A DNA stretch of 64,000 nt from a virus: positions 62,001 through 126,000 of the IMG/VR virus record IMGVR_UViG_3300042869_000672; one strand, 5' to 3'. Below, piece after piece: positions 1 through 64,000 of the stretch. A program made the position numbers and the translations under genes. The first letter of the stretch is position 1. Every line of letters starts with the position of its first letter. The notes beneath the pieces were generated by a model that did not search any database, was not told where the DNA came from, and was given only the letters and a program-made list of their open reading frames with translations.

Positions 1-3000
1 AGATCTCCAAGTTGAAAAGCTCCTTGATTATTCACCAATGAAAAATTTCCAGCAAGCCCAGAATCTAAAGGACTCAACAATTGACCATCTCCGTCTACAG
101 GAATGTGCTGCATGATTGAAGGGCGCTTGTACCTGTCTCGTATACCAGCACGATCACCTTGACGAATTATGCCATCTCTTAGATCTTCCCACAGAATTAA
201 ATTATTTGAAGTATAAGGTGCTGGACCGTATTCACTTTCCCACCATGTGGGTTTTTCTGAAAATCCCAGCATTTCCCACGGGCATTGGTGTGGCCTTGTT
301 GTGTCATAGAACCATTGATAGACTCCTCTCCAATAGCCTGGTAGATTCACTGCGCCCGTAGGGTCAGTCATGTTGCTGTAGGTATAAGTGAAAGAATTTT
401 GAGAATCATAATAACTGTTTTTTACGTAGTCAATGCTGGTGCCTTGAATCCATTTTAAAAATTCAGCATTTACAATATTGTCAACTTGAAGTTTGTTATA
501 CTGTGAGTTTCCGTAATACCCGCCAAGTATAAGATCAATGTCAAATACATTTTCTTTATATTCTTGTTTGATATTGTTGTAGATTCTGTATTCAAGTTCA
601 AGTAGAACATCATCTCTAAAATCACCATAGGCCACAGTGATGCTACCGTCGTGTCCTTGTATGACTTCTTGTGGCTCAGCATAGGTATCGTCTAAGAATC
701 TTCTAGGTAGATATTTTTTATATAATCCCATCTTGGTAGGAGTTGGTGGAATAAAATTCACAGCCGTAGACACATACTCTCTAATTTGAATTTTATCGTT
801 TTCAGAAAGCTGTATTTTTAAATTTACAAAACCAAAAGTTGAATTAAACTCATAGTCTTTGTTATGTAAAAGTTGTTGATTGTTGTAATACACGTAGACT
901 GCTCGAGAACTAAGTGTAGCAAGATCAAATTTTTCAGACAGTGCGAATGTTTTAATCCCCGTGTCTTCTACTGTGTAATCTATTGTAGAATATGCTCCAC
1001 TACCAATCATGTCTGATCCAGCAAAGGGTCTGGTTGAATTTTGTGATCTACTGATTTCTTCTAGTATAGAATCCACAAAATCTTTTGGGGTTTGATCATA
1101 GTACAGTTCATTAGCTAGCGTGATGAAACTGTTTTTAAAATCTGTATAGGTTTTCTTGGCATACTGTATAGACTTGATGATATTGATTTCTTTATCGCAT
1201 AACAATGCTATCGACAGCGGGGCAGGGCTAGAATGTTTTAGAAATCGTCTAGTGAGATTTTGAAATCCACTGATATCACGTAGATTATTACTGCCAGGAT
1301 ATCGTCCAACAAAATTATCTAGCATTTCTAATCCGCTAGAAATATGATCAGATGCTTGTCCCAGTGTGAATGTTTTTATTCTTTCATTTAGGGGATTTTT
1401 TTCCAGACCCATTGGTATTTCATAATATCCTAGATCAGGCACAGTATCTGCAAATATTTTAATTGTGATAACATCACCAACAGCAAAATTATTTGTGAAA
1501 GTAAATGTGTCGATGTTTCTTGTATAGGTGTCACGTAGTTGTACACCGTTGAGATAAAATAAAATCTTTGCTATTTTGTCATCTGTAAGTGTGGTCCAAT
1601 CGACCACTGCCGTGACAATTTCATTGGTAATAGAATTTACAGTAATTGTGTCTATTATAGGTTGTACAACATTAGGATCTAATTTTAACCAACCATTGTC
1701 ATACTGTTCATCTATATTAAATTTGTAAAATCCTGTGGCTAGATTTTGATAATAAAGTTTTTTATCAAGTGTGTAGTTAAAAACATCACTGTCTAGATTC
1801 CAGGTAAACTGTATATCTCCAACATTATCTATATTAAGATAACTGATAGCAAAGCCTAGCTCTTTGTCAAGACCGCCTATGCCTTGTTTGTAGCTGATAA
1901 TCGGACTGCCAACAAACGAGCTCACTGGGTAAGAGTCAGCATCACTAAAACTTACAGCATTAGCATCGAACATGTCAAATAATGGGGTTTGATTGACCCC
2001 TGTTTTTGACTGACTCTTGATCCAGCCAACGCCGTTGAAGTGATACATGAATCCACGATTTACAAGTCCCCGTCTGATTAACACACATTCTCCCACTGCG
2101 GGATCTAGTTCTGAACTTCTTATTAAACTGATTTGTCTTGAATTGACATGTCTAATAAATTTCACTGTGTATATTTGATTATTTGCCAACTTGTCAGTGT
2201 CGTTGGTTATCAAAATTCTGGCACCATCAAAAAGACTTTCGCCATCGATAATATATCCGCTACTGCCTTCTATAACTGAAAACACATCTGTGGTGAAATC
2301 GTCTATGTAATCTACTGCGGGCATTGCCAGTGATCCGTGATTGTACAATTTTAAATTTGATTTAAATTCTATTATAGGACGTTTTGCTCTAGTAGTTTCA
2401 TCTGCTTCAAAGCTGGATTGATTTAAGTTGTGAGCATAATCCAACACTGCTCTATGATACCATCTATTGTATCTTGACCATGGATTGGAATCTACACTGG
2501 CTCTGTTAATTGTAATGTAATCTTTGTCGCCTGGGAATGCCGCAGCGTCGTCAAAAGGTTGGGTATCAAATCCACCATTATCGAATAAAATTTCAGGCGA
2601 AGAATTTGCAAATGTAGCAGATACTACAAGATCAGCAACATTGATTAAGGAAATCTTTTCTCCTACCCCTTCTACTATCCATTTGTTGTTCATGGATTGA
2701 TTACCGTATTTCGCCGGAGATACTGTGCCAGTGAAATAAATTATCATACCATTGCTGAAAGTTATACCATTGCTGCTTGTGTATGTGGTCTTGCCGAGAA
2801 TCTCTTTTTCAATGTCAATTTTAGTGTTGCTTTCAATATTGGCAATGATAAATCGACCAAATCTATTTGGGTCAGTGAAACTTTGATAGAACAAAACGTC
2901 AGGAGCATCTAGAGGCACGGTGAAAGTTATTGTGCCATTTTCAGTTCCGTTATTGGTCAGTCCTTTATTATAGTCAAACGAGGTAGTCTCGTTGGCTACA

Positions 3001-3788
3001 TCGACAAACTCCCAATCGTCGCTGTTTTCATCTATGGTACTGCCGTCTACAGGATTGATATTTTTTTTGGCCTTCCATATTTTACCGTCAAACACCGTGA
3101 GCTGCCCTTGAACATAGGGAAACACAGGATTGTACTGCAACGTACCTGTGTCAACGTTGGTTCTAATGATAAATGGATTACCTGGGGTTGCAACTTGGAA
3201 TTTATAGGTCTGTCCTCGGTACAATGTGATTGCAGGATTATTGGTCAATCCATCTGGGGTGAATATAAAAACACTGCCCACCCCAGGTCTCACGCGATAG
3301 GTGCTGGTAATATTCTGTGCTTGGCCGAGAATTTTAATTGGAGGCGGTCCTGCAGGCACCCAATAGTATTCACGATAATTGACCAACTTGTCCCATTCTA
3401 TAGGGGGATTCCAAGTATAGTGATCCTGTGATACTATTAGATCATCTCGTTCTTCGTTGTTGTTGAAAAATTTTATTTGATTTTTGAAATCTAAATAGTC
3501 CCAAAAGGCAGTGGCTTTTTGATCTTTTTCAACCACAACTGCTGGTTCCAACTGGTATCTGCTTCTTAGTGTTTCGTCACTGTCGAGATATACGTCCTTG
3601 GTGTTGAATGTTTTGCCGTATCTTCTGCCTATATATCCAACTTTCTTTTCAAGCACACCGGGCTGAGTCAGAGGATCCAGAGTTGCTGCTAGAAATTTTT
3701 GATTAGCTTCAGTTTGAAAAATCTGTGGGAGCAGTTCAGAAGTTTTTCTAATAGGTAGACCACTTTCGGGAAATATTTTATCTGCCAT
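1..3788 (-). CDS. Giant tail/baseplate structural protein, C-terminus beyond the window
   Basis: The ATG at 3788 opens a leftward frame that stays open to base 1, so at least 1262 codons are present and the C-terminus is missing. The protein begins MADKIFPESGLPIRKTSEL and soon carries the segment LEKKVGYIGRRYGKTF, a type of N-terminus I associate with large virion proteins of marine T4-like phages. The rest is rich in beta-forming, Asn/Asp/Thr residues, with no enzyme motif seen. It follows gp6 after 28 nt in the same operon, the position T4 uses for gp7 (baseplate wedge, 1032 aa). A wedge or peripheral baseplate role is therefore inferred from context; direct homology to gp7 is not shown. 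It could also be a baseplate-attached fibre. Confidence 0.8.
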   Translation of the reverse strand, partial: MADKIFPESGLPIRKTSELLPQIFQTEANQKFLAATLDPLTQPGVLEKKVGYIGRRYGKTFNTKDVYLDSDETLRSRYQLEPAVVVEKDQKATAFWDYLDFKNQIKFFNNNEERDDLIVSQDHYTWNPPIEWDKLVNYREYYWVPAGPPPIKILGQAQNITSTYRVRPGVGSVFIFTPDGLTNNPAITLYRGQTYKFQVATPGNPFIIRTNVDTGTLQYNPVFPYVQGQLTVFDGKIWKAKKNINPVDGSTIDENSDDWEFVDVANETTSFDYNKGLTNNGTENGTITFTVPLDAPDVLFYQSFTDPNRFGRFIIANIESNTKIDIEKEILGKTTYTSSNGITFSNGMIIYFTGTVSPAKYGNQSMNNKWIVEGVGEKISLINVADLVVSATFANSSPEILFDNGGFDTQPFDDAAAFPGDKDYITINRASVDSNPWSRYNRWYHRAVLDYAHNLNQSSFEADETTRAKRPIIEFKSNLKLYNHGSLAMPAVDYIDDFTTDVFSVIEGSSGYIIDGESLFDGARILITNDTDKLANNQIYTVKFIRHVNSRQISLIRSSELDPAVGECVLIRRGLVNRGFMYHFNGVGWIKSQSKTGVNQTPLFDMFDANAVSFSDADSYPVSSFVGSPIISYKQGIGGLDKELGFAISYLNIDNVGDIQFTWNLDSDVFNYTLDKKLYYQNLATGFYKFNIDEQYDNGWLKLDPNVVQPIIDTITVNSITNEIVTAVVDWTTLTDDKIAKILFYLNGVQLRDTYTRNIDTFTFTNNFAVGDVITIKIFADTVPDLGYYEIPMGLEKNPLNERIKTFTLGQASDHISSGLEMLDNFVGRYPGSNNLRDISGFQNLTRRFLKHSSPAPLSIALLCDKEINIIKSIQYAKKTYTDFKNSFITLANELYYDQTPKDFVDSILEEISRSQNSTRPFAGSDMIGSGAYSTIDYTVEDTGIKTFALSEKFDLATLSSRAVYVYYNNQQLLHNKDYEFNSTFGFVNLKIQLSENDKIQIREYVSTAVNFIPPTPTKMGLYKKYLPRRFLDDTYAEPQEVIQGHDGSITVAYGDFRDDVLLELEYRIYNNIKQEYKENVFDIDLILGGYYGNSQYNKLQVDNIVNAEFLKWIQGTSIDYVKNSYYDSQNSFTYTYSNMTDPTGAVNLPGYWRGVYQWFYDTTRPHQCPWEMLGFSEKPTWWESEYGPAPYTSNNLILWEDLRDGIIRQGDRAGIRDRYKRPSIMQHIPVDGDGQLLSPLDSGLAGNFSLVNNQGAFQLGD

Positions 3789-3816
3789 TTTTTATGCTCT
3801 TGTTTTAATAACTATA

Positions 3817-6800
3817 TCAGCTGCCAGATGAAGTACTGGTTGACACGCTGGTAGTAAAAGTTGTAGAATTATTAATGACACTATCTACAGGGATTCTGAG
3901 TTCCGACGCAGAAATTGCAGTTACAATTTCTATGTCATCTACTGTAGCGCCACTGACAAAAATTTCATCAACTCTGCTTTGTATTTCAAATAGACTACCA
4001 AATGACTGTGTAATCTGTCTTGGCAGAATTACCATGTTGCTAATATCAGGTGCCGCGGTATTAATCACATATGTGATCAATTCACTGACGTAAAATCTAT
4101 CACCAAAATCCCAATTATTAATATCAAAGAATTCATTTATGGCATTGATGATTTTAACTTTTAAATCGTTGTCATTGATCAATTTGTTTACGTTTTTTAC
4201 TATTTTAAATTTTGCTTGAAATTGCACGTCGGCAGTTGATCCAAATAATACCTTGTAGACCACAGGATGATATATTATTTCATCCGATATAGATTTAATC
4301 AAATCTAAATTTGATCCGAATGCAATTCGTAGACTATCGCTGTTTGGTTCTTCTGGTTTTTTAGTTGCGCCTGCAAGAAAATTTCTAAATGCAGTGTTAT
4401 AACTTCGTGTTAAAAGATACACATCAACAATGTTACTGGAACTGGGATCAATTCTACGATCAACATTGGCATTGTGAATGTACTGGAATTTAAGTCCTGC
4501 TCTGCCGTAATTTGCAGTATATGAACTTTCTAATACCAAAGTATTTGTGGTTCGATCAACTCGTTTGACCACATTTTCATTGCTGTCGTAGAAGTAGATT
4601 AGTTGGCCGTCGGTATAGTCATTGACATTAACTAGACTTTCTTTCTGCACAACGACAATGATGTTATCAGTATTATCCACATATTGTTTGATTTTATTGC
4701 CTGCTACATCTACAGATTCTTGGAAGAATAAAAATTTCAAATCAAAGTCTAGTCCTGCTACCTGCTCAAATGCTTCAGGATTGTCAATGACTCCGTCACT
4801 GTCAGAATCATAAAATTCAATTTTTATTTCTTCTGTGCTTTGATATCCGTCGTCAAAGGTAATAGCATCGCTGATAGCAAAACTAATATCTTGCTTCAAG
4901 GGATTCAAAAGATTACTGTCCGGGTTAATTCCTAAAATCTTAATTTGATCTTTGACCACATCACCAGTTTTACCGTTATAGGTTTTTTGTGAGCTATCAT
5001 AATAAAATCTATTTTCTTCTATGCTACCAAACACATACTCTAAACCACGTATTCTAACAAAATATTCATCTGCCTGTTTAACAAATGCAATGATCCATGA
5101 CGAATCTAAATTTTGACTAGTTGTGTCGCCACTTTTACCAAGGCTAAAATCATTTAACAAGTCAAGATTAGCAGTAGCTACTAATTTCCAAGATGCATCG
5201 ATTACTGAAAAACGCAGACCAAAATTAAGATTAGCCAGCATGAGATTGATCATCTCGTTTTCTATTCCGTTAGGAAGATTGTTAACAAACTTAGCCACTA
5301 TCCTAGTAGCAATAGCTTCTGATGGGATAATGTCACTGAACTGCACTGCTCCTAGTCCAGACGCTAGAATTCCCACACCTGCATTGGTACCGTCGCCTGT
5401 GATTTTTATAACTTTGGTCCATAGTCGATCTTTCTGTTCAGGATCATTGGCATCAGTAGTAACCAATTTGCCACGTCTAAAAGACTGGCCGGCTGGTGCT
5501 GTGAATTTAACCAATGTGCCCGGAGTGATGTATTGCAATGTGCTGGTAGTATATGACCCAACTTTTAAAATTGTACCATCAATAAAATTGTAAAAATATC
5601 CGGTAGAATTATTCACATCTGTGGTTATCTGTTTCCAGCGATAGTTTGTGTCACTAAACAAGATCTTGTCAAATTTAGTGAGATAAAAATTGTAGGTATC
5701 TGCAGAAGCAAAGATGGGTTCAATGCTGTTGCGTATAAAATTTATAATATCAATTCTATTTGTAAATTTAAATGCCAATGATTTTTCAATGTTCTGTTTA
5801 TAAATAAGTCCATCGGCGGCAAATACATTTATACTAGAATACTTCCCGCTGGCATCAATCAAATCATAGTTTCTACTGATTCCGCTTGATATTCTATTAA
5901 TTGCTTTTACTTTGAGAATGTTCTGTGAAGTAGATAATGGGGCAAGATTGTAGTCTTCTCCGGTAATCATTCTATTCTGGGTATAGTATTGAGCAGGAGC
6001 ATTTGTTCTGATTGAAGCCACAGACTCACTTGGAGAAGATGAACTTACAGTAGACTTGAGACCCATGGTCAATGTAAGAGTGTGCCTGACACCAGTCTTG
6101 CTGGTATAGGGAATGGATATTGTGATTCCCCTCATTTCATTTGGTGATATTTGATAGCTTAAACCATTGCTGGTTCTATAATAGACTCGGAACGATCCTT
6201 GAGGTAAATTACCATATACTCCGTCTGCGAATGCTAGATCAATTCTATCATTTTCTTTTGTGAGCACTGAATAGATATTTCTAATATTGCTATTGATACT
6301 GTTATATGAAATGTTGTTGCCTATTAAACTCGATACCTTGGTCCATTCATTTAACTGTACTCCTGCCGAATTAAGTGCAAATAACCAAACATCATCATTG
6401 TTGATATTATTTGTATCTACAGCGATTAATTCATTAGTAGCAGGGACATCGATAGAAAAATCTGCTAGTTCAAGACTGCCTTGTTTGAACATGAGATAAA
6501 ATCCAGTGTTAGCACTGGTCCCTCCTTTGCCGTCATTCCTATATATAAAACCTAATTGATTGCCGGGAAATGGAGTTTCTTCATAAATTTCTTCTTTGCC
6601 TTTGAAACTAGTGCTGACTAATTCAAATGCCATTTGGCGGCCAGAAACCACTTTGCTGTAGGCAAAAATTGGCACATCATTTGATGAGGTTCTAAATCGA
6701 TATTGCTCTGTAGCAATGCCATCGATTGTTGCGGAACCTTGGCTGCGGCCAAATGCAGTGTTGTCTGTCATTGCAGCGTTTAGCACCGTGACGAATTGTT

Positions 6801-7260
6801 CTACCCAGTTTTGATTGGTTGGATCATTCCACACAATTGTCTGTTGAGCCAGATTTTTACCGTTGTTATCTAAAACACTTTCTGTGGTGCTGACAGTGTC
6901 AAATTTTAACAAACCCTTGGCTGATATGTTACGTTTAGCATTATAACTCAACATTTTAGCAAGACGAAGTACACTTTCTTTTCGTTCCGCTAGTTCAATA
7001 AAATTTTCACGGCTGGCTAGATCTATTCTAAAAGCAAGACTCTGTCCAAGAAATGCAATAGCATCAATCAGAGCAAGATATTCACTGCTTTCAATATAAT
7101 CGTTAAAATCTTCTGGATAGTTTTCTCTGAAATAGGCAATAATAACTCTGCGAAGATTTTCAAAATCATAGCTTTTAAAATCAGCACTCTGAAAAGTCTG
7201 ATAGATCCTAGTCCAATCTTCGTTGAGTATTAAATTATTTTGTCTAGACGTTGTGGTCAT
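3817..7260 (-). CDS. 6: Baseplate wedge protein gp6, unusually long
   Basis: This is the T4 gp6 homologue, which forms the inner baseplate ring by dimerising around the hub. The N-terminus has the family pattern: an acidic start, then AIAFLGQSLAFRIDLASREN and LSYNAKRNISAKGLL (about residues 65-120). The C-terminal 180 residues resemble the conserved gp6/baseplate-J-like end, including INNWDFGDRFYVSELITYV. At 1147 aa it is much longer than T4 gp6 (660 aa); the extra length lies in the middle as beta-rich sequence, including an Asp-rich stretch YDSDSDGVIDNPE that looks like a calcium-binding loop. It follows gp25 by 41 nt, and a GTTAAATA box sits in that gap. The identity is firm; the role of the central insertion is unknown. 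Confidence 0.9.
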   Translation of the reverse strand: MTTTSRQNNLILNEDWTRIYQTFQSADFKSYDFENLRRVIIAYFRENYPEDFNDYIESSEYLALIDAIAFLGQSLAFRIDLASRENFIELAERKESVLRLAKMLSYNAKRNISAKGLLKFDTVSTTESVLDNNGKNLAQQTIVWNDPTNQNWVEQFVTVLNAAMTDNTAFGRSQGSATIDGIATEQYRFRTSSNDVPIFAYSKVVSGRQMAFELVSTSFKGKEEIYEETPFPGNQLGFIYRNDGKGGTSANTGFYLMFKQGSLELADFSIDVPATNELIAVDTNNINNDDVWLFALNSAGVQLNEWTKVSSLIGNNISYNSINSNIRNIYSVLTKENDRIDLAFADGVYGNLPQGSFRVYYRTSNGLSYQISPNEMRGITISIPYTSKTGVRHTLTLTMGLKSTVSSSSPSESVASIRTNAPAQYYTQNRMITGEDYNLAPLSTSQNILKVKAINRISSGISRNYDLIDASGKYSSINVFAADGLIYKQNIEKSLAFKFTNRIDIINFIRNSIEPIFASADTYNFYLTKFDKILFSDTNYRWKQITTDVNNSTGYFYNFIDGTILKVGSYTTSTLQYITPGTLVKFTAPAGQSFRRGKLVTTDANDPEQKDRLWTKVIKITGDGTNAGVGILASGLGAVQFSDIIPSEAIATRIVAKFVNNLPNGIENEMINLMLANLNFGLRFSVIDASWKLVATANLDLLNDFSLGKSGDTTSQNLDSSWIIAFVKQADEYFVRIRGLEYVFGSIEENRFYYDSSQKTYNGKTGDVVKDQIKILGINPDSNLLNPLKQDISFAISDAITFDDGYQSTEEIKIEFYDSDSDGVIDNPEAFEQVAGLDFDLKFLFFQESVDVAGNKIKQYVDNTDNIIVVVQKESLVNVNDYTDGQLIYFYDSNENVVKRVDRTTNTLVLESSYTANYGRAGLKFQYIHNANVDRRIDPSSSNIVDVYLLTRSYNTAFRNFLAGATKKPEEPNSDSLRIAFGSNLDLIKSISDEIIYHPVVYKVLFGSTADVQFQAKFKIVKNVNKLINDNDLKVKIINAINEFFDINNWDFGDRFYVSELITYVINTAAPDISNMVILPRQITQSFGSLFEIQSRVDEIFVSGATVDDIEIVTAISASELRIPVDSVINNSTTFTTSVSTSTSSGS

Positions 7261-7277
7261 TTTACTATCCTATCATG

Positions 7278-7285
7278 TATTTAAC
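7278..7285 (-). promoter_or_regulatory. Possible internal late promoter before gp6
   Basis: Read leftward the bases are GTTAAATA, one or two changes from the T4 late box TATAAATA. It lies 17 nt before the gp6 ATG, in the only appreciable gap of the baseplate operon. It might let gp6 and the following giant gene be transcribed separately. This is a weak call because the region is AT-rich. Confidence 0.35.
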
Positions 7286-7301
7286 TATAAAAATAAACTG
7301 C

Positions 7302-7739
7302 TTAGTAAATGATTTTGTTTTCTCTATCAAAATCAAAAGTCATTCGTTCATTGATATTAAAAGGCAGATAGGTTATATCAGCTTCTATTCTTATTCCCAT
7401 ATCGGTGGAATCAATGCTTACTCCGTTGATTTCTATCCTAGGATCATAATTGATAATCTGTTCAACATCGTCTGTAATTAATTTTTTAACTTCTTCAGTA
7501 AATTGTTCAAATAACAAATCCCATAACGCTGTGCCAAAATCAGGATTTTCTAATTTTTCACCTTTGCGAATATAAAAATGATTGATGATATCCTGTTTTA
7601 CCAAATCGATGTCGTATAATTTAAATCCATTTTTGGATTCTTGAGAACTGAAACCTTTGTAGGTAAATGCGGTGTTGCCGCTGGTACCGGTACTGGCAGT
7701 TAACGCAGCCACTGATTTTTTGTTATATATTTTTGCCAT
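7302..7739 (-). CDS. 25: Baseplate wedge protein gp25
   Basis: This 145 aa protein matches the gp25/TssE family of baseplate wedge components, which join the sheath initiator to the wedge. The diagnostic core is visible: DLVKQDIINHFYIRKGEK followed by NPDFGTALWDLLFEQ, with EQIINYDPRIEINGVSI after it. Length agrees with T4 gp25 (132 aa). The first 35 residues form a Ser/Thr/Gly-rich extension. It starts two bases after the gp5 stop codon, consistent with translational coupling inside the gp48-gp53-hub-gp5-gp25-gp6 operon. Confidence 0.95.
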   Translation of the reverse strand: MAKIYNKKSVAALTASTGTSGNTAFTYKGFSSQESKNGFKLYDIDLVKQDIINHFYIRKGEKLENPDFGTALWDLLFEQFTEEVKKLITDDVEQIINYDPRIEINGVSIDSTDMGIRIEADITYLPFNINERMTFDFDRENKIIY

Positions 7740-7740
7740 T

Positions 7741-9240
7741 TTATGTATCCCTATCAGTGTTTTTTGGTGTTAGCAGTGTTGGGGCTTGATTCTCATGTAA
7801 CGCCCAAGGTTCGTGCATGGGAATTCTTTTCATGATACTGTCTAATGTTCCTGCGGAGTATCGTTTTTTATTGCCCCAGGTTGAACTAGAACTAGTTTTA
7901 ATATTAGCATGAGTTTTTAATGTAGAGGCCGGTGTGGCAGCTACTGCCAATCCAGAATTTAAATTAATGTTGCCTCCGTCAATATTAGTGTCTGATGATT
8001 TAATATTGGTTGCTCCGCCTGATGACAGTTTAGTTCCTGATCCGGAAACTAGATCGAATCCTGCACCGACAGTGATTTTCCCATTTTGAGCTGCAATTAA
8101 ATTCAAATTGCCCACTGCTTCTATTTGGATGTTGCCTCCTGCGGCTTTTGTGTTGACATTTCTACCAGCTTCAAAATTTATATCTCTATCGGCTCTAATA
8201 TTAACATCGTTTTCTGAATGTATGGATATGCTATCTTGTGCATATACATCAATTTTTCCATTGCTGGTCAGTTCAACCCATGCGGTGCCACGTGAATTGC
8301 CTATATAGATTAAGTCTTCACTGTTGTGTAACAATATCTGATGGCCAGTTCGTGTACGCAGTCTTACATATTCATTGTAAGGAATATTTGTATCACCTTT
8401 TTCTTTCTTAAGTGTATCTGCATAGTCTAAAGGTCCTTGGCCGGCTGGTTTTTTTCTTATGAATTGATCATCCCCGTCGTCAAAAACCAATTGGGTGCCA
8501 CCTAATCTACTAACAGGAACCGTTGATGGACTTTGTGCCTGCCGTTTACCAATAAACTGTTTTTTTGCATTGGGGCCTCTATCAAATGGCCCGGGGGTTG
8601 ATATTCCAAATACTGTGTTAGGAATGTTCCTTCTTGAAGTACTTGTGGTAGTTCCACGTACATCGTCTTCTAACAATCCCTGTTCTAAAAATACATCAGC
8701 AATAGGATGCACCGGTTTTTTTATTTTATCAGTTTCTAAAGATTTATCTAGCGCATTGGTTTTTCTATTGATTTCTGCCACAGGAAGAGGCCGCGTGGTA
8801 TCGTATTTTTTCTTTTGTTCTGGTGTCAGTTCAACCGCGGCGGAGCCTCCAATTGCGGGAATCATGTGATTCATAAATCTGCTGGGCACACAAGCAAACC
8901 AAAATCCTTCTGCAGTATTACCATCAACAAAAGCACACAGTACAGTGGTGCCAATTTCAGGAGTTGGAAACCACATGCCATAACTTTTTTGTGTGTCATT
9001 GTAATCAGTTTTATTCAAGCCTAAATTTTCATACGCAGTGACTCCATAAAAAGGACTGGCATATCTTACTGTATATGTCTGACCTAGGTCGCCAATAGTA
9101 TTTCCATTATCTCTTGATATTGACACTTCTAGTCCGCTCATAAATCCGGGATCCAAATATCCTACAACCTTGGCCATCATTATACCGGAGCCGATTTTTC
9201 CAGAGCTTTCACTAACTGGGGTTCGTTTTTCAATAGACAT
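7741..9240 (-). CDS. 5: Baseplate hub spike gp5 (OB fold and beta-helix, no lysozyme domain)
   Basis: This is the central spike protein at the tip of the tail tube. Residues 1-130 look like the gp5/VgrG OB-fold domain (MAKVVGYLDPGFMSGLEV, PEIGTTVLCAFVDGN). Residues about 320-420 are a run of short V/I-x-I-x repeats such as SIHSENDVNIRADRDINFEA, typical of the triple-stranded beta-helix needle of gp5 and VgrG. T4 gp5 has a lysozyme domain between these parts. Here that space (about 135-290) is a Pro/Lys/Arg-rich linker with no lysozyme-like catalytic motif that I can find. The tape-measure gene at 21869 carries a hydrolase-like domain that could replace it. The ATG overlaps the preceding stop as TAATG. 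Confidence 0.9.
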   Translation of the reverse strand: MSIEKRTPVSESSGKIGSGIMMAKVVGYLDPGFMSGLEVSISRDNGNTIGDLGQTYTVRYASPFYGVTAYENLGLNKTDYNDTQKSYGMWFPTPEIGTTVLCAFVDGNTAEGFWFACVPSRFMNHMIPAIGGSAAVELTPEQKKKYDTTRPLPVAEINRKTNALDKSLETDKIKKPVHPIADVFLEQGLLEDDVRGTTTSTSRRNIPNTVFGISTPGPFDRGPNAKKQFIGKRQAQSPSTVPVSRLGGTQLVFDDGDDQFIRKKPAGQGPLDYADTLKKEKGDTNIPYNEYVRLRTRTGHQILLHNSEDLIYIGNSRGTAWVELTSNGKIDVYAQDSISIHSENDVNIRADRDINFEAGRNVNTKAAGGNIQIEAVGNLNLIAAQNGKITVGAGFDLVSGSGTKLSSGGATNIKSSDTNIDGGNINLNSGLAVAATPASTLKTHANIKTSSSSTWGNKKRYSAGTLDSIMKRIPMHEPWALHENQAPTLLTPKNTDRDT

Positions 9241-11651
9241 TAGAAATTTAATCCTTGATCTTCATCATATTTTATACTATCATCTTCAGTATCAACTACA
9301 GTAGTTTTGGGAGGTTCTGGTTTGGTGGTATCATACAACATCTGTGACTGCTTGCTGATTGCTTCAGATCCATCAATGAAATCTTGTGGTTGTCCTAGCA
9401 GTCTACCCATATTTAAAGTCTGTTGAAATGTGCCTCCGGAAAATTTACTAGTCACCCAATTGATTTTGTAAATTCCGCTGAAGGGACTGACCCATTCTCC
9501 TTTAGGGAAATTGTAGAGACCACCTTTACCATTAGTTCCAAGATTGGGTTCTACGGGACTTCTCCAAGATAGATACACATATATTTCACTGCTTTCCCAA
9601 CTCATGGTAGCATCTGCAGTGACCTGTCTGTTTGGACCAGGCTCGGCAAAATAATTGCTGTTAATCCCGCTGTCAGATATGAAAAAAGGATCTCCTAGAA
9701 TATCAATATCAACAAGGGTAAGATCCTTGCTGCCATTCAAAAAAGCATTATTAAATGCATCTGCCACCATTTGTTCTGCAGTTTTATCGCCAGATGCCGA
9801 ACTGGTTTTTATGCTATAATCCGGTTTCACTGACGCACCGCCTGTGACTGCTGATACTCCGCTTACTGCCTCGCCTGTTTGCACCACGGCTTGATTTTTT
9901 TGTTCATCTGCTCCTGTCTGTATGTCTTTGTTGGCTATGGCAGCATTTTTGTTCGGCGGTTTAGGCATTTGACCTTGATACCATAATGCATTAAGTGTGA
10001 TGTCGAATTTTAACAAATCGTTATTTGTACCGGTGTAGATGTAATCGTAACGTTTGGCAATAATTTTGCTTAACTGGCCCTGGCCGGCCGGAGCAGCTGA
10101 AGGATTTTTTATTATGCCTGCATTCACTTTATAAGGCACAACTCTATAGATGTATTTCTTTGCACGAACATTTCTTTTGGTATCATATCCCAGTAGTTGT
10201 ATCTGACAATCTAGTCTATACCACTCAACTTGACCGTTTTCATCAATTGCTTCTGGTTTGATAGCATCTTCAGCAAATTTAGAACTTAGAATAATTCGAT
10301 TAATTACTTCACTAACTTTTGTCGTTTTTTGAGGGAAGGTGAACAATCTTAAATTAGTATCGATTGACATTTTCTCTTTAATTACTTTCTTTCCATCTTC
10401 ATCAAGTACATCACTTTCATATTTGTAAACATAGTTTCCGCCAGATGTAGCATCAAACCCCATGGTGTTGGTATCACTGCCGATTCGCCCTGATCCAAAA
10501 TCTAATTGAACTTCATCTTTAGTATCACTGATCTTTGTTTCTGCGGGTTTGTTGGGATCGGCAGTGGCTTTTAACACTTCGGTGGCATTTGTAGATTTAA
10601 TTACACCTATATCATCTGAAGAATCTTTTGGAAATACAATTTGATATATATCTGCTAGATCCTGCTGGTCAGATTTGACCAAATCTTGTTGTATTCTATT
10701 TAGAGCATTGGTTAGGCTTCTTGAACCAGATGCCAATACACTCTTAACTGTTTCTCCTGTTATAGAAATGTCGCTGGGTAATATATTGACTAGATCACTG
10801 AAACCGCTGAAGTGCAGGGGCATAGCGACCACTGAATATTTGCTGCCACCTTCGTCAACTTTAAAGTTAATTTCATTTATTCTAATGGTAAAAAATCTAG
10901 TTAATTTAGCTGTTGATGCCAGCATGGCTCCGTTGTCCTTCATCCCTTTAAATTCTAACACTAGAAGGTAAGGAGTTTCTACTAGATAACTAGGATATCC
11001 CGCATTTACTGCTGCAACTTTCATGCTTTGTAAAAACATCCCCATTGAATACGGTTCGTACACATCGAATGTAATGTTACAATTATTGGTATTTCCTTCT
11101 TTAGCCCCTGGTGCCAAATTGTGTTTCATAGAGAAGTTGTCAATGAAATATTCTGGAGCACCATTCACTGTATTGGTTCTTCGTGCATCATAACGGCCTG
11201 CTGATGATAGAATTACATTTGATAATCTTGTGGGATTATTTCTGTATAAATCCGGATTGTTAAATTCGTTGGGAGTAAGGCAAGACAGCGTCCAGAGAGG
11301 AGAATATGAAGCAAACTGTTCCAGTATATTTTGATAAGGCGGTCCTCCTGCTATAGGTTTCAAAAATGATACAGCAAGCGGTGGAAGTTTTGTAGGATCA
11401 GGTTCCCATGATTTTATTTTATCTATGGCAATAGTGGCACCTTGAGAAAATGCATTGGTAACTTGTCTGGCTGTTCCGGTTACTGTGCTTATGGCATTAG
11501 TTACCTGTGAAATAGGATTACCATCTGGCTTGACAAAAGATTCTATTTTATTACCAATGTCTCTAAAACTAGGTGGGCTTGTTTGAGTATAGGCCGACCC
11601 TAGTCTAGCATATTTTTCTGTTGGAGTTTCACCTGAACCAAAAATTGACAT
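9240..11651 (-). CDS. Large baseplate hub-type structural protein
   Basis: This 803 aa protein lies between gp53 and gp5, overlapping the gp5 start as TAATG. Residues 1-110 are low-complexity with Ala/Thr/Ser helices. About 110-320 and 440-600 are folded, beta-rich sequence (for example YFIDNFSMKHNLAPG and NITFDVYEPYSMGMFLQS). A Gln/Ala/Lys-rich linker around 590-640 precedes another beta-rich domain that ends in an acidic tail. Proteins of this size and position occur in marine T4-like phages and are usually labelled structural. The place next to gp5 suggests the hub role T4 fills with gp27, but I cannot show sequence homology to gp27, so no symbol is given. No enzymatic motif was seen. Confidence 0.75.
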   Translation of the reverse strand: MSIFGSGETPTEKYARLGSAYTQTSPPSFRDIGNKIESFVKPDGNPISQVTNAISTVTGTARQVTNAFSQGATIAIDKIKSWEPDPTKLPPLAVSFLKPIAGGPPYQNILEQFASYSPLWTLSCLTPNEFNNPDLYRNNPTRLSNVILSSAGRYDARRTNTVNGAPEYFIDNFSMKHNLAPGAKEGNTNNCNITFDVYEPYSMGMFLQSMKVAAVNAGYPSYLVETPYLLVLEFKGMKDNGAMLASTAKLTRFFTIRINEINFKVDEGGSKYSVVAMPLHFSGFSDLVNILPSDISITGETVKSVLASGSRSLTNALNRIQQDLVKSDQQDLADIYQIVFPKDSSDDIGVIKSTNATEVLKATADPNKPAETKISDTKDEVQLDFGSGRIGSDTNTMGFDATSGGNYVYKYESDVLDEDGKKVIKEKMSIDTNLRLFTFPQKTTKVSEVINRIILSSKFAEDAIKPEAIDENGQVEWYRLDCQIQLLGYDTKRNVRAKKYIYRVVPYKVNAGIIKNPSAAPAGQGQLSKIIAKRYDYIYTGTNNDLLKFDITLNALWYQGQMPKPPNKNAAIANKDIQTGADEQKNQAVVQTGEAVSGVSAVTGGASVKPDYSIKTSSASGDKTAEQMVADAFNNAFLNGSKDLTLVDIDILGDPFFISDSGINSNYFAEPGPNRQVTADATMSWESSEIYVYLSWRSPVEPNLGTNGKGGLYNFPKGEWVSPFSGIYKINWVTSKFSGGTFQQTLNMGRLLGQPQDFIDGSEAISKQSQMLYDTTKPEPPKTTVVDTEDDSIKYDEDQGLNF

Positions 11652-11652
11652 T

Positions 11653-11952
11653 TTAAATTCCGATATATTTTTCTATATTTGATTTTTTTGGGCAGAATAT
11701 AACGGTTCCCGGAACAAAATCAAAAATTGGATCTTTTATAGTTTCCATATTTCTTTGCGTAAACACCCACCATAGTTTGGCATTACCATAAAGATCAAAT
11801 GCCAATAAGTCAGGACGATGTCGGTATTGTGTTTCTATAATATAACGATAATCATCTGCCTCTGAAGGCACAGGTCGAATAGTTAATAATTCTAAATAAA
11901 AATTATTTTCTTTTGTTGTATAATAGGGTGATGCTCGATTATATGAAGCCAT
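11653..11952 (-). CDS. 53: Baseplate wedge protein gp53
   Basis: This 99 aa protein has the gp53 pattern: an N-terminal YYTTKENNFYLELLTIRPV, the central RHRPDLLAFDLYGNAKLWWV, then RNMETIKDPIFDFVPGT and a short hydrophobic end. This is the LysM-like wedge subunit that clamps gp6, gp7 and gp25 together in T4. It is about half the length of T4 gp53 (196 aa), which seems usual for marine relatives. The ATG shares its A with the stop codon of gp48 (TAATG), so translation is coupled. Confidence 0.88.
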   Translation of the reverse strand: MASYNRASPYYTTKENNFYLELLTIRPVPSEADDYRYIIETQYRHRPDLLAFDLYGNAKLWWVFTQRNMETIKDPIFDFVPGTVIFCPKKSNIEKYIGI

Positions 11953-13322
11953 TAGATGTATCCTTGGCCGCCAACAATTTGACCGTTGGCGTAACTTTTG
12001 AGATTGAATTGTCTTAATCTTGTTCTATTATAAATTGGCGCTACTGTTACCGATATAGTGCTCATTATAGGCACCCACGTTGGTGCTCCACCTTTAGGAG
12101 TATACTTGATATAACTTGTATCATCTTTGAAATCAACTGAAAAACTTTTTACAATTACAGGAACATTATTAAAAACTCTTGCACCGTATCCAGTGAGGTT
12201 ACAGATAATAGGCGGATTGCCTACGTTTTCGCCCGAACCAAAAAACATCTTGGTGGCTGTTTTTAAAAACGTAGTTCCCTCAATCCAATATTGTGCATCA
12301 AGTTCATTTTCTACTGAGAACTCTCCAGAAATTTGTATATCATCAACCTGACTGTTCTTATAGGCATAGAATGGTTGTATATTATGGATTGGCTCTATCT
12401 GAGTATAGTTGGCCTTGGAAGATACTGTGATGTTTGGAAGATAAGGAAAAACAAAACCATTGGTGTCCACAAGTCTATTGAATGCTGTGCCAAACAATCC
12501 AAAATTGCAATTTATTCTCACACGCCAATCATTTACTGCGCCCGGCTTTAACTCGACAAACGATCCTTGTTGGGTAAATAATTCAGCACCGCTAGGAAGA
12601 TTCTTACCTCTGGCCATACTTAAAAGATTGTTTACCATTCCTGCTGCACCTGATACTTTACCGGCAAGTGCAGCAATACCACCACCTAACCCGCCACTGG
12701 CCAATCCTAATTTGTCTAAACTTGCCCCTATCGCAGCACCAACATTACTGATACCACCAGCAATACCACCTACTTGGCCAGCAACACCGCCAAGTGCTCC
12801 GGCGACTCCCGAAATTGCACTAGTAGCATTTGAGGCTAGTCCTTGTAGAGCACCTCCAATGCCTGTGGCATTTGACGCAAGGCTCTGTACTGTGCTGTTG
12901 ATACCGCCTAGAGCACCGGTGACTCCAGCCAGTGCTCCTTTGGCATCATTAGCAAGATTTCCTGCTGCGGCTGTGAACCCGTTTAGACCTGTACCTATTT
13001 CTCCGCTCAAACGGCCAACGGTGGCATCTAAATTTGATTTTAATGAAGCAAAATTTTCGGGAGCTTTTTTAATCGCTGCTGCGGCATCATTGGCCGCAGC
13101 TTCAACTTGTGTTGACACATTTGCAACCAATCTTGCTAAAGGATTACTGTTAGGTCCCGAAGAAGCTGTTAATGCACCCCCACCAAATGCTGCCGTTAAT
13201 TTTTCATTAATGCCTCTGTTGTTAGCAACCTGTTCAGCCGTGATACCTTCAGGATCGCCGCTGGCTCGGTTGATTCGTGCAGCTTCTTGTGCTGGAGTTT
13301 CAGGATAAGAGTTACGTGCCAT
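11952..13322 (-). CDS. 48: Tail-tube-associated baseplate protein gp48
   Basis: This protein would connect the baseplate hub to the tail tube. I chose the ATG at 13322 (MARNSYPETP) over a TTG three codons upstream because AAGGAA lies about 11 nt before the ATG. Residues about 60-235 are an Ala/Gly/Ser/Asn-rich tract of quasi-repeats built on GxLxGLxxNAxxAIxG, probably long helices. The C-terminal 220 residues are a beta-rich tube-like domain with NDWRVRINCNFGLF, PNITVSSKANYTQ and VKSFSVDFKDDTSYIKY, as in gp48/gp54-type proteins of marine T4-like phages. It is the first gene of the leftward operon and has a late-promoter box just upstream. gp54 is the main alternative name. Confidence 0.8.
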   Translation of the reverse strand: MARNSYPETPAQEAARINRASGDPEGITAEQVANNRGINEKLTAAFGGGALTASSGPNSNPLARLVANVSTQVEAAANDAAAAIKKAPENFASLKSNLDATVGRLSGEIGTGLNGFTAAAGNLANDAKGALAGVTGALGGINSTVQSLASNATGIGGALQGLASNATSAISGVAGALGGVAGQVGGIAGGISNVGAAIGASLDKLGLASGGLGGGIAALAGKVSGAAGMVNNLLSMARGKNLPSGAELFTQQGSFVELKPGAVNDWRVRINCNFGLFGTAFNRLVDTNGFVFPYLPNITVSSKANYTQIEPIHNIQPFYAYKNSQVDDIQISGEFSVENELDAQYWIEGTTFLKTATKMFFGSGENVGNPPIICNLTGYGARVFNNVPVIVKSFSVDFKDDTSYIKYTPKGGAPTWVPIMSTISVTVAPIYNRTRLRQFNLKSYANGQIVGGQGYI

Positions 13323-13350
13323 TTTGAGCAAATTTCCTTGTCATATAGAC

Positions 13351-13358
13351 TATTTATT
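13351..13358 (-). promoter_or_regulatory. T4-type late promoter for the leftward baseplate operon
   Basis: The leftward bases AATAAATA match seven of eight positions of the T4 late box TATAAATA. It lies 28 nt before the gp48 ATG at 13322, leaving room for a short leader with AAGGAA as ribosome-binding site. It sits in the 83 nt divergent gap between gp48 and gp55. A gp55-directed late promoter is the natural reading. Confidence 0.7.
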
Positions 13359-13370
13359 ATTGACAAAATG

Positions 13371-13379
13371 TGCTATTAT
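13371..13379 (+). promoter_or_regulatory. Possible extended -10 promoter for gp55
   Basis: TGCTATTAT fits the bacterial extended -10 form TGnTATAAT with one mismatch. A TTGACA at 13360-13365 is too close to serve as its -35 element. Transcription by host sigma-70 polymerase before late expression would suit a gene that makes the late sigma factor. The GGAG ribosome-binding site follows at 13390. Confidence 0.4.
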
Positions 13380-13405
13380 ATTAATAACCGGAGAATTCTA
13401 AAACA

Positions 13406-14272
13406 ATGACAATAATTACGCAGCCTCCTAAGATCAAGTATCTTACCAACAAGGATCTACTAAAAGAAATACATCTCAGCAAGAATACCTATTGCACCTA
13501 CAGCGATCCTGCATACAGTGACTATGATTTAATCATCCCAAATTTGTCTAAAATCAATATTAGAACAATTGCCGATGCCAAGAGAAATCGTGCCATCAAG
13601 ATGGGTAAAAAAGCCCACGAACTTGCACAGTCAGGTGGTAAAAAGTTTCCTGCCAAAGATTACGAAGTTGACTACAAAAAAATCCTTAAAACTGATGTGG
13701 TGTTTAGAGTCATGACCTTTGAACATGTGCCGCTTGCACCAGGAAGAAAAAAGACCTTGAAGAATACCGCAGATAGTCATGAGAAGGTGAATTTTCCTCC
13801 TTTCCAACACTGGAAGTTTGATGAAAATGACAATCTTATATTGGTGGGTAAAAGTCATTGGAAAGGTGATTTTGTTACTGGCTCCTTTAACAAAGAGCAT
13901 GGACAAATGACTAACAATCTAGCCCGCATGTTCTTAAAATTATGTGAGCGGTATGCAACTAGAGGCAACGTGCGTGGCTACACTTATAATGACGAAATGC
14001 GTGGACAGGCTATTCTACAGCTAACTCAGATTGGTCTACAGTTTGACGAATCAAAATCTGACAATCCGTTTGCCTACTACACGGCTGCTGTTACAAATTC
14101 ATTCGTTAGAATTATCAACATTGAAAAACGTAATCAAAATATTCGTGATGATATTTTAGAAATCAATGGCATGAATCCATCATGGACAAGACAGAATGCT
14201 TCGGGTAAGCCAGGTGGCGGATACGGACCAGTTAGTACTGCACCAGTAGACGGGGGTGGAGATTGGGATTGA
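13406..14272 (+). CDS. 55: Late-transcription sigma factor gp55, with N-terminal extension
   Basis: The gp55 family replaces the host sigma factor on RNA polymerase and reads TATAAATA late promoters together with the sliding clamp. The family core is at about residues 170-255: NNLARMFLKLCERYATR, GYTYNDEMRGQAILQL, FDESKSDNPFAYYTAAVTN and SFVRIINIEKRNQ. It resembles sigma region 2 with the usual NPFAY segment. At 288 aa it is about 100 residues longer than T4 gp55 (185 aa). The extra part is a Lys-rich N-terminus including VNFPPFQHWKFDEND, and there is a Gly-rich tail GGGYGPVSTAPVDGGGDWD. The tail could contain the clamp-binding end, but I do not see the classic hydrophobic motif. GGAG precedes the ATG. 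Confidence 0.85.
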   Translation: MTIITQPPKIKYLTNKDLLKEIHLSKNTYCTYSDPAYSDYDLIIPNLSKINIRTIADAKRNRAIKMGKKAHELAQSGGKKFPAKDYEVDYKKILKTDVVFRVMTFEHVPLAPGRKKTLKNTADSHEKVNFPPFQHWKFDENDNLILVGKSHWKGDFVTGSFNKEHGQMTNNLARMFLKLCERYATRGNVRGYTYNDEMRGQAILQLTQIGLQFDESKSDNPFAYYTAAVTNSFVRIINIEKRNQNIRDDILEINGMNPSWTRQNASGKPGGGYGPVSTAPVDGGGDWD

Positions 14273-14298
14273 CCTAGTGATTGTAAATGTGTTACAAT
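14269..14298 (+). promoter_or_regulatory. Sigma-70-type promoter for gp47/gp46
   Basis: TTGACC (14269-14274) and TACAAT (14293-14298) are separated by 18 nt and lie just before gp47, overlapping the stop of gp55. One mismatch in each hexamer makes this a credible host-type early or middle promoter. A strong ribosome-binding site, AAGGAG, follows before the ATG at 14314. Confidence 0.55.
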
Positions 14299-14313
14299 AA
14301 CTAAGGAGATTCT

Positions 14314-15324
14314 ATGTCATTATTCAAAAAAGTAGCCTGCTTCACTGATATTCATTTCGGATTAAAATCAGGAAGTCGTACGCATAACCAAGACTGCGAA
14401 GATTTCGTCTCGTGGTTTTGTGATGTTGCCAAACAGGAAAACTGCGAAACTGCAATTTTCCTCGGCGATTGGCATCACAATAGAAACACCACTGATGTTT
14501 CGACTATGAACTATACAGTTTCTAATCTAGAGAAGCTGAGCCAATCATTTGAAAAAGTCTATTTCATTCTAGGCAATCACGACTTGTTCTATAAAGACAA
14601 GCGTGAAATTAATTCTATTGAATTCATGCGTCTGTTTCCTAATATTATTCCTGTTAGAGAACGACTTACTCAAGGCGATGTAACTATTATGCCTTGGCTA
14701 GTAGGCGACGAGTGGAAAACTATTCCGGACATCAAAAGCCGGTATCTGTTTGGTCACTTGGAACTGCCCAGCTTCTACATGAACGCCATGGTACAGATGC
14801 CGGATCACGGAACTATTCAATCGGGTCACTTTGCCAATCAAGAATATGTGTTCACTGGGCACTTTCATAAGCGACAAAACAATAGAAATATACATTATAT
14901 CGGTAATGCATTTCCTCACAACTATGCCGATGCTGGAGATGACGACCGCGGCATGATGATGTTAGAGTGGGGTGGCAAGCCTGAGTTTCGTACTTGGACT
15001 GCTCAACCTGTTTATCGCACTTTCAAACTGAGTCAAATTATTGATAAACCGGACGAGCTCCTAAGAGAAAAGATGCATTGCCGTGTTACCATTGACCTCC
15101 CTATCAGTTTTGAAGAAGCAAACTTTATCAAAGAAACATTCATGCCGCAATACAAATTGCGTGAGCTTATGTTGATTCCAGAAAAAGTTGAAGTAGATGC
15201 ACAATCTACTCCTATTGATATCAACTTCGAATCAGTTGATACCATTGTGATGAATCAAATTAATGCCATTGACAGTGATACCTTTGACAAGGCCATGCTG
15301 TTGGAGATCTACAATAACCTATGA
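14314..15324 (+). CDS. 47: Recombination nuclease subunit gp47 (Mre11/SbcD-like)
   Basis: This is the nuclease half of the gp46/gp47 complex, which resects DNA ends for recombination-dependent replication and host DNA degradation. The metallophosphoesterase motifs are intact: TDIHFG (D12, H14), LGDWHHNR (about 50-57), GNHD (87-90), FGHLELP (about 145) and TGHFHKR (about 185). At 336 aa it matches T4 gp47 (339 aa). AAGGAG precedes the ATG, and the stop overlaps the gp46 start as ATGA, so the two subunits are probably made in step. Confidence 0.97.
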   Translation: MSLFKKVACFTDIHFGLKSGSRTHNQDCEDFVSWFCDVAKQENCETAIFLGDWHHNRNTTDVSTMNYTVSNLEKLSQSFEKVYFILGNHDLFYKDKREINSIEFMRLFPNIIPVRERLTQGDVTIMPWLVGDEWKTIPDIKSRYLFGHLELPSFYMNAMVQMPDHGTIQSGHFANQEYVFTGHFHKRQNNRNIHYIGNAFPHNYADAGDDDRGMMMLEWGGKPEFRTWTAQPVYRTFKLSQIIDKPDELLREKMHCRVTIDLPISFEEANFIKETFMPQYKLRELMLIPEKVEVDAQSTPIDINFESVDTIVMNQINAIDSDTFDKAMLLEIYNNL

Positions 15325-17099
15325 TTAAAATCAAAGACCTAACAGTTAGAAACTTTATGAGCGTGGGCGCACAGACCCAAGCAATTAACTTTGACAAAGG
15401 ACAACTGACGCTAGTGCTAGGTGAAAACTTAGATCTAGGCGGTGATGACAGCGGAGCCCGTAATGGTACAGGTAAAACCACTATTATCAATGGCCTTAGC
15501 TATGCCATATTTGGTACTGCGTTAACTAACATCAAGAAAGATAATCTTGTTAACAAGATCAACAACAAAGGTATGCTGTGTACTGTTAGTTTTGAAAAGG
15601 ACGGCATTGACTATCGTATCGAGCGTGGCCGGAAACCTAACATTTTAAAATTTACTGTTAACGGTCAAGAACAAGAAAGCCTAGATCAAGATGAGAGTCA
15701 AGGCGATTCAAGAGAAACACAAAAAGATATTGAAGATGTATTCGGTATGTCCCATGACATGTTCAAACATCTTGTGGCTCTTAACACTTACACTGAACCG
15801 TTTCTTTCTATGAAGGCTGCGGATCAACGTGCTATCATTGAACAACTGTTGGGTATTACACAATTAAGTGAAAAGGCAGAAGCTCTTAAAGAACAGATCA
15901 AACAGAGCAAAGATAATATTTCCACAGAAAATATAAAACTTGAAACTATCAAAGCCAGCAATGAACGTATTCAACAGAGTATCGAATCTCTTGAACGCAA
16001 ACAACGCCTGTGGGAAGAACAACACGAAACTGCTCTTACTAATTTAACCAAAGCCATTGAAAAATTGTTGGATGTTGAGATTGATGATGAAATTGCCAAT
16101 CAACGTGCTTTGGTAGAGTGGAACAAAAGTAAAAAAGAACGTGATAGCCTAACAGTTCTTGTTGCCAAACAGACTAGTACACTAGAAAGAGAACAGCGAA
16201 CACTGGAAAAACTAGAAAGAGAATTAATAACTCTTGCAGATCACAAGTGTCATAGTTGTGGTCAAGATCTACATGATACCAAACATGATGAAATGATGTC
16301 TGCTAAAAGCAAGCAGGTTGAAGAAAGCCAAGGACATTTAAAAACTCACAGTGAAGAACTCAGTGAACTTAACGAAGCACTTAGTCTAGTTGGTGAATTA
16401 GGTCAATGTCCCACAGTGATCTATGACAATCTAGAACAAGCACTCAATCATAAAAATACTCTAGGCAGTTTAGAGCGTGATTTAGAAATCAAAGTTGCGG
16501 AAGATAATCCTTACATTGAACAAATTGAAGAATTACGCAATACTGCGGTACAGGAAGTAGACTATGAAGGCTTAAACAAACTAGTGCGTGTTAAAGACCA
16601 TCAAGAGTTCTTACACAAACTGTTAACTAACAAAGACAGCTTTATCCGTAAGCGTATTATTGATCAAAATCTAGCCTATCTAAATCAGCGACTGACGTAT
16701 TATCTCGATAAAATTGGTTTACCGCATCTGGTAGAATTCCAAAACGATCTAACTGTTATTATTACACAATTAGGACAAGATCTAGACTTTGATAATCTAT
16801 CACGTGGTGAACGCAATAGGCTTATTTTGTCTATGTCGTGGGCATTCCGTGATGTATGGGAAAACTTATATCAAGCAATTAATCTGTTATTCATTGACGA
16901 ACTTGTTGATAGCGGGATGGATGCCAGCGGAGTTGAAAGTAGTATTGCGGTACTCAAGAAGATGACCCGTGAACGTAATAAGAATGTATTCTTGATCAGT
17001 CATAGAGATGATCTAACCAGCCGTGTTAATCATGTGCTCAAGGTTATTAAAGAAAACGGATTTACCAGCTATTCAAATGATGTGGAGATTGTTGCTTGA
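15321..17099 (+). CDS. 46: Recombination ATPase subunit gp46 (Rad50/SbcC-like)
   Basis: This is the ABC-type ATPase partner of gp47. Walker A is GARNGTGKTT (about 45-54). Two long coiled-coil arms (about 185-300 and 325-410) flank a zinc hook CHSCG at C310/C313. The signature motif is LSRGERNRL (about 493-501) and Walker B is LLFIDELVDSG (about 522-532), followed by the D-loop region and a switch-like FLISHRDD. Length 592 aa is close to T4 gp46 (560 aa). All catalytic parts are present. It overlaps gp47 by ATGA at its start and the next small gene by TTGA at its end. Confidence 0.97.
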   Translation: MIKIKDLTVRNFMSVGAQTQAINFDKGQLTLVLGENLDLGGDDSGARNGTGKTTIINGLSYAIFGTALTNIKKDNLVNKINNKGMLCTVSFEKDGIDYRIERGRKPNILKFTVNGQEQESLDQDESQGDSRETQKDIEDVFGMSHDMFKHLVALNTYTEPFLSMKAADQRAIIEQLLGITQLSEKAEALKEQIKQSKDNISTENIKLETIKASNERIQQSIESLERKQRLWEEQHETALTNLTKAIEKLLDVEIDDEIANQRALVEWNKSKKERDSLTVLVAKQTSTLEREQRTLEKLERELITLADHKCHSCGQDLHDTKHDEMMSAKSKQVEESQGHLKTHSEELSELNEALSLVGELGQCPTVIYDNLEQALNHKNTLGSLERDLEIKVAEDNPYIEQIEELRNTAVQEVDYEGLNKLVRVKDHQEFLHKLLTNKDSFIRKRIIDQNLAYLNQRLTYYLDKIGLPHLVEFQNDLTVIITQLGQDLDFDNLSRGERNRLILSMSWAFRDVWENLYQAINLLFIDELVDSGMDASGVESSIAVLKKMTRERNKNVFLISHRDDLTSRVNHVLKVIKENGFTSYSNDVEIVA

Positions 17100-17326
17100 G
17101 TTCAGAAAGCCATGACAAGATGATTGCTGCTTTTCAGGAATATTTTAAGTGGCAAGAACGATTTGAATACAAAGGCTCTGACGAAGCAGGCATTAAGGCA
17201 CGATATTGGCTATCAGAAATACGTAATGAAGCAAGCGTAAGGCGCATAGAAATACAGGCAAAAAGAGAAGAACGCAAACAAGCCAGAAAAGGCATGATAG
17301 GAAGGCCCAAGAAAATAAGTACCTGA
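17096..17326 (+). CDS. Small basic protein with AT-hook-like tail
   Basis: The frame begins with TTG overlapping the gp46 stop (TTGA) and encodes 76 residues. The N-terminal half is amphipathic (HDKMIAAFQEYFKWQERFEY). The C-terminal third is strongly basic and ends in GMIGRPKKIST; GRPKK flanked by basic residues resembles a single AT-hook core for minor-groove DNA contact. Tight coupling to gp46 and to the next gene (TGATG) supports it being real. I do not recognise the family. A role as a DNA-binding accessory of the recombination genes is a guess from position and charge. Confidence 0.7.
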   Translation: MSSESHDKMIAAFQEYFKWQERFEYKGSDEAGIKARYWLSEIRNEASVRRIEIQAKREERKQARKGMIGRPKKIST

Positions 17327-17760
17327 TGACATGGTACTATAAGAAGAAAGAAGTTGTTGAAATCTCCGAAGATTACATCGGTTTCGTATATCTTATTACT
17401 AATGTCGTCTCTGGGCGCAAGTATATAGGCAAAAAACTAGCCAAGTTTGCAAAGACCACTTATAAAACAGTAACTTTGAAGAACGGCAAAAAGAAGAAAA
17501 AGAAAATTAGAGGCAAAATTGAAAGCGATTGGAAGGACTATTATGGTTCTAGCGATGCGCTAACAGCAGACGTACAGGCCTTAGGCAAAGAAAACTTCAC
17601 CAGAGAAATATTATTCTACTGCAAAAACAAATCAGAATGCAGCTACATCGAGGCAAGAGAACAATTCAAACACAAAGTTCTAGAATCAACTGACTGGTAC
17701 AACGGTCACATACAGGTTCGAGTTCACGGCTCACATATCCTCAAAAAACCCAAAATTTAA
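17326..17760 (+). CDS. GIY-YIG-like putative endonuclease
   Basis: The 144 aa product has GFVYLITNVVSGRKYIGKK near residues 19-37, which fits the first two strands of a GIY-YIG nuclease (GIY here as FVYLI, YIG kept as KYIGKK). A Lys-rich loop follows, then DWKDYYGSS and a helix with YIEAREQFKHKVL; the Glu in that helix could be the metal-binding acid. The usual downstream Arg is not evident. Such proteins are commonly encoded next to gp46 in marine T4-like phages. Whether it is a homing, repair or host-DNA nuclease is not shown. The start overlaps the previous stop as TGATG. Confidence 0.7.
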   Translation: MTWYYKKKEVVEISEDYIGFVYLITNVVSGRKYIGKKLAKFAKTTYKTVTLKNGKKKKKKIRGKIESDWKDYYGSSDALTADVQALGKENFTREILFYCKNKSECSYIEAREQFKHKVLESTDWYNGHIQVRVHGSHILKKPKI

Positions 17761-18127
17761 CAAACACACACCGCCACTAGGCTCAATAAATCTAGGCAAC
17801 AAACTGCCAAATAAGCCCGCACCGGCGTTGTTAGTGTGCCCTTAAAGCTGGATCTCGGATCGCAGTCAATGGAATTCCCTACTTGGCAGAGGGGTTGTAC
17901 AGTAGTATCCTTAACAGGACCACGATCGGATATGCCTACAGAACCGGTTTACTGTACAAGAAAGTATTATATCAAGGCTAAAGATGGGAGAAAAACCCAC
18001 GGTTGTTGCGCAAGACTGCGTTTGTGTAGCAATCCGCCGTCATTAATAAGACTTGGCTCGAGGTACCGGATGACCGCCTCTGTAAACGCCATAACGCCGT
18101 ATGTACTGTGCAACTCGCATAATGCTT

Positions 18128-18147
18128 CTTAGCCCGCAAGGGCTAAG
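18128..18147 (+). terminator. GNRA-capped hairpin, possible terminator or RNA stem
   Basis: CTTAGCCC pairs perfectly with GGGCTAAG around a GCAA tetraloop. The 14 nt core AGCCCGCAAGGGCT is identical to that of the clear terminator at 59785-59798, but no T-run follows here. It may be a weak terminator of the 17836-18120 RNA or simply a stable stem. Confidence 0.4.
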
Positions 18148-18186
18148 TATGACTGAACAATCTGCATAATACTTAAATTGCTTCGC

Positions 18187-18275
18187 AATTACAATAATCA
18201 ACACAGTTTAGGAGAAAGAAAATTCGTTGAGCGAAAGCGAAAACGAATGTGAGCTTCAGCTCACAATTACAATAA
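18187..18275 (+). repeat. Two copies of AATTACAATAA, each after a hairpin
   Basis: The 11-mer AATTACAATAA occurs at 18187-18197 and 18265-18275, each directly after a short perfect hairpin (18176-18190 and 18249-18264). The second copy runs into the AATAAATA late-promoter box. The paired arrangement suggests a duplicated regulatory unit in front of the 18301 gene. Confidence 0.5.
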
Positions 18276-18278
18276 ATA
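18271..18278 (+). promoter_or_regulatory. Late promoter before the 490 aa protein
   Basis: AATAAATA matches seven of eight bases of the T4 late box and lies 22 nt before the ATG at 18301. The leader would be only about 15 nt, with a weak CGAG ribosome-binding site. Confidence 0.6.
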
Positions 18279-18300
18279 ACATATCAACCTTCGAGTAAAC

Positions 18301-19773
18301 ATGAGAGTAAGCAATATAATATTTGAACAACATATGATTAATTCTAATAAAATCCTATTAGAATCATGTCATGACCTTGATATCGAACAACAGGCAGTTG
18401 TTGAAGGTATTTACAACGAGTTACGACCTTTAATCGAAGCTAGTCTTAGTGCTGATCAAATTAAAACTATATTTGGTAGTATAGAGAAGTCTGCAACTGA
18501 TGCTGGCGGTAATAGAACCATGCTGGGCAAAGGTGTTGACGTAGCTAAAAAAGCTGATGAAGTGGTCAACAACATTGGTAAATGGCTACAGGATACTACT
18601 CCAGTTAAGGCATTTGATCAAAAGTTCGATAACTTAAAGAATAAAATCAATACCAAGTTTCCAGATAGTAAAATTTTAGATATGATTTCAAATATGGGAA
18701 TCTATGCTACAAACAATCCTGGAAAGACTGCTGCAATTATTGGTGTTCTAACTGCTATTGCTGCCTTAGCAGGCGGGCCAGTAGGCGGTGCTATTGCTGG
18801 TCAAGTACTGCGTGGTGCTGTAGAATTACTTAAAGGCGAAAAATTATCCACTGCCTTAGGCAAAGGTATTAAAACTGCTGCCTATGGTTTCATTGCAGGA
18901 AAGACTTTCGAATTGCTAGGCGACGCAATCAAAGGCGGAGCACAGGTAGTTAAAGATAATCTGTTTCCAAACGCACTTCGTTTAAACATGACTCAGGTCT
19001 TTGATGAAGTTGGCGGTGAACTAGGTACTCGCTGGGCTAATTTTGAAATTAAAGGACTAGTTGGTAGACCTGAAGACATTAACACAGCTAAAAAATTGTT
19101 TGGCGAAGCTGGGCAATATTGGAAAGCCGGAGACTATGAGCAGAGTGCAGCCACTTGGAAATCACTGGAAGGCTTGATTGCTGACACATTCAACGATAAA
19201 GAATACATAGCGCAGATTGCGTCTGATCAAGCTAGTAGAACTATGATCAGTCAGGCAGCACAAGCTGCTCAAGAAGCTACTAAATATCTTGGAGCGGCTG
19301 CACAGGGTGCAGTAGCTGCCGCAGGAGTTAAAGGTGCTCCTGCTAAAAAAGAATCTATACAACATCATCAACGTCCCTTAAGTGAAGGACAAGTGTATCT
19401 GGTGTTTAAACGAATCACCGAATCGCAACTCAACGAAGGGCCAGCGGATGCTATCAAGGGTCTGGCTGGCAAGGTCATGAACAAGGCTCGCACAGTTGGC
19501 ACCAATCTAACAACTAAGATTACTGCTGACAAATTAAATTCTGCTTGGCAAAAGGCAGGCGCACCCGTTGACAGTGAAGAACTTAAAAAGTTTTTAACCA
19601 CTCAAGGTGTTGATGCTGCAATAGTAGACGGCGTATATAAATCTTTAAAAATCAAGAGTGGTGTTGCAGCCACATCTTTGTATGCACAAGTTAAAACAGA
19701 TTTAGCAAAACTAGACATGAAAGGCAAACAGCGTCTTTCGGCTTATCTACAAAAACAATTAGGAACTGCTTAA
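18301..19773 (+). CDS. Probable internal head protein with prohead-protease sites
   Basis: The 490 aa product has no enzyme motif I recognise. A hydrophobic Gly/Ala segment lies at about 140-175 (AAIIGVLTAIAALAGGPVGG), which could enter or cross a membrane. Helical, Ala-rich sequence surrounds it. Sites of the T4 gp21 type (L-x-E before G) occur at QLNE-G (E379/G380) and at PLSE-G a little earlier. The C-terminus, YAQVKTDLAKLDMKGKQRL then LQKQLGT, is repeated in the next gene. Head proteins processed by gp21 and injected with DNA in T4 carry such sites, so an internal or ejected protein is inferred. The alternative is a tail or baseplate structural protein. It ends one base before the next ATG. 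Confidence 0.75.
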   Translation: MRVSNIIFEQHMINSNKILLESCHDLDIEQQAVVEGIYNELRPLIEASLSADQIKTIFGSIEKSATDAGGNRTMLGKGVDVAKKADEVVNNIGKWLQDTTPVKAFDQKFDNLKNKINTKFPDSKILDMISNMGIYATNNPGKTAAIIGVLTAIAALAGGPVGGAIAGQVLRGAVELLKGEKLSTALGKGIKTAAYGFIAGKTFELLGDAIKGGAQVVKDNLFPNALRLNMTQVFDEVGGELGTRWANFEIKGLVGRPEDINTAKKLFGEAGQYWKAGDYEQSAATWKSLEGLIADTFNDKEYIAQIASDQASRTMISQAAQAAQEATKYLGAAAQGAVAAAGVKGAPAKKESIQHHQRPLSEGQVYLVFKRITESQLNEGPADAIKGLAGKVMNKARTVGTNLTTKITADKLNSAWQKAGAPVDSEELKKFLTTQGVDAAIVDGVYKSLKIKSGVAATSLYAQVKTDLAKLDMKGKQRLSAYLQKQLGTA

Positions 19774-19774
19774 A

Positions 19775-20683
19775 ATGAAAATCTCTGAACTCCTCGTGGA
19801 AAGTCAACAGTTAGATGAAGGTCCAATTTTAAATAAAATTGGCTCTGCTGTGGGCAAAGGTGTTGGCGCAGTAGCCAAAGGTGTTGGCGCAGTAGCGGGT
19901 GGAGTAGCTGGCCTTGGGTCTGCTGTAAAAAAAGGATTTCAAGCAGGTAAAGCCACTGTAGGCGGCGCTGGCGATAATGCAGATCCAGCAGCAGATAATA
20001 GAAATATATTACAAAAAGTAAGAGACACAATGCCTGGTTCAAAGGCTACAGCAGCCACAGGTGGTAGCACTGCTCAAACGGCACAAGATTCTCCTGCACC
20101 TGCAACAGGTGGCAGCACTGCTCAAACAACACAGCCTCCACAATCTACAAATAACAAAGCACCCGCTCAGAATAAATCGACATCAGCATTTGGAAAATTA
20201 TCTGGGGCCGCCGCAGGACAACCAACCGACAATGCAGCAGTTAGCGGTGGTACACAGTATGCTCAAGTTAAAGCAAATATTGATAAACTTGACAAGAAAG
20301 GTAAACAACGTATTCTACAGTTGTTGCAGAAAGAAGTTGGCACAGTGCCTGCAACTCCTAAGCCTACACCTGCTAAATCTACCGCAGGTGTTGCGCCAGC
20401 AAAACCCGCAGCAGCACCAACAGCAACAACTACTAAACCAGCATCGGTCCCGGCAGCGCCAGGAAAAGTTTTAAGAAAACCAAGAGCATTACAACAACCA
20501 GCTGCTGGAGAAGTGTCAGCTGCTGAACCAGCAGCTACTACAAAAAAATCAAGAACAAAAGCAGCTCCAACTCAAGCAGAAATTGATGCTGACCGTGAAA
20601 GAATTATGGGAGTAACTAGTGACAGCATTATTAGAACTAGGCCAATGATGGCAGAAGGTTTTAATTTGGTTAGAAAGCGTTAA
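19775..20683 (+). CDS. Probable internal head protein, paralogue-like partner of the preceding gene
   Basis: The 302 aa product starts MKISELLVESQQLDEGP, so a gp21-type site (L-D-E before G16) would remove a 15-residue leader; another candidate, MMAE-GFN, is nine residues from the end. After the leader come Gly/Val/Ala repeats (KGVGAVAKGVGAVAGG), then long Ala/Pro/Thr/Gln linkers with a duplicated ATGGSTAQT unit. A folded block, YAQVKANIDKLDKKGKQRI then LQKEVGT, matches the end of the preceding protein. The composition is basic and low in complexity, as in phage internal proteins. Function is inferred from the protease tag and shared module only. A bidirectional terminator follows. Confidence 0.7.
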   Translation: MKISELLVESQQLDEGPILNKIGSAVGKGVGAVAKGVGAVAGGVAGLGSAVKKGFQAGKATVGGAGDNADPAADNRNILQKVRDTMPGSKATAATGGSTAQTAQDSPAPATGGSTAQTTQPPQSTNNKAPAQNKSTSAFGKLSGAAAGQPTDNAAVSGGTQYAQVKANIDKLDKKGKQRILQLLQKEVGTVPATPKPTPAKSTAGVAPAKPAAAPTATTTKPASVPAAPGKVLRKPRALQQPAAGEVSAAEPAATTKKSRTKAAPTQAEIDADRERIMGVTSDSIIRTRPMMAEGFNLVRKR

Positions 20684-20688
20684 TAAAC

Positions 20689-20715
20689 AAAAAGGACTCC
20701 TAGGAGTCCTTTTTT
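20689..20715. terminator. Bidirectional rho-independent terminator
   Basis: AAAAAGGACTCC runs straight into TAGGAGTCCTTTTTT, a near-perfect inverted repeat with A-run and T-run on its two sides. It lies between the convergent 302 aa gene and the leftward gp26 pair, so it can stop transcription from both. Confidence 0.85.
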
Positions 20716-20716
20716 A

Positions 20717-20995
20717 TTAGAAGAACGGTAATCCGCTTTTCTTTGTAGTTTCTAAATTGTCTTTGATAATTTCACTAATGATCGAACGTTCTTCCCAACT
20801 CAAAGCCATGGCTTCGTCATAACTCATGCCTCGCATGTACCAACATATTTTTAATATGTCTTTTTTTAATTCTCTAGCCTCTTTTTCCAGCTCCGCAATA
20901 TACAGTAGAATCTCCGGCTGAGGAAGTGTTAAGATCCTACCACGAAAAAATTTGTTTGATCCATAGCAATTTCTAATGTGAATTTGTGCTGGCAT
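20717..20995 (-). CDS. Small protein downstream of gp26, baseplate hub cluster
   Basis: This frame of 92 codons overlaps the end of gp26 by 67 nt if the ATG at 20995 is used. The convincing part starts near residue 24 with LTLPQPEILLYIAELEKEAR, then ICWYMRGMSYDEAMALSWEE and a C-terminal TTKKSGLPFF. A shorter form begun with a non-ATG codon near the gp26 stop is possible, because the overlap part is unlike the rest. The YDEAMALSWEER segment resembles small gp26-linked proteins of marine T4-like phages, perhaps a hub assembly factor filling the role of T4 gp51. I cannot confirm this. Confidence 0.65.
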   Translation of the reverse strand: MPAQIHIRNCYGSNKFFRGRILTLPQPEILLYIAELEKEARELKKDILKICWYMRGMSYDEAMALSWEERSIISEIIKDNLETTKKSGLPFF

Positions 20996-21801
20996 TCTTC
21001 ACACTCTACTCCTTCTGCTTTCAGCGCCATAATATCTTTCATTTCTTTGATTTGATCATTTACTAGATTGAAAATTTCACTTGAAGTGTTTTCCATAAAT
21101 TCTTTCAACATGGCTTTATCAGTAACTGTACCATCTGGAGTTTCAATGCTGTCAATACAGTTAACCACTACATCTACAGTCATGCCTGTGAGATTTACAA
21201 AACTTTCTCCAAATTTTGCTACTTTTTCTTCGTCTGATAACTCGTTGTCATTGACAATGGCAATTAATTTCTGCTGTTCGAATGTTTTAATAGCAATTTT
21301 TGTAAGTTCTTTGTAGGTATAGGGTCGAATATTTAATTTCAATTCACTCACAGCAAGTGTGTCATTGTATACAAAATCGCCTACTTTGTCTAGGAATGAC
21401 AATAAATTTATATCGTACTCATTACGGTGATCACAAGCAGGACAAGAACTCTTTACTTCCATTCTTTCACCATAGGTGGCAATACGAATGGCAATCAGCA
21501 CCGGATCCATATCTATACTAGGCATCAGCCAAGGATTTTTTATAGCTGGTACGCAGCTTTTTATTACTTCTACAGTGGCAGCACCATTCATTAATGCGTC
21601 AGGAGTTTTGAACATTAATTCGTCTTTGGCTGTCATGGCAAACACAGGATATTCTTCAGTTTCGCTGATATCCAACGAGCCTTCTGGATAAAACTTTCCC
21701 TTACTGGGTAATTTCAAATACAATTTTGGTTGTCTAAAATAGTTGGCCAGAGGGTTGTGAACTGTTTTCCTCATTGGTTGCGGAATGGTTTGATCAGGCA
21801 T
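20929..21801 (-). CDS. 26: Baseplate hub protein gp26-like
   Basis: The 290 aa product has PKLYLKLPSKGKFYPEGSL near the N-terminus, then AMTAKDELMFKTPDALMNG and a zinc-ribbon-like CPACDHRNEYDINL (about 150-165), with a second CEECQHKF near the C-terminus. These features match the protein annotated as baseplate hub subunit gp26 in marine T4-like phages. The two CxxC pairs could bind one zinc. It is read from a perfect late promoter in the divergent gap before the tape-measure gene. The name rests on family resemblance; equivalence to T4 gp26 in function is less sure. Confidence 0.75.
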   Translation of the reverse strand: MPDQTIPQPMRKTVHNPLANYFRQPKLYLKLPSKGKFYPEGSLDISETEEYPVFAMTAKDELMFKTPDALMNGAATVEVIKSCVPAIKNPWLMPSIDMDPVLIAIRIATYGERMEVKSSCPACDHRNEYDINLLSFLDKVGDFVYNDTLAVSELKLNIRPYTYKELTKIAIKTFEQQKLIAIVNDNELSDEEKVAKFGESFVNLTGMTVDVVVNCIDSIETPDGTVTDKAMLKEFMENTSSEIFNLVNDQIKEMKDIMALKAEGVECEECQHKFTLEIAMDQTNFFVVGS

Positions 21802-21812
21802 TTTTTTTCTCC

Positions 21813-21820
21813 GATAAATA
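21813..21820 (+). promoter_or_regulatory. Late promoter before the tape-measure gene
   Basis: GATAAATA matches seven of eight bases of the T4 late box and lies 48 nt before the ATG at 21869. With the opposite box at 21835-21842 it forms a compact pair of divergent late promoters whose transcripts would overlap. Confidence 0.55.
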
Positions 21821-21834
21821 CTTTATCTACATTG

Positions 21835-21842
21835 TATTTATA
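21835..21842 (-). promoter_or_regulatory. Perfect T4 late promoter for the gp26 operon
   Basis: Read leftward the bases are TATAAATA, identical to the T4 late consensus, 33 nt before the gp26 ATG at 21801. A T-rich leader with GGAGAAAAAAAATG provides the ribosome-binding site. Confidence 0.8.
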
Positions 21843-21868
21843 TACGTAGTTTTTGGGGTTTACAATAA

Positions 21869-24800
21869 ATGGCAGAAGTCTTCGGCGATCTTGGCGGGCA
21901 ACCAATTCAACTTAATAATGCAGCTACAGAAGCTACGTTAAAACAACTTCTTGCGGCCATGCTGGCGCAGGTGGCCATGCAGAACAAAGGTACCAAAAAA
22001 GACAATGCCACACAAAAAGAACTAGAAAAAGAACTGACCAGACTGGCAGGATCAGCTAAAGCTGTAACTAAAGCCAATGACGAACTGAGTAAATCTGCAA
22101 AGAAAAAACTAGCAGATGCTGATGCCGAAGCCAAGGCCCGTAAAAAAGCTGCGGATCTAGAACAGCAACAAATAAAAAGTCTGCAAATGGCTATTTCTGC
22201 TACAGATGCATTTGCCAACGGACTTGAACGAGGAATAACATCACTATCTAGAACCATAAGCACATTTTCAAATTTAAATTCAAGTTTTACTTCAGCTGCC
22301 AGTGCCATGTCAGGTATTCCGTTAGTAGGAGGAGCATTAGCCTCAGTGTTTGGTACGGTGGCACAAGCAGGTGAACGTACTTATAAAGCATTTCAACAGG
22401 CATCTAGTGTTGGTGCAAATTTTGGAGGCAGTATCAATGACATGATAGATTCTGCCACTAGTGCCGGCTTGACCTTTGATCAATTTTCTTCAGTGATTGC
22501 AAAAAATGGTGAAAACATTGCCATGTTAGGACAAGGAGCAGGAGATGGTGCTAAACGCTTAGCCGAACTTGGAGCCAAGATTCGAAAAAGTCCCTTATCC
22601 GCTGATCTAGCTAGACTGGGCTATACCACTGAAGACATAAACGGTGGTATGGCTAGATATGCAGGTATCTTGGCCAAGACTGGCCAGCTTGAAGGAAAAA
22701 CAAATGCAGAATTAGTACAAGGCAGTGCCGATTACCTTAAAAATATGGATGCTTTATCTAAATTGACCGGTAAAAGTAAGGACGCACTGAAAGCAGAACA
22801 AGATGCATTGATGGCGGATGCAGCCTATAGAATTAAACTGAATAGCTTGGATGCTAAAGGACAAGAACAACTTAATGCATTAATGCTGTCGACACCAAAA
22901 CATCTGCAGGCCGGATTAAAAGAAATAATCGCCTTTGGTGGTGCCACTTCTGCCGCAGGTACAAATTATATAATGATGGCTCAGCAAAGTGCAGGAGCAG
23001 CAAATCAGGCATATGCAGAAATGGAGCGTACGGGAACGCTGACCGCAAAAACAGCTCAAAACGTATACGATGTACAGAGAGCAGAAGCACAAGCAATAAT
23101 AAAATCACCCTCAGGAAAATTATTTGCCAATGTGGGTGATTCAATACAGCAAGGTATAATACTAAGTATGTCTGACCTAGCTGCACAAAGTGGCTCCTTC
23201 ACTGAAATTACAAAAAAACGCCAAGAAGCAGAAGCTGCTGCTGCTGCAAAGAGGGAAGCAGGGATAAAGGACGGATTAGATCCATCTCAACTGCAACAAT
23301 TTCAAACACTGATAGCCGAAATCAATAATCGACTCACAAAGATGGCGGCACAGTTTATGCCTGAACTAGAGTCAGCATTTAGAAAACTTGCAGATTTCAC
23401 TGAAGCATACATCGTGCCTGTGTTTAAGTTTATGTTGGAATACATTGAAGAAGTGATAATTGGCCTGGCAGTTTTAAAAGGGGCTGCACTGGCCTTTAAA
23501 GCCTATTTGGCTGTGAAAGAGTTCAAGGCTTCACTACGCGGTACCCCCGGTAATCCGATGTATGTGAAAGAAGAAGGTGGTGGAAGAGGAAGGGGAAGAG
23601 GAAGGGGAAGAGGAAGGGGAAGAGGTAGAGGTGGCAGAGTACCAACTCCATCAGGTGGTGGCAGAGTACCAACTCCATCAGGTGGTGGCAGAGTACCAAC
23701 TCCAACTGCAGGAGGTGCAACCAATCTGCTGAAGGGTGTTGCATTACCTGCGATTGTAGCAGGTGCCGTGGGCTACGGTGTGGACGCTGCGGCAGGTGCG
23801 CTAGGTGTTGGTGGAAAAGAAATTGATGAAGCGCAAGATGACAAAAATTGGCAACAATTTAACCTGATCGAGAAAGCGGAATCTAGTCTGGCTAGAACAA
23901 TAGAAAATGTAGGAAGTTTTATTGGCCTTAGTAATATGGCTAATCAAGCGAGAAGCGAGAGAATAGCCTTAGAAACAGCGCATCTAGCAGCCAAGACTGG
24001 TTCCACTGCCCAAGATCCAGAAGCTCTGCGCAAGATTGCCGAAGACCAGCAGGCGTCGCTAGACGATTCAAAAAAACTGCAGGACCAGCTCAAAGAAGAA
24101 TTACGTGTTAAAAAAGAAGCGTTGGCGCTTGCTATCAAAGCGAATCAGCAGGCAAGATTTTCTGCAGCCACACAACAGGCACAACGAGCACTGGATAAGG
24201 AAAAACGTGAGATTGAAGCAAGATTGGCAGCAAATGGTAAAAAAGTACAAGAAGGCCTAACAGCTACTACCAAAGCATTAGATGCTGCAAAGAAAGCCGA
24301 ACTCGATGCTGTAAAAAAAGCAGAAGAAGCAGCTAAAACAACAACCGAAAAACAACCAGAGTTGAATTTCAATAGTCCTCAACAATTGTATGACTCATTC
24401 CGAAATCAACGTAATGGAGGTGCCGGAGCTCCGCAAATAGCACCGCCGAGCGGTCAACCAGGTGGCAGCTCATCTTCATCTGCAATTGGTACTGGTCTAG
24501 GTGCAGTAGCAGAAAAATATGAGTCAGCTGGAAGAGGCAGCGGCACAGTTGGTTGGGACAAAAGCGGTGGTACTAGCTACGGTAAAAAACAAATTTCATC
24601 CAGAGCCGGTGCTATGACCGACTATCTTAAGTTCCTTGAAAAGACAGGAAAAGGAGATGTTGCTAAAAAATTACGTGATGCAGGAATAGAAAAGGACACT
24701 GGTAGTACCAGTGGTAAAGCAGTTGATGTGTGGAAAGAAGTTGCAGCTAGCGGTGCGTTAGGCAACAGCGAAAATGAGTTTTTAGGACAAGGCTATCAAA

Positions 24801-25444
24801 CGGCTCTAAGAGGCCTAAAAGATCAAAGTCTACAATCAAGAATTAGCGGTAGTCGTGCTCTTCAAGAAATGTTGTTTAGTACCGCTGTACAACACGGCGC
24901 CGGCGGCGCAATGGGAATCTTTAACAGCGTGTTTAAGCCGGGCATGACAGACGAACAATTGGTAAAAGCTGTTTATGCGGAAAGGGGAGCGGATGGTGGA
25001 AAGAAACACTTTACCAAAAGTAGTGCCAATGAAAGAGCCGGAGTTGTAAACAGATTCGGAAGAGAACAACAAGATATATTAGGATTATTAGGAACGCCTG
25101 GCACAGCGCCGGGTAGCCCCACTACAGCGCAATCAGCTGCAACCACTCCTACTACAGCGCAATCAGCCGCAATAATTCCTACCGCTACGCAGGTGGTTGC
25201 GGCAACCGCCCCCACTGCTGTTGCAGCAGTGCCTCCAGGAGCCATTGCTCCAACTAATCCAGGAACAGGAGCTGCAGGAGCTGGTGGTGGATCAAATCAG
25301 AATGTGGTGTTGGCCAGCTTGGATTTGTTAAATAAACAGATGGGGCAATTGATTGCAATCAGTACTGCTATTAGAGATGTCAATGACAGTCAATTACGCG
25401 GTATTCGTGCTATGAGTAATGATGGCTTTATGAGTGCTGGTTAA
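21869..25444 (+). CDS. Tail tape-measure protein with C-terminal peptidoglycan-hydrolase-like domain
   Basis: The 1191 aa product sets tail length and would be ejected at infection. Residues 50-130 are coiled coil. About 140-180 is a Gly/Ala hydrophobic stretch (SGIPLVGGALASVFGTVAQA) and about 515-560 contains a second hydrophobic segment (EEVIIGLAVLKGAALAFKAY). Residues about 571-590 are a run of Gly-Arg, followed by three VPTP units. More coiled coil spans 680-830. From about 875 to 1080 there is a domain with AEKYESAGRGSGTVGWD and GGTSYGKKQISSRAGAM, like the C-terminal glycosidase domain of VgrG3-type T6SS spikes; E885 and D897 are the likely catalytic acids. The end is Ala/Thr/Pro-rich. 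The role corresponds to T4 gp29. Confidence 0.85.
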   Translation: MAEVFGDLGGQPIQLNNAATEATLKQLLAAMLAQVAMQNKGTKKDNATQKELEKELTRLAGSAKAVTKANDELSKSAKKKLADADAEAKARKKAADLEQQQIKSLQMAISATDAFANGLERGITSLSRTISTFSNLNSSFTSAASAMSGIPLVGGALASVFGTVAQAGERTYKAFQQASSVGANFGGSINDMIDSATSAGLTFDQFSSVIAKNGENIAMLGQGAGDGAKRLAELGAKIRKSPLSADLARLGYTTEDINGGMARYAGILAKTGQLEGKTNAELVQGSADYLKNMDALSKLTGKSKDALKAEQDALMADAAYRIKLNSLDAKGQEQLNALMLSTPKHLQAGLKEIIAFGGATSAAGTNYIMMAQQSAGAANQAYAEMERTGTLTAKTAQNVYDVQRAEAQAIIKSPSGKLFANVGDSIQQGIILSMSDLAAQSGSFTEITKKRQEAEAAAAAKREAGIKDGLDPSQLQQFQTLIAEINNRLTKMAAQFMPELESAFRKLADFTEAYIVPVFKFMLEYIEEVIIGLAVLKGAALAFKAYLAVKEFKASLRGTPGNPMYVKEEGGGRGRGRGRGRGRGRGRGGRVPTPSGGGRVPTPSGGGRVPTPTAGGATNLLKGVALPAIVAGAVGYGVDAAAGALGVGGKEIDEAQDDKNWQQFNLIEKAESSLARTIENVGSFIGLSNMANQARSERIALETAHLAAKTGSTAQDPEALRKIAEDQQASLDDSKKLQDQLKEELRVKKEALALAIKANQQARFSAATQQAQRALDKEKREIEARLAANGKKVQEGLTATTKALDAAKKAELDAVKKAEEAAKTTTEKQPELNFNSPQQLYDSFRNQRNGGAGAPQIAPPSGQPGGSSSSSAIGTGLGAVAEKYESAGRGSGTVGWDKSGGTSYGKKQISSRAGAMTDYLKFLEKTGKGDVAKKLRDAGIEKDTGSTSGKAVDVWKEVAASGALGNSENEFLGQGYQTALRGLKDQSLQSRISGSRALQEMLFSTAVQHGAGGAMGIFNSVFKPGMTDEQLVKAVYAERGADGGKKHFTKSSANERAGVVNRFGREQQDILGLLGTPGTAPGSPTTAQSAATTPTTAQSAAIIPTATQVVAATAPTAVAAVPPGAIAPTNPGTGAAGAGGGSNQNVVLASLDLLNKQMGQLIAISTAIRDVNDSQLRGIRAMSNDGFMSAG
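23590..23704 (+). repeat. In-frame tandem repeats inside the tape-measure gene
   Basis: Three perfect copies of the 12-mer AAGGGGAAGAGG (23590-23625) encode Gly-Arg dipeptides. Next come two complete 27 nt copies of a GRVPTPSGG unit (23633-23659 and 23660-23686) and an 18 nt partial third copy (23687-23704). Copy number of such repeats can change by slippage without breaking the frame, since 12 and 27 are multiples of three. Confidence 0.9.
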
Positions 25445-25516
25445 TTGCGTATTGAAACATGGCAACAGAACTGCGTTTGATTGTGCCTTAACAATTACAT
25501 TTTGGAAATTTGATCC
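25445..25516 (+). other. Gap before the portal gene with a ten-codon frame
   Basis: No late-promoter box is visible here. An ATG at 25459 opens a ten-codon frame (MATELRLIVP) ending at 25491. It has no clear ribosome-binding site and may be chance, although a leader peptide cannot be excluded. The portal start has GGAAAT upstream. Confidence 0.3.
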
Positions 25517-27214
25517 ATGTCATGGAAAAAGTATTTTACACCAGTTAAGTTAGACAATCAAATGGGTTCGTCTAGTCCAATCTCTGGTGGTGGCCGTCCA
25601 GGTCCTGCTCGTGCTAATTATTCTAGCTATCTTCCTGATGTCTATGCAGGCACCCCTAATCGTATTGAACGTTATATGCAGTATGACACCATGGATATGG
25701 ATTCAGAAGTCAACGCCGCCCTAGATATTCTAGCAGAGTTCTGCACACAGAAAGACAAAGAAAATGCCACTCCTTTTCAAACTTTCTATAGAGGCAATCC
25801 CACTAGTACTGAAGTTAAACTCATAAAAGAAAGTCTTCAGAAATGGACCAAACAACAACAATTTGAAACTAGAATTTTTCGCATAGTTAGAAACGCTTTC
25901 AAGTATGGCGACGTATTTTTTATCCGTGATCCTGAAACCAAAAAATGGTTGTTTGTGGATGCAGCCAAGGTCACTAAAATTATTGTTAACGAATCAGAAG
26001 GCAAAATTCCAGAACAATATGTAGTCAAAGACATTAATTTTAATTTTAAAAATTTAATTGCAGTTACTCCACACGGCACAACAAATACCAGTCCAAGTGG
26101 AACATCAACAAGCTATTCAGGCGGTAGTCAAGGTAGAGGCATGGTAGGCAATGTTAGTCAACCTCCAGGAACTAGATTTCACAATCAAACCAACGAAGTC
26201 ACAGTTGATGCCAAAAACGTAATTCATATCAGTTTATCAGAAGGACTAGATGCAAACTATCCTTTTGGTAATTCATTATTAGAATCAGTATTCAAAGTCT
26301 ACAAGCAGAAAGAATTGCTTGAAGATGCTATTATTATCTATCGTGTACAACGTGCTCCTGAAAGACGTATATTCTATATTGACGTTGGAAATATGCCTGC
26401 ACACATGGCCATGAGCTTTGTAGAACGTGTTAAAAACGAAATTCAACAAAGACGTATTCCGTCATCAACAGGTGGCGGCAATAATGTTATTGATGCCAGC
26501 TACAATCCTCTAAGTGCTTCAGAAGACTACTTCTTTCCACAGACCGCTGAAGGACGTGGATCAAAAGTTGACACACTAGCAGGCGGTACAAATCTTGGTG
26601 AGATCACAGATCTACGCTTTTTTACCAACAAGTTATTCCGTGCTTTGAGAATACCGGCAGCCTACTTGCCCACAGGAATTGAAGAAGCTTCAAACACGGT
26701 TGCTGACGGAAAGGTAGGCACAGCTTATATTCAAGAATTACGTTTTAACAAATATTGCGAACGTTTACAAAACAGTATTGTGGAAACATTTGATTTGGAA
26801 TTCAAGTTATGGATGGAAAGCAATGGTGTAAACATTGACCCAAGTCTATTTGAATTAAAGTTTAACCCTCCACAAAACTTTGCGGCCTATCGTCAAAGTG
26901 AACTAGATACTGCCCGTGCAGCTACATTTGCACAGCTACAAGAAATTCCACATCTCAGCAAACGGTTTGCTATGAAACGATTCTTGGGCATGACTCAAGA
27001 AGAGATCACAGAAAACGAACGCATGTGGAGAGAAGAACAAGGCGGCAATCTAAAACCAGTGCTAGATGCCGGCGGCCAAATGAGATCTGTGGGAATTACT
27101 CCTGCAGGAACACAGGCAGATCTAGCAAGTCAGGCAGAAGAAGCGCCAGAAGAAGCACCAGTAGACACAGGCGCAGAAGGCGAAGCTGCGCCAGCAGAAG
27201 CACCGGCCCAGTGA
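25517..27214 (+). CDS. 20: Portal vertex protein gp20
   Basis: The dodecameric portal is the DNA gate and prohead initiator. Family features are clear: RYMQYDTMDMDSEVNAALDI near residues 50-70, RNAFKYGDVFFIRD (about 125), VIHISLSEGLD, RVQRAPERRIFYIDVGN (about 275-295), ASYNPLSASEDYFFP and LRIPAAYLPTG (about 380). Length 565 aa compares with 524 in T4. The last 35 residues are an Ala/Glu/Pro tail. It is the first gene of the head module, and the following genes are closely packed. Confidence 0.97.
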   Translation: MSWKKYFTPVKLDNQMGSSSPISGGGRPGPARANYSSYLPDVYAGTPNRIERYMQYDTMDMDSEVNAALDILAEFCTQKDKENATPFQTFYRGNPTSTEVKLIKESLQKWTKQQQFETRIFRIVRNAFKYGDVFFIRDPETKKWLFVDAAKVTKIIVNESEGKIPEQYVVKDINFNFKNLIAVTPHGTTNTSPSGTSTSYSGGSQGRGMVGNVSQPPGTRFHNQTNEVTVDAKNVIHISLSEGLDANYPFGNSLLESVFKVYKQKELLEDAIIIYRVQRAPERRIFYIDVGNMPAHMAMSFVERVKNEIQQRRIPSSTGGGNNVIDASYNPLSASEDYFFPQTAEGRGSKVDTLAGGTNLGEITDLRFFTNKLFRALRIPAAYLPTGIEEASNTVADGKVGTAYIQELRFNKYCERLQNSIVETFDLEFKLWMESNGVNIDPSLFELKFNPPQNFAAYRQSELDTARAATFAQLQEIPHLSKRFAMKRFLGMTQEEITENERMWREEQGGNLKPVLDAGGQMRSVGITPAGTQADLASQAEEAPEEAPVDTGAEGEAAPAEAPAQ

Positions 27215-27220
27215 TAAATA
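27213..27220 (+). promoter_or_regulatory. Late-promoter box directly before the 83 aa gene
   Basis: GATAAATA matches seven of eight bases of the T4 late box. Only four bases separate it from the ATG at 27225, so a transcript starting about six bases past the box would have no leader. It overlaps the stop codon of the portal gene. Confidence 0.5.
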
Positions 27221-27224
27221 TCAT

Positions 27225-27476
27225 ATGCTCCTACTAGAATTCCTTTATTTCAATGACAACAACAACGACTTTGCAGTTGATCGTCGTTATGAAAATAACA
27301 AAGACAGCTCTGTGCTCAAAAGAAGTGACACTAGAAAAACTCGTCTAACACTAAGACAAATCAATAGACTGCGCATGCAGGCAGAAGCACACGACTATGA
27401 GCGTGATTCTGAATTAGAATTTGTAAGACAGATGTATGGAGCACCAGCAGGTGAAGCAGAGCAACCAGCAGAATAA
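27225..27476 (+). CDS. Small head-module protein between portal and protease
   Basis: The 83 aa product begins MLLLEFLYFNDNNNDFAV and has a basic centre, SDTRKTRLTLRQINRLRMQ, then an acidic end. Small proteins of this type with TRKTRLTLxQINxLR are found beside gp20 in marine T4-like phages. Position fits the T4 core proteins gp67/gp68, but the basic centre is unlike gp67. No ribosome-binding site is visible; a late-promoter box lies four bases upstream of the ATG. It overlaps the next frame by 41 nt. Confidence 0.7.
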   Translation: MLLLEFLYFNDNNNDFAVDRRYENNKDSSVLKRSDTRKTRLTLRQINRLRMQAEAHDYERDSELEFVRQMYGAPAGEAEQPAE

Positions 27477-28092
27477 CGTTGCATTTGTACTAGGCAACGG
27501 CACCAGCAGGCGCAGTTTAAACCATAACAGCTTACTAGATAAGGGCATAGTCTACGCCTGTAATGCCATGTACAGAGAATTTGAACCGCACTATCTCATA
27601 GCTGTAGATGTTAAAATGGTCAATGAAATAGTAGCATCTGGTTATAACAAAACACATGCTGTATGGACCAATCCCAACAAAGGCATTAGTACCAAGCATC
27701 ATCTCAATCTATTCAATCCACACAAGGGGTGGAGCAGTGGTCCTACAGCTCTTTGGTTTGCCAGCGAGCAGGGACATAGAGACATTTATATTTTTGGATT
27801 CGATTTTCAAGGTCTGCAGGGTAGATTCAACAATATGTACGCAGATACCTACAACTATAAAAAAACCAGCGACACAGCCACCTTCCATGGCAATTGGCTA
27901 AGTCAGACCGAAAGAACTATCAAAGATTTTAGACATACTCAATATTATCGTGTAATCAATCCAGGAGACTTTGTACCCGATCAACTGGGCATACAGATCA
28001 AAAACATCAAGCACATCACCTATGACGACTTCAACAGTCGTTTTCCTGGCTGTACTTATACAGCAGAAACTGTTCAAAAAACTACCATTTAA
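27436..28092 (+). CDS. MptE/DUF115-like or sialyltransferase-like protein
   Basis: The 218 aa product has a Rossmann-type start, NVAFVLGNGTSRRSL (about residues 14-28), then IVYACNAMYREFEPHYLIAV, GWSSGPTALWFASEQGHRD and IYIFGFDF (about 113-126). This layout of GNGTS, a YxxNA segment, a GPTA helix and a xxGFDF strand occurs in DUF115/MptE-like and GT29/GT42-like proteins that handle nucleotide sugars. A catalytic role is inferred, for example glycosylation of the capsid or of a surface sugar. It lies oddly within the head module. The first dozen codons overlap the preceding gene and may not be translated; a later start cannot be ruled out. Confidence 0.65.
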   Translation: MEHQQVKQSNQQNNVAFVLGNGTSRRSLNHNSLLDKGIVYACNAMYREFEPHYLIAVDVKMVNEIVASGYNKTHAVWTNPNKGISTKHHLNLFNPHKGWSSGPTALWFASEQGHRDIYIFGFDFQGLQGRFNNMYADTYNYKKTSDTATFHGNWLSQTERTIKDFRHTQYYRVINPGDFVPDQLGIQIKNIKHITYDDFNSRFPGCTYTAETVQKTTI

Positions 28093-28113
28093 CCCCAGAT
28101 TGTAATCATAGTG

Positions 28114-28120
28114 TTAAATA
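28114..28120 (+). promoter_or_regulatory. Late promoter before the acidic core protein
   Basis: TTAAATA, preceded by GTG, resembles the late box and lies 36 nt before the ATG at 28157. An AAGGAGAA ribosome-binding site follows it. It would drive the acidic core protein, protease, scaffold and capsid genes. Confidence 0.55.
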
Positions 28121-28156
28121 AAAGCACAGCCTAACCATCTTGAAGGAGAATATAAC

Positions 28157-29071
28157 ATGGCAGAAAAATCACTACTTGAGCAGATGCTCGAGCGTTTGGT
28201 CAATGACGATCAAGCTAAAGCAGAAGAATTATTCCACGAGTACGTAGTTGGAAAATCTCGTGAGATCTACGAAAATCTAATCGAAGCTGAAATGGCTGAC
28301 GATGAAGAAACAGATCCAGAAGATCCAGAAGTCAAAGAAGAATCAGAAGTCGATGAAGAAAACGACTTGGACGAAGAATTTGAAGAAATTGCCTACGAAG
28401 GCGACGACGAAGTTGGCGGCCCAGCAGGTGACATGGGTGATGACCTAGCAGGCGAACTAGGCCCTGAAGAAGAGGGTGATGAAGACCTAAGCGCAAACAG
28501 CGAAGAAGAATTATTCCAAGACCTAGACAGCATTGTAGACGAACTACAAGCACGTTTTGACAAGCTAGGCGGTGGCGAAGAAGGTGGTATGGACGGCATG
28601 GACGGAATGGACGGCAAAATGAAAGATGATTTCGATCTAGCCACAGTACGTGAATATGTTGAAAAAGTTCCAGGCGGCCACGGCGCAGAAAAGAAAGGTC
28701 AAGGTGAAGGAGCACTGTCAGGCACAGGCAAACTAAGCCAAGGTTCTAGCACAAATGCCAAGTCTATTGTTGCAGGAAAAAATGACATGGGTGGTACAAC
28801 AGCCAACATTCTAGGTAGCAAAGAAGAAGCAGCCAAGTATGTGGGTTCAGGTGGCGGCCAACTAGGCGGATCTAGCCTATTCAAAGGTACACCAAAAGAA
28901 GATAATGCAGGTAATATCAATGTTCCAGGCGGCAAGGCAGGTGGTGCTTTTTCAACGAAAGAGCCAGGTCATGGTGCAGAGAAGAAAGGTGAAGCTGAAG
29001 GCAAATTTAGCGGCACAGGTGGTTCTTCCGGTTCAGTTGATAAAGCAAGCCTTTTCCGTGGTCGTAGGTAA
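28157..29071 (+). CDS. Acidic prohead core protein
   Basis: The 304 aa product has a helical N-terminus (LLEQMLERLVNDDQAKAEEL) similar to the start of T4-like prohead core proteins gp67/gp68. A predicted gp21 site follows at LIE-A near residue 42. Residues about 45-145 are extremely acidic (Asp/Glu runs), including a triple GMD unit. The C-terminal half is Gly/Lys-rich with a twice-used GHGAEKKGxxEG block and ends in SLFRGRR. The acidic charge suits a scaffold core later cut to peptides. It precedes the protease by nine bases. The gp67/gp68 equivalence is likely but not exact. Confidence 0.75.
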   Translation: MAEKSLLEQMLERLVNDDQAKAEELFHEYVVGKSREIYENLIEAEMADDEETDPEDPEVKEESEVDEENDLDEEFEEIAYEGDDEVGGPAGDMGDDLAGELGPEEEGDEDLSANSEEELFQDLDSIVDELQARFDKLGGGEEGGMDGMDGMDGKMKDDFDLATVREYVEKVPGGHGAEKKGQGEGALSGTGKLSQGSSTNAKSIVAGKNDMGGTTANILGSKEEAAKYVGSGGGQLGGSSLFKGTPKEDNAGNINVPGGKAGGAFSTKEPGHGAEKKGEAEGKFSGTGGSSGSVDKASLFRGRR

Positions 29072-29080
29072 TAGGACATA

Positions 29081-29710
29081 ATGGTGAAAACTAACCTTAG
29101 CGAACAATTGAGTTTCGATCAGGCTAAGATTGTCTTGGAGAGCGAAGAAGAGAACGGTAAGAAATCGCTGCACTTGAACGGTATCTGCATTCAAGGAGAT
29201 ATCCGTAATCAGAATCAGCGAATTTATTCTTCTCAAGAGATTGGCAAGGCTGTCAAAACGCTCAACGAACAGATCTCTGGCGGATATTCTGTTTGCGGAG
29301 AGTTAGATCATCCTCAGGATTTAAAAATCAATCTAGATCGTGTTAGTCATATGATTACCAAGATGTGGATGGATGGTCCTAACGGCTACGGAAAACTTAA
29401 AATTATCCCAACTCCAATGGGTCAGTTAGTTCAGACCATGTTGGAGTCGGGAGTAAAGTTGGGTGTATCGAGTAGAGGTTCCGGTGAAGTAGATGGCAGT
29501 GGTAATGTTCAAGGTTTTGAAATTATCACAGTTGATATTGTAGCACAACCTAGCGCCCCGGGAGCTTACCCAACTCCAGTATACGAACATTTAATGAATA
29601 CATTAGGTGGAAATCAGGCATTTAAAATAGCACAAGAAGTCAAAGGCGACCCAAAGGCACAGAAATACATAGCAGAGAGTCTGGTGAAGATCATCAGAGG
29701 TCTCAAATAA
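29081..29710 (+). CDS. 21: Prohead core protease gp21
   Basis: This serine protease (peptidase family S78-like) cuts scaffold and capsid proteins after (L/I)-x-E. The 209 aa product has CGELDHP with the catalytic His77, LGVSSRG with Ser130/131, and IITVDIVAQPSAPG with Asp152, the same order as His85-Ser140-Asp168 in T4 gp21. Its length is near that of T4 gp21 (212 aa). Substrates with matching sites are encoded around it: gp22, gp23, the acidic core protein, and perhaps the 490 and 302 aa proteins. Confidence 0.96.
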   Translation: MVKTNLSEQLSFDQAKIVLESEEENGKKSLHLNGICIQGDIRNQNQRIYSSQEIGKAVKTLNEQISGGYSVCGELDHPQDLKINLDRVSHMITKMWMDGPNGYGKLKIIPTPMGQLVQTMLESGVKLGVSSRGSGEVDGSGNVQGFEIITVDIVAQPSAPGAYPTPVYEHLMNTLGGNQAFKIAQEVKGDPKAQKYIAESLVKIIRGLK

Positions 29711-29725
29711 CAGTAGGAGAATCAC

Positions 29726-30823
29726 ATGCTAGATTTCGTTAAACAGTTGTTTGAAAACAATGTGATTTCCGAAGAACTTAAATCGGAAATTGAATCAGCT
29801 TGGCAAAGCAGAATTCAAGAAAATCGTGACCAAGTCACTGCCACACTTCGTGAAGAATTTGCACAGAAGTACGAGCACGACAAGACCGCGATGGTAGAAG
29901 CCGTTGAAACAATGTTAGCAGACCGCCTACAGGCAGAGCTATCAGAGTTGGCTGAAGACCGTCAAGGACTTATCGATGCACGTACAAAATACACACAAAA
30001 AATGAAATCAGATGCTACAGCAATGGAAGCATTTGTATTGAATAATTTGCGCAAAGAACTTGCAGAATTACACGAAGATCGTAAAGCAGTTGCTAACAAC
30101 GTTGGTAAATTAGAATCTTTTATCGTGGATGCACTAGCGAAAGAAATCGCGGAATTCCATGCAGATAAGAAAGACTTAGCTGAAACTAAAGTAAAACTGG
30201 TGCGCGAAAGCAAAGCCAAGTTTGAACAGATCAAGAAAGATTTTATTGCTCGCTCATCAACTATCATTCAAGAAACAGTCTCTAAAGGACTCAAAGCTGA
30301 AATGGTACAGTTGCGCGAGGACATTGACGCTGCCCGCAGAAATGATTTTGGCCGCAGAATTTTTGAAAGTTTTGCCAGCGAGTACGCTGCCAGTCATCTC
30401 AATGAGAAGTCTGAAACAGCTAAACTTCTAAGAGTAGTTGCTGCAAAAGAGCAAGAACTTGAAGAAGCAGCAAAAATTGTTGCAGAAACACAAAAATTAG
30501 TAGAAAGTCGTGAACAACAGCTACGTATTGCACAAAACACAATGGATCGCAAAGAAGTTATGAGCGAATTGCTTGGCCCATTAGGTGGAGACAAACGTGA
30601 AGTGATGAAAGAATTACTTGAGTCAGTTCAGACAGAAAAACTATACACCGCTTATGACAAGTACCTACCTTCAGTAATGAATGGTGGCAATGCTCCAGTC
30701 AAGAAAGCGTTGACCGAAGGCAAAGAAATTACAGGCGATAAAAATCAGGCACAATCTTTTGGCAGAGAAGAAAAATCTGCTGAAATTTTTGACATCCGCA
30801 GGCTTGCGGGACTAAAAGTTTAA
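29726..30823 (+). CDS. 22: Prohead scaffolding core protein gp22
   Basis: The 365 aa product is almost entirely charged coiled coil, as expected for the major scaffold of the T4 prohead. The start MLDFVKQLFENNVISEELKS is like other gp22 N-termini. A protease site ALTE-GKE lies near residue 330, and the end, IFDIRRLAGLKV, fits the conserved gp22 C-terminus. GGAG precedes the ATG. It lies between gp21 and gp23 as in T4. T4 gp22 is 269 aa, so the coil here is longer. Confidence 0.9.
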   Translation: MLDFVKQLFENNVISEELKSEIESAWQSRIQENRDQVTATLREEFAQKYEHDKTAMVEAVETMLADRLQAELSELAEDRQGLIDARTKYTQKMKSDATAMEAFVLNNLRKELAELHEDRKAVANNVGKLESFIVDALAKEIAEFHADKKDLAETKVKLVRESKAKFEQIKKDFIARSSTIIQETVSKGLKAEMVQLREDIDAARRNDFGRRIFESFASEYAASHLNEKSETAKLLRVVAAKEQELEEAAKIVAETQKLVESREQQLRIAQNTMDRKEVMSELLGPLGGDKREVMKELLESVQTEKLYTAYDKYLPSVMNGGNAPVKKALTEGKEITGDKNQAQSFGREEKSAEIFDIRRLAGLKV

Positions 30824-30834
30824 GGAGAACTATA

Positions 30835-32010
30835 ATGTCACAATTACTCGAGTCACGCTGGTCGGAGACCAAAGAAGCTCTTTTAGAAGGTCTTCAAGGT
30901 AACAAGCGTTCAGTAATGGCAACTACTCTAGAAAATACTCGCAAGTATCTAGCTGAAAGTGCTACTGCTGGAGCTACATCCGCTGGCAACGTTGCAACCC
31001 TAAATCGTGTGATCCTTCCAGTGATCAGACGTGTACTACCTACCGTTATTGCTAACGAATTAGTCGGCGTACAACCAATGACTGGCCCAGTTGGTCAAAT
31101 TCATACACTACGTGTTCGCTACTCAGATAGCTTCACAGGTGCTACAGGTGGATCTACAACAGCTGGTGAAGAAGCACTAAGCCCGTTCAAGATTGCTGAA
31201 GGCTATTCTGGTAATACCAACGGTGTAGCTGATGCAACAGCTGCCAAAGAAGGTGTTGCTGGTAACAAACTAAGCATTCAAATCTTGAAGCAGACAGTTG
31301 AAGCCAAGACACGTAAGTTGTCAGCTCGCTGGACATTCGAAGCAGCTCAAGATGCACAAGCCCAACAAGGTATTGACATCGAAGCTGAGATCATGGCAGC
31401 TCTTGCACAAGAGATCACTGCTGAGATCGACCAAGAAGTTCTACGTAGCCTAGGTACTTTGGCTGCTGGCGCAGGCAATACAGTAGCGTATGATCAGACA
31501 GGTGTGTCTGGTACAGCTACATTCGTTGGTGACGAGCATGCTGCATTGGCAGTTGCTATCAACCGTGTTGCTAACGTGATCGCTCAGCGTACACGTCGCG
31601 GTGCTGGTAACTGGGCTGTTGTTAGCCCACAAGCATTGACAATTCTTCAAAGTGCTACAACTTCTGCGTTCGCAAGAACAACAGAAGGTACATTCGAAGC
31701 ACCTACAAACACTAAGTTTGTTGGTACATTGAATAGCGCAATGAAAGTGTATGTTAACACATACGCTGCTGATGACAGCGCAATTGTTGTTGGTTATAAA
31801 GGTTCTAGCGAATCTGATGCAGCAGCATTCTATTGCCCATACATTCCATTGATGAGCAGTGGTGTTGTTCTAGACCCAAGCACATTTGAGCCAGTTGTTT
31901 CTTTCATGACCAGATATGGTTATGTTGAGTTAACAAATACTGCTTCATCTCTTGGTAATGCAGCAGACTACCTAGGTCGTGTAACAATCGCTGGTGTTTC
32001 TTATACCTAA
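30835..32010 (+). CDS. 23: Major capsid protein gp23, short form
   Basis: This HK97-fold protein forms the capsid shell. The 391 aa product has the family start (LLESRWSETKEALLEGL), a probable gp21 cut at YLAE-SATAG (E41/S42), then NRVILPVIRRVLPTVIANEL and GVQPMTGPVGQIHTLRVRY, which are highly typical of gp23. The C-terminal strands include FMTRYGYVELT. T4 gp23 is 521 aa, so this one is clearly shorter and probably lacks the insertion domain. AAGGAG lies before the ATG, and a strong terminator follows. Codon use is even and GC-richer in the third position than neighbouring genes, as often seen for highly expressed genes. Confidence 0.96.
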   Translation: MSQLLESRWSETKEALLEGLQGNKRSVMATTLENTRKYLAESATAGATSAGNVATLNRVILPVIRRVLPTVIANELVGVQPMTGPVGQIHTLRVRYSDSFTGATGGSTTAGEEALSPFKIAEGYSGNTNGVADATAAKEGVAGNKLSIQILKQTVEAKTRKLSARWTFEAAQDAQAQQGIDIEAEIMAALAQEITAEIDQEVLRSLGTLAAGAGNTVAYDQTGVSGTATFVGDEHAALAVAINRVANVIAQRTRRGAGNWAVVSPQALTILQSATTSAFARTTEGTFEAPTNTKFVGTLNSAMKVYVNTYAADDSAIVVGYKGSSESDAAAFYCPYIPLMSSGVVLDPSTFEPVVSFMTRYGYVELTNTASSLGNAADYLGRVTIAGVSYT

Positions 32011-32040
32011 TCCGTATTAGCAATTACTACGACAAGTTCA

Positions 32041-32064
32041 AAAAGGCTCTTCGGAGCCTTTTTG
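32041..32064 (+). terminator. Terminator after the capsid gene
   Basis: GGCTC (32045-32049) pairs with GAGCC (32054-32058) around a TTCG tetraloop; A-run and T-run extend the stem, and TTTTTG follows. A C(UUCG)G loop makes the hairpin very stable, as expected at the end of the head operon. Confidence 0.92.
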
Positions 32065-32069
32065 TTTGA

Positions 32070-32077
32070 CTTAAATA
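32070..32077 (+). promoter_or_regulatory. Late-promoter-like box directly before the 89 aa gene
   Basis: CTTAAATA resembles the late box TATAAATA with two mismatches. It lies just after the capsid terminator and only five bases before the ATG at 32083. A transcript starting there would be leaderless. Confidence 0.45.
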
Positions 32078-32082
32078 TCGGT

Positions 32083-32352
32083 ATGAAAGTAGAAAGCGAT
32101 CAAGATTTTAAAAAATTACAAAATCAATTTAGCTTATGGCGCACACGCTTTCCTATGTTTAGACACGATGTACAACAAATAGAACGTATGATAAACATGC
32201 ACATACAAGAGCATAGTAAAATTATGGTTGCTCACAGGCAAACTCACAGCAGAAGCCATTTAGAACGAGCTCAAAAAGAAATAGATTCTATCAATCAGAT
32301 TATAGCCACAGTAGAAAAATTAGAGTTAATGGCTATGCTGAGTCGCGGATAA
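32083..32352 (+). CDS. Small helical protein after the capsid gene
   Basis: I use the ATG at 32083 rather than a TTG at 32062, because the latter lies inside the terminator. The 89 aa product (MKVESDQDFKKLQNQF...) is helical and rich in His, Gln and Arg, with a C-terminal helix IDSINQIIATVEKLELMAML. No family is recognised. No ribosome-binding site is visible; a late-promoter-like box sits next to the start codon. It could be a capsid accessory or a regulator, but nothing in the sequence decides this. Confidence 0.6.
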   Translation: MKVESDQDFKKLQNQFSLWRTRFPMFRHDVQQIERMINMHIQEHSKIMVAHRQTHSRSHLERAQKEIDSINQIIATVEKLELMAMLSRG

Positions 32353-32355
32353 ATA
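32348..32355 (+). promoter_or_regulatory. Late promoter before the 177 aa protein
   Basis: GATAAATA matches seven of eight bases of the late box and overlaps the stop codon of the 89 aa gene. The leader to the ATG at 32425 is about 60 nt and ends in AAAGGAGAAAA, a strong ribosome-binding site. Confidence 0.6.
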
Positions 32356-32424
32356 AAGTATCTAGAAAAGATTGTGCGGAGCCACCGTGCATGACCTAGA
32401 ACGTCACTCAAAGGAGAAAATCAA

Positions 32425-32958
32425 ATGGCAAATAAAGTAAATAACCGATATTTCGGACAAACAGGTGTAGCCGCTACACCAACACTACCAGTTAGAGTAT
32501 ATAACGGTTCTGCAAAAGAAGGCTATATTGTAAATCAAGTTGGAGCACGTAGATTTAAATGTGCAGACGATACCACAACTTATACCGATGGAACAAATGC
32601 ATTAACAGTTGGCAGTCAATATGTTATTGTATCTGTTGGCGATTCAAACTTTGCTGAAATCGGTGCAAGAGCAAATGCAGCAGGAATTGTTTTTACAGCT
32701 ACAGCTACAGCAACTACTGGTGGAACTACAGGCACAGTCTACGAAGTAATTACAGCTAAATTAGTGCAAGGTACTGCTAGCGATCCTACCGCAGCTAATA
32801 CAGCCACACTAGTTGGTATTGTAGCGGGTGCGGGCCAACGTCCTGTTACACTAAAGAAAATTAATTACAGAACAGCAGTTGACTTTAGCGGAAACCGTTA
32901 TAAGTGGTCATTAAGTGATGACTCTACACAGACCTTGTTAATTTTAACCGCTATTTAA
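32425..32958 (+). CDS. Small beta-rich virion protein, possible head decoration
   Basis: The 177 aa product has a central Ala/Thr/Gly-rich beta region (FTATATATTGGTTGTVYEVI) and ends with SGNRYKWSLSDDSTQTLLI. The N-terminus MANKVNNRYFGQTGVAATP has a short YFG segment. Composition is that of a surface structural protein. It follows the capsid gene closely and has a strong ribosome-binding site, suggesting high copy number, so a capsid decoration protein is plausible. I do not recognise a family. Confidence 0.6.
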   Translation: MANKVNNRYFGQTGVAATPTLPVRVYNGSAKEGYIVNQVGARRFKCADDTTTYTDGTNALTVGSQYVIVSVGDSNFAEIGARANAAGIVFTATATATTGGTTGTVYEVITAKLVQGTASDPTAANTATLVGIVAGAGQRPVTLKKINYRTAVDFSGNRYKWSLSDDSTQTLLILTAI

Positions 32959-32972
32959 TCTAGGAAGTAAAC

Positions 32973-33962
32973 ATGGGACAGTTTGTACAAGTAAGTGGTG
33001 ATTACAATATCAAATCCGGTGAAGGCGCTGTTATCACGCTGGATACTGGTGCTGGTGTTGGCACCACTCGCGTTACTGGAAATTTAATCGTTGAAGGTGA
33101 TACACTAAATGTCTCTGTTGAAAACTTAAATGTACAAGATAACATCATTACCCTAAACTACGGTGAAACAGGTAATGGTGTTAGTTTAAGATATTCGGGG
33201 ATCGAAGTTGATCGAGGACTTGCAACTAATGTTTCTTTATTGTGGGATGAAAACGACGACTCTTGGAATTTAAAAGAAGGCGGCGGATATAATACCAGCA
33301 AACTTAGATTAAAAGAAATTTTAACTAACAGTGATACTGATAGCGGTGATTTAACTTTAATTGGTACAGGCACAGGTGTTGTCAAAGTAGCAGGAACCAC
33401 GGCCTATGAACTACAGGTCACCGATGATGACGACGTACCCAACAAGAAATATGTAGATGATGCAATTCAAACCAATCCTACTTTCCAAATTCTAAGAGGA
33501 GACACCAGAGCCGCAGCATTTGACATTGGCAATCCCATTGATCCTGGTTTATTTCCTATCGGACCGTTTTTCACACAACCACCAGAAAGTGTTATAGGAT
33601 TTGCTGTAGATGATAATATTGTGGCGCAATTTTTCCGTAACAGAGTGCAGCTTGCAGGCATCAATTTCTTTCTAGAAGACCCCACACCCGATGCTCCCGG
33701 CATCCCCGATGCCACCGTGCTACAAACAGTCAACACCAACGGCAATATCAAATTAGAAACCAATGGCACTGGCAAAGTTCAAATAACCTATGCTCTGCAG
33801 TTGGATAATCCTGGCGCAACTCCGGCAGCAGTTTCAAATGCCAGCTTGGTCTACGGTGGATCGATTGGTACTGGTAGTACAGGTGTTTATTTTAGAAACA
33901 CTGTTAATAATGACGAATTAATAAGCAAGAGCAAGGCTCTTGTTTTCAGCATGATATTTTAA
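32973..33962 (+). CDS. Fibre-type structural protein with beta repeats
   Basis: The 329 aa product has repeated short strands, such as TGNLIVEGDTLNVSVENLNV, and IITLNYGETGNGVSLRYSG, typical of trimeric beta-helical fibres. A VPNKKYVDDAI motif (about 155) resembles the PTKKYVDD knob often found near the folding end of fibre proteins; a related TRKDYVDAR occurs in the protein at 60334. The second half has beta-rich, Pro/Gly-rich sequence. It ends 12 nt before the next gene. An adhesive or spacer role on the virion surface is inferred. Confidence 0.65.
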   Translation: MGQFVQVSGDYNIKSGEGAVITLDTGAGVGTTRVTGNLIVEGDTLNVSVENLNVQDNIITLNYGETGNGVSLRYSGIEVDRGLATNVSLLWDENDDSWNLKEGGGYNTSKLRLKEILTNSDTDSGDLTLIGTGTGVVKVAGTTAYELQVTDDDDVPNKKYVDDAIQTNPTFQILRGDTRAAAFDIGNPIDPGLFPIGPFFTQPPESVIGFAVDDNIVAQFFRNRVQLAGINFFLEDPTPDAPGIPDATVLQTVNTNGNIKLETNGTGKVQITYALQLDNPGATPAAVSNASLVYGGSIGTGSTGVYFRNTVNNDELISKSKALVFSMIF

Positions 33963-33974
33963 GAGATAATAAAA

Positions 33975-34358
33975 ATGATATACAGCACACGACTAACAAC
34001 TTCAGGAGATACGCTAGTGTTTACCAGCACTAGTACAGGAGCCCCAGTTGGTGGCGCGGTGGTTGCGCAAGATAATGCTATTACAAATATTATAGTTTGT
34101 AATACAGGAACACCAAACTTAACTGACGAAACTGTTAACAGTTGTACTCTTACATTGAACCTAGTAGCAGCAGGTGGAGTAAGTTCTGATACCAATACTA
34201 TTGTTAAAAATCTAATTGTACCTGCAGGAGAAACTGTGTTTTTCAGCGATGAAAGAATAGTATTAAGAGGAGCCAGCAGTTACGGTAACGATCAAATACG
34301 TGCTACAGCCAGTGTGGGCAATCTGTTAAGCATCACAGTGAGCGCACTACCAGTATGA
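33975..34358 (+). CDS. Small beta-sandwich-like structural protein
   Basis: The 127 aa product has alternating hydrophobic strands: AITNIIVCNTGTPNLTDETV, LTLNLVAAGG, and KNLIVPAGETVFFSDERIVL. The pattern (an N-terminal loop, NxG, then IPAGETxxF..ERIVL) resembles those of the proteins at 37661 and 52345, so this looks like a small family scattered among the fibre genes. It overlaps the next gene as ATGA. Function on the virion is unknown. Confidence 0.6.
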   Translation: MIYSTRLTTSGDTLVFTSTSTGAPVGGAVVAQDNAITNIIVCNTGTPNLTDETVNSCTLTLNLVAAGGVSSDTNTIVKNLIVPAGETVFFSDERIVLRGASSYGNDQIRATASVGNLLSITVSALPV

Positions 34359-34855
34359 GATTCCTAAAACAAAAAACTCTCAGCAAGTACAGTCCCAGTG
34401 ATCAATCACTGTTTACCAACCATTTTGGTCGTGCAGTCATGCAGCTCACTGGAGGACTTAGATTACCCAAAGGAACCACAGCACAACGTCCACAACTCAG
34501 CGGTGTTAGAACCACAGGTGCTGCCAATGGATTTATGAGATACAATACCACCACCAATTCCATTGAAGCCTATATTGATGGAGTGTGGGAAGTGGTTAGA
34601 GCTCCAGGAGCCACTGCTATTACCAAGCAGACTCTAGGTCCCGGTGATAATGTAGAAACTACATTTGGTCCTTTAACAAAAATACCAAACAGTGACAACA
34701 ACATTTTGGTATTTGTGGAAAACGTATTTCAAATTTCCACAACCAACTACAATCTTGTAAACAACTATCTTGGATCAGGCAATACCCATATTGTTTTTAC
34801 CAGTTCAGTGCCTTTAGACAAATATATAACCATATACTTTGGCTACGCTGACTAA
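34355..34855 (+). CDS. Small fibre-associated protein with GTTAQRP/DGVW motif
   Basis: The 166 aa product carries RLPKGTTAQRP followed by FMRYNTTTNSIEAYIDGVWE. The same layout (GTT-x-x-R..., RYNT, D-G-x-W) occurs near the end of the 531 and 350 aa proteins that follow, so it seems to be a shared small beta domain at fibre tips or junctions. The rest (LVFVENVFQISTTNYNLV) is a second beta domain like those of phage fibre collars. The start overlaps the preceding stop (ATGA). Confidence 0.65.
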   Translation: MRFLKQKTLSKYSPSDQSLFTNHFGRAVMQLTGGLRLPKGTTAQRPQLSGVRTTGAANGFMRYNTTTNSIEAYIDGVWEVVRAPGATAITKQTLGPGDNVETTFGPLTKIPNSDNNILVFVENVFQISTTNYNLVNNYLGSGNTHIVFTSSVPLDKYITIYFGYAD

Positions 34856-34873
34856 TATTACTGGAGCGAGTCA

Positions 34874-36469
34874 ATGTCAGAACCGTTTGTAGCACAACTT
34901 GGTAGAATCAGCGGCAAGCTGCTGTCAGACAACCTTGTTAGAAACGGCACGCCTCTAACTTTTAGAAACGGTCCAGTAGATGCCGATCTGTTATATCTAG
35001 ATGTCAACAATGCAAGAATTGGTATCAATACCAATCCTCCTACAGAAGCCTTAGATATCACTGGATCGTCTAGAATTGGCACAAATGTGCTGGTAACTGG
35101 TACTGCTGCAACCATAGACAACATAATTTTAAATACTTCCGGTACTGTGACGTCCACTGTGGGTCCTATTATTATTTCACCTACTGGGGCGGATGCTTAT
35201 GTTCAATATGGAAAAGTGTTAACTCCTGAATTTGAAATTAAAGATAATCGAATTAGAGGATTAGATACTAATTCAGATATCACATTAGATACCAGTGGTA
35301 CAGGCAAGGTTGATATTTTAGCCAGCACAGATATTGCCGGCAACCTAGCAGTTACTGGAAATATACAATCAACTGGCAATGTTAGATTAGATGGTCAATT
35401 TATCATAGGTGATAGTCCTTTAGATACAATTGCTATTGCTCCTGATTTTACACAAAGTATTTTGCCTGGACTAACAGATACCTACGATTTAGGTACAGCA
35501 GTTAAGAGATGGAGAGACCTTCACCTCTATGATATGAACGGTGCTGATGCAGTTACCACACAAAATTTATTCATTAGCGAACAAGTACAATTTAGTAACA
35601 CTAATACTATTTCAACACTGCAAAGCAACGATAATTTAATTGTGTCTTCTGCTAGCGGTGTTGTTAGAATAGATGATATTTCTATAACAAAAACGTCAAC
35701 AATTGGCCTATCAAGAAAAAAATATGCAGGAGATGCTGATCTAGATTCACAGTGGTTTGCTGGAAAAACTCCAGTTGAAACAACGGTTCTTACAGCAGGC
35801 ATTATCCAAGGTGTCGACAATTTTACAAGTCCTGGTAGCTTAACTCCTTTTAGTTTTTTGTATACTGGATTCTTTCTAGCACCAACTACTGCCACATATA
35901 CATTCACAATATTTGCCGACGAGAAAGCATACATTTGGTTGGGCAACTATGCCACAGCAGGATATACAAATGCAAATGCCAATGCCTACAGTGATTACTT
36001 TACTTCGCATACTGGCACTTTTTCTGTTCCGCTAACAGCAGGACAATTTTATCCAATAAGGCTGCAATGGTCAAATTTAGGCGGTCCTGGAGATCTTACA
36101 ACGTTCACGTGGGCAAATGATGCAGGCCAAGCAACCACAGCAGATTTTACAGGTAGAGTTTTCACAGAACCATCAGCCGCAGGTGTTCAAGCCAACACAA
36201 TTACCAACCTAACAAATGGTGCGCTTACTCTAAGTCATACAGGTCAAGGCTATCTAACCATCAACGATACCAATGCTTTTAGAATTCCATTCGGAACCAC
36301 TGCTGAACGCACTGCCTATGAAGTTGGTGCAACTCGTTGGAACAGCGAAATAGGCTATATGGAATGTTTCGACGGCGGAGTTTGGCAAGTGGCTACTGGT
36401 GGTGGTATTGTTATTACTGCACCTATCATGGAAGAACTTGGCCACGTTTACACTCTCATCTTCGGCTAA
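34874..36469 (+). CDS. Tail fibre protein with GLEYA/PA14-like domain
   Basis: The 531 aa product starts MSEPFVAQLGRISGKLLSDN, nearly the same start as the 350 aa protein. Residues 30-260 are triple-beta-type repeats, including TGNIQSTGNVRLDGQFIIGD and TYDLGTAVKRWRDLHLYD. Residues about 277-430 look like a PA14/GLEYA carbohydrate-binding domain: FLYTGFFLAPTTATYTFTIF, ADEKAYIWLGNYA, and FYPIRLQWSNLGGPGDLTTF. The C-terminal part has the GTTAERT ... DGGVW module. GLEYA/PA14 domains bind glycans in yeasts and bacteria, so a receptor-binding role is inferred. The 350 aa neighbour appears to be the same protein without this insertion. Confidence 0.75.
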   Translation: MSEPFVAQLGRISGKLLSDNLVRNGTPLTFRNGPVDADLLYLDVNNARIGINTNPPTEALDITGSSRIGTNVLVTGTAATIDNIILNTSGTVTSTVGPIIISPTGADAYVQYGKVLTPEFEIKDNRIRGLDTNSDITLDTSGTGKVDILASTDIAGNLAVTGNIQSTGNVRLDGQFIIGDSPLDTIAIAPDFTQSILPGLTDTYDLGTAVKRWRDLHLYDMNGADAVTTQNLFISEQVQFSNTNTISTLQSNDNLIVSSASGVVRIDDISITKTSTIGLSRKKYAGDADLDSQWFAGKTPVETTVLTAGIIQGVDNFTSPGSLTPFSFLYTGFFLAPTTATYTFTIFADEKAYIWLGNYATAGYTNANANAYSDYFTSHTGTFSVPLTAGQFYPIRLQWSNLGGPGDLTTFTWANDAGQATTADFTGRVFTEPSAAGVQANTITNLTNGALTLSHTGQGYLTINDTNAFRIPFGTTAERTAYEVGATRWNSEIGYMECFDGGVWQVATGGGIVITAPIMEELGHVYTLIFG

Positions 36470-36603
36470 TTAGCCAATTGAACTAAATACTTGTAATTGC
36501 AGCTAACGACCAATTTGCTGCAGGATTCGACTGTGGTAAACCAGCAGAGAGCGCAAGCTGAAAATTTGGTTATCGGTGAAACACCGGGTATATAGGAGAG
36601 CAC
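36470..36603 (+). promoter_or_regulatory. Long leader with late-promoter-like box and hairpin
   Basis: CTAAATA at 36483-36489 resembles the late box (marine T4-like phages often use CTAAATA). The 115 nt from there to the ATG at 36604 can fold: CGGTG-AAA-CACCG (36574-36586) is perfect, and ACCAATTT (about 36511) can pair imperfectly with AAATTTGGT (about 36563). TAGGAG sits before the ATG. It may be a structured 5' leader; no known riboswitch is recognised. Confidence 0.45.
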
Positions 36604-37656
36604 ATGGCTATTGGTCGTATTTCCGGTCCGCTCTTAAAGTCAAACTTGATTCGTGACGGAGTCAATTTGGCCTTTGAGACGAACCTTCTTTATCTTGATG
36701 TTGTTAACTCTCGCATCGGTATCAACACGGCTGCTCCTCAATACCAATTAGACGTAGTCGGCACAGCCCGTACTACAGATCTCGAAGTTCTAAATCAACT
36801 AGACATTGGAAATTTTACCATCACGGGTAACACTATTTCTAGTGATCTACCAACCATAAGTTTTGTTGCATCTGGTGGTGAAGCTACAGCCTATCATTCT
36901 AGACTGGTAGTCAACGACATAGAACTCAGCGGCAACAAGATTTCTACCACAGCATCCAATGCCAATCTAGAATTAGATCCTAGCGGCACAGGCAAGGTAG
37001 ATATACAAAGTGCTACAGACATTACGGGTAATCTACTGGTAAACGGTAACATCACTGCAACTGGTGATATTACCATAGGTGGTAATCTTACTATTGGTGA
37101 TGCATTAACTGATACCATCACTATCAACGCCAGCATACGCAGCAGCCTAATCCCAGAAACAGATAACACATATGACCTAGGCTCATCGTCATACAAGTGG
37201 AGAGCAATTTATACACAGGGTATTTTTGCCACAAATTTAAGTCTAAGCACTTTCGATATCGGTAACATACATTTAGAAAATAATGCTATTACCACAACTG
37301 GTGGTACAGACCTTGTAATAGATCCTAGCGGAACCGGCAATTTAGTAATTGGTGATTTCCACATTAGAGGTAACTCAATTACCAATGTGGCAAACAATAG
37401 TATTACAGAACTATCGCAACAGGGTAGTGGTTATTTTAAAATTGCAGGTACAAATGCTTTTGTTGTACCGCGTGGTACAACAGGCGAGCGTCCAACTGCT
37501 TATGCTGTTGAAGGCATGACTCGTTATAACACTGATGCAAAAGCATTGGAAATTTGGGACGGCCTACAGTGGTCTAGTCCTGCAGGTACAATTGGTGCTG
37601 TATCAGAAAGTACAGCCAACGACATTGCAATTAGATTTGCATTGACACTAGGATAA
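36604..37656 (+). CDS. Fibre protein, paralogue of the preceding gene
   Basis: The 350 aa product begins MAIGRISGPLLKSNLIRDGV, closely similar to the 531 aa neighbour, then has YLDVVNSRIGINTAAPQYQL, repeats of the LxLDPSGTGKVDIQSATDIT type, TYDLGSSSYKWRAIY, and the shared end FVVPRGTTGERP ... GMTRYNTDAKALEIWDG. It lacks the GLEYA/PA14-like insertion. The two could form a shaft and a tip, or alternative fibres. It is read from a long leader of its own. Confidence 0.7.
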   Translation: MAIGRISGPLLKSNLIRDGVNLAFETNLLYLDVVNSRIGINTAAPQYQLDVVGTARTTDLEVLNQLDIGNFTITGNTISSDLPTISFVASGGEATAYHSRLVVNDIELSGNKISTTASNANLELDPSGTGKVDIQSATDITGNLLVNGNITATGDITIGGNLTIGDALTDTITINASIRSSLIPETDNTYDLGSSSYKWRAIYTQGIFATNLSLSTFDIGNIHLENNAITTTGGTDLVIDPSGTGNLVIGDFHIRGNSITNVANNSITELSQQGSGYFKIAGTNAFVVPRGTTGERPTAYAVEGMTRYNTDAKALEIWDGLQWSSPAGTIGAVSESTANDIAIRFALTLG

Positions 37657-37660
37657 CACA

Positions 37661-37993
37661 ATGCCAACCACATTCAAACACGCAGTCAACTCAGGCATAG
37701 GAACAACACCAGTAGATGTGTTGCAGATTCCTGTGGGATTTAGAGCAACAGTAATCGGATGCAATATTGCAAACTCAACAGAATACGACACAGTCAGCGT
37801 TGATGTCTATGTAGTCAGTGATGATAGCACTCCGGCATATTATGTTAGGGGTTTAGCAATACCGCCAAACTCAGCAGTAAAAATTATTACCAATGGTGAA
37901 AAATTAATTTTACCAGAAACATCAGGATTGAGAATTGTCAGCGATACCGCAAACGGTGTTGACACAGTGATCAGTTATGTGGAATTATCTTAA
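37661..37993 (+). CDS. Small beta-sandwich-like structural protein
   Basis: The 110 aa product starts MPTTFKHAVNSGIGTTPVD and contains VGFRATVIGCNIANSTEYDT, VDVYVVSDDSTPAYYV, and RGLAIPPNSAVKIITNGEK. This arrangement (xxTxIGCNIANS, then VxVYVxxD, then IPPNSxxKI) is like small beta proteins attached to fibres in marine T4-like phages, and resembles the 127 and 106 aa proteins in this window. It starts five bases after the preceding stop. Confidence 0.65.
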   Translation: MPTTFKHAVNSGIGTTPVDVLQIPVGFRATVIGCNIANSTEYDTVSVDVYVVSDDSTPAYYVRGLAIPPNSAVKIITNGEKLILPETSGLRIVSDTANGVDTVISYVELS

Positions 37994-38003
37994 GGACTAA
38001 ATT

Positions 38004-38372
38004 ATGGCAAACAACTATTATCTAGGTAATGATCCGCAAACTGCACTGGGAGCTACTCCAAGATTTTTTTACGGACTGAGAAAAAATGAAAACGGCAGCT
38101 TGTTCCTAGAGCGCAGTGATCAAACCAAGGGCAATGATTCAATTCAACTAAACAGTCCTGGACTAGAAGAAGAAAACTACACAGATTTTGAAGTAGGAGT
38201 TGATTTTTTTGAAGGCATTGATGTCAATCACAATCCAGTCTATGATAATTTAAGATATCAGCAATATAGATGGGATGATAGAGCATTGTTCTATTTTATC
38301 AACGACGAAGGTGAATTGGTAGTAAGAATAGGCAGCGGTCACACCTACGACAACGGCGCATCAGAGGGTTAA
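38004..38372 (+). CDS. Small structural protein before the first giant fibre gene
   Basis: The 122 aa product has NYYLGNDPQTALGATPRFFY near the start, then LRKNENGSLFLERSD and an acidic, aromatic stretch (DFEVGVDFFEGIDVNHNPVYD) ending in YQQYRWDDRALFYFINDEG. No family is recognised beyond a general structural look. It ends eight bases before the 1845 aa gene, so a joint role, such as attachment of that protein, is possible. Confidence 0.6.
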   Translation: MANNYYLGNDPQTALGATPRFFYGLRKNENGSLFLERSDQTKGNDSIQLNSPGLEEENYTDFEVGVDFFEGIDVNHNPVYDNLRYQQYRWDDRALFYFINDEGELVVRIGSGHTYDNGASEG

Positions 38373-38380
38373 TGTAAATC

Positions 38381-41300
38381 ATGGCAGAATTCAAACTTAG
38401 TAGATTCAAATATACATGGCACGGAGAATGGACTCCGGGTGCTAGATACAATCCCGACTATGTGGTCAGCTACGGCGGCAAAGTATATGTCAGCTTAGAA
38501 ACACATAATTCCAACACCAACTTCTATGCTGATCTAGACTACTACAACAACGACAGTCCACCCCTGTTGGTTCCTAAATGGGAATTAATAGCAGACGGAG
38601 TTAGCTGGCTGGGAGATTGGACCAACAGCACATACTTCAAACGAGGTGACACGGTCAAATACGGCGGAGTGGTATATCTCTGTGTAACAGGGCATACTTC
38701 AAGTCCAGCCATTATATACGATGCCGAGGGAAATGTAGTATCTTCTCCAGGTTTAGCAGCCTTTGCTAGCGATACTGTAAACTGGACAGTGCAGGTTAGT
38801 TCACAAGACTGGAAAATCGATTGGGCTGTCAATACCTACTACAAGATCAATGATGTTGTGAGATATGGAGGTATTGTATACCGTTGCGTAGACTCACACC
38901 TGTCAGCAGCTGACCTTGCTGGAGGACTTGAGGGTAGTCAAGCACAGTGGGCGGTGGTATCACTGTCAGACGATTGGCGCGGCGACTGGACCATAGACAC
39001 ACGATTCAAGGTCAATGACGTTGTAAAATACGGCGGCAATGTCTATAAATGTCAGTTAGCACATACATCTGCATCTAATGCTGCTGACGGGCTACCGGCC
39101 GATCAAGCTAAGTGGGCGTCATTGCATGTTGGAGTGGAATACAAAGGTTCCTGGACCGCATCACAAATATACAAGTTAAATGATGTGGTAAAATATGGAT
39201 CATATCTATATGTGGCCACAGTCTTTCACACAAGCGGATTAGATTTTGATTCTATACATTGGAGCGTGTATTGTCCAGGACAAGAATATGATGTTGTATG
39301 GACAACAACCACAGTATACCAAGCAGGCGATATTGTCAGCTACGGTGGAAATCTTTATGCAGCCATAGAGGCAAACACTAATCAAAATCCAGCTGTCATA
39401 CTGTCAGCTTGGGAATTGCTATTTGAGAATTCAAGAATTAGAGGCGATTGGACACAGATTGAATCTTATAAAATTGGAGATGTTGTCAGAAGAGGCGGGA
39501 ATGTCTATCTTGCACATCAAGACAGCGTAAATCAAGATCCCGATTTTTTAAATGATGACAGTACCACCAATGAGGACTATTGGGATCTAGTGATTCCCGG
39601 TGTAAGATGGCGAGGTGTTTGGAGCCAAGATCAAATTTATCTTGCAGGCGACACCGTGGTATGGGTGGCCAGTTCATATCGTTGCCTGGACAAACACCTA
39701 TCAAGCCAAACTAATAGACCAGATGATGACGGTGAAGTGGGTTCTACTCTAGAAGGTAGATATTGGGCAAAAATTACCGACGGCAACAAGATCAACCGCA
39801 TGAAAAACATAGGTGATCTAAGAACATTTGGCCCCACAGATGACGGCAGCACAGTGGGCTACAAGGCTTTAGAAATTGGCACACAGGGATTGACTTTGGG
39901 TGTAATTAACGGTGAACCTCAGTGGGATCCTTTGGCCAGCACAGAAAAAGTATACTATGTGGCAGAATTCGGCGAGGATCTACCAACTGCCGGCACTAGC
40001 CCTCAAAATCCATGGCGTACAGTGAGATATGCCTGTGAGAATATCACAGGCTATGCTACAGTATTTGTTAGAACCGGAGTATTTGATGAGATACTTCCGA
40101 TTCGAGTTCCTGCATTTGTGGCCATAGTAGGAGATGAACTTCGCAGTACTGTGATTCAACCTGCCAACACAGTGCTGACCAATGACTACATATTGAGAAT
40201 ACTGGCTGCTGCAGATTATGTCAAGACCATGTTGAATTGGATTATTAGAGAATTACCTGTAGGCGATCCAGTGTTGGCTATCGGGTCTGTTGTACGCGGC
40301 ACTATTGCGCAGGATTTTTCAGGCACACCTGCCACATCCAACGAAGTGTTGATCACAACTTCATTGTTGGATCAATTTGAAACAAGACTAGAAACAAGTA
40401 ATCCGGCCAGCATCAATGGTACCAACGCTATTACGGCAGATGCGGCACGACTTGCGGCTAGAGCACAGATAGTAGCCAACAAAAATTTTATAAAAAATGA
40501 AACTACATTATATATTGATGCAGAATTTGATGATTCAACAGGAGCATTGGGCACTGAATCTCCAAGATGGAGCACAGATCTAGACAGGATATTAGATGCG
40601 GTGATCTATGACATAGCCTATGTTGGCAATTATAAAACCATAGAAGCTGCTAATTATTTTTTATGTGCCAGCGACTATGATGTCAACAAAGTTCAAAACA
40701 TGTTCTTGATGCGTGATGGAACAGGACTAAGAAACTGCACACTAAGAGGTCTTAGTGGAACACTTGGTGCACAAAGCATACTTGGTACTCGCAGACCAAC
40801 TGCCGGAGCATATGTTTCATTGGATCCAGGTTGGGGAGTAGCAGACTCTACAGCTTGGGTAGGAACAAAATCACCGTATGTACAAAACGTATCAACATTT
40901 GGCACAGGCTGTATTGGCTTTAAAATTGACGGCGACCTACATGCCGGCGGCAATCAAACCATGGTTGCCAACGACTTCACCCAGATTCTTTCGGACGGTA
41001 TAGGAGTATGGTGTAACGGAACAGGTAAGTCAGAGTGTGTGTCAATTTTCACATACTACAATCACATAGGCTATCTCTGTACCACTGGCGGAAAAATTAG
41101 AGGAACCAACGGCAACTGTTCATACGGAACATTTGGCGCAGTATCTGAAGGATTTGATTTGGCAGAAAGTCCAATCGAAGCCACAGTAAACAATCGATAC
41201 TATGAAGCCTCTACCTATCAGACCTTGGTGGACAACAATGGCGGATTAATGAAATTGTTTTATTCACATGCTGGAAATGAATATACCACAGCTACTGCAT

Positions 41301-43918
41301 CAATTCTAGCAGCCGGCACGGGAGGTGAATTTGCATTTGACGATATCAGAGATGGAGCTGTATCAGAAATTAGAATTACCAATCTTGGTGACAGCTCAGC
41401 AGAAGGAGGCAGCAGTTATTTGTTTGCTACTAATACTGCTCAAAGTGGCACAAACAGAATTATTGTGCTTGCAGGATCTGATGTTAATCTACGTACATCA
41501 TATCTAGGTGTACGCATAGTTATTAGTTCTGGAACAGGCGTAGGGCAGTATGGTTATATAGCGGAATATGAATATGCTAGCAAAACAGTAACGGTTGGCC
41601 TAGAAAGACAGCCACAGGTGTCTGCCACACAGACATTTAGTATTGGCAATCTAATACAGTTGACCAGTGCTAGTCACCTATCACTGGGCGATCCGATTGT
41701 CTTCGTAGGCACTAAGTATGGAAACATTGTGGACTACACAACATACTATGTTAAAACCATTGATACTGCCACAAATAGAATCACAATTAGTGCATTGGCA
41801 GATATCAGCACCACATTTGGTTTGGTCAACGGGGTGCCAACTGGGGGCAACGACGCTATGGTTGTGCATTGTGTGGGTTGGCAGCATTTTGTAGAAGGCA
41901 CTCCTATACTGGCATTGCTTGATACTTCTACTAACTATTTCATAGAACCGAGACTCACATTCAGCAGTCCAGGATTTTCTACTTCTAGCTCAACCTTGCC
42001 CGCTAACAGACAATGGACCAGTATAGCTTCCAATGCCAACAGATATGTTGCAGTAGCTCTGGACACTGCCGCAACTGCCTACTCGGCCAACGGCACAACA
42101 TGGCTTGCAGGAGCTCTTCCTACTAGTGCGTTGTGGACCAAGATCAAATATGTTGGCGGAGTGTTCATGGCCTTTGCATCTGGCGGCCAAGCAGCTAGAA
42201 GCACTGATGGTATTTCATGGTCGGCAATGACAATGTCATCCACTGCAGAATGGCGAGATGTGGCCTATGGGGTTATAGGCTCCGTGGGCACATGGTTGGC
42301 CGTGGCTGGCGGTAGCAACAAAGCTGCTAAGTCAACTGACGGCATTAACTGGTCAGCCTTTAATCTTCCAGAGGGAGCAGATTGGAATGCAGTAGTTTAT
42401 GGCAAAGGCAAATTTGTTACCACTGCTGCCAGTGACTCCAGCGTAACCGGTGCTGCATTTGCCTATACCAATGCCGCAGCTACCGCTTGGACACAGGGTA
42501 CGATTCCACAAGGCAGTTATTCATTGGCCTATGGAAATAATAGATTTGTAGCACTATCCGGAGGATATGCTGGAGCCACTGAAGTATCAGTGAGTTTTGA
42601 CGGTATAACCTGGACAGAAGGAACCATACAAGCACAAGATTGGCGTGCAATTACCTATGCTCAAGGAGTATTCTTAGCAGTGGCCACAGGCACAGCGGTG
42701 GCTGCCACATCCATAGACGGTAAAATTTGGGAATATCAAACACTAGGTGCTTCAGGTCCTTGGTGCGCCATAGGATTCAGTAACATTACCAAGCCAGGCA
42801 AATTTATAGTAATAGGCGGCCTTACAGAAAATTCAGTAGCCGGTAGATTGATCAGCACAGGAAAAACTGCACAAGGCCGAGCACAAGTGGTAGCTGGTAG
42901 AATTTCATCCCTGTATCTTTTCGAACCTGGCAGCGGGTATACATCAGCCCCTGCATTGGTTTTCACAGATCCCAACAACAGCGCAGAAGTTTCCACAGCA
43001 GTGAGAATTTCAAACGGAGTTCTAGGGCCGCCCACCATTGTAACCGCTGGTACAGCCTATGAAACGTTGACTACTACCACAACTATCACAGGCGACGGCT
43101 ACAGAGATCAATATCAAACAGGCAGTTCATTGGTTATAGATGGATTAGATCGACTGCCAGGTCCTGGTGACAACGTCACTATTCTTGGCATCAACGATTA
43201 CACATACAAATTATTGACCACAGAGATACTGGCTGGCGCCTTTCCTAACGCCACAGCCAGATTGACCATAGCCAAAGATCTTGGAAGAGAAGAATCTCCT
43301 GACCACGGTACTGGAATTGAAATACGACAAAAGTACAGTCAGGTACGACTAACTGGACATGACTTCTTGGATGTGGGATTAGGTAATTTTGAGCAGACCA
43401 ATTATCCAAATACACTGTTTCCAAATGGCACAGTACTAGCGCCGCAAGATGAAATTAGAGAAAGTGATGGTGGTCGGGTGTTCTATACATCAACTGATCA
43501 AGACGGTAACTTCCGAGTTGGTGAATTATTTGCGGTTGAACAAGCTACAGGTACAGTAACTCTAAATGCCCAGTTTTTTGCATTATCTGGTCTTGAAGAA
43601 TTGCGACTAGGTGGAGTTACTGTAGGTGGATCTGGTGTGGTAATCCGTGAGTTTTCAACAGACAATACATTTACTGCTGACTCCAACAACATCATTCCTA
43701 CACAAAAAGCCATCAAGGCCTATCTACAAGGTAGAGTATCTGGTGGTGGCGCAGATGCGGTAACTAGCCAATTAACAGCAGGTGTTATAGTGATTGGTCC
43801 AGACTCATTGTCAACAACTACAGGCGAAGAAATAATTTTTAATGCAAAAGTGAATATAAATGCCGGATTCGAAGGTTCGTATCTGGCACAGTTTTTGTTT
43901 TTATCAAGCGGGGCATAA
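38381..43918 (+). CDS. Giant adhesin/fibre protein with eight chitin-binding-like repeats
   Basis: The 1845 aa product is modular. Residues about 8-475 hold eight repeats of about 55 residues of the CBM5/12-like form W-x-x-x-x-x-Y-x-x-x-D-x-V-x-Y-G-G-x-x-Y, for example FKVNDVVKYGGNVYKCQLAH. Residues about 515-950 look like a pectin-lyase-type beta-helix (ATVFVRTGVFDEILPIRVP, HIGYLCTTGGKIRGTNG) with a helical insertion around 733 (LDRILDAVIYDIAYVGN). Residues about 1211-1473 are BNR-like propeller repeats (STDGISW, SFDGITW). The C-terminus has FYTSTDQDGNFRVGELF and PTQKAIKAYLQGRV, also found in the next giant. Binding to surface glycan is inferred from the repeats; no hydrolase residues are identified. 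Confidence 0.75.
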   Translation: MAEFKLSRFKYTWHGEWTPGARYNPDYVVSYGGKVYVSLETHNSNTNFYADLDYYNNDSPPLLVPKWELIADGVSWLGDWTNSTYFKRGDTVKYGGVVYLCVTGHTSSPAIIYDAEGNVVSSPGLAAFASDTVNWTVQVSSQDWKIDWAVNTYYKINDVVRYGGIVYRCVDSHLSAADLAGGLEGSQAQWAVVSLSDDWRGDWTIDTRFKVNDVVKYGGNVYKCQLAHTSASNAADGLPADQAKWASLHVGVEYKGSWTASQIYKLNDVVKYGSYLYVATVFHTSGLDFDSIHWSVYCPGQEYDVVWTTTTVYQAGDIVSYGGNLYAAIEANTNQNPAVILSAWELLFENSRIRGDWTQIESYKIGDVVRRGGNVYLAHQDSVNQDPDFLNDDSTTNEDYWDLVIPGVRWRGVWSQDQIYLAGDTVVWVASSYRCLDKHLSSQTNRPDDDGEVGSTLEGRYWAKITDGNKINRMKNIGDLRTFGPTDDGSTVGYKALEIGTQGLTLGVINGEPQWDPLASTEKVYYVAEFGEDLPTAGTSPQNPWRTVRYACENITGYATVFVRTGVFDEILPIRVPAFVAIVGDELRSTVIQPANTVLTNDYILRILAAADYVKTMLNWIIRELPVGDPVLAIGSVVRGTIAQDFSGTPATSNEVLITTSLLDQFETRLETSNPASINGTNAITADAARLAARAQIVANKNFIKNETTLYIDAEFDDSTGALGTESPRWSTDLDRILDAVIYDIAYVGNYKTIEAANYFLCASDYDVNKVQNMFLMRDGTGLRNCTLRGLSGTLGAQSILGTRRPTAGAYVSLDPGWGVADSTAWVGTKSPYVQNVSTFGTGCIGFKIDGDLHAGGNQTMVANDFTQILSDGIGVWCNGTGKSECVSIFTYYNHIGYLCTTGGKIRGTNGNCSYGTFGAVSEGFDLAESPIEATVNNRYYEASTYQTLVDNNGGLMKLFYSHAGNEYTTATASILAAGTGGEFAFDDIRDGAVSEIRITNLGDSSAEGGSSYLFATNTAQSGTNRIIVLAGSDVNLRTSYLGVRIVISSGTGVGQYGYIAEYEYASKTVTVGLERQPQVSATQTFSIGNLIQLTSASHLSLGDPIVFVGTKYGNIVDYTTYYVKTIDTATNRITISALADISTTFGLVNGVPTGGNDAMVVHCVGWQHFVEGTPILALLDTSTNYFIEPRLTFSSPGFSTSSSTLPANRQWTSIASNANRYVAVALDTAATAYSANGTTWLAGALPTSALWTKIKYVGGVFMAFASGGQAARSTDGISWSAMTMSSTAEWRDVAYGVIGSVGTWLAVAGGSNKAAKSTDGINWSAFNLPEGADWNAVVYGKGKFVTTAASDSSVTGAAFAYTNAAATAWTQGTIPQGSYSLAYGNNRFVALSGGYAGATEVSVSFDGITWTEGTIQAQDWRAITYAQGVFLAVATGTAVAATSIDGKIWEYQTLGASGPWCAIGFSNITKPGKFIVIGGLTENSVAGRLISTGKTAQGRAQVVAGRISSLYLFEPGSGYTSAPALVFTDPNNSAEVSTAVRISNGVLGPPTIVTAGTAYETLTTTTTITGDGYRDQYQTGSSLVIDGLDRLPGPGDNVTILGINDYTYKLLTTEILAGAFPNATARLTIAKDLGREESPDHGTGIEIRQKYSQVRLTGHDFLDVGLGNFEQTNYPNTLFPNGTVLAPQDEIRESDGGRVFYTSTDQDGNFRVGELFAVEQATGTVTLNAQFFALSGLEELRLGGVTVGGSGVVIREFSTDNTFTADSNNIIPTQKAIKAYLQGRVSGGGADAVTSQLTAGVIVIGPDSLSTTTGEEIIFNAKVNINAGFEGSYLAQFLFLSSGA
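43334..43359 (+). repeat. 26 nt block shared with the second giant gene
   Basis: The 26 bases encoding the YSQVRLTGH segment are identical at 51759-51784 in the 2786 aa gene, while flanking codons differ by silent changes. The match could be due to conserved sequence or recent exchange between the paralogues' C-termini. Confidence 0.8.
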
Positions 43919-43936
43919 TACCACTTGTGGGATTTG

Positions 43937-43944
43937 AATAAATA
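43937..43944 (+). promoter_or_regulatory. Late promoter before the 2786 aa gene
   Basis: AATAAATA matches seven of eight bases of the T4 late box and lies 26 nt before the ATG at 43971. GGAG at about 43960 provides the ribosome-binding site. Confidence 0.65.
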
Positions 43945-43970
43945 TAATATGCAAGAAAATGGAGCTATAA

Positions 43971-46900
43971 ATGGCTGAATTTAAACTAGGTAGATTGAGA
44001 TTTGTATGGAAGTCAGACTGGGTAACCGGCACTACATACTTCAAAGATGACATCGTTGCTTATGGTGGCAAAACATTCTTATGCGTGGTGGGTCATACTG
44101 CTGCCGCTGATTTTTACACCAATTTAGATAATATTCCCACTAAGTGGAATCAATTCAGTGACGGCCAAGATTGGAAAGGCAACTGGGGATCTTCAACGCT
44201 GTATAAAATCAACGACATAGTGAAATATGGCGGATACCTGTACATCTGTAATGACGGTCATACTAGTTCAAGCACACTAGAAGCTAATCAAGGCGATTGG
44301 GATATATTTGCAGAATCGTTTGATTGGCAAAATGCTTGGTCCACTGGTTATGTCTACAAGGTAAATGATCTTGTAAAATATGGTGGTTACGTTTACCTAT
44401 GTAACACAGGTCATACTTCAGCTGCCACCGCAGCATCAGGTCTTGAAGCCGATCAAGCCAAATGGGATCTATTCAACAAAGGACTTGATTGGAAAGGTGT
44501 ATGGAGTACTTCGGTACGATACAAGGTGGGAGATCTTGTAAAGTATGGCGGAAAAACCTATGTGTGTAATCTACATCACACATCAAATGCCAGCGCAGCA
44601 TCTGGTCTTGAAGCCGATCAAGCCAAATGGGACTATTTCAATGAAGGCATAGAATACAAAGGACAATGGGTAACAGCCACTAGATACAAAATTAATGATG
44701 TGGTAAAAAATGGTGGCGGTACTTATATCTGTGTGATTGAACACACAGGCGCCGGCAATTTTACCACAGACTACAATGCCGCACGTTGGAATCAATTTGT
44801 TGAAGGCATAGAATTTGAAGGTGAATGGTCCGCAGGCCCTACCTATCAACCAGGTGATATTGTACGCTACGGCGGCAACAGCTATATCGCTAAAACTGCA
44901 CATATTTCTTCAGGTGGATCTCCTCCAAGCACCAATACCACTGATTGGGACCTGTTTACTACAGGATTTAGATTGCAAGGAGATTGGAATTCAGGCACAG
45001 CCTACAAGATTGGAGAGATTGTTCGCCTTGGTGGATACACCTATGTGGCCACAGCGGACAATACCAATCAGTCTCCGCCTAATGCCAGTTACTGGAGTCT
45101 GCTGAATCAAGGTATAGATTGGGAAGGTGATTGGGTATTAGCATCTAGTTACGTGTTAGGTGATGCTGTGAAGTTTGGAGCCAACAGCTACATTGCTGTT
45201 CAAGCACACACATCTACTACCGGCCTAGATAGACCAGACAACGACACTATCGGTGCCTATTGGAATTTGTTGACAGCAGGTAATGAAGAATCTGCACTGT
45301 CGGCCACAGGTGATCTAGTATATTATTCAGGTGGCGGACCCACAAGACTACCAGTTGGCGACGAAGGACAAGTTTTAACTGTTGAAAACGGTTTGCCTAC
45401 TTGGAATTACTTTGGTCAAGTGGCCAAGGTGTTTTATGTTGCGCCACACGGAGTAAATTCTCCTGCGCCAACATACGGAGTCACTGTGGACAAGCCATGG
45501 GCCAGCGTAAGGTATGCCTGTGAGCAGATCACTAATGGTACAGAATATCCTAATGCTGCCTATTTGCTCAAGCAGAACAGAACATTTATACAAAAAGAAA
45601 TTGTAGAATATGTGAATTATCAAATCACCTATTACACAACCACAGTGCCTACACCGTCCAGCATTTGGTACAACTTTGTAAACGACAGTATTTCCGCATG
45701 CCAACGCGACATGGGATTAATTGTTGATGCCATTGTACATGATCTTACACATACTGGCAATGTTAAAACTCTTGAAGCCACTGAATCTTATTTTTCAGCA
45801 GGTGTATTGATTGCAGCTATCAATGATGAAGAGTTTCAATTAATTGAGGCAGTGAACTACGGACTTGTATTAATATCTCGTATACTGGCTAATCTTGCTC
45901 CAGCTCAAAACTATCAAACACTTAATGGCATTGGCGCAGGCAGTAGAATCAAACAGATTATTGATGCTGCATATACTGCTGAAGCCACTGCTTACACTCA
46001 GTGCGAGTCGTTGGCAGGCATACTCACAGCAGCGTTGGCCGCAGGTGTAGACACCGGTCTTCCAGTGTTGAATACTCCCGGATATACCCTACAGGTCAAG
46101 ACCGGACAATACTATGAAGTATTGCCAATTCCAGTTTTTCCAAACACAGCCGTTGTAGGTGATGAACTGCGTTCTACTAGAATTAGTCCTGCAGGCAGCT
46201 ACACATCAGCCAATGACAAAGCCAAATCAATTGCTACTTTGCAAAGACTGCAATCCATCACAGATGAAATTATTACCAATGCGGCAGTTACTCCTACAAC
46301 AGGAAATATAGCCACACAGGACACCACATCACAAAAAGCAGGTAATGTAGGTAGTGCAACAGCAGTGTCTTCAGTGTCTGCAAACGCTGCTGAAATCAAA
46401 GACATTGTTACAAACAATACTCCAAATGCCTATGTAAAACCAACTCCAACAGGCGGAACTGGTAATGCATTTACCGCAGGATACTTTGATGCTGCTCGTT
46501 TGATCAATGCTAACAAGGCGTTCTTGCAAGACGAAGTCAGCGAGTGGATACTGGCACAAATTGCTGCAAGTACCGTAGGATTCGTTGGATTTACCTATAC
46601 CGGCACACGTAGAACTAAATGTGAACGTGATGTAGGACTGATTGTTGATGCAGTGGTCTATGATTTGACCTACGGTGGAAATCTAGCAACTCAAATTGCT
46701 GCTAGATCATACTACAGTCTTGGCGTATTCCTTGAGCCAGCAGCAGAACTAGCACCAGCATTGGCAGTACAATTACGTATCAAAGATATCATTGACAATA
46801 TTGCCACAGGCGATACTGCCGGTTGGACAAAAACTACAGCACTATCACAAGATGTTTCTGGTACAGCAGGATCAGCGCCAGCAGCTACCGCTGCTCAAGC

Positions 46901-49900
46901 ACGTATTCAAGAAATATATGATACCATTAACACTGGTACTGAACCAACTACCATAGTACCAGATATCACTTGGCCAGCTGCTGCTTTGATCACTGCTAGA
47001 ACAGCATTGAACACTGCTAGAACAACTATTCGCAGCAATGCCGTACAGCATGTGAAGAAATTATTTCCTACATTGAGTTTTGACGAAACACTGTGTTCAC
47101 GTGATGTGGGATATATGGTAGACGCTCTAGGATTTGATCTAATGTTTGGATCAAACTTTTTGTCAATACAAAGTGGACTGTCATATCAAAGAGGCACTAC
47201 ATCAACACTGGTGGTTCTAAATTCACAACTAGCAGCGCAACAGGCTGTGATTGATTTTATATCTGTTGAAGCACAAAAAATTGTGGCTACAGGAGCTGTG
47301 GTACTGGCTGACGGACTGTGGACTGATATCATCAACTATGCCAATACCGGCACAGTGCCGCTTACTGTTGGCACCAATAGTCCCACAGAAGATCTTGACA
47401 GAATTAACGGTGCAAAAATACTGCAACTAAACAAAGAATTTATGGTTGCAGAAGCCAATGCCTATATTGCTGACACATTCAAGGCCACAGTAACATCGTC
47501 AGACGCCGCTACTGATGTATTCACCTGCAGTTCACAGACATGGATGGTAGCTGGAGACACAGTGAGATTCACAGGCACTGTGTTTGGCGGAATTGCTATT
47601 AACACAACCTACTATGTTTTGTCAACAGGACTAACAGCAACAACATTTAAGGTTTCAACCAGCCTAAACGGCACAGCAGTTGATCTTGGTGCGGCATCAG
47701 GCTCAATGGTAGTCAAATGGTATTACAATTCTGCTAGCTGTGAAAATGATGTTCGCAACTATATTGAATCTATTGCCTATGACATGGTATACACAGGCAA
47801 CTACAAATCAGTTCTAGCTGCTAGATACTATAGAAATTCATTAACTGGATCTAAACTTGAAGATCTGTTCTACTTCAAGAACGGATCAGGTCTACGCAAT
47901 TGCACACTGACTGGACTCGACGGCAGTTCCGATGGTACCAATACAGGATATCAAAGTGCGTTGACTACTACGGCCAACGAATACGGCACCTACAGACCAC
48001 GTGCAGGAGCCTATGCATCACTAGATCCAGGCTGGGGTCCTAATGACACCAGTGCATGGGTAACCAACAAATCAACCTATGTTCAAAACGTTACCACATT
48101 TGGTATCGGTTGCGTGGGTCAGAAAATTGATGGCAGCTTACACGCAGGCGGCAATGATTCTATCGTGTCCAACGACTTCACCCAGGTATTGAGTGACGGT
48201 ATTGGAGCATGGATTACCAATCTAGGTCGTGCAGAACTTGTGTCAGTGTTCTCTTATTACAACTACATCGGCTATCTAGCTGAAAATGGTGGTAAGATTC
48301 GTGCTACTAACGGTAACAACTCATACGGAACATTTGGTGCTGTAGCAGAATTCATAGATATTTCAGAAACACCTGTCACAGGTACAATCAACAACAGAGG
48401 CACAGAAGCCGATGTTCGCAGTGTGCTCACAGACGGCACTCAGATTCTACTGCATGAATTTGGCAATGCTGGTTCGGAAAATTCATCTGCATCATTTACC
48501 ATAAGCGGTACTGGAATTTCAGTGGCCACTGTGGCAGATGAATTTAGAGATGGAGCTGTATTTCAAGTAAGACTGACAGATCCAGGAGATTCTACTGGTC
48601 CTGGCGGAGTTGGTTACATCACAGCTCAAAGTCTAGCACAGGCAGGAAACACAACTCAAATTACCCTGGCAGCTTCTGATATCAACAGTTCAGCAGCCTA
48701 TGTTGGCATGAGCATTTACATGATTGGCGGCTTAGGAGCAGGTCAATACGGATACATAAACTCCTACTCCGCAGCCAGCAAAGTGGCCACAGTGTACAAA
48801 GAAAGCACAGGCACCCCAGGTTGGGATCATGTGATACCAGGTACACCTATTGTGGCTGCCATGGATCTTACTTCTAACTATCAGATCACTCCTAGACTGC
48901 AATTTTCAGCACCACCCTTTACCAAAACCACTGCCGACTTGCCAAGCAGTCAAACATGGTCAGATGTGGTGTTCGGTGATGGATATGCTGTTTATAGTGG
49001 TGTGGCTTCAACAGTATCAAGCGGCTCAGGTAGCTTGGCCACATTCAACGTCACTAGACGCTATGGCATCTACTCAGTAACTATACAGGCCGGCGGAGTG
49101 TTGTATACGGTAGGAAATACCTTGACCGTTCTAGGATCAAGTCTAGGCGGCACATCTCCTGCCAATGATATCACAGTCACAGTAGCCGCAGTTACTTCGC
49201 CTGGTGGCGCAATAACTAGATTTACCAGCAGCGGAACAGCAGTAACAGCCAAATTTGTAGCCATAGCAGGCGGTGTAAATTCATCTACTAACGCAGCCGC
49301 TACCAGTCTAGACGGCATAACATGGACAGCAATGACCATGCCATCGTCACAGCAATGGTCAGCCATTGCCTACGGTGTGGTCAGCAATGTCAGCTATTAT
49401 GTGGCAGTGGCTAGAGAAAGCTCAGTGGCTGCATATTCTAGAGATGGTGTAAATTGGACAGCTTCCAATCTAAATGAAGTTGCTGACTGGTGCGACATTG
49501 ACTACGGCAACGGTGTATTTGTTGCTGTATCAGAAAGTGATTCTAGTTCAACATTCAGAGCATGGAGTTCAGACAACGGCATTAATTGGAACACCACTAC
49601 ATTCGCATCGGGCGCCAAGGCCATTGCCTATGGTTTCAGCAGATTTGTTGTGGTAGAAGGCAACTTCTCCAACGCAGTGGCATATTCAACCAACGGTGCT
49701 ACATGGACAGTGACCACATTGCCAAGCAATGATGACTCTACAGAATCAAACTGGGTAGACATTGCCTACGGTAATGGACGCTATGTTGCAATTTCAGATA
49801 GTTCTGCAATGGCAGCATACAGTTTCAACGGTGCCACATGGTACAAGAGCAACTTGCCTAGCATTGCTGAATGGAGTTCTATCGGTTATGGTCAAGGCGT

Positions 49901-52331
49901 ATTTTATGTTACCAGTGCAGGAGATGCAGCAGCAACTTCGCCAGACGGTGTCACTTGGACTCTAAGAGACGGTTCATATGCATCCTTTGATATCACAGAG
50001 ACCGCACAGAACGTAAACACTGCCTATGCAGAGACAGCTACATTAACAAGTGGCACATGGAGTGATGTTATTTGGACCGGCACACAGTTTGTTGCTGTTG
50101 GTTACAGCGGTGCAGCTGGTCTAGTTGCAACCAGCACAACCGGTACATCATGGACTAATGCTACATTGCCCACAGTTAACAGCACATATGAATATACCAC
50201 AGTGGCCTATAACGGCTCAAACCAATATGTTGCAATCATTGGCGGAAACGGCGGCACTAGAAATATTGCTACATCTCCTGATGCAGTGACCTGGACAGGA
50301 GCACTGAACGCTCTAACTACTGTTTCTTTTTGGAAAGACCTAGCCTACGGCAACGCAACTTATGTGGCCATAATGGGAGATCTCAACAGGATCAACTATT
50401 CAGCCAACGGAACAACATGGACATCAGTAACGCTAGGCGGTGTAGCGTCGAGTGAGATGAGTGCTATAGCTTATGGTGCAATCGGTGGAACTAACTACTT
50501 TGTTACCGTTGCTGGTTATTCAACAGGTAGTCAAGTATCTTCTTATTCTACAAATAACGGTGTTGCTTGGACTTCAGCTGCTTCACTACCTAGTTCAGAC
50601 TTCTGGGCAGATGTGGCATTTGGCAACAGCAGATTTGTTACTGTTGCAGGCGGAACAGGTTCTACTTCAACCAAGGCAGCATATTCAACCAACGGCACAA
50701 GTTGGACAGCAGCAACGCTACCAGGTGCAGCCACACGTTGGAACAAGATTGTCTACGGTGGCGGAGCATTTACTGCATTTGCTTACAACTCAAATAGAAC
50801 TGCTTACTCAGTAGACGGTATTACTTGGGTTGAAGGAAATACACAAGCAGCCACTAGAAACTGGGGACCTGCAGCATACGGAAACACTAAAAACGTTGTA
50901 TTAGCGACAGGCACAGCAATCGGATCTTACAACGACTTTGCATTGAATACCAACTATCTAACCACTTCAAGCACAACTACCAAGTTAAACGTCAATGACA
51001 GAATTAGATTTATCAGCGATTCTGCAGGTTCTGAAATATTTGGTGGAGTTAGAGCTGACTCAGGTGGCCAGTTATGGTATTATGTAACCAGCGTGGTTGA
51101 CTCAACAAGATTTACACTGTCACAAACACTGGGTGGTGCTAATATTACACTGACCACAGGCAGCGGTTCTATGTTGGCTTTATCATCCAAGACCTATGTG
51201 GCCAGTGCGTTGGGCAACAACAACGGTACTCCAAATTGGGTGGTATTGGCGCAGAACAGCCAAGGAGTGCAAAATATTAGACAAGGTGCTACAGCTCGTG
51301 CTCGTGCTTATGTGTTAGATGATGCACTAACAGAAATTTGGATACATGAGCCAGGATCGGGTTATGTGACTGCTCCAACAATGACCATTACTGACCCTAA
51401 TAACACAGGTGCAGATGCTCCTACTGTGGTACGTATTGGTAATGGTGCTATTGCACAGCCAACATATACCAATAGAGGCACAAGTTACTCGGCTGCGGCT
51501 ACTACTATAATTGGCAACGGTTATGCCGATAACTATCAGGTGGGAACTTTTGTGGGATTCACTGGTCTCAGTGGTATTCCAACAGCTGGTTCAAACGTGC
51601 AGATAGCTGGCATAGATGACATATGGTACAGACTGGTCAATGTTTCCAGCGTGTTGCCTTTGGCTGATGGCACCTACTCTGCTACTCTGCAGGTAAGCCC
51701 ACCAGTTGGTGTTGCTGAAGCTCCAGAGCACTTGAGCGGCGGAATTATAAGACGTAGATACAGTCAGGTACGACTAACTGGACACGATTTCTTGGACATA
51801 GGTACAGGCAATCAAGTGAATACCAATTATCCAGGACTGCCAGTTACTGACCCGATTCCTGCCAATGAAACCATAGGCAGTGGTGGTGGTAGAGTATTCT
51901 ACACTTCAACGGACCAGGACGGTAACTTTAGAGTTGGTGGATTGTTTAACGTTGAGCAATCAACGGGTGTTGCAACGCTGAATGCTGACGCTTTTAACAT
52001 TGCAGGATTGAACGAGTTGAGTTTGGGCTCAGTGGCACTAGGCGGTTCAGGTGCAACAATTACTGAATTCTCAACAGACCCGTTCTTTACACAAGATTCC
52101 GACAATATTATACCTACACAGCGAGCAATTAAAGCCTACATTACCAGCCAAATTGGCGGCGGCGGGTCTAGTTTGAACGTAAATAGTCTTACAGCCGGTG
52201 TTATATTTGTGGCCGGACAAACTATTACTACAACTACAAATGTGGCAATAAACATAAATACTAAGGTGAATTTCAAAGGCGGTATTGCTGGTTTACCCCT
52301 TGTGTTAAATTACTTCTTACTAAACAATTGA
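43971..52331 (+). CDS. Giant adhesin/fibre protein, 2786 aa paralogue of the preceding gene
   Basis: This protein has the layout of the 1845 aa neighbour, enlarged. Eight W-Y-D-V-Y-G-G-Y repeats span about residues 8-455 (for example YKVNDLVKYGGYVYLC). A beta-helix region starts at about 485 and includes four copies of a helical unit around RDVGLIVDAVVYDLTYGGN (near 580, 886, 1045 and 1260), where the smaller protein has one. GYLAENGGKIRATNGNNSYG lies near 1430. BNR-like repeats (about 1661-2316) are roughly twice as many. The C-terminus again has FYTSTDQDGNFRVGGLF and PTQRAIKAYITSQI. Duplication with later module expansion is the simplest origin. It is likely a virion adhesin. Confidence 0.75.
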   Translation: MAEFKLGRLRFVWKSDWVTGTTYFKDDIVAYGGKTFLCVVGHTAAADFYTNLDNIPTKWNQFSDGQDWKGNWGSSTLYKINDIVKYGGYLYICNDGHTSSSTLEANQGDWDIFAESFDWQNAWSTGYVYKVNDLVKYGGYVYLCNTGHTSAATAASGLEADQAKWDLFNKGLDWKGVWSTSVRYKVGDLVKYGGKTYVCNLHHTSNASAASGLEADQAKWDYFNEGIEYKGQWVTATRYKINDVVKNGGGTYICVIEHTGAGNFTTDYNAARWNQFVEGIEFEGEWSAGPTYQPGDIVRYGGNSYIAKTAHISSGGSPPSTNTTDWDLFTTGFRLQGDWNSGTAYKIGEIVRLGGYTYVATADNTNQSPPNASYWSLLNQGIDWEGDWVLASSYVLGDAVKFGANSYIAVQAHTSTTGLDRPDNDTIGAYWNLLTAGNEESALSATGDLVYYSGGGPTRLPVGDEGQVLTVENGLPTWNYFGQVAKVFYVAPHGVNSPAPTYGVTVDKPWASVRYACEQITNGTEYPNAAYLLKQNRTFIQKEIVEYVNYQITYYTTTVPTPSSIWYNFVNDSISACQRDMGLIVDAIVHDLTHTGNVKTLEATESYFSAGVLIAAINDEEFQLIEAVNYGLVLISRILANLAPAQNYQTLNGIGAGSRIKQIIDAAYTAEATAYTQCESLAGILTAALAAGVDTGLPVLNTPGYTLQVKTGQYYEVLPIPVFPNTAVVGDELRSTRISPAGSYTSANDKAKSIATLQRLQSITDEIITNAAVTPTTGNIATQDTTSQKAGNVGSATAVSSVSANAAEIKDIVTNNTPNAYVKPTPTGGTGNAFTAGYFDAARLINANKAFLQDEVSEWILAQIAASTVGFVGFTYTGTRRTKCERDVGLIVDAVVYDLTYGGNLATQIAARSYYSLGVFLEPAAELAPALAVQLRIKDIIDNIATGDTAGWTKTTALSQDVSGTAGSAPAATAAQARIQEIYDTINTGTEPTTIVPDITWPAAALITARTALNTARTTIRSNAVQHVKKLFPTLSFDETLCSRDVGYMVDALGFDLMFGSNFLSIQSGLSYQRGTTSTLVVLNSQLAAQQAVIDFISVEAQKIVATGAVVLADGLWTDIINYANTGTVPLTVGTNSPTEDLDRINGAKILQLNKEFMVAEANAYIADTFKATVTSSDAATDVFTCSSQTWMVAGDTVRFTGTVFGGIAINTTYYVLSTGLTATTFKVSTSLNGTAVDLGAASGSMVVKWYYNSASCENDVRNYIESIAYDMVYTGNYKSVLAARYYRNSLTGSKLEDLFYFKNGSGLRNCTLTGLDGSSDGTNTGYQSALTTTANEYGTYRPRAGAYASLDPGWGPNDTSAWVTNKSTYVQNVTTFGIGCVGQKIDGSLHAGGNDSIVSNDFTQVLSDGIGAWITNLGRAELVSVFSYYNYIGYLAENGGKIRATNGNNSYGTFGAVAEFIDISETPVTGTINNRGTEADVRSVLTDGTQILLHEFGNAGSENSSASFTISGTGISVATVADEFRDGAVFQVRLTDPGDSTGPGGVGYITAQSLAQAGNTTQITLAASDINSSAAYVGMSIYMIGGLGAGQYGYINSYSAASKVATVYKESTGTPGWDHVIPGTPIVAAMDLTSNYQITPRLQFSAPPFTKTTADLPSSQTWSDVVFGDGYAVYSGVASTVSSGSGSLATFNVTRRYGIYSVTIQAGGVLYTVGNTLTVLGSSLGGTSPANDITVTVAAVTSPGGAITRFTSSGTAVTAKFVAIAGGVNSSTNAAATSLDGITWTAMTMPSSQQWSAIAYGVVSNVSYYVAVARESSVAAYSRDGVNWTASNLNEVADWCDIDYGNGVFVAVSESDSSSTFRAWSSDNGINWNTTTFASGAKAIAYGFSRFVVVEGNFSNAVAYSTNGATWTVTTLPSNDDSTESNWVDIAYGNGRYVAISDSSAMAAYSFNGATWYKSNLPSIAEWSSIGYGQGVFYVTSAGDAAATSPDGVTWTLRDGSYASFDITETAQNVNTAYAETATLTSGTWSDVIWTGTQFVAVGYSGAAGLVATSTTGTSWTNATLPTVNSTYEYTTVAYNGSNQYVAIIGGNGGTRNIATSPDAVTWTGALNALTTVSFWKDLAYGNATYVAIMGDLNRINYSANGTTWTSVTLGGVASSEMSAIAYGAIGGTNYFVTVAGYSTGSQVSSYSTNNGVAWTSAASLPSSDFWADVAFGNSRFVTVAGGTGSTSTKAAYSTNGTSWTAATLPGAATRWNKIVYGGGAFTAFAYNSNRTAYSVDGITWVEGNTQAATRNWGPAAYGNTKNVVLATGTAIGSYNDFALNTNYLTTSSTTTKLNVNDRIRFISDSAGSEIFGGVRADSGGQLWYYVTSVVDSTRFTLSQTLGGANITLTTGSGSMLALSSKTYVASALGNNNGTPNWVVLAQNSQGVQNIRQGATARARAYVLDDALTEIWIHEPGSGYVTAPTMTITDPNNTGADAPTVVRIGNGAIAQPTYTNRGTSYSAAATTIIGNGYADNYQVGTFVGFTGLSGIPTAGSNVQIAGIDDIWYRLVNVSSVLPLADGTYSATLQVSPPVGVAEAPEHLSGGIIRRRYSQVRLTGHDFLDIGTGNQVNTNYPGLPVTDPIPANETIGSGGGRVFYTSTDQDGNFRVGGLFNVEQSTGVATLNADAFNIAGLNELSLGSVALGGSGATITEFSTDPFFTQDSDNIIPTQRAIKAYITSQIGGGGSSLNVNSLTAGVIFVAGQTITTTTNVAININTKVNFKGGIAGLPLVLNYFLLNN
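44439..44632 (+). repeat. 29 nt direct repeat within the chitin-binding-like array
   Basis: The bases 44439-44467 recur exactly at 44604-44632, 165 nt (55 codons, one repeat unit) apart. They encode GLEADQAKW of repeats 3 and 4. Such identity in otherwise diverged repeats suggests recent duplication or conversion between units. Confidence 0.85.
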
Positions 52332-52344
52332 TGGAGATCAGAGA

Positions 52345-52665
52345 ATGGCAACAGGATTATTAGGTCAAGCGGCACCGGCCGCAGCAACATACACTACACT
52401 GTACACAGTGCCTGCAACTACTTTTACAGTATTGGGCCTCAGTCTCTGTAATCGCGGAACAACCACAGTGTCAGTGAGAGTGGCGTTGGCCACATCAGCA
52501 ACACCAACAAACTCAGAATTTATAGAATATAATGCTGAAATTGGTGCTAACGGAGTATTGGAAAGAACCGGTATCATGATGAACGCAAACAAATTGCTGG
52601 TAATCTATGCTAGTAATGCAAACGTATCGGCCAGTGCCTTTGGCATTGAAACTTCAACATTATAA
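52345..52665 (+). CDS. Small beta-sandwich-like structural protein
   Basis: The 106 aa product (MATGLLGQAAPAAATYTTLY...) has TLYTVPATTFTVLGLSLCNR, then VSVRVALATSATPTNSEFIE and NANKLLVIYASNANVSASAF. This is the form of small head- or fibre-decoration proteins common in marine T4-like phages and resembles the 127 and 110 aa proteins. GGAGA precedes the ATG. Confidence 0.65.
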   Translation: MATGLLGQAAPAAATYTTLYTVPATTFTVLGLSLCNRGTTTVSVRVALATSATPTNSEFIEYNAEIGANGVLERTGIMMNANKLLVIYASNANVSASAFGIETSTL

Positions 52666-52686
52666 AATATTAGGAGATAATATAAA

Positions 52687-53013
52687 ATGGGACGACAAGT
52701 ATCATCCTTTGGAACAGATAGTGTAACAAACAGAACTGTGACAACATCACAGTCAGTGCTAGCCGGCGAACGCATATTTGCAAACGCCACATCAGCATCG
52801 TTTACTCTGACACTGCCTGCTTCACCTAGTGAAGGGGACACTATACAAATCATCGACGTGGCAGGAATTTTCGCAACAAATCCTGTTACCGTTGCAAGAA
52901 ACGGATTAAAAATCGCCAATCTTACAGAAGATTTGATTTTGAACCTCAACAACGCAGCAGTGACCTTGATATATTCCGGTGCAACATTTGGCTGGGTATT
53001 CATTGGACCATAA
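52687..53013 (+). CDS. Small beta-rich structural protein
   Basis: The 108 aa product has VLAGERIFANATSASFTLTL, PASPSEGDTIQIIDVAG, FATNPVTVARNGLKIANL and AAVTLIYSGATFGWVFIG, a pattern I associate with short C-terminal domains of phage fibre and receptor-binding proteins. Here it is a free-standing protein before the cysteine-rich trio. A role as a fibre collar or cap is a guess. Confidence 0.65.
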   Translation: MGRQVSSFGTDSVTNRTVTTSQSVLAGERIFANATSASFTLTLPASPSEGDTIQIIDVAGIFATNPVTVARNGLKIANLTEDLILNLNNAAVTLIYSGATFGWVFIGP

Positions 53014-53025
53014 TCGGAACTTATA

Positions 53026-54054
53026 ATGGCAAAACTATCTGACCTATTATCTACAAGAGAGATTACAGCCAACCAGAATAATCTGGAAAAGGGCAAGGTC
53101 TGGGTCGTAAGTCCAACTGCAATGGCCACTTGTATTAGAAGTGACAACTTGTGGTGTTGGACATCTCCGGGTTGTGGAACACTCACTATTGAAATGTGGG
53201 GTGCTGCTGGTAGTGGCTCTCGCATGTGTTGCTGCGGCTTTGGACTACCTGGAAATGCACCTGGCTATACCAAAAAAACTCTAGCTGTATTTTGCGGATC
53301 AAACATTTGTGGCTGTCCAGGCCAGGCCTGCAATGCGCATGATCTTTGCTTCTCAGGATGTAGTCTACCCACATATTTGCAGTGGAAACAGGCTCGAGAC
53401 CTATGCGGATACACCAGCGGTTGCATGTGCGCTCAAGGTGGTCGAGCAGGTACATCTATCTGTTCCACTGGTACCGGCCCCTACTGCTGTTTCCGTGCTG
53501 CAGGATTTTGCAATTCACAATTTACTTCTGGTGCTGCTGGTTGCGGTATTATCTGCAATCACTGCTCAGGAGGCTTCCTTGCTTGCGGTTATGGTGGCGA
53601 CATCAACTGCTGCGGCTGTATTTCATACATGCACTGGATGTGCGACATCGGAAACGCAAGACCCTGTTATGTACACCAATTTATTGCTTTTGCAGCAGGT
53701 ATATTTGCTGAACAGGGTGGTATAATTGCATCCAAGCCCGACGAAGATCCAGAATACTCACAGTGGTCAGGTGCAGGATTCATGGAACACATGCATACTC
53801 TACATGCTACCAGTCGTTCGCCCACTGGCGGCGTTCCTTGGATGGGATGTTGGACCGGTGGTCAATTCTGCGGTTGCTATGAAAACTCTGGCTGTGTGCC
53901 ATATTCACCTTATGGTGTAGGCGGAGCTGCACCTATGCCTTGCGATGGTGTCAGAGATCACGGCAAACGTGGCGGCCACGGTGCCATACGATTAACATAC
54001 AGAGGTTCGGGCGCCTTGAATCAAAACTGCGCAGTACTAGGAAGGGGAATATAA
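53026..54054 (+). CDS. Cysteine/glycine-rich protein 1 of 3
   Basis: The 342 aa product contains about 34 Cys and is very rich in Gly. The N-terminus up to about residue 45 is ordinary. A glycine-rich fibre-tip-like strand follows, GTLTIEMWGAAGSGS, then the trio's hallmark RMCCCG(F)GLPGN, and later CMCAQGGRAGTSIC, CGIICNHC, GGDINCCGC and FCGCYENSGC. No signal peptide or membrane segment is visible. Gly-rich tip domains with MWGAAGSG occur in phage adhesins, usually without cysteine. If this is a virion adhesin, the cysteines could bind metal or form disulfides after release. The role is not known. Confidence 0.75.
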   Translation: MAKLSDLLSTREITANQNNLEKGKVWVVSPTAMATCIRSDNLWCWTSPGCGTLTIEMWGAAGSGSRMCCCGFGLPGNAPGYTKKTLAVFCGSNICGCPGQACNAHDLCFSGCSLPTYLQWKQARDLCGYTSGCMCAQGGRAGTSICSTGTGPYCCFRAAGFCNSQFTSGAAGCGIICNHCSGGFLACGYGGDINCCGCISYMHWMCDIGNARPCYVHQFIAFAAGIFAEQGGIIASKPDEDPEYSQWSGAGFMEHMHTLHATSRSPTGGVPWMGCWTGGQFCGCYENSGCVPYSPYGVGGAAPMPCDGVRDHGKRGGHGAIRLTYRGSGALNQNCAVLGRGI

Positions 54055-54055
54055 A

Positions 54056-55294
54056 ATGGCACTACTCACACAATTATTAGGTAATCGCGAGCAGGCCTTC
54101 GAAGACAATCTTGAAAAAGGTAGAATTTGGGTCTATACAGACGGCAATATGTACACCTCATTCTGTAATGGCTTTTGCTGGCGTTCTCCGGGTACAGGAT
54201 GTATAGTGATCGAATCCTGGGGTGCTGCTGGTTCAGGAGCACAGATGTGCTGCTGTGGTGCAGGCCTACCAGGAAATGCACCTGCGTACACAAAAAAATG
54301 TCTTTGCGTGATTGCAGGCAACTATGTCTGCGGCTACATTGGACGTTCATGCAATAACTCATCAGCACTATGCTTTAGAGGTTGTTCAGAAGCCACCTGC
54401 GTTTGCTGGTTTGGATGTTCACCAAAAGCCCTATATGAAGGTGGCTACTATCCAGGTGACAGCGACAGCTTTAAGGGCAACAATCCTTGGGGTTGGGGCT
54501 CAGGCGGCGGCGATCCATTGAGCTCAAATGAAGGCAACGTAAACTTTCAAAACGGCGGCAATTGCGGTATCACTGGCGGCAACACATTGAACGCTAGTGG
54601 CAACGGCAACTGCTGTTCGTGGACTCAATGTCGTGCAGCAGGTGCAACTAACGGCTGCATATGCGCACAAGGCGGCAAAGGCGGCATATCAATTTGCATA
54701 GATTCAATATCTGCATATACAGTCTTTAGATGTAATTATTTCTGTGGCAGCCCCCTTGGCCCAGGCAACTCGGGTTGTAATACAGGATCACATTGCGGTA
54801 TGATCTGCAACATTTGTCAAACAACGGATGCATCACTAGGATTTATTGGCTGTGGCTACGGTGGCGACGTCAACTGCTGCGGTGGTTGGTCATGCGTATC
54901 ATTCCAGGGCTGCTGGCCAATTTGCCCATGTCTAACACAGTATCATGTGCCTGTAGCCGCAAATATTTTTGCAGAAGAAGGCGGACAGTTTTCGTACACA
55001 ACAAATTCAGACGGACAAGGGCCGACTGAATGGTCAGGAGCTCCGACACTCAATCAAATTAATGCCTTGACTACCATGAGTAGACAGCCTGGTCCAAATG
55101 CCTACACTACATGTTGGCCTGGTGAGCGAGGTTGTGGCTGCTATGAAATGCAGGGCTGCATGAACTTTTTTCCATACGGTGTTCCGGGCGCAGCTCCCCA
55201 TCCATGTCCAGGTGTGCGTGATCATGCCAGTCGTGGTGGTATGGGAGCTGTAAGAATTAAATATATTCCAGCAACAGGAGGCACATCGTACTAA
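54056..55294 (+). CDS. Cysteine/glycine-rich protein 2 of 3
   Basis: The 412 aa paralogue has about 40 Cys. It shares DNLEKGRIWVY near the N-terminus, IESWGAAGSGAQMCCCGAGL, CNNSSALCFRGCSEATCVCW, CICAQGGKGGISIC, CGYGGDVNCCGG and CGCYEMQGC with its neighbours, and ends in GGMGAVRIKYIP. An insertion of about 60 residues rich in Gly/Asn/Trp (GWGSGGGDPLSSNEGNVNF) lies near 140-200 and explains its greater length. It starts two bases after the preceding stop codon, so the three are translated together. The role is unknown. Confidence 0.75.
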   Translation: MALLTQLLGNREQAFEDNLEKGRIWVYTDGNMYTSFCNGFCWRSPGTGCIVIESWGAAGSGAQMCCCGAGLPGNAPAYTKKCLCVIAGNYVCGYIGRSCNNSSALCFRGCSEATCVCWFGCSPKALYEGGYYPGDSDSFKGNNPWGWGSGGGDPLSSNEGNVNFQNGGNCGITGGNTLNASGNGNCCSWTQCRAAGATNGCICAQGGKGGISICIDSISAYTVFRCNYFCGSPLGPGNSGCNTGSHCGMICNICQTTDASLGFIGCGYGGDVNCCGGWSCVSFQGCWPICPCLTQYHVPVAANIFAEEGGQFSYTTNSDGQGPTEWSGAPTLNQINALTTMSRQPGPNAYTTCWPGERGCGCYEMQGCMNFFPYGVPGAAPHPCPGVRDHASRGGMGAVRIKYIPATGGTSY

Positions 55295-55295
55295 C

Positions 55296-56288
55296 ATGGC
55301 AAACTTAAAAACACTTGTAGAAGCCAAACTTGATCAAATAGAGTTTGACGAAACAAATCTAGACAAGGGCAGAGTCTGGGCCTATAGCCCAGGTTCAGAA
55401 TACACAAACTTTGTCAACGGATTTTGTTGGATTGCCTGTACCACAGGCAAGGTCATTTTGGATGTGTGGGGCGCTGGCGGCAGTGGTGCTAGAATGTGCT
55501 GCTGCGGACACGGTGTGCCAGGAAATCCAGGTGCATGGTCACGCAAATGTATTTGCGTAATAGCTGGCTGTTATATCTGTGGTCACGTGGGCAAAAGCTG
55601 CAACAATGCTGATGCACTGTGTTTCCGTGGGTGTTCCGAAGCATCATGTGTGTGCTGGTATGGCAGGAATCCTTCAACTGGCGCTGCCATAAACGGCTGC
55701 ATGTGTTCACAAGGTGGACGTGGGGGTACAACCTATTGCAATCCATCGGGCGTAATTTTCTGCTGTTTCATCAGCGGCAACTTCTGTAACACCAACTATT
55801 CCAACGGTACCTGCGGCATTATTTGCAATTACGGTTCGGGTACAGGATCATGCTGCGCAGAGTCCTACGGCGGCGATATAAATAAACGCGGTGGATTTAG
55901 CTGTGTGACATTCTGGACCTGTTATTCAAACTGCCCATGTTCAACACACTATCACACAGCCATTCCTCCAGGCATGTTTGCCTGTGATGGCGGCGTAGTC
56001 AGTACAGGTATGGATGACAACAACGGATTTTCCAACTGGTCAGGAATGGGATTCCATCAGTTCAGCCAAGGTATCAATGCCATGAGCCGCTCACCAAATC
56101 GAGGAATCCCATTTACTGCATGTTGGACCTCCAACAGAGCCTGTGGCTGCTATGACGTACAAGGATGTATGCCATTCTTTCCAGTAGGAGTAGGTGGTTT
56201 ACCAGCTAATCCCTGCGGTGATGTTCGTGACAACGGATGGCGCGGCGGCCTAGGATTGGTTAGAATTAATTTTATTGCAAAGGATTAA
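55296..56288 (+). CDS. Cysteine/glycine-rich protein 3 of 3
   Basis: The 330 aa paralogue has about 34 Cys. It follows the previous stop by one base. Shared blocks are ETNLDKGRVWAYSPGSEY, LDVWGAGGSGARMCCCGHGV, CNNADALCFRGCSEASCVCW, NGCMCSQGGRGGTTYC and CGCYDVQGCMPFFPVGVGG, and the end is GGLGLVRINFIAKD. The block GGDINKRGG lacks the cysteines of the GGDINCCG block of protein 1. Divergence between copies is large outside the cysteine and glycine framework, as expected of a receptor-binding module under selection. The role is unknown. Confidence 0.75.
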   Translation: MANLKTLVEAKLDQIEFDETNLDKGRVWAYSPGSEYTNFVNGFCWIACTTGKVILDVWGAGGSGARMCCCGHGVPGNPGAWSRKCICVIAGCYICGHVGKSCNNADALCFRGCSEASCVCWYGRNPSTGAAINGCMCSQGGRGGTTYCNPSGVIFCCFISGNFCNTNYSNGTCGIICNYGSGTGSCCAESYGGDINKRGGFSCVTFWTCYSNCPCSTHYHTAIPPGMFACDGGVVSTGMDDNNGFSNWSGMGFHQFSQGINAMSRSPNRGIPFTACWTSNRACGCYDVQGCMPFFPVGVGGLPANPCGDVRDNGWRGGLGLVRINFIAKD

Positions 56289-56290
56289 AA

Positions 56291-56935
56291 ATGAGAAAAG
56301 CGTTTACAACGGTTATGCCGGACGAACCATATAAAACAACCACCAAGAAAAATATCACAGTGGATTGCGTTTACATCGGTAAAAGATATCTGCTGGTTAG
56401 ATTCAACAACGATGGCACCATATTTGCCTTGGAAAAACAAGGTGAAACACTGCCGGAAGTTGAGATGTACAAACTCACAGAGCAACAACTGGCAGCAGAA
56501 AAACAATTTCAGATTGTTATAGATGCAGAAGTCAATACATGGGAAGCTGCACATCTAACACACGATTATGAACACGGAGCAGTAGCTGACCCAACATTTA
56601 CTCTAGCAGATGGCAGTACATGGACCTATCACTATGATGATTTTCATGGCGCATTGGATCAACCCTACTATACCAACGACATGAGGTACGATCGTGCTAC
56701 TAATACTTTGATTCGTCCTAGATATCGTACTCATGCGGTAACCAAAGAAACGTTTTGGGCAAACATGAACGATCAACTCAAGGCCTTTGAACTTGCTGCC
56801 GGATCAACTAGCTATCTACCAGAAAGACTAACAGAAATTAGAGCACATAGAGATTGGTTAAAAACTGCTATTACAAAATATGCAGGTGAAGATCACTGGA
56901 AAGTTCCGTTCCCAACTAGTACGCCTTCAATTTAA
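56291..56935 (+). CDS. Protein downstream of the cysteine-rich trio
   Basis: The 214 aa product has VDCVYIGKRYLLVRFNNDG early, then FTLADGSTWTYHYDDFHGAL, and a helical C-terminus ending in EIRAHRDWLKTAITKYAG. It has no clear family match. Being the last gene before a strong terminator and directly after the trio, it might be a chaperone or assembly factor for those proteins, as gp38/gp57-type helpers are for T4 fibres. That is inference from position only. Confidence 0.55.
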   Translation: MRKAFTTVMPDEPYKTTTKKNITVDCVYIGKRYLLVRFNNDGTIFALEKQGETLPEVEMYKLTEQQLAAEKQFQIVIDAEVNTWEAAHLTHDYEHGAVADPTFTLADGSTWTYHYDDFHGALDQPYYTNDMRYDRATNTLIRPRYRTHAVTKETFWANMNDQLKAFELAAGSTSYLPERLTEIRAHRDWLKTAITKYAGEDHWKVPFPTSTPSI

Positions 56936-56956
56936 ATAAATTAAAAGCCAAGAAAG

Positions 56957-57010
56957 GCCTTGCACTTGTATCCGAGAGGATATATAATCTAAGTGCAAGG
57001 CTTATTTTTT
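56957..57010 (+). terminator. Terminator ending the fibre operon
   Basis: GCCTTGCACTT (56957-56967) pairs perfectly with AAGTGCAAGGC (56991-57001), and TTATTTTTT follows. A nested stem, TATCC-GAGA-GGATA (56969-56982), occupies the loop. An 11 bp stem with a T-run marks a strong rho-independent terminator. Confidence 0.9.
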
Positions 57011-57020
57011 TGGAGTTTAA

Positions 57021-57962
57021 ATGTCTAGATCGAAAGCATTTTTTATAAATGGCGGCGCTGGTAGAATGATTAGTTCTGTTCCAGCTTTTGAAAAATACCT
57101 AGAGGAATCAGATGATAAAGATTTTATCATTGTTTGCGAAGGTGGAACAGATGTCTTTAAAGGACATCCTAAACTAGATGATCGTGCCTACGACATCTGG
57201 CACAAGGGTCTTTTCAAAGACTACTTGAAAAATCGTGAAATTGTCACAACAGAACCCTATAGAGTCTGGGAATACTACAACCAACAATGTTCAATTGCAC
57301 AGGCCTTTGACATACAGGTCAACAACAAAGGACTACGAGAACTGCCAAAACCTACACTTAGGTTGTCCAAAGATGAACTACTGAATGGTAGATCAGTGGT
57401 CAGCGAAGTAAAGAAAAAACTTAAAAAAGAAAAACTAGTGGTATTTCAACCCTATGGCCGAGGTGTTGAATACATTGACGAAACCTTGCTTGACCGCACA
57501 GCACGAAGTTTTGAATTAAAAGACGTAAAAGCCATAGTGAAAAAGCTGCAACAAAATGACTATGCAGTGATAATGATGAGCGAGTTCAAAACAGATCTAT
57601 CAGATGCTAAACTCAAAGAAGAAGTGGCCATGCCTGAAAATGTCAACATGCGAGTTTGGGCAGCAATAATCAAATATGCCGATCATTTCTTGGGTTGCGA
57701 TAGTTTGGGACAACACCTTGCATATTCAATGGAAACTCCATCAACAATTATCACAGGAGCCACATATCCTATAAATGTGTCTTATCCGGATTGCGAGTAT
57801 TTTGAAATACTAGACATGGGCGAAATACATAGAGAATACGATCCTATCAGAATTTTACCTGATGAGCGAGTGAACAGAATAAATGAAAATATCATGTCAA
57901 TGACAGACGACATAACTACACTAGTAGTAAATCACGTATTAGGAAAAAAAGATGACAGTTAA
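57021..57962 (+). CDS. Glycosyltransferase family 9-like protein
   Basis: The 313 aa product starts KAFFINGGAGRMISSVPAFE, like the N-terminal Rossmann half of GT-B heptosyltransferases, which has a G-x-G-D-x-x-x-x-x-P layout. Near residue 225 it has GCDSLGQHLAYSMETPSTII followed by GATYP, matching the GT9 nucleotide-sugar motif (D-S-x-x-x-H-x-A, then a G-x-T-x-P). A heptosyl- or other sugar transfer to a surface polysaccharide or a virion protein is the likely role. It overlaps the carbamoyltransferase gene by 11 nt, and the pair is read as a unit behind the terminator at 56957. Confidence 0.75.
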   Translation: MSRSKAFFINGGAGRMISSVPAFEKYLEESDDKDFIIVCEGGTDVFKGHPKLDDRAYDIWHKGLFKDYLKNREIVTTEPYRVWEYYNQQCSIAQAFDIQVNNKGLRELPKPTLRLSKDELLNGRSVVSEVKKKLKKEKLVVFQPYGRGVEYIDETLLDRTARSFELKDVKAIVKKLQQNDYAVIMMSEFKTDLSDAKLKEEVAMPENVNMRVWAAIIKYADHFLGCDSLGQHLAYSMETPSTIITGATYPINVSYPDCEYFEILDMGEIHREYDPIRILPDERVNRINENIMSMTDDITTLVVNHVLGKKDDS

Positions 57963-59781
57963 AACCATATCAGCAAAAAAATCAAATAAACCCGTGTGGG
58001 TCGCAGCCATTGCTCGCGGACATAATGCAGGCATCTGTCTACTAAAAGACGGAGAGATTGTATTTTCTATCGAAGAAGAAAGATTGAGTCGTCAAAAGTA
58101 TGACGGCGGTCCGCTTGCGTCAATGGTTAAGATTTTAGAATACACAGATAAGCTAGACTTTTTGGTTGTAGCACATACACAGAGTCTTGCAGATTCTTCG
58201 GGAAAAATTGATTATACCGGCGACGATATGTACACTGGCCTAGCTCGAAAGTTAGGACTAATTGATAGAAAAGTAGCTAACCTACACAAACATCCTCAGG
58301 TGATTGATCTCAGTTTCATGCATCACAAGCTGCATGCTGCCTGCGCATTTTATCGTTCAGGTTGGGAAGATGCAGTTTCTTTGATTGTTGATGGTGCAGG
58401 CACATTCTATCAAATGAGTTACAACGACCAACCACTGTGGGTATGGGAAGTTGAGTCTATTGTTGATTGTGCATATCCTGCAGATTTCAAAACTCTTTAC
58501 AAAAATTACGGTGCAAGAGATCCTATTGTTGGAACATTTCAAGCTGAATTTCCTTCTGCAAATTTAGGCGAGGATGGCGAAACACACGAAGCATGGGTTA
58601 GTGATCGTGCAGGCATTGTCAAGGCCTACGAGGGAGTAACTGAATATTGTGGATTCTCAGCTATTGAAGCTGGAAAGACTATGGGATTATTTCCATACGG
58701 AAAAGCCAACAATAAAATTCCTCCGTTGTTTGATACAACATCTAAAATTCCGTTAACAAATAGAAACTTATTGGTGCCAAAATATCCAATGAGTAGCATG
58801 GTTAATTCACAACTATTTGATTATATTGACGAATTTCCTGAAGATCCTAAAGGTGATGTTACCTACATGGACAATCGTAGAGATATGGCCTATGCTGTTC
58901 AGACACAGACGCAAGAACAGGTGGTAAGACTAATCAAATTAGCCGCAGAAAAAAGTGGAAAGAATCGTGTTGTTATTTCCGGAGGCTATGGATTAAACTG
59001 TGTTGCTAACTATCATTATCTAGAAGAATTAAAAGATAGCGGCATTGAAATTTATGTTGAACCTATCAGCAATGATGCAGGTACAGCAATGGGCGCAGGT
59101 CTGCTGTTCTATCATGGCATGTATGACGATACTACCATACGTAAATACGATACTTTGTATTATGGCCCTGTACACACTTATACCAGTGAAGAAATTGCTG
59201 CAAAGGCAGAAGCTGCTAATGCAGAAGTTACAGATGCTACAGCTAAAGACATTGTCAAGCTGTTACGTGAAAAAAACATTGTGACTATCTTCCAAGGACG
59301 TTCAGAAAACGGACCACGTGCCCTAGGCAATCGTTCAGTGCTGTTTGATCCAACATTTGAAGACGGCAAAGACTATGTGAATGCAGTCAAGCATCGTGAA
59401 TACTTCCGCCCATTTGCGGGAAGTATTCTAGAAGAAGATGTACACGAGTGGTTTGATTTACGTGGAATGAAAAACAGTCCATTCATGATGTACGCTGTAA
59501 ACTGCCAGCCAGGAGTTGAAGAAAAGATTCCAAGCATTATTCACGAAGATCATACCTGCCGTATTCAAACAGTTAATCCTGAGCAGAACAAGCACTACTA
59601 TGATTTGATCAAAGCATTCAAAGATGAAACAGGCGTTCCTATCCTGTTTAATACCAGCTTTAATCTAGGTGGCGAACCCCTAGTAGAAACACTAGATGAT
59701 GCTATTTGGACATTACAAAAGTCAGAAATTGAATACCTGTACTTGCCCGAGTACAGTAAACTAATTAAAATTGCCAACTAA
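57952..59781 (+). CDS. Carbamoyltransferase (NodU/CmcH/TobZ family)
   Basis: This 609 aa protein transfers the carbamoyl group of carbamoyl phosphate to a hydroxyl, usually on a sugar. N-terminal ASKHA features include AIARGHNAGICLLKDGEIVF, SIEEERLSRQK (about 40-50), HHKLHAACAFYRSG (about 125-138) and LIVDGAGTFY. The C-terminal YrdC-like half has VISGGYGLNCVANY, IFQGRSENGPRALGNRSVL (about 446-464), REYFRPFAGSIL and ILFNTSFNLGGEPLVET. All blocks of the family seem present, so the enzyme is probably active. Pairing with a GT9-like protein points to modification of a glycan on the virion or host surface. Marine T4-like phages carry such genes. Confidence 0.93.
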   Translation: MTVKTISAKKSNKPVWVAAIARGHNAGICLLKDGEIVFSIEEERLSRQKYDGGPLASMVKILEYTDKLDFLVVAHTQSLADSSGKIDYTGDDMYTGLARKLGLIDRKVANLHKHPQVIDLSFMHHKLHAACAFYRSGWEDAVSLIVDGAGTFYQMSYNDQPLWVWEVESIVDCAYPADFKTLYKNYGARDPIVGTFQAEFPSANLGEDGETHEAWVSDRAGIVKAYEGVTEYCGFSAIEAGKTMGLFPYGKANNKIPPLFDTTSKIPLTNRNLLVPKYPMSSMVNSQLFDYIDEFPEDPKGDVTYMDNRRDMAYAVQTQTQEQVVRLIKLAAEKSGKNRVVISGGYGLNCVANYHYLEELKDSGIEIYVEPISNDAGTAMGAGLLFYHGMYDDTTIRKYDTLYYGPVHTYTSEEIAAKAEAANAEVTDATAKDIVKLLREKNIVTIFQGRSENGPRALGNRSVLFDPTFEDGKDYVNAVKHREYFRPFAGSILEEDVHEWFDLRGMKNSPFMMYAVNCQPGVEEKIPSIIHEDHTCRIQTVNPEQNKHYYDLIKAFKDETGVPILFNTSFNLGGEPLVETLDDAIWTLQKSEIEYLYLPEYSKLIKIAN

Positions 59782-59803
59782 AAAAGCCCGCAAGGGCTTT
59801 TTT
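59782..59803 (+). terminator. Terminator after the carbamoyltransferase gene
   Basis: AAAAGCCC pairs with GGGCTTTT around a GCAA tetraloop, followed by further T residues. Its 14 nt core is identical to the hairpin at 18131-18144. Confidence 0.92.
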
Positions 59804-59810
59804 GTTTTAT

Positions 59811-59818
59811 GATAAATA
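59811..59818 (+). promoter_or_regulatory. Late-promoter box directly before the 145 aa gene
   Basis: GATAAATA matches seven of eight bases of the T4 late box. It sits just after the terminator and seven bases before the ATG at 59826, so the transcript would have no or almost no leader. Confidence 0.55.
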
Positions 59819-59825
59819 CACTACT

Positions 59826-60263
59826 ATGATCAACTTCACAAAATATTTCTTTCAAGGAGTTAAAAACACTCTTAGAATTCAGAACGGAGTGCAATTTGCC
59901 TACAAGGGTCCTTGGCAAACAGTAACACCCAACACCATTATAGACGAATGGTATGTTGGTGATTTTATGGCTGCAGAATACACAGTGGTAGTTGACGTGG
60001 GCAACACAAGAAAAGAAATAATCAAATGTCTAGTGGTAGCAGGCCCTGAAAATGCCAATCTTACCATTTATGGTCGTACCAATCTCAGCGAAAATCTAAT
60101 AGATATCACAGCCACTGTTAATGCATCAAAAATGCAACTGGTGGCAAATCCGGCATCCAGCCCGGACGGATCAACCTATGATAACAGCACGTTGTTATTG
60201 GGTAGCAAGATGATATTCAGTGCCACTTACTATCACACAATCAACGATCTTGCGATTACTTAA
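59826..60263 (+). CDS. Small beta-rich virion protein
   Basis: I start at the ATG at 59826 (MINFTKYFFQGVKNTLRI); the frame continues upstream to a TTG inside the terminator, which is not credible. The 145 aa product has EWYVGDFMAAEYTVVVDVGN and EIIKCLVVAGPENANLTIYG, a pattern seen in structural proteins of marine T4-like phages. No ribosome-binding site is visible before the ATG, and the late-promoter box is very close. A virion surface role is inferred. Confidence 0.65.
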   Translation: MINFTKYFFQGVKNTLRIQNGVQFAYKGPWQTVTPNTIIDEWYVGDFMAAEYTVVVDVGNTRKEIIKCLVVAGPENANLTIYGRTNLSENLIDITATVNASKMQLVANPASSPDGSTYDNSTLLLGSKMIFSATYYHTINDLAIT

Positions 60264-60275
60264 AGGTTAACTCCG

Positions 60276-60283
60276 TATAAATA
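60276..60283 (+). promoter_or_regulatory. Perfect T4 late promoter
   Basis: TATAAATA is identical to the T4 late consensus, 50 nt before the ATG at 60334. A GCGGAG ribosome-binding site follows at about 60322. Confidence 0.8.
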
Positions 60284-60333
60284 CACTAGCAATCTTTGTG
60301 GAAGTTGATGGTGGTGGAATAGCGGAGAACTAA

Positions 60334-60897
60334 ATGTCAGTAAATTACATACCTTTAGAATCAAAAAGCGGCTTTCGCAGCCCGGGCTTCTCAGTGGATG
60401 AATTGGGAAATTTAACGGTCACTGGTGCTGTATCTGTTGCAGGTTCTATCGATACCACTGGCAGTTTCAAAATCAACGGTATTCCTATTATAGATGCCAG
60501 CGATTCGATCATCGGCCTTGACCCAATCATAGAAAGAGCCATCGGACTAAGACAGTTGGGCACTTTAGATTTTCTAAACATTGCCGGCGATCTTATTATC
60601 AGTGAAGGATCCACACCTTATTTCAATGTGGTCAACGGACATGTCGAAATGACCAGTGTGTCTTCAGTTGGCGCTATTAATAACATGGATATTGGGTTAA
60701 TTGAACCCGGTGACGGAAATTTTAAATCATTAAATGTTGGACCTGGCGATAGTACAGGTGAGCTCACAGTACAGGGAAATATCTATACCACCGGAGTTAT
60801 AGATATTGCAACAGCCCCTACAGAAACTACACACGCCACTAGAAAAGATTATGTTGATGCAAGAGTAGCTGCATTTTCAATTGCTTTTGGTGCTTAA
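60334..60897 (+). CDS. Short fibre-type protein
   Basis: The 187 aa product has FSVDELGNLTVTGAVSVAGS and SFKINGIPIIDASDSIIG, then a C-terminal THATRKDYVDARVAAFSIAF, which is a version of the YVDD knob motif in the 329 aa protein at 32973. Beta-repeat sequence with such a knob is typical of short tail-fibre or fibre-tip proteins. It ends ten bases before the last gene of the window and is probably made with it. Confidence 0.7.
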   Translation: MSVNYIPLESKSGFRSPGFSVDELGNLTVTGAVSVAGSIDTTGSFKINGIPIIDASDSIIGLDPIIERAIGLRQLGTLDFLNIAGDLIISEGSTPYFNVVNGHVEMTSVSSVGAINNMDIGLIEPGDGNFKSLNVGPGDSTGELTVQGNIYTTGVIDIATAPTETTHATRKDYVDARVAAFSIAFGA

Positions 60898-60907
60898 GGA
60901 AAAATAA

Positions 60908-63900
60908 ATGGCAAAGAAACAGATTAAACAATACGTATTTGAACCAGGAATAAGCAAAGATGCCAGCCTGTATCCTAAGGCAGTGGCTCTGCTGTTGGCC
61001 AACAAGGCCTTCCTTCAAGCTCAAGTTGTTGCATTTATCAATTATAATATCACAAATAATATTGCTCCGTATGTTGGATATACATTTGCTTCTGCAAAAT
61101 GTACTAGAGACGTTGGTTTCTTTATTGATGCTGTTGCACATGATTTAAGATACGGCGGTAATGTCAATTCAAGACAGATAGCAGAATATTTCTGGATCGA
61201 CGGCGAGCCAATGATTCGCGGAGATGTCACTCCAGAAACCACGGGACAGGCCTATCTAGCCAGCGTTATCAACGACTATATCTTTACCAATACCACAGTG
61301 TCTCCTAGTTACAGCAACGCCAGTGTGCAGACCAAATACATAGGTCAGAATGCAGAAGCAGGTGCTAGCTCAAGAAACACCAGCCTATGGAATATCTTTA
61401 CCACAGTGATCACCAATGGTGTTGATTCTGTACCTGCCAAAGTCACAGGTGTTAGCAGTATAAAATTATTGGGCAATTACACATCCAGCGAACTGTTGTT
61501 GATTACCAACACAGCAAACAATGAGATTCTTTATAATTTTGCTGACTCTGCGTTTCCTGTCACACTGGTGCAAAAACAAGGTAGAAGCAGCGGCGACGGA
61601 AAACTACTTAGCGATCTAGATTTTCCCTCATGGTGGCAGACCAGTGATGCCATCACCACTCTGTATCTGGCCAAAGACACTTCTACTGCGTCTGCCACAG
61701 ATGACATTCAGATTTTTGTTGAAAATGAATCACAAACAATTAGACCTTGGGACTTTGGTACAGATGCTATTGAGCGTATGCGTGTGGCTGCTCCACAGGC
61801 CATGTTGGATGCTGACTTTGAATATGGATTGCAACCAACCAAATGGCAAGCAATTGGCCTAATGAGAGGTTATCCATCTCTTTTTGAAATTCCAGGCACA
61901 GATTTAACAGTGTCTGCGATGACAACCGATGCATCTGTGAACACAGGAAATTTTGGAAGTTCATTAATCACGGTTACCACTTCGGGTTCACATGGATTTA
62001 GTATTCAACAACCAATTACAGTAAAAGGATTAAATGCTGCTGTGAGTGGTTTTGCAAGAGCAGAAGGCAGTTTCTTGATCTACAGCGTTCCAAACTCAGT
62101 GACATTTACCTATTATGCATCAGCTCGAGTAGGATCATCAGATGGTCAGAGTTTGTTCACTTCGTTTGTTCAAATACGGCAAGCAGGATTTTACACAGGA
62201 GCCTCAATAGGCCAGCCCACTTTCAGTGTGTTCAGTAATGGCTCTAACAACAGTATTACCAGCGTGTTTTCAACTCCTTCCGGATCATTCAACATTGCAT
62301 TTAATGGAACATCACCTACACCAGGATCTCCTATATCCGGCAGTCCAAATATTGCGGCAGCAACATCTGTATCTGGTGTTGTTGGAGCATCTACAGTAAC
62401 AGCCAATGCGAAATTTACCACCTTGATCACTGATACAGAACTATCACTGGTGGATTTAACTGGAGTTCAACAGGCCATGGCCATTGACAACGGTTCAGGT
62501 AGCGCAATTTTTATTAACTCACTTTCTGGCAACTTGTTAAACTTGTCAGGGGCTTGCGGACAGGTCTACATAGGTGCCAATGCAACCAATACAGCAGTGA
62601 GTGGTACCAATATCAACGGTATTGGAACAAACGCACACTTTGATGTCAGCAGAAGTGGTACCAGCTACACAGTGACTGATGCTCTTGACAGCTCATCAAA
62701 CGGAGAAAATTACGCAGTAGGAGATTCTATAATAATTCTAGGATCAGTGCTAGGTGGCACAGATGGGGTCAATGACGTCATCATCTCAGTTACTGCGGTT
62801 GACAGTGGTGGTGCCATAACTAATTTTAGTTTTGCAGGCACAGCTATATCAGGCGGTGCCACTTATAATAATCAAAATTCTTCTTCAACAACCAGTATAG
62901 CTGGTGGAGGAGCTCAATTATCAGTTGCACGAACAGGTGGCACTGGCGCTTATGCCATAGCTTTATCTGCCGGTGGAGCAGATTACCTAGCTGGCGACAC
63001 AGTTACTTGGGCAGGTACACTGTTTGGAGGCACAAGTCCAGCCAATGACATTGTTATCCAAGTTGACGGTGTTACTGCAGGAGCCATAGTAGATTTCCAG
63101 ATAGTGGGAACTCCTGTAGGAGCTTCTGGTGATGCATCTTATCCAGGTGAGACAGCTGCCAATATACCAGTATCTGGTAGCGGCGCAACATTTACAATTA
63201 TACGCACTGATGGTGTATATTCTATAGTGAGTCCTATAGTTGTGCCCACAGGACTAGGATATGCTATCGGAAACAGAATACTGATTAGTGGAGCCAACCT
63301 TGACGGTGCAGCAGGTGTCAATGACTGTACTGTACAGGTAACCAACGTTAACGGCACAGGAGAAATACTCAGTGCTACAACTACAGGAACTCCTTTTGCG
63401 GGTTCTCCTATTACCATTTACCCAACACTGAGTATCAGTGAAGCTACCACGGGTATCATTGGATCTGGAACAGTGTTGAATGTGGGCGCCATTGCCACAG
63501 TGCAGGTTGACTTTGCCACAAATCATGGTCTAGTACCAGGCACAACTATTTTGACCAGCATTTCATCACTGCCTGCTCCTGATTTTACGGCCACAGCAAG
63601 AACGCTGCCATCGTCAGGATCTTGGAGCGGAGTTGCATTTGCTGGCAGTACATTTGTGGCCGTGTTACCAGCCACTCAAACATCAGCAAGATCTATAGAT
63701 GGCAGCAGTTGGGCCAGCGGAGGCAATCTGCCGTCGTCAGCCACGTGGACTTCAGTGGCTGCAGGTGTAGTTGCATCCACTACCTATTTTGTTGCTGTGG
63801 CCAGCGGCGGCACTGCCGCAGCATATTCCACTAATGCAGGAGTTTCTTGGTCAGCGGCCACCTTGCCATCAAGTTCAACTTGGTCCTCTGTGACCTACTA

Positions 63901-64000
63901 CGGCGGATTTTTTGTAGCAGTAGCCAGTGGTGGTACTGCTGCCGCCTATTCTATAGATGGTGGTCAAACATGGGCAGCAGCAACCCTACCGTCCAGTGCC
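60908..64000 (+). CDS. Giant fibre/adhesin protein, C-terminus beyond the window
   Basis: The ATG at 60908 opens a frame that stays open to the right edge (about 1031 codons). It starts MAKKQIKQYVFEPGISKDAS and near residue 60 has KCTRDVGFFIDAVAHDLRYG, the same helical unit as in the giant proteins at 38381 and 43971. Residues 320-890 are Gly/Ser/Thr/Ala-rich beta sequence with several copies of a VGDSIIILGSVLGGT-like unit. BNR-like repeats begin at about 901 (YSTNAGVSW, YSIDGGQTW) and continue off the end. Because this window stops here, its total size and C-terminal knob cannot be seen. An adhesin role is inferred from the shared modules. Confidence 0.8.
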   Translation, partial: MAKKQIKQYVFEPGISKDASLYPKAVALLLANKAFLQAQVVAFINYNITNNIAPYVGYTFASAKCTRDVGFFIDAVAHDLRYGGNVNSRQIAEYFWIDGEPMIRGDVTPETTGQAYLASVINDYIFTNTTVSPSYSNASVQTKYIGQNAEAGASSRNTSLWNIFTTVITNGVDSVPAKVTGVSSIKLLGNYTSSELLLITNTANNEILYNFADSAFPVTLVQKQGRSSGDGKLLSDLDFPSWWQTSDAITTLYLAKDTSTASATDDIQIFVENESQTIRPWDFGTDAIERMRVAAPQAMLDADFEYGLQPTKWQAIGLMRGYPSLFEIPGTDLTVSAMTTDASVNTGNFGSSLITVTTSGSHGFSIQQPITVKGLNAAVSGFARAEGSFLIYSVPNSVTFTYYASARVGSSDGQSLFTSFVQIRQAGFYTGASIGQPTFSVFSNGSNNSITSVFSTPSGSFNIAFNGTSPTPGSPISGSPNIAAATSVSGVVGASTVTANAKFTTLITDTELSLVDLTGVQQAMAIDNGSGSAIFINSLSGNLLNLSGACGQVYIGANATNTAVSGTNINGIGTNAHFDVSRSGTSYTVTDALDSSSNGENYAVGDSIIILGSVLGGTDGVNDVIISVTAVDSGGAITNFSFAGTAISGGATYNNQNSSSTTSIAGGGAQLSVARTGGTGAYAIALSAGGADYLAGDTVTWAGTLFGGTSPANDIVIQVDGVTAGAIVDFQIVGTPVGASGDASYPGETAANIPVSGSGATFTIIRTDGVYSIVSPIVVPTGLGYAIGNRILISGANLDGAAGVNDCTVQVTNVNGTGEILSATTTGTPFAGSPITIYPTLSISEATTGIIGSGTVLNVGAIATVQVDFATNHGLVPGTTILTSISSLPAPDFTATARTLPSSGSWSGVAFAGSTFVAVLPATQTSARSIDGSSWASGGNLPSSATWTSVAAGVVASTTYFVAVASGGTAAAYSTNAGVSWSAATLPSSSTWSSVTYYGGFFVAVASGGTAAAYSIDGGQTWAAATLPSSA

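Follow-up and report, generated by a model that had tools for sequence, protein, structure and literature searches.

Organization of the Cys-rich locus

Three neighbouring genes coding for proteins in which about one residue in ten is a cysteine mark a 64,000-nucleotide stretch (hereafter the window) of the virus record IMGVR_UViG_3300042869_000672, corresponding to positions 62,001 to 126,000 of this 187.7-kb record. The genes are flanked by tail genes on one side, and by genes coding for a putative helper protein and two predicted enzymes on the other. The features of the locus, numbered from the first base of the window, are:

43971–52331 (+), giant tail adhesin of 2786 aa, upstream of the cassette
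52345–52665 (+), 106-aa tail-fibre associated protein, syntenic in most loci (phrog_11338, tail fiber, E=1.5e-8), found at the same place in S-CAM1, S-CAM3 and P-SSM2
52687–53013 (+), 108-aa tail protein with a tail-fibre domain, syntenic, matching many tail PHROGs and found in 628 phage records
53026–54054 (+), C1, Cys-rich putative adhesin, paralogue 1 (342 aa, 34 Cys)
54056–55294 (+), C2, Cys-rich putative adhesin, paralogue 2 (412 aa, 40 Cys), with an extra insertion of ~70 aa
55296–56288 (+), C3, Cys-rich putative adhesin, paralogue 3 (330 aa, 34 Cys)
56291–56935 (+), helper protein of 214 aa, putative tail-fibre assembly chaperone
57021–57962 (+), GT9-like putative glycosyltransferase of 313 aa, proposed to modify cysteines
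57952–59781 (+), NodU/NolO-like O-carbamoyltransferase of 609 aa, proposed to carbamoylate the transferred sugar

The observation made in the sequence-only reading, that three tandem, translationally coupled paralogues contain about 10% cysteine, is confirmed. Stop codons and the next ATG are separated by 1 nt, and by alignment all three are paralogues, with 42–48% identity to C3. Cys content ranges from 9.7 to 10.3%, while all the other window ORFs of at least 140 aa are at or below 2.7%. C1, C2 and C3 are also the three most Cys-dense ORFs of the whole record, and its only Cys-dense genes, the fourth being an ORF antisense to minus-strand genes. Some of the blocks described as conserved need small corrections. 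MCCCG and CGCY are found in all three proteins, but CFRGCSEA is exact only in C2 and C3 (CFSGCSLP in C1), GGDxNCCG is found in C1 and C2 only (GGDINKRG in C3), and FCGCY is exact only in C1. The statement that ordinary Gly-rich phage domains lack the cysteines is right, as a Gly_rich_2 tail protein in a related phage has 0.27% Cys.

Similarity and predicted fold of the Cys-rich proteins

C1 and C3 match phrog_4205 (E=1.2e-11 and 3.6e-10, respectively), a family with no function; C2 alone gave no match, and 17 of 19 family members match this profile. None of the three matches the Pfam family Gly_rich_2 (PF21722), but homologous third copies of the cyanophage cassette pass its curated cut-off (40.4 and 38.0 against 24.3 bits), and the window proteins are therefore distant relatives rather than members by cut-off. 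A tblastn search of cultured phages with C2 and C3 found nothing at 1e-5, but a divergent homologue, used at relaxed E, found S-CAM1 and S-CAM3. No meaningful sequence hits were found in the PDB. The AF2 model of C3 (pLDDT 78.8, pTM 0.79) has the fibre of the Pam3 cyanophage as best fold match in Foldseek (7ypx_A, E=5.5e-6, prob 1.00, TMt 0.51), sharing a helix, a beta-sandwich and a glycine-rich domain. The next-best matches are the glycine-rich domains of ALK/LTK.

The interpretation given in the sequence-only reading is partly supported. The view of the genes as a receptor-binding cassette is sustained by synteny with tail-fibre genes, the Gly_rich_2 link and the match to the Pam3 fibre, and the proteins are probably receptor-binding fibre tips. 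That the cassette has its own helper is plausible. The 214-aa protein is conserved beside the cassette in 130 of 150 loci, 23 of 23 homologues match phrog_9740, and 3 of 23 weakly match phrog_4912, tail fiber assembly (E=0.0044). Its AF2 model (pLDDT 93.9) found no fold match in the PDB; in BFVD it found relatives in S-CAM1 and P-SSM2, and then weak matches to tail assembly chaperones. As to the cysteines, the same reading proposed metal binding, a redox-triggered tip, or cross-linking after lysis into seawater. Seawater is not supported for this virus. The window phage as a cyanophage is likewise not supported, as no psbA was found in it or in eight related records, while S-CAM3 has two Photo_RC hits, and its SbcC is nearest to jumbo phages. 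The linked putative glycosyltransferase and carbamoyltransferase, which are the strongest clue to what the cysteines are for, had been missed.

The flanking enzymes

The 313-aa protein matches phrog_8954 (E=4.6e-137), but its assignment to GT9 enzymes is weak. It scores 15.2 bits against a cut-off of 22 for PF01075 (E=0.014), and no PDB hit was found. The S-CAM1 protein scores 22.0 against 22, a Vibrio homologue (D505) passes the cut-off with 24.5, and 17 of 28 members match PF01075 weakly. Matches to heptosyltransferase NCBIfam models are weak too. The window and Vibrio enzymes belong to the same family according to hhalign (99.7%). Cellular homologues of the gene were found at nine loci in marine MAGs of assorted phyla, which were read as mis-binned phage contigs because they carry the same cassette.

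The 609-aa protein matches phrog_1601 (E=3e-165) and both carbamoyltransferase domains (PF16861, 2.9e-58; PF02543, 1.4e-25), with TobZ and GdmN as relatives in the PDB. HypF, which carbamoylates a cysteine of HypE, is a relative of these enzymes, and HypF models are matched weakly (E=2.5e-4 and 5.7e-5). The carbamoyltransferase might hence act directly on the thiols, or the GT9-like protein transfer something other than a sugar. This alternative fits the presence of the carbamoyltransferase in 150 of 150 GT9 loci of the main group, but is considered unlikely, since Vibrio and Aeromonas phages show Cys enrichment without this gene, and the main similarity is to the sugar O-carbamoyltransferases NodU, TobZ and GdmN.

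Linkage of Cys-rich proteins to the GT9-like enzyme

Linkage was observed in both directions, in loci identified by homology and not by composition. All 66 loci found by the Cys-rich proteins alone, and with enough sequence, have both the GT9-like and the carbamoyltransferase genes. All 136 loci found by the GT9-like gene alone (96 clusters at 95%, 56 at 80%, and 6 at 60% identity) hold Cys-rich ORFs, as do 9 of 9 further loci from genome contigs. The Cys content of ORFs in GT9 loci is bimodal: 1223 are below 4%, 404 at 6% or more, and 1 in between. Linkage is in part common descent, as the tree of the enzyme splits the Gly-type from the O18/P14-type once.

The rule holds also where the tail proteins are unrelated. 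Cys-dense proteins mutually unrelated by BLASTP take the same place in the marine SAG viruses O18 (O18a, O18b) and P14, and in Vibrio phages, in which tail proteins of 925–1756 aa with 39–41 Cys lie beside a distant homologue of the enzyme. Vibrio phages and the Aeromonas phage HJ05 lack the carbamoyltransferase, so that the GT9-like enzyme is the constant partner. In the Vibrio phage SBP1 and in HJ05 the most Cys-dense ORF of the genome is the one beside the enzyme. The HJ05 enzyme found no relatives in IMG/VR, and the SBP1 enzyme only near-copies, so the distant branch rests on Vibrio phages (three protein variants) and HJ05. In contrast, phages with a carbamoyltransferase but no GT9-like gene beside it lack Cys-rich ORFs nearby. 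In these loci, Cys density thus follows the GT9-like enzyme, not the fold.

Adhesins and enzymes might alternatively travel together as a host-recognition island, in which the enzymes alter host surface sugars during infection, for example to block superinfection, and Cys richness is unrelated. Some loci carry heptose-pathway genes, as annotated in S-CAM1 and P-SSM2. This view, which gives no reason why exchanged, unrelated tail proteins are all Cys-enriched, appears unlikely.

Conservation of the cysteines

Cys is the most conserved residue (96% against 87% overall), yet cysteines change singly (27 sister pairs with one change, 6 with two), exchanging with N, A, T, R, S and G, often polar residues. 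Changes were odd in number in 35 of 46 changed sister pairs, as for unpaired residues, and cysteines gained and lost in pairs, as in disulfide-knotted proteins, were not the pattern observed. This argues against obligate intrachain disulfide pairs.

Adhesins hardened by disulfides, formed after lysis within or between the chains of a trimer, would fit the density and conservation of the cysteines, and the ALK/LTK domains are extracellular; the linked enzymes would then modify host or phage glycans for other reasons. An excess of even total Cys counts is also in favour, but is only slight (38 even, 24 odd, in 62 non-redundant proteins). Against this reading, only four Cys columns are common to the six paralogue groups, and Cys-dense stretches recur in unrelated Vibrio tail proteins with motifs such as CVCACAY, where local pairing looks unlikely. 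Disulfides do not explain the linkage to the GT9-like enzyme, and this reading seems improbable, though inter-chain cross-linking remains possible.

Clustered thiols might also bind zinc, iron or copper, for stability or for receptor mimicry, a thiol version of the iron-in-tail idea. CC and CxC clusters are present, and iron-binding HxH tail fibres have been reported and hypothesised for marine phages (PMC11705849). However, CxxC motifs are rare (1–2 per protein), Cys positions drift and change singly, and metal binding explains neither the enzyme linkage nor the recurrence in unrelated folds. It is therefore viewed as unlikely, but is not excluded.

A tentative model for the Cys-rich cassette

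The explanation favoured, though held with less than even confidence, is that the three proteins are paralogous receptor-binding tips of a tail fibre of a jumbo T4-like phage, with a predicted Pam3-type fold made by an N-terminal helix, a beta-sandwich and a glycine-rich distal domain, and that their cysteines are acceptor sites for post-translational modification. In this view, the GT9-like enzyme would most likely attach a sugar to individual cysteine thiols (S-glycosylation) while the proteins are still in the reducing cytoplasm, the NodU-like enzyme would carbamoylate that sugar where it is present, and the helper would assist folding or trimerisation. The finished tip would carry a dense coat of (carbamoylated) sugars that takes part in, or protects, host recognition. 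The proteins, the fold match, the strict gene linkage, the independence of Cys density from fold and the single-site evolution of the cysteines come from the analysis itself; the acceptor of the enzyme, the S-link, the sugar, the order of the steps, the place in the virion, trimer formation and receptor binding are inferred, in the case of the S-link from gene linkage and Cys evolution only. Known GT9 enzymes act on LPS sugars or serine, and no cysteine-acting member is known. Also against the model, sugar-donor (heptose) genes are near only a minority of loci (33 and 16 of 150).

In its broadest form, held a little more tentatively, the model is that of a phage-encoded cysteine glycosylation system, in which a GT9-like enzyme S-glycosylates tail adhesins of several unrelated folds, which have evolved local or overall cysteine contents of about 4–13% as acceptor sites, with carbamoylation of the sugar in cyanophages and jumbo phages. 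Cys-dense proteins are hard to explain in a phage made in a reducing cytoplasm. If the cysteines are sugar acceptors, phages have a dedicated way to decorate host-binding tips through thiol links, a chemistry known so far mainly from a few bacteriocins. This would give a function to unassigned genes in model cyanophages such as P-SSM2 and to their 'Nol-like' carbamoyltransferases, explain how unrelated adhesins converge on high cysteine, and provide a phage enzyme family that may be useful for S-glycosylation.

Comparison with known systems

Literature searches found no description of the cassette, but Cys-rich proteins of S-CAM1, S-CAM3, S-SSM7, Sf-FS3 and P-SSM2, featuring the same cassette and synteny and 8–12% Cys, are already in GenBank, annotated as hypothetical only. 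Those of the types included in the tree form a clade separate from the window triplet. The Pam3 tail fibre gp24 (PDB 7YPX), which has a chaperone, gp25 (PMC9608196), is the best fold match, with N-terminal helix, beta-sandwich and glycine-rich distal receptor domain, and a gene for a chaperone, putative in the window, lies near by in both. Identity is however only 12–13%, TM-scores are 0.40–0.51, the Pam3 paper does not mention cysteine, and Pam3 has one gene rather than three paralogues. The Gly_rich_2 domain and phrog_4205 / phrog_35878 share with the Cys-rich proteins the WGAGGSG start and the GxVRIxY end, and the third copy of S-CAM1/S-CAM3-type cassettes passes the Pfam cut-off, whereas the window copies do not match.

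The C-terminal GCDSxGQH...GSTYP region of the GT9-like protein aligns, with weak scores, with models of GT9 and heptosyltransferases, a group including the adhesin O-heptosyltransferases Aah/TibC. The phage protein differs in being phage-restricted and in having conserved N-terminal GGxGR and EPYR...NQ motifs of its own. Similarity of the carbamoyltransferase to NodU/NolO, TobZ and GdmN is strong over both Pfam domains, but the phage gene resides in an adhesin cassette. S-glycosyltransferases of glycocins (SunS type) would perform the same chemistry, placing a sugar on Cys; they belong to a different enzyme family and act on small bacteriocin substrates, so that similarity is in the proposed chemistry only.

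Features and conservation of the Cys-rich proteins

Three ORFs exceptionally rich in cysteine follow one another in the window, separated by 1-nt gaps between one stop and the next ATG:
53026-54054, Cys-rich protein C1 (342 aa, 34 Cys)
54056-55294, Cys-rich protein C2 (412 aa, 40 Cys)
55296-56288, Cys-rich protein C3 (330 aa, 34 Cys)

The observation made in the sequence-only reading is thus confirmed; its interpretation, a receptor-binding cassette with a helper of its own, is partly supported. No other window ORF of at least 140 aa exceeds 2.7% Cys, and C1, C2 and C3 are the only credible Cys-dense ORFs in the whole 187,679-base virus record. dN/dS-type counts against orthologues denote strong purifying selection (dN 0.12-0.36, dS 0.8-2.3), with 81-100% of the cysteines kept at 63-84% protein identity. 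The 2786-aa protein encoded at 43971-52331 features, in its N-terminal part, repeats of a roughly 60-aa unit of the form Y..NDIVKYGG..Y.C...HT.

The window virus is a jumbo T4-like phage, as a relative reaches 353 kb, and T4-type baseplate, portal and late sigma genes were identified. No psbA was found in the records examined.

Relatives, predicted fold and paralogues

PHROG 4205, a family of unknown function, matches C1 and C3. Close relatives were found at 34 loci in IMG/VR. These are largely syntenic, in the order tail fibre, 106-aa protein (52345-52665 in the window), 108-aa protein, three Cys-rich proteins, helper, 313-aa protein, carbamoyltransferase; Cys-rich copies lie in a row in every locus, and are three wherever enough sequence is present. 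The same cassette (8-12% Cys) resides in the cultured cyanophages S-CAM1 and S-CAM3, where the products are labelled 'hypothetical protein'. Three such proteins are also found in S-SSM7 and Sf-FS3, two in P-SSM2. The third copy in S-CAM1 passes the Pfam cut-off for the glycine-rich domain Gly_rich_2. High cysteine is not a feature of ordinary Gly_rich_2 proteins: one such tail protein, encoded elsewhere in the genome of a related phage record (G003, 32279-32992, locus L102), has 0.27% Cys, and provides a useful internal control.

An AF2 model of C3, built on 89 relatives (pLDDT 78.8, pTM 0.79), has the Pam3 cyanophage fibre as best PDB match (7ypx_A, E=5.5e-6, probability 1.00), followed by 7yfw_a, and then by ALK/LTK glycine-rich domains and the Bxb1 tail tip. 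TM-scores are modest (0.40-0.51), and support a shared fold type rather than a detailed model. In Pam3 the protein is a trimeric fibre whose glycine-rich end is proposed to bind the receptor, and it needs a chaperone (PMC9608196).

In a maximum-likelihood tree the C1, C2 and C3 types of the window branch together, apart from the cyanophage triplet (100/100 on both sides), with the P-SSM2-type pair on a further long branch. Either triplication occurred separately in the two lineages, or copies were homogenised. In both lineages copies are usually three, which would fit three subunits of one tip, but this is only inferred.

The 214-aa helper protein is modelled confidently (pLDDT 93.9), and its relatives follow or lie within the cassette in cyanophages. 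Links to tail-fibre assembly proteins are weak (phrog_4912, 0.0044; BFVD tail assembly chaperones, E of about 0.01 and worse), and the protein is regarded as a probable chaperone.

Linkage to a GT9-like protein

A GT9-like protein (phrog_8954) and a NodU-like carbamoyltransferase are encoded downstream of the helper. In 50,697 phage records, close homologues of the GT9-like protein (35% identity or more) are confined to the cyanophages carrying the Cys-rich cassette, their single-cell relatives, and two further single-cell marine viruses, AG-345-P14 and AG-345-O18. In the latter two, the neighbouring proteins are not Gly-rich adhesins, yet hold 9-11% Cys (282 aa with 26 Cys; 758 aa with 73; 290 aa with 31). 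The 758-aa protein (O18a; 8024-10300 in locus L108) looks by eye like the 106-aa tail protein split by a ~600-aa Cys-rich insertion.

This prompted a test in which the GT9-like protein alone was used as bait. Two IMG/VR scans gave 160 loci. When only ORFs upstream on the same strand are counted, a Cys-rich ORF is found in 134 of 138 loci with at least 3.5 kb upstream; three of the four others hold three such ORFs on the opposite strand just downstream, and the last (L180) has a second GT9-like gene near the contig end. When ORFs anywhere in the locus are counted, the figure is 136 of 136, or 56 of 56 clusters at 80% enzyme identity. The carbamoyltransferase is present in 150 of 150 loci. In reverse, all 66 loci chosen by the Cys-rich protein, with enough downstream sequence, have both enzymes. 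The Cys content of ORFs in the loci found by the GT9-like protein is bimodal, with one ORF only between 4 and 6%. Three cyanophage loci in which a carbamoyltransferase has no GT9-like gene beside it hold no annotated gene above 5% Cys. Phages of the main group are related, so that 136 loci are not 136 independent events, and the GT9 tree needs only two changes of adhesin type; independent contrasts are provided by the Gly-type, O18-type, P14-type, HJ05 and Vibrio lineages.

The organization of the cassette varies at some loci. GT9-like and carbamoyltransferase genes lie on one strand, and three Cys-rich ORFs near by on the opposite strand, in loci L173 (12746-15685), L206 (12455-15377) and L245 (12737-15712); in L173 and L206 a helper homologue lies between Cys-rich copies, as PSSM2_305 does between the two copies in P-SSM2. 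In L180 (1317-5079), two GT9-like genes flank one carbamoyltransferase gene. A gene annotated as a 2OG-Fe(II) dioxygenase in Sf-FS3 (locus L106, 7585-8217), and a similar-looking one annotated as 'minor coat protein' in S-SSM7 (locus L105, 7640-8299), sit between the helper and the GT9-like gene, and may encode a further modifying enzyme. In S-CAM1, a 117-aa gene annotated as 'cysteine dioxygenase' is found downstream of the cassette (locus L048, 12835-13188). Contigs with the cassette (loci L273-L281) also occur in marine MAGs labelled Euryarchaeota, Neomarinimicrobiota, Rhodobacteraceae, Actinomycetota, Gammaproteobacteria and Flavobacteriales, and are interpreted as mis-binned phage contigs.

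Distant homologues in Vibrio and Aeromonas phages

Remote homologues of the GT9-like protein (22-25% identity to the window protein; hhalign probability 99.7%) occur in 31 Vibrio phage records and in Aeromonas phage HJ05. Neither Vibrio nor Aeromonas is listed among the organisms of all 134 carbamoyltransferase hits. In the Vibrio phages examined (SBP1, D505, K479) the next gene encodes a tail protein with 39-41 Cys, and up to 10-11 Cys per 100 aa; in HJ05 it encodes a 559-aa protein with 21 of 23 Cys in its last 280 residues. In SBP1 and HJ05 these are the most Cys-dense ORFs of the genome (62 and 71 ORFs, respectively). The Vibrio proteins, HJ05, O18a, O18b, P14 and C3 show no BLASTP similarity across these groups, though HJ05 has a weak Gly_rich_2 match (E=0.017). 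So, in these loci, reached by homology rather than by a search on composition, the constant partner of Cys density is the GT9-like enzyme, not a fold, and not the carbamoyltransferase.

Evolution of the cysteines

Among 82 sister pairs of the Gly-rich family, Cys is the most conserved residue (96%, against 87% overall). Yet 27 pairs differ at one Cys and only 6 at two; odd counts are 35, non-zero even counts 11. A similar odd bias is shown by residues without partners (W, P, R, K). Cys exchanges mainly with N, A, T, R, S, G, V and Q, and only four Cys columns are common to all six paralogue groups. This fits cysteines acting one by one at accessible positions better than obligate intrachain pairs, but sites paired between chains, or functional redundancy among many thiols, are not excluded.

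Possible role of the GT9-like enzyme

The linkage and the mode of change of the cysteines are results of sequence comparison; the acceptor, the chemistry and the order of events discussed here are inferred from sequence alone. The best-supported reading, still a tentative one, is that the GT9-like enzyme modifies thiols of the neighbouring adhesin. In this view the reducing cytoplasm would be an advantage, because thiols stay free for the enzyme. Heptose-pathway genes, which would provide a sugar donor, lie near only a minority of loci, 33 (kinase) and 16 (isomerase) of 150. The enzyme class of the window protein rests on weak profile scores, helped by its Vibrio relatives. S-glycosylation, with carbamoylation of the sugar in the main group, is proposed because GT9 enzymes are sugar transferases, and the wider group includes heptosyltransferases, such as Aah/TibC (weak NCBIfam match, 0.039), which decorate adhesins on serine.
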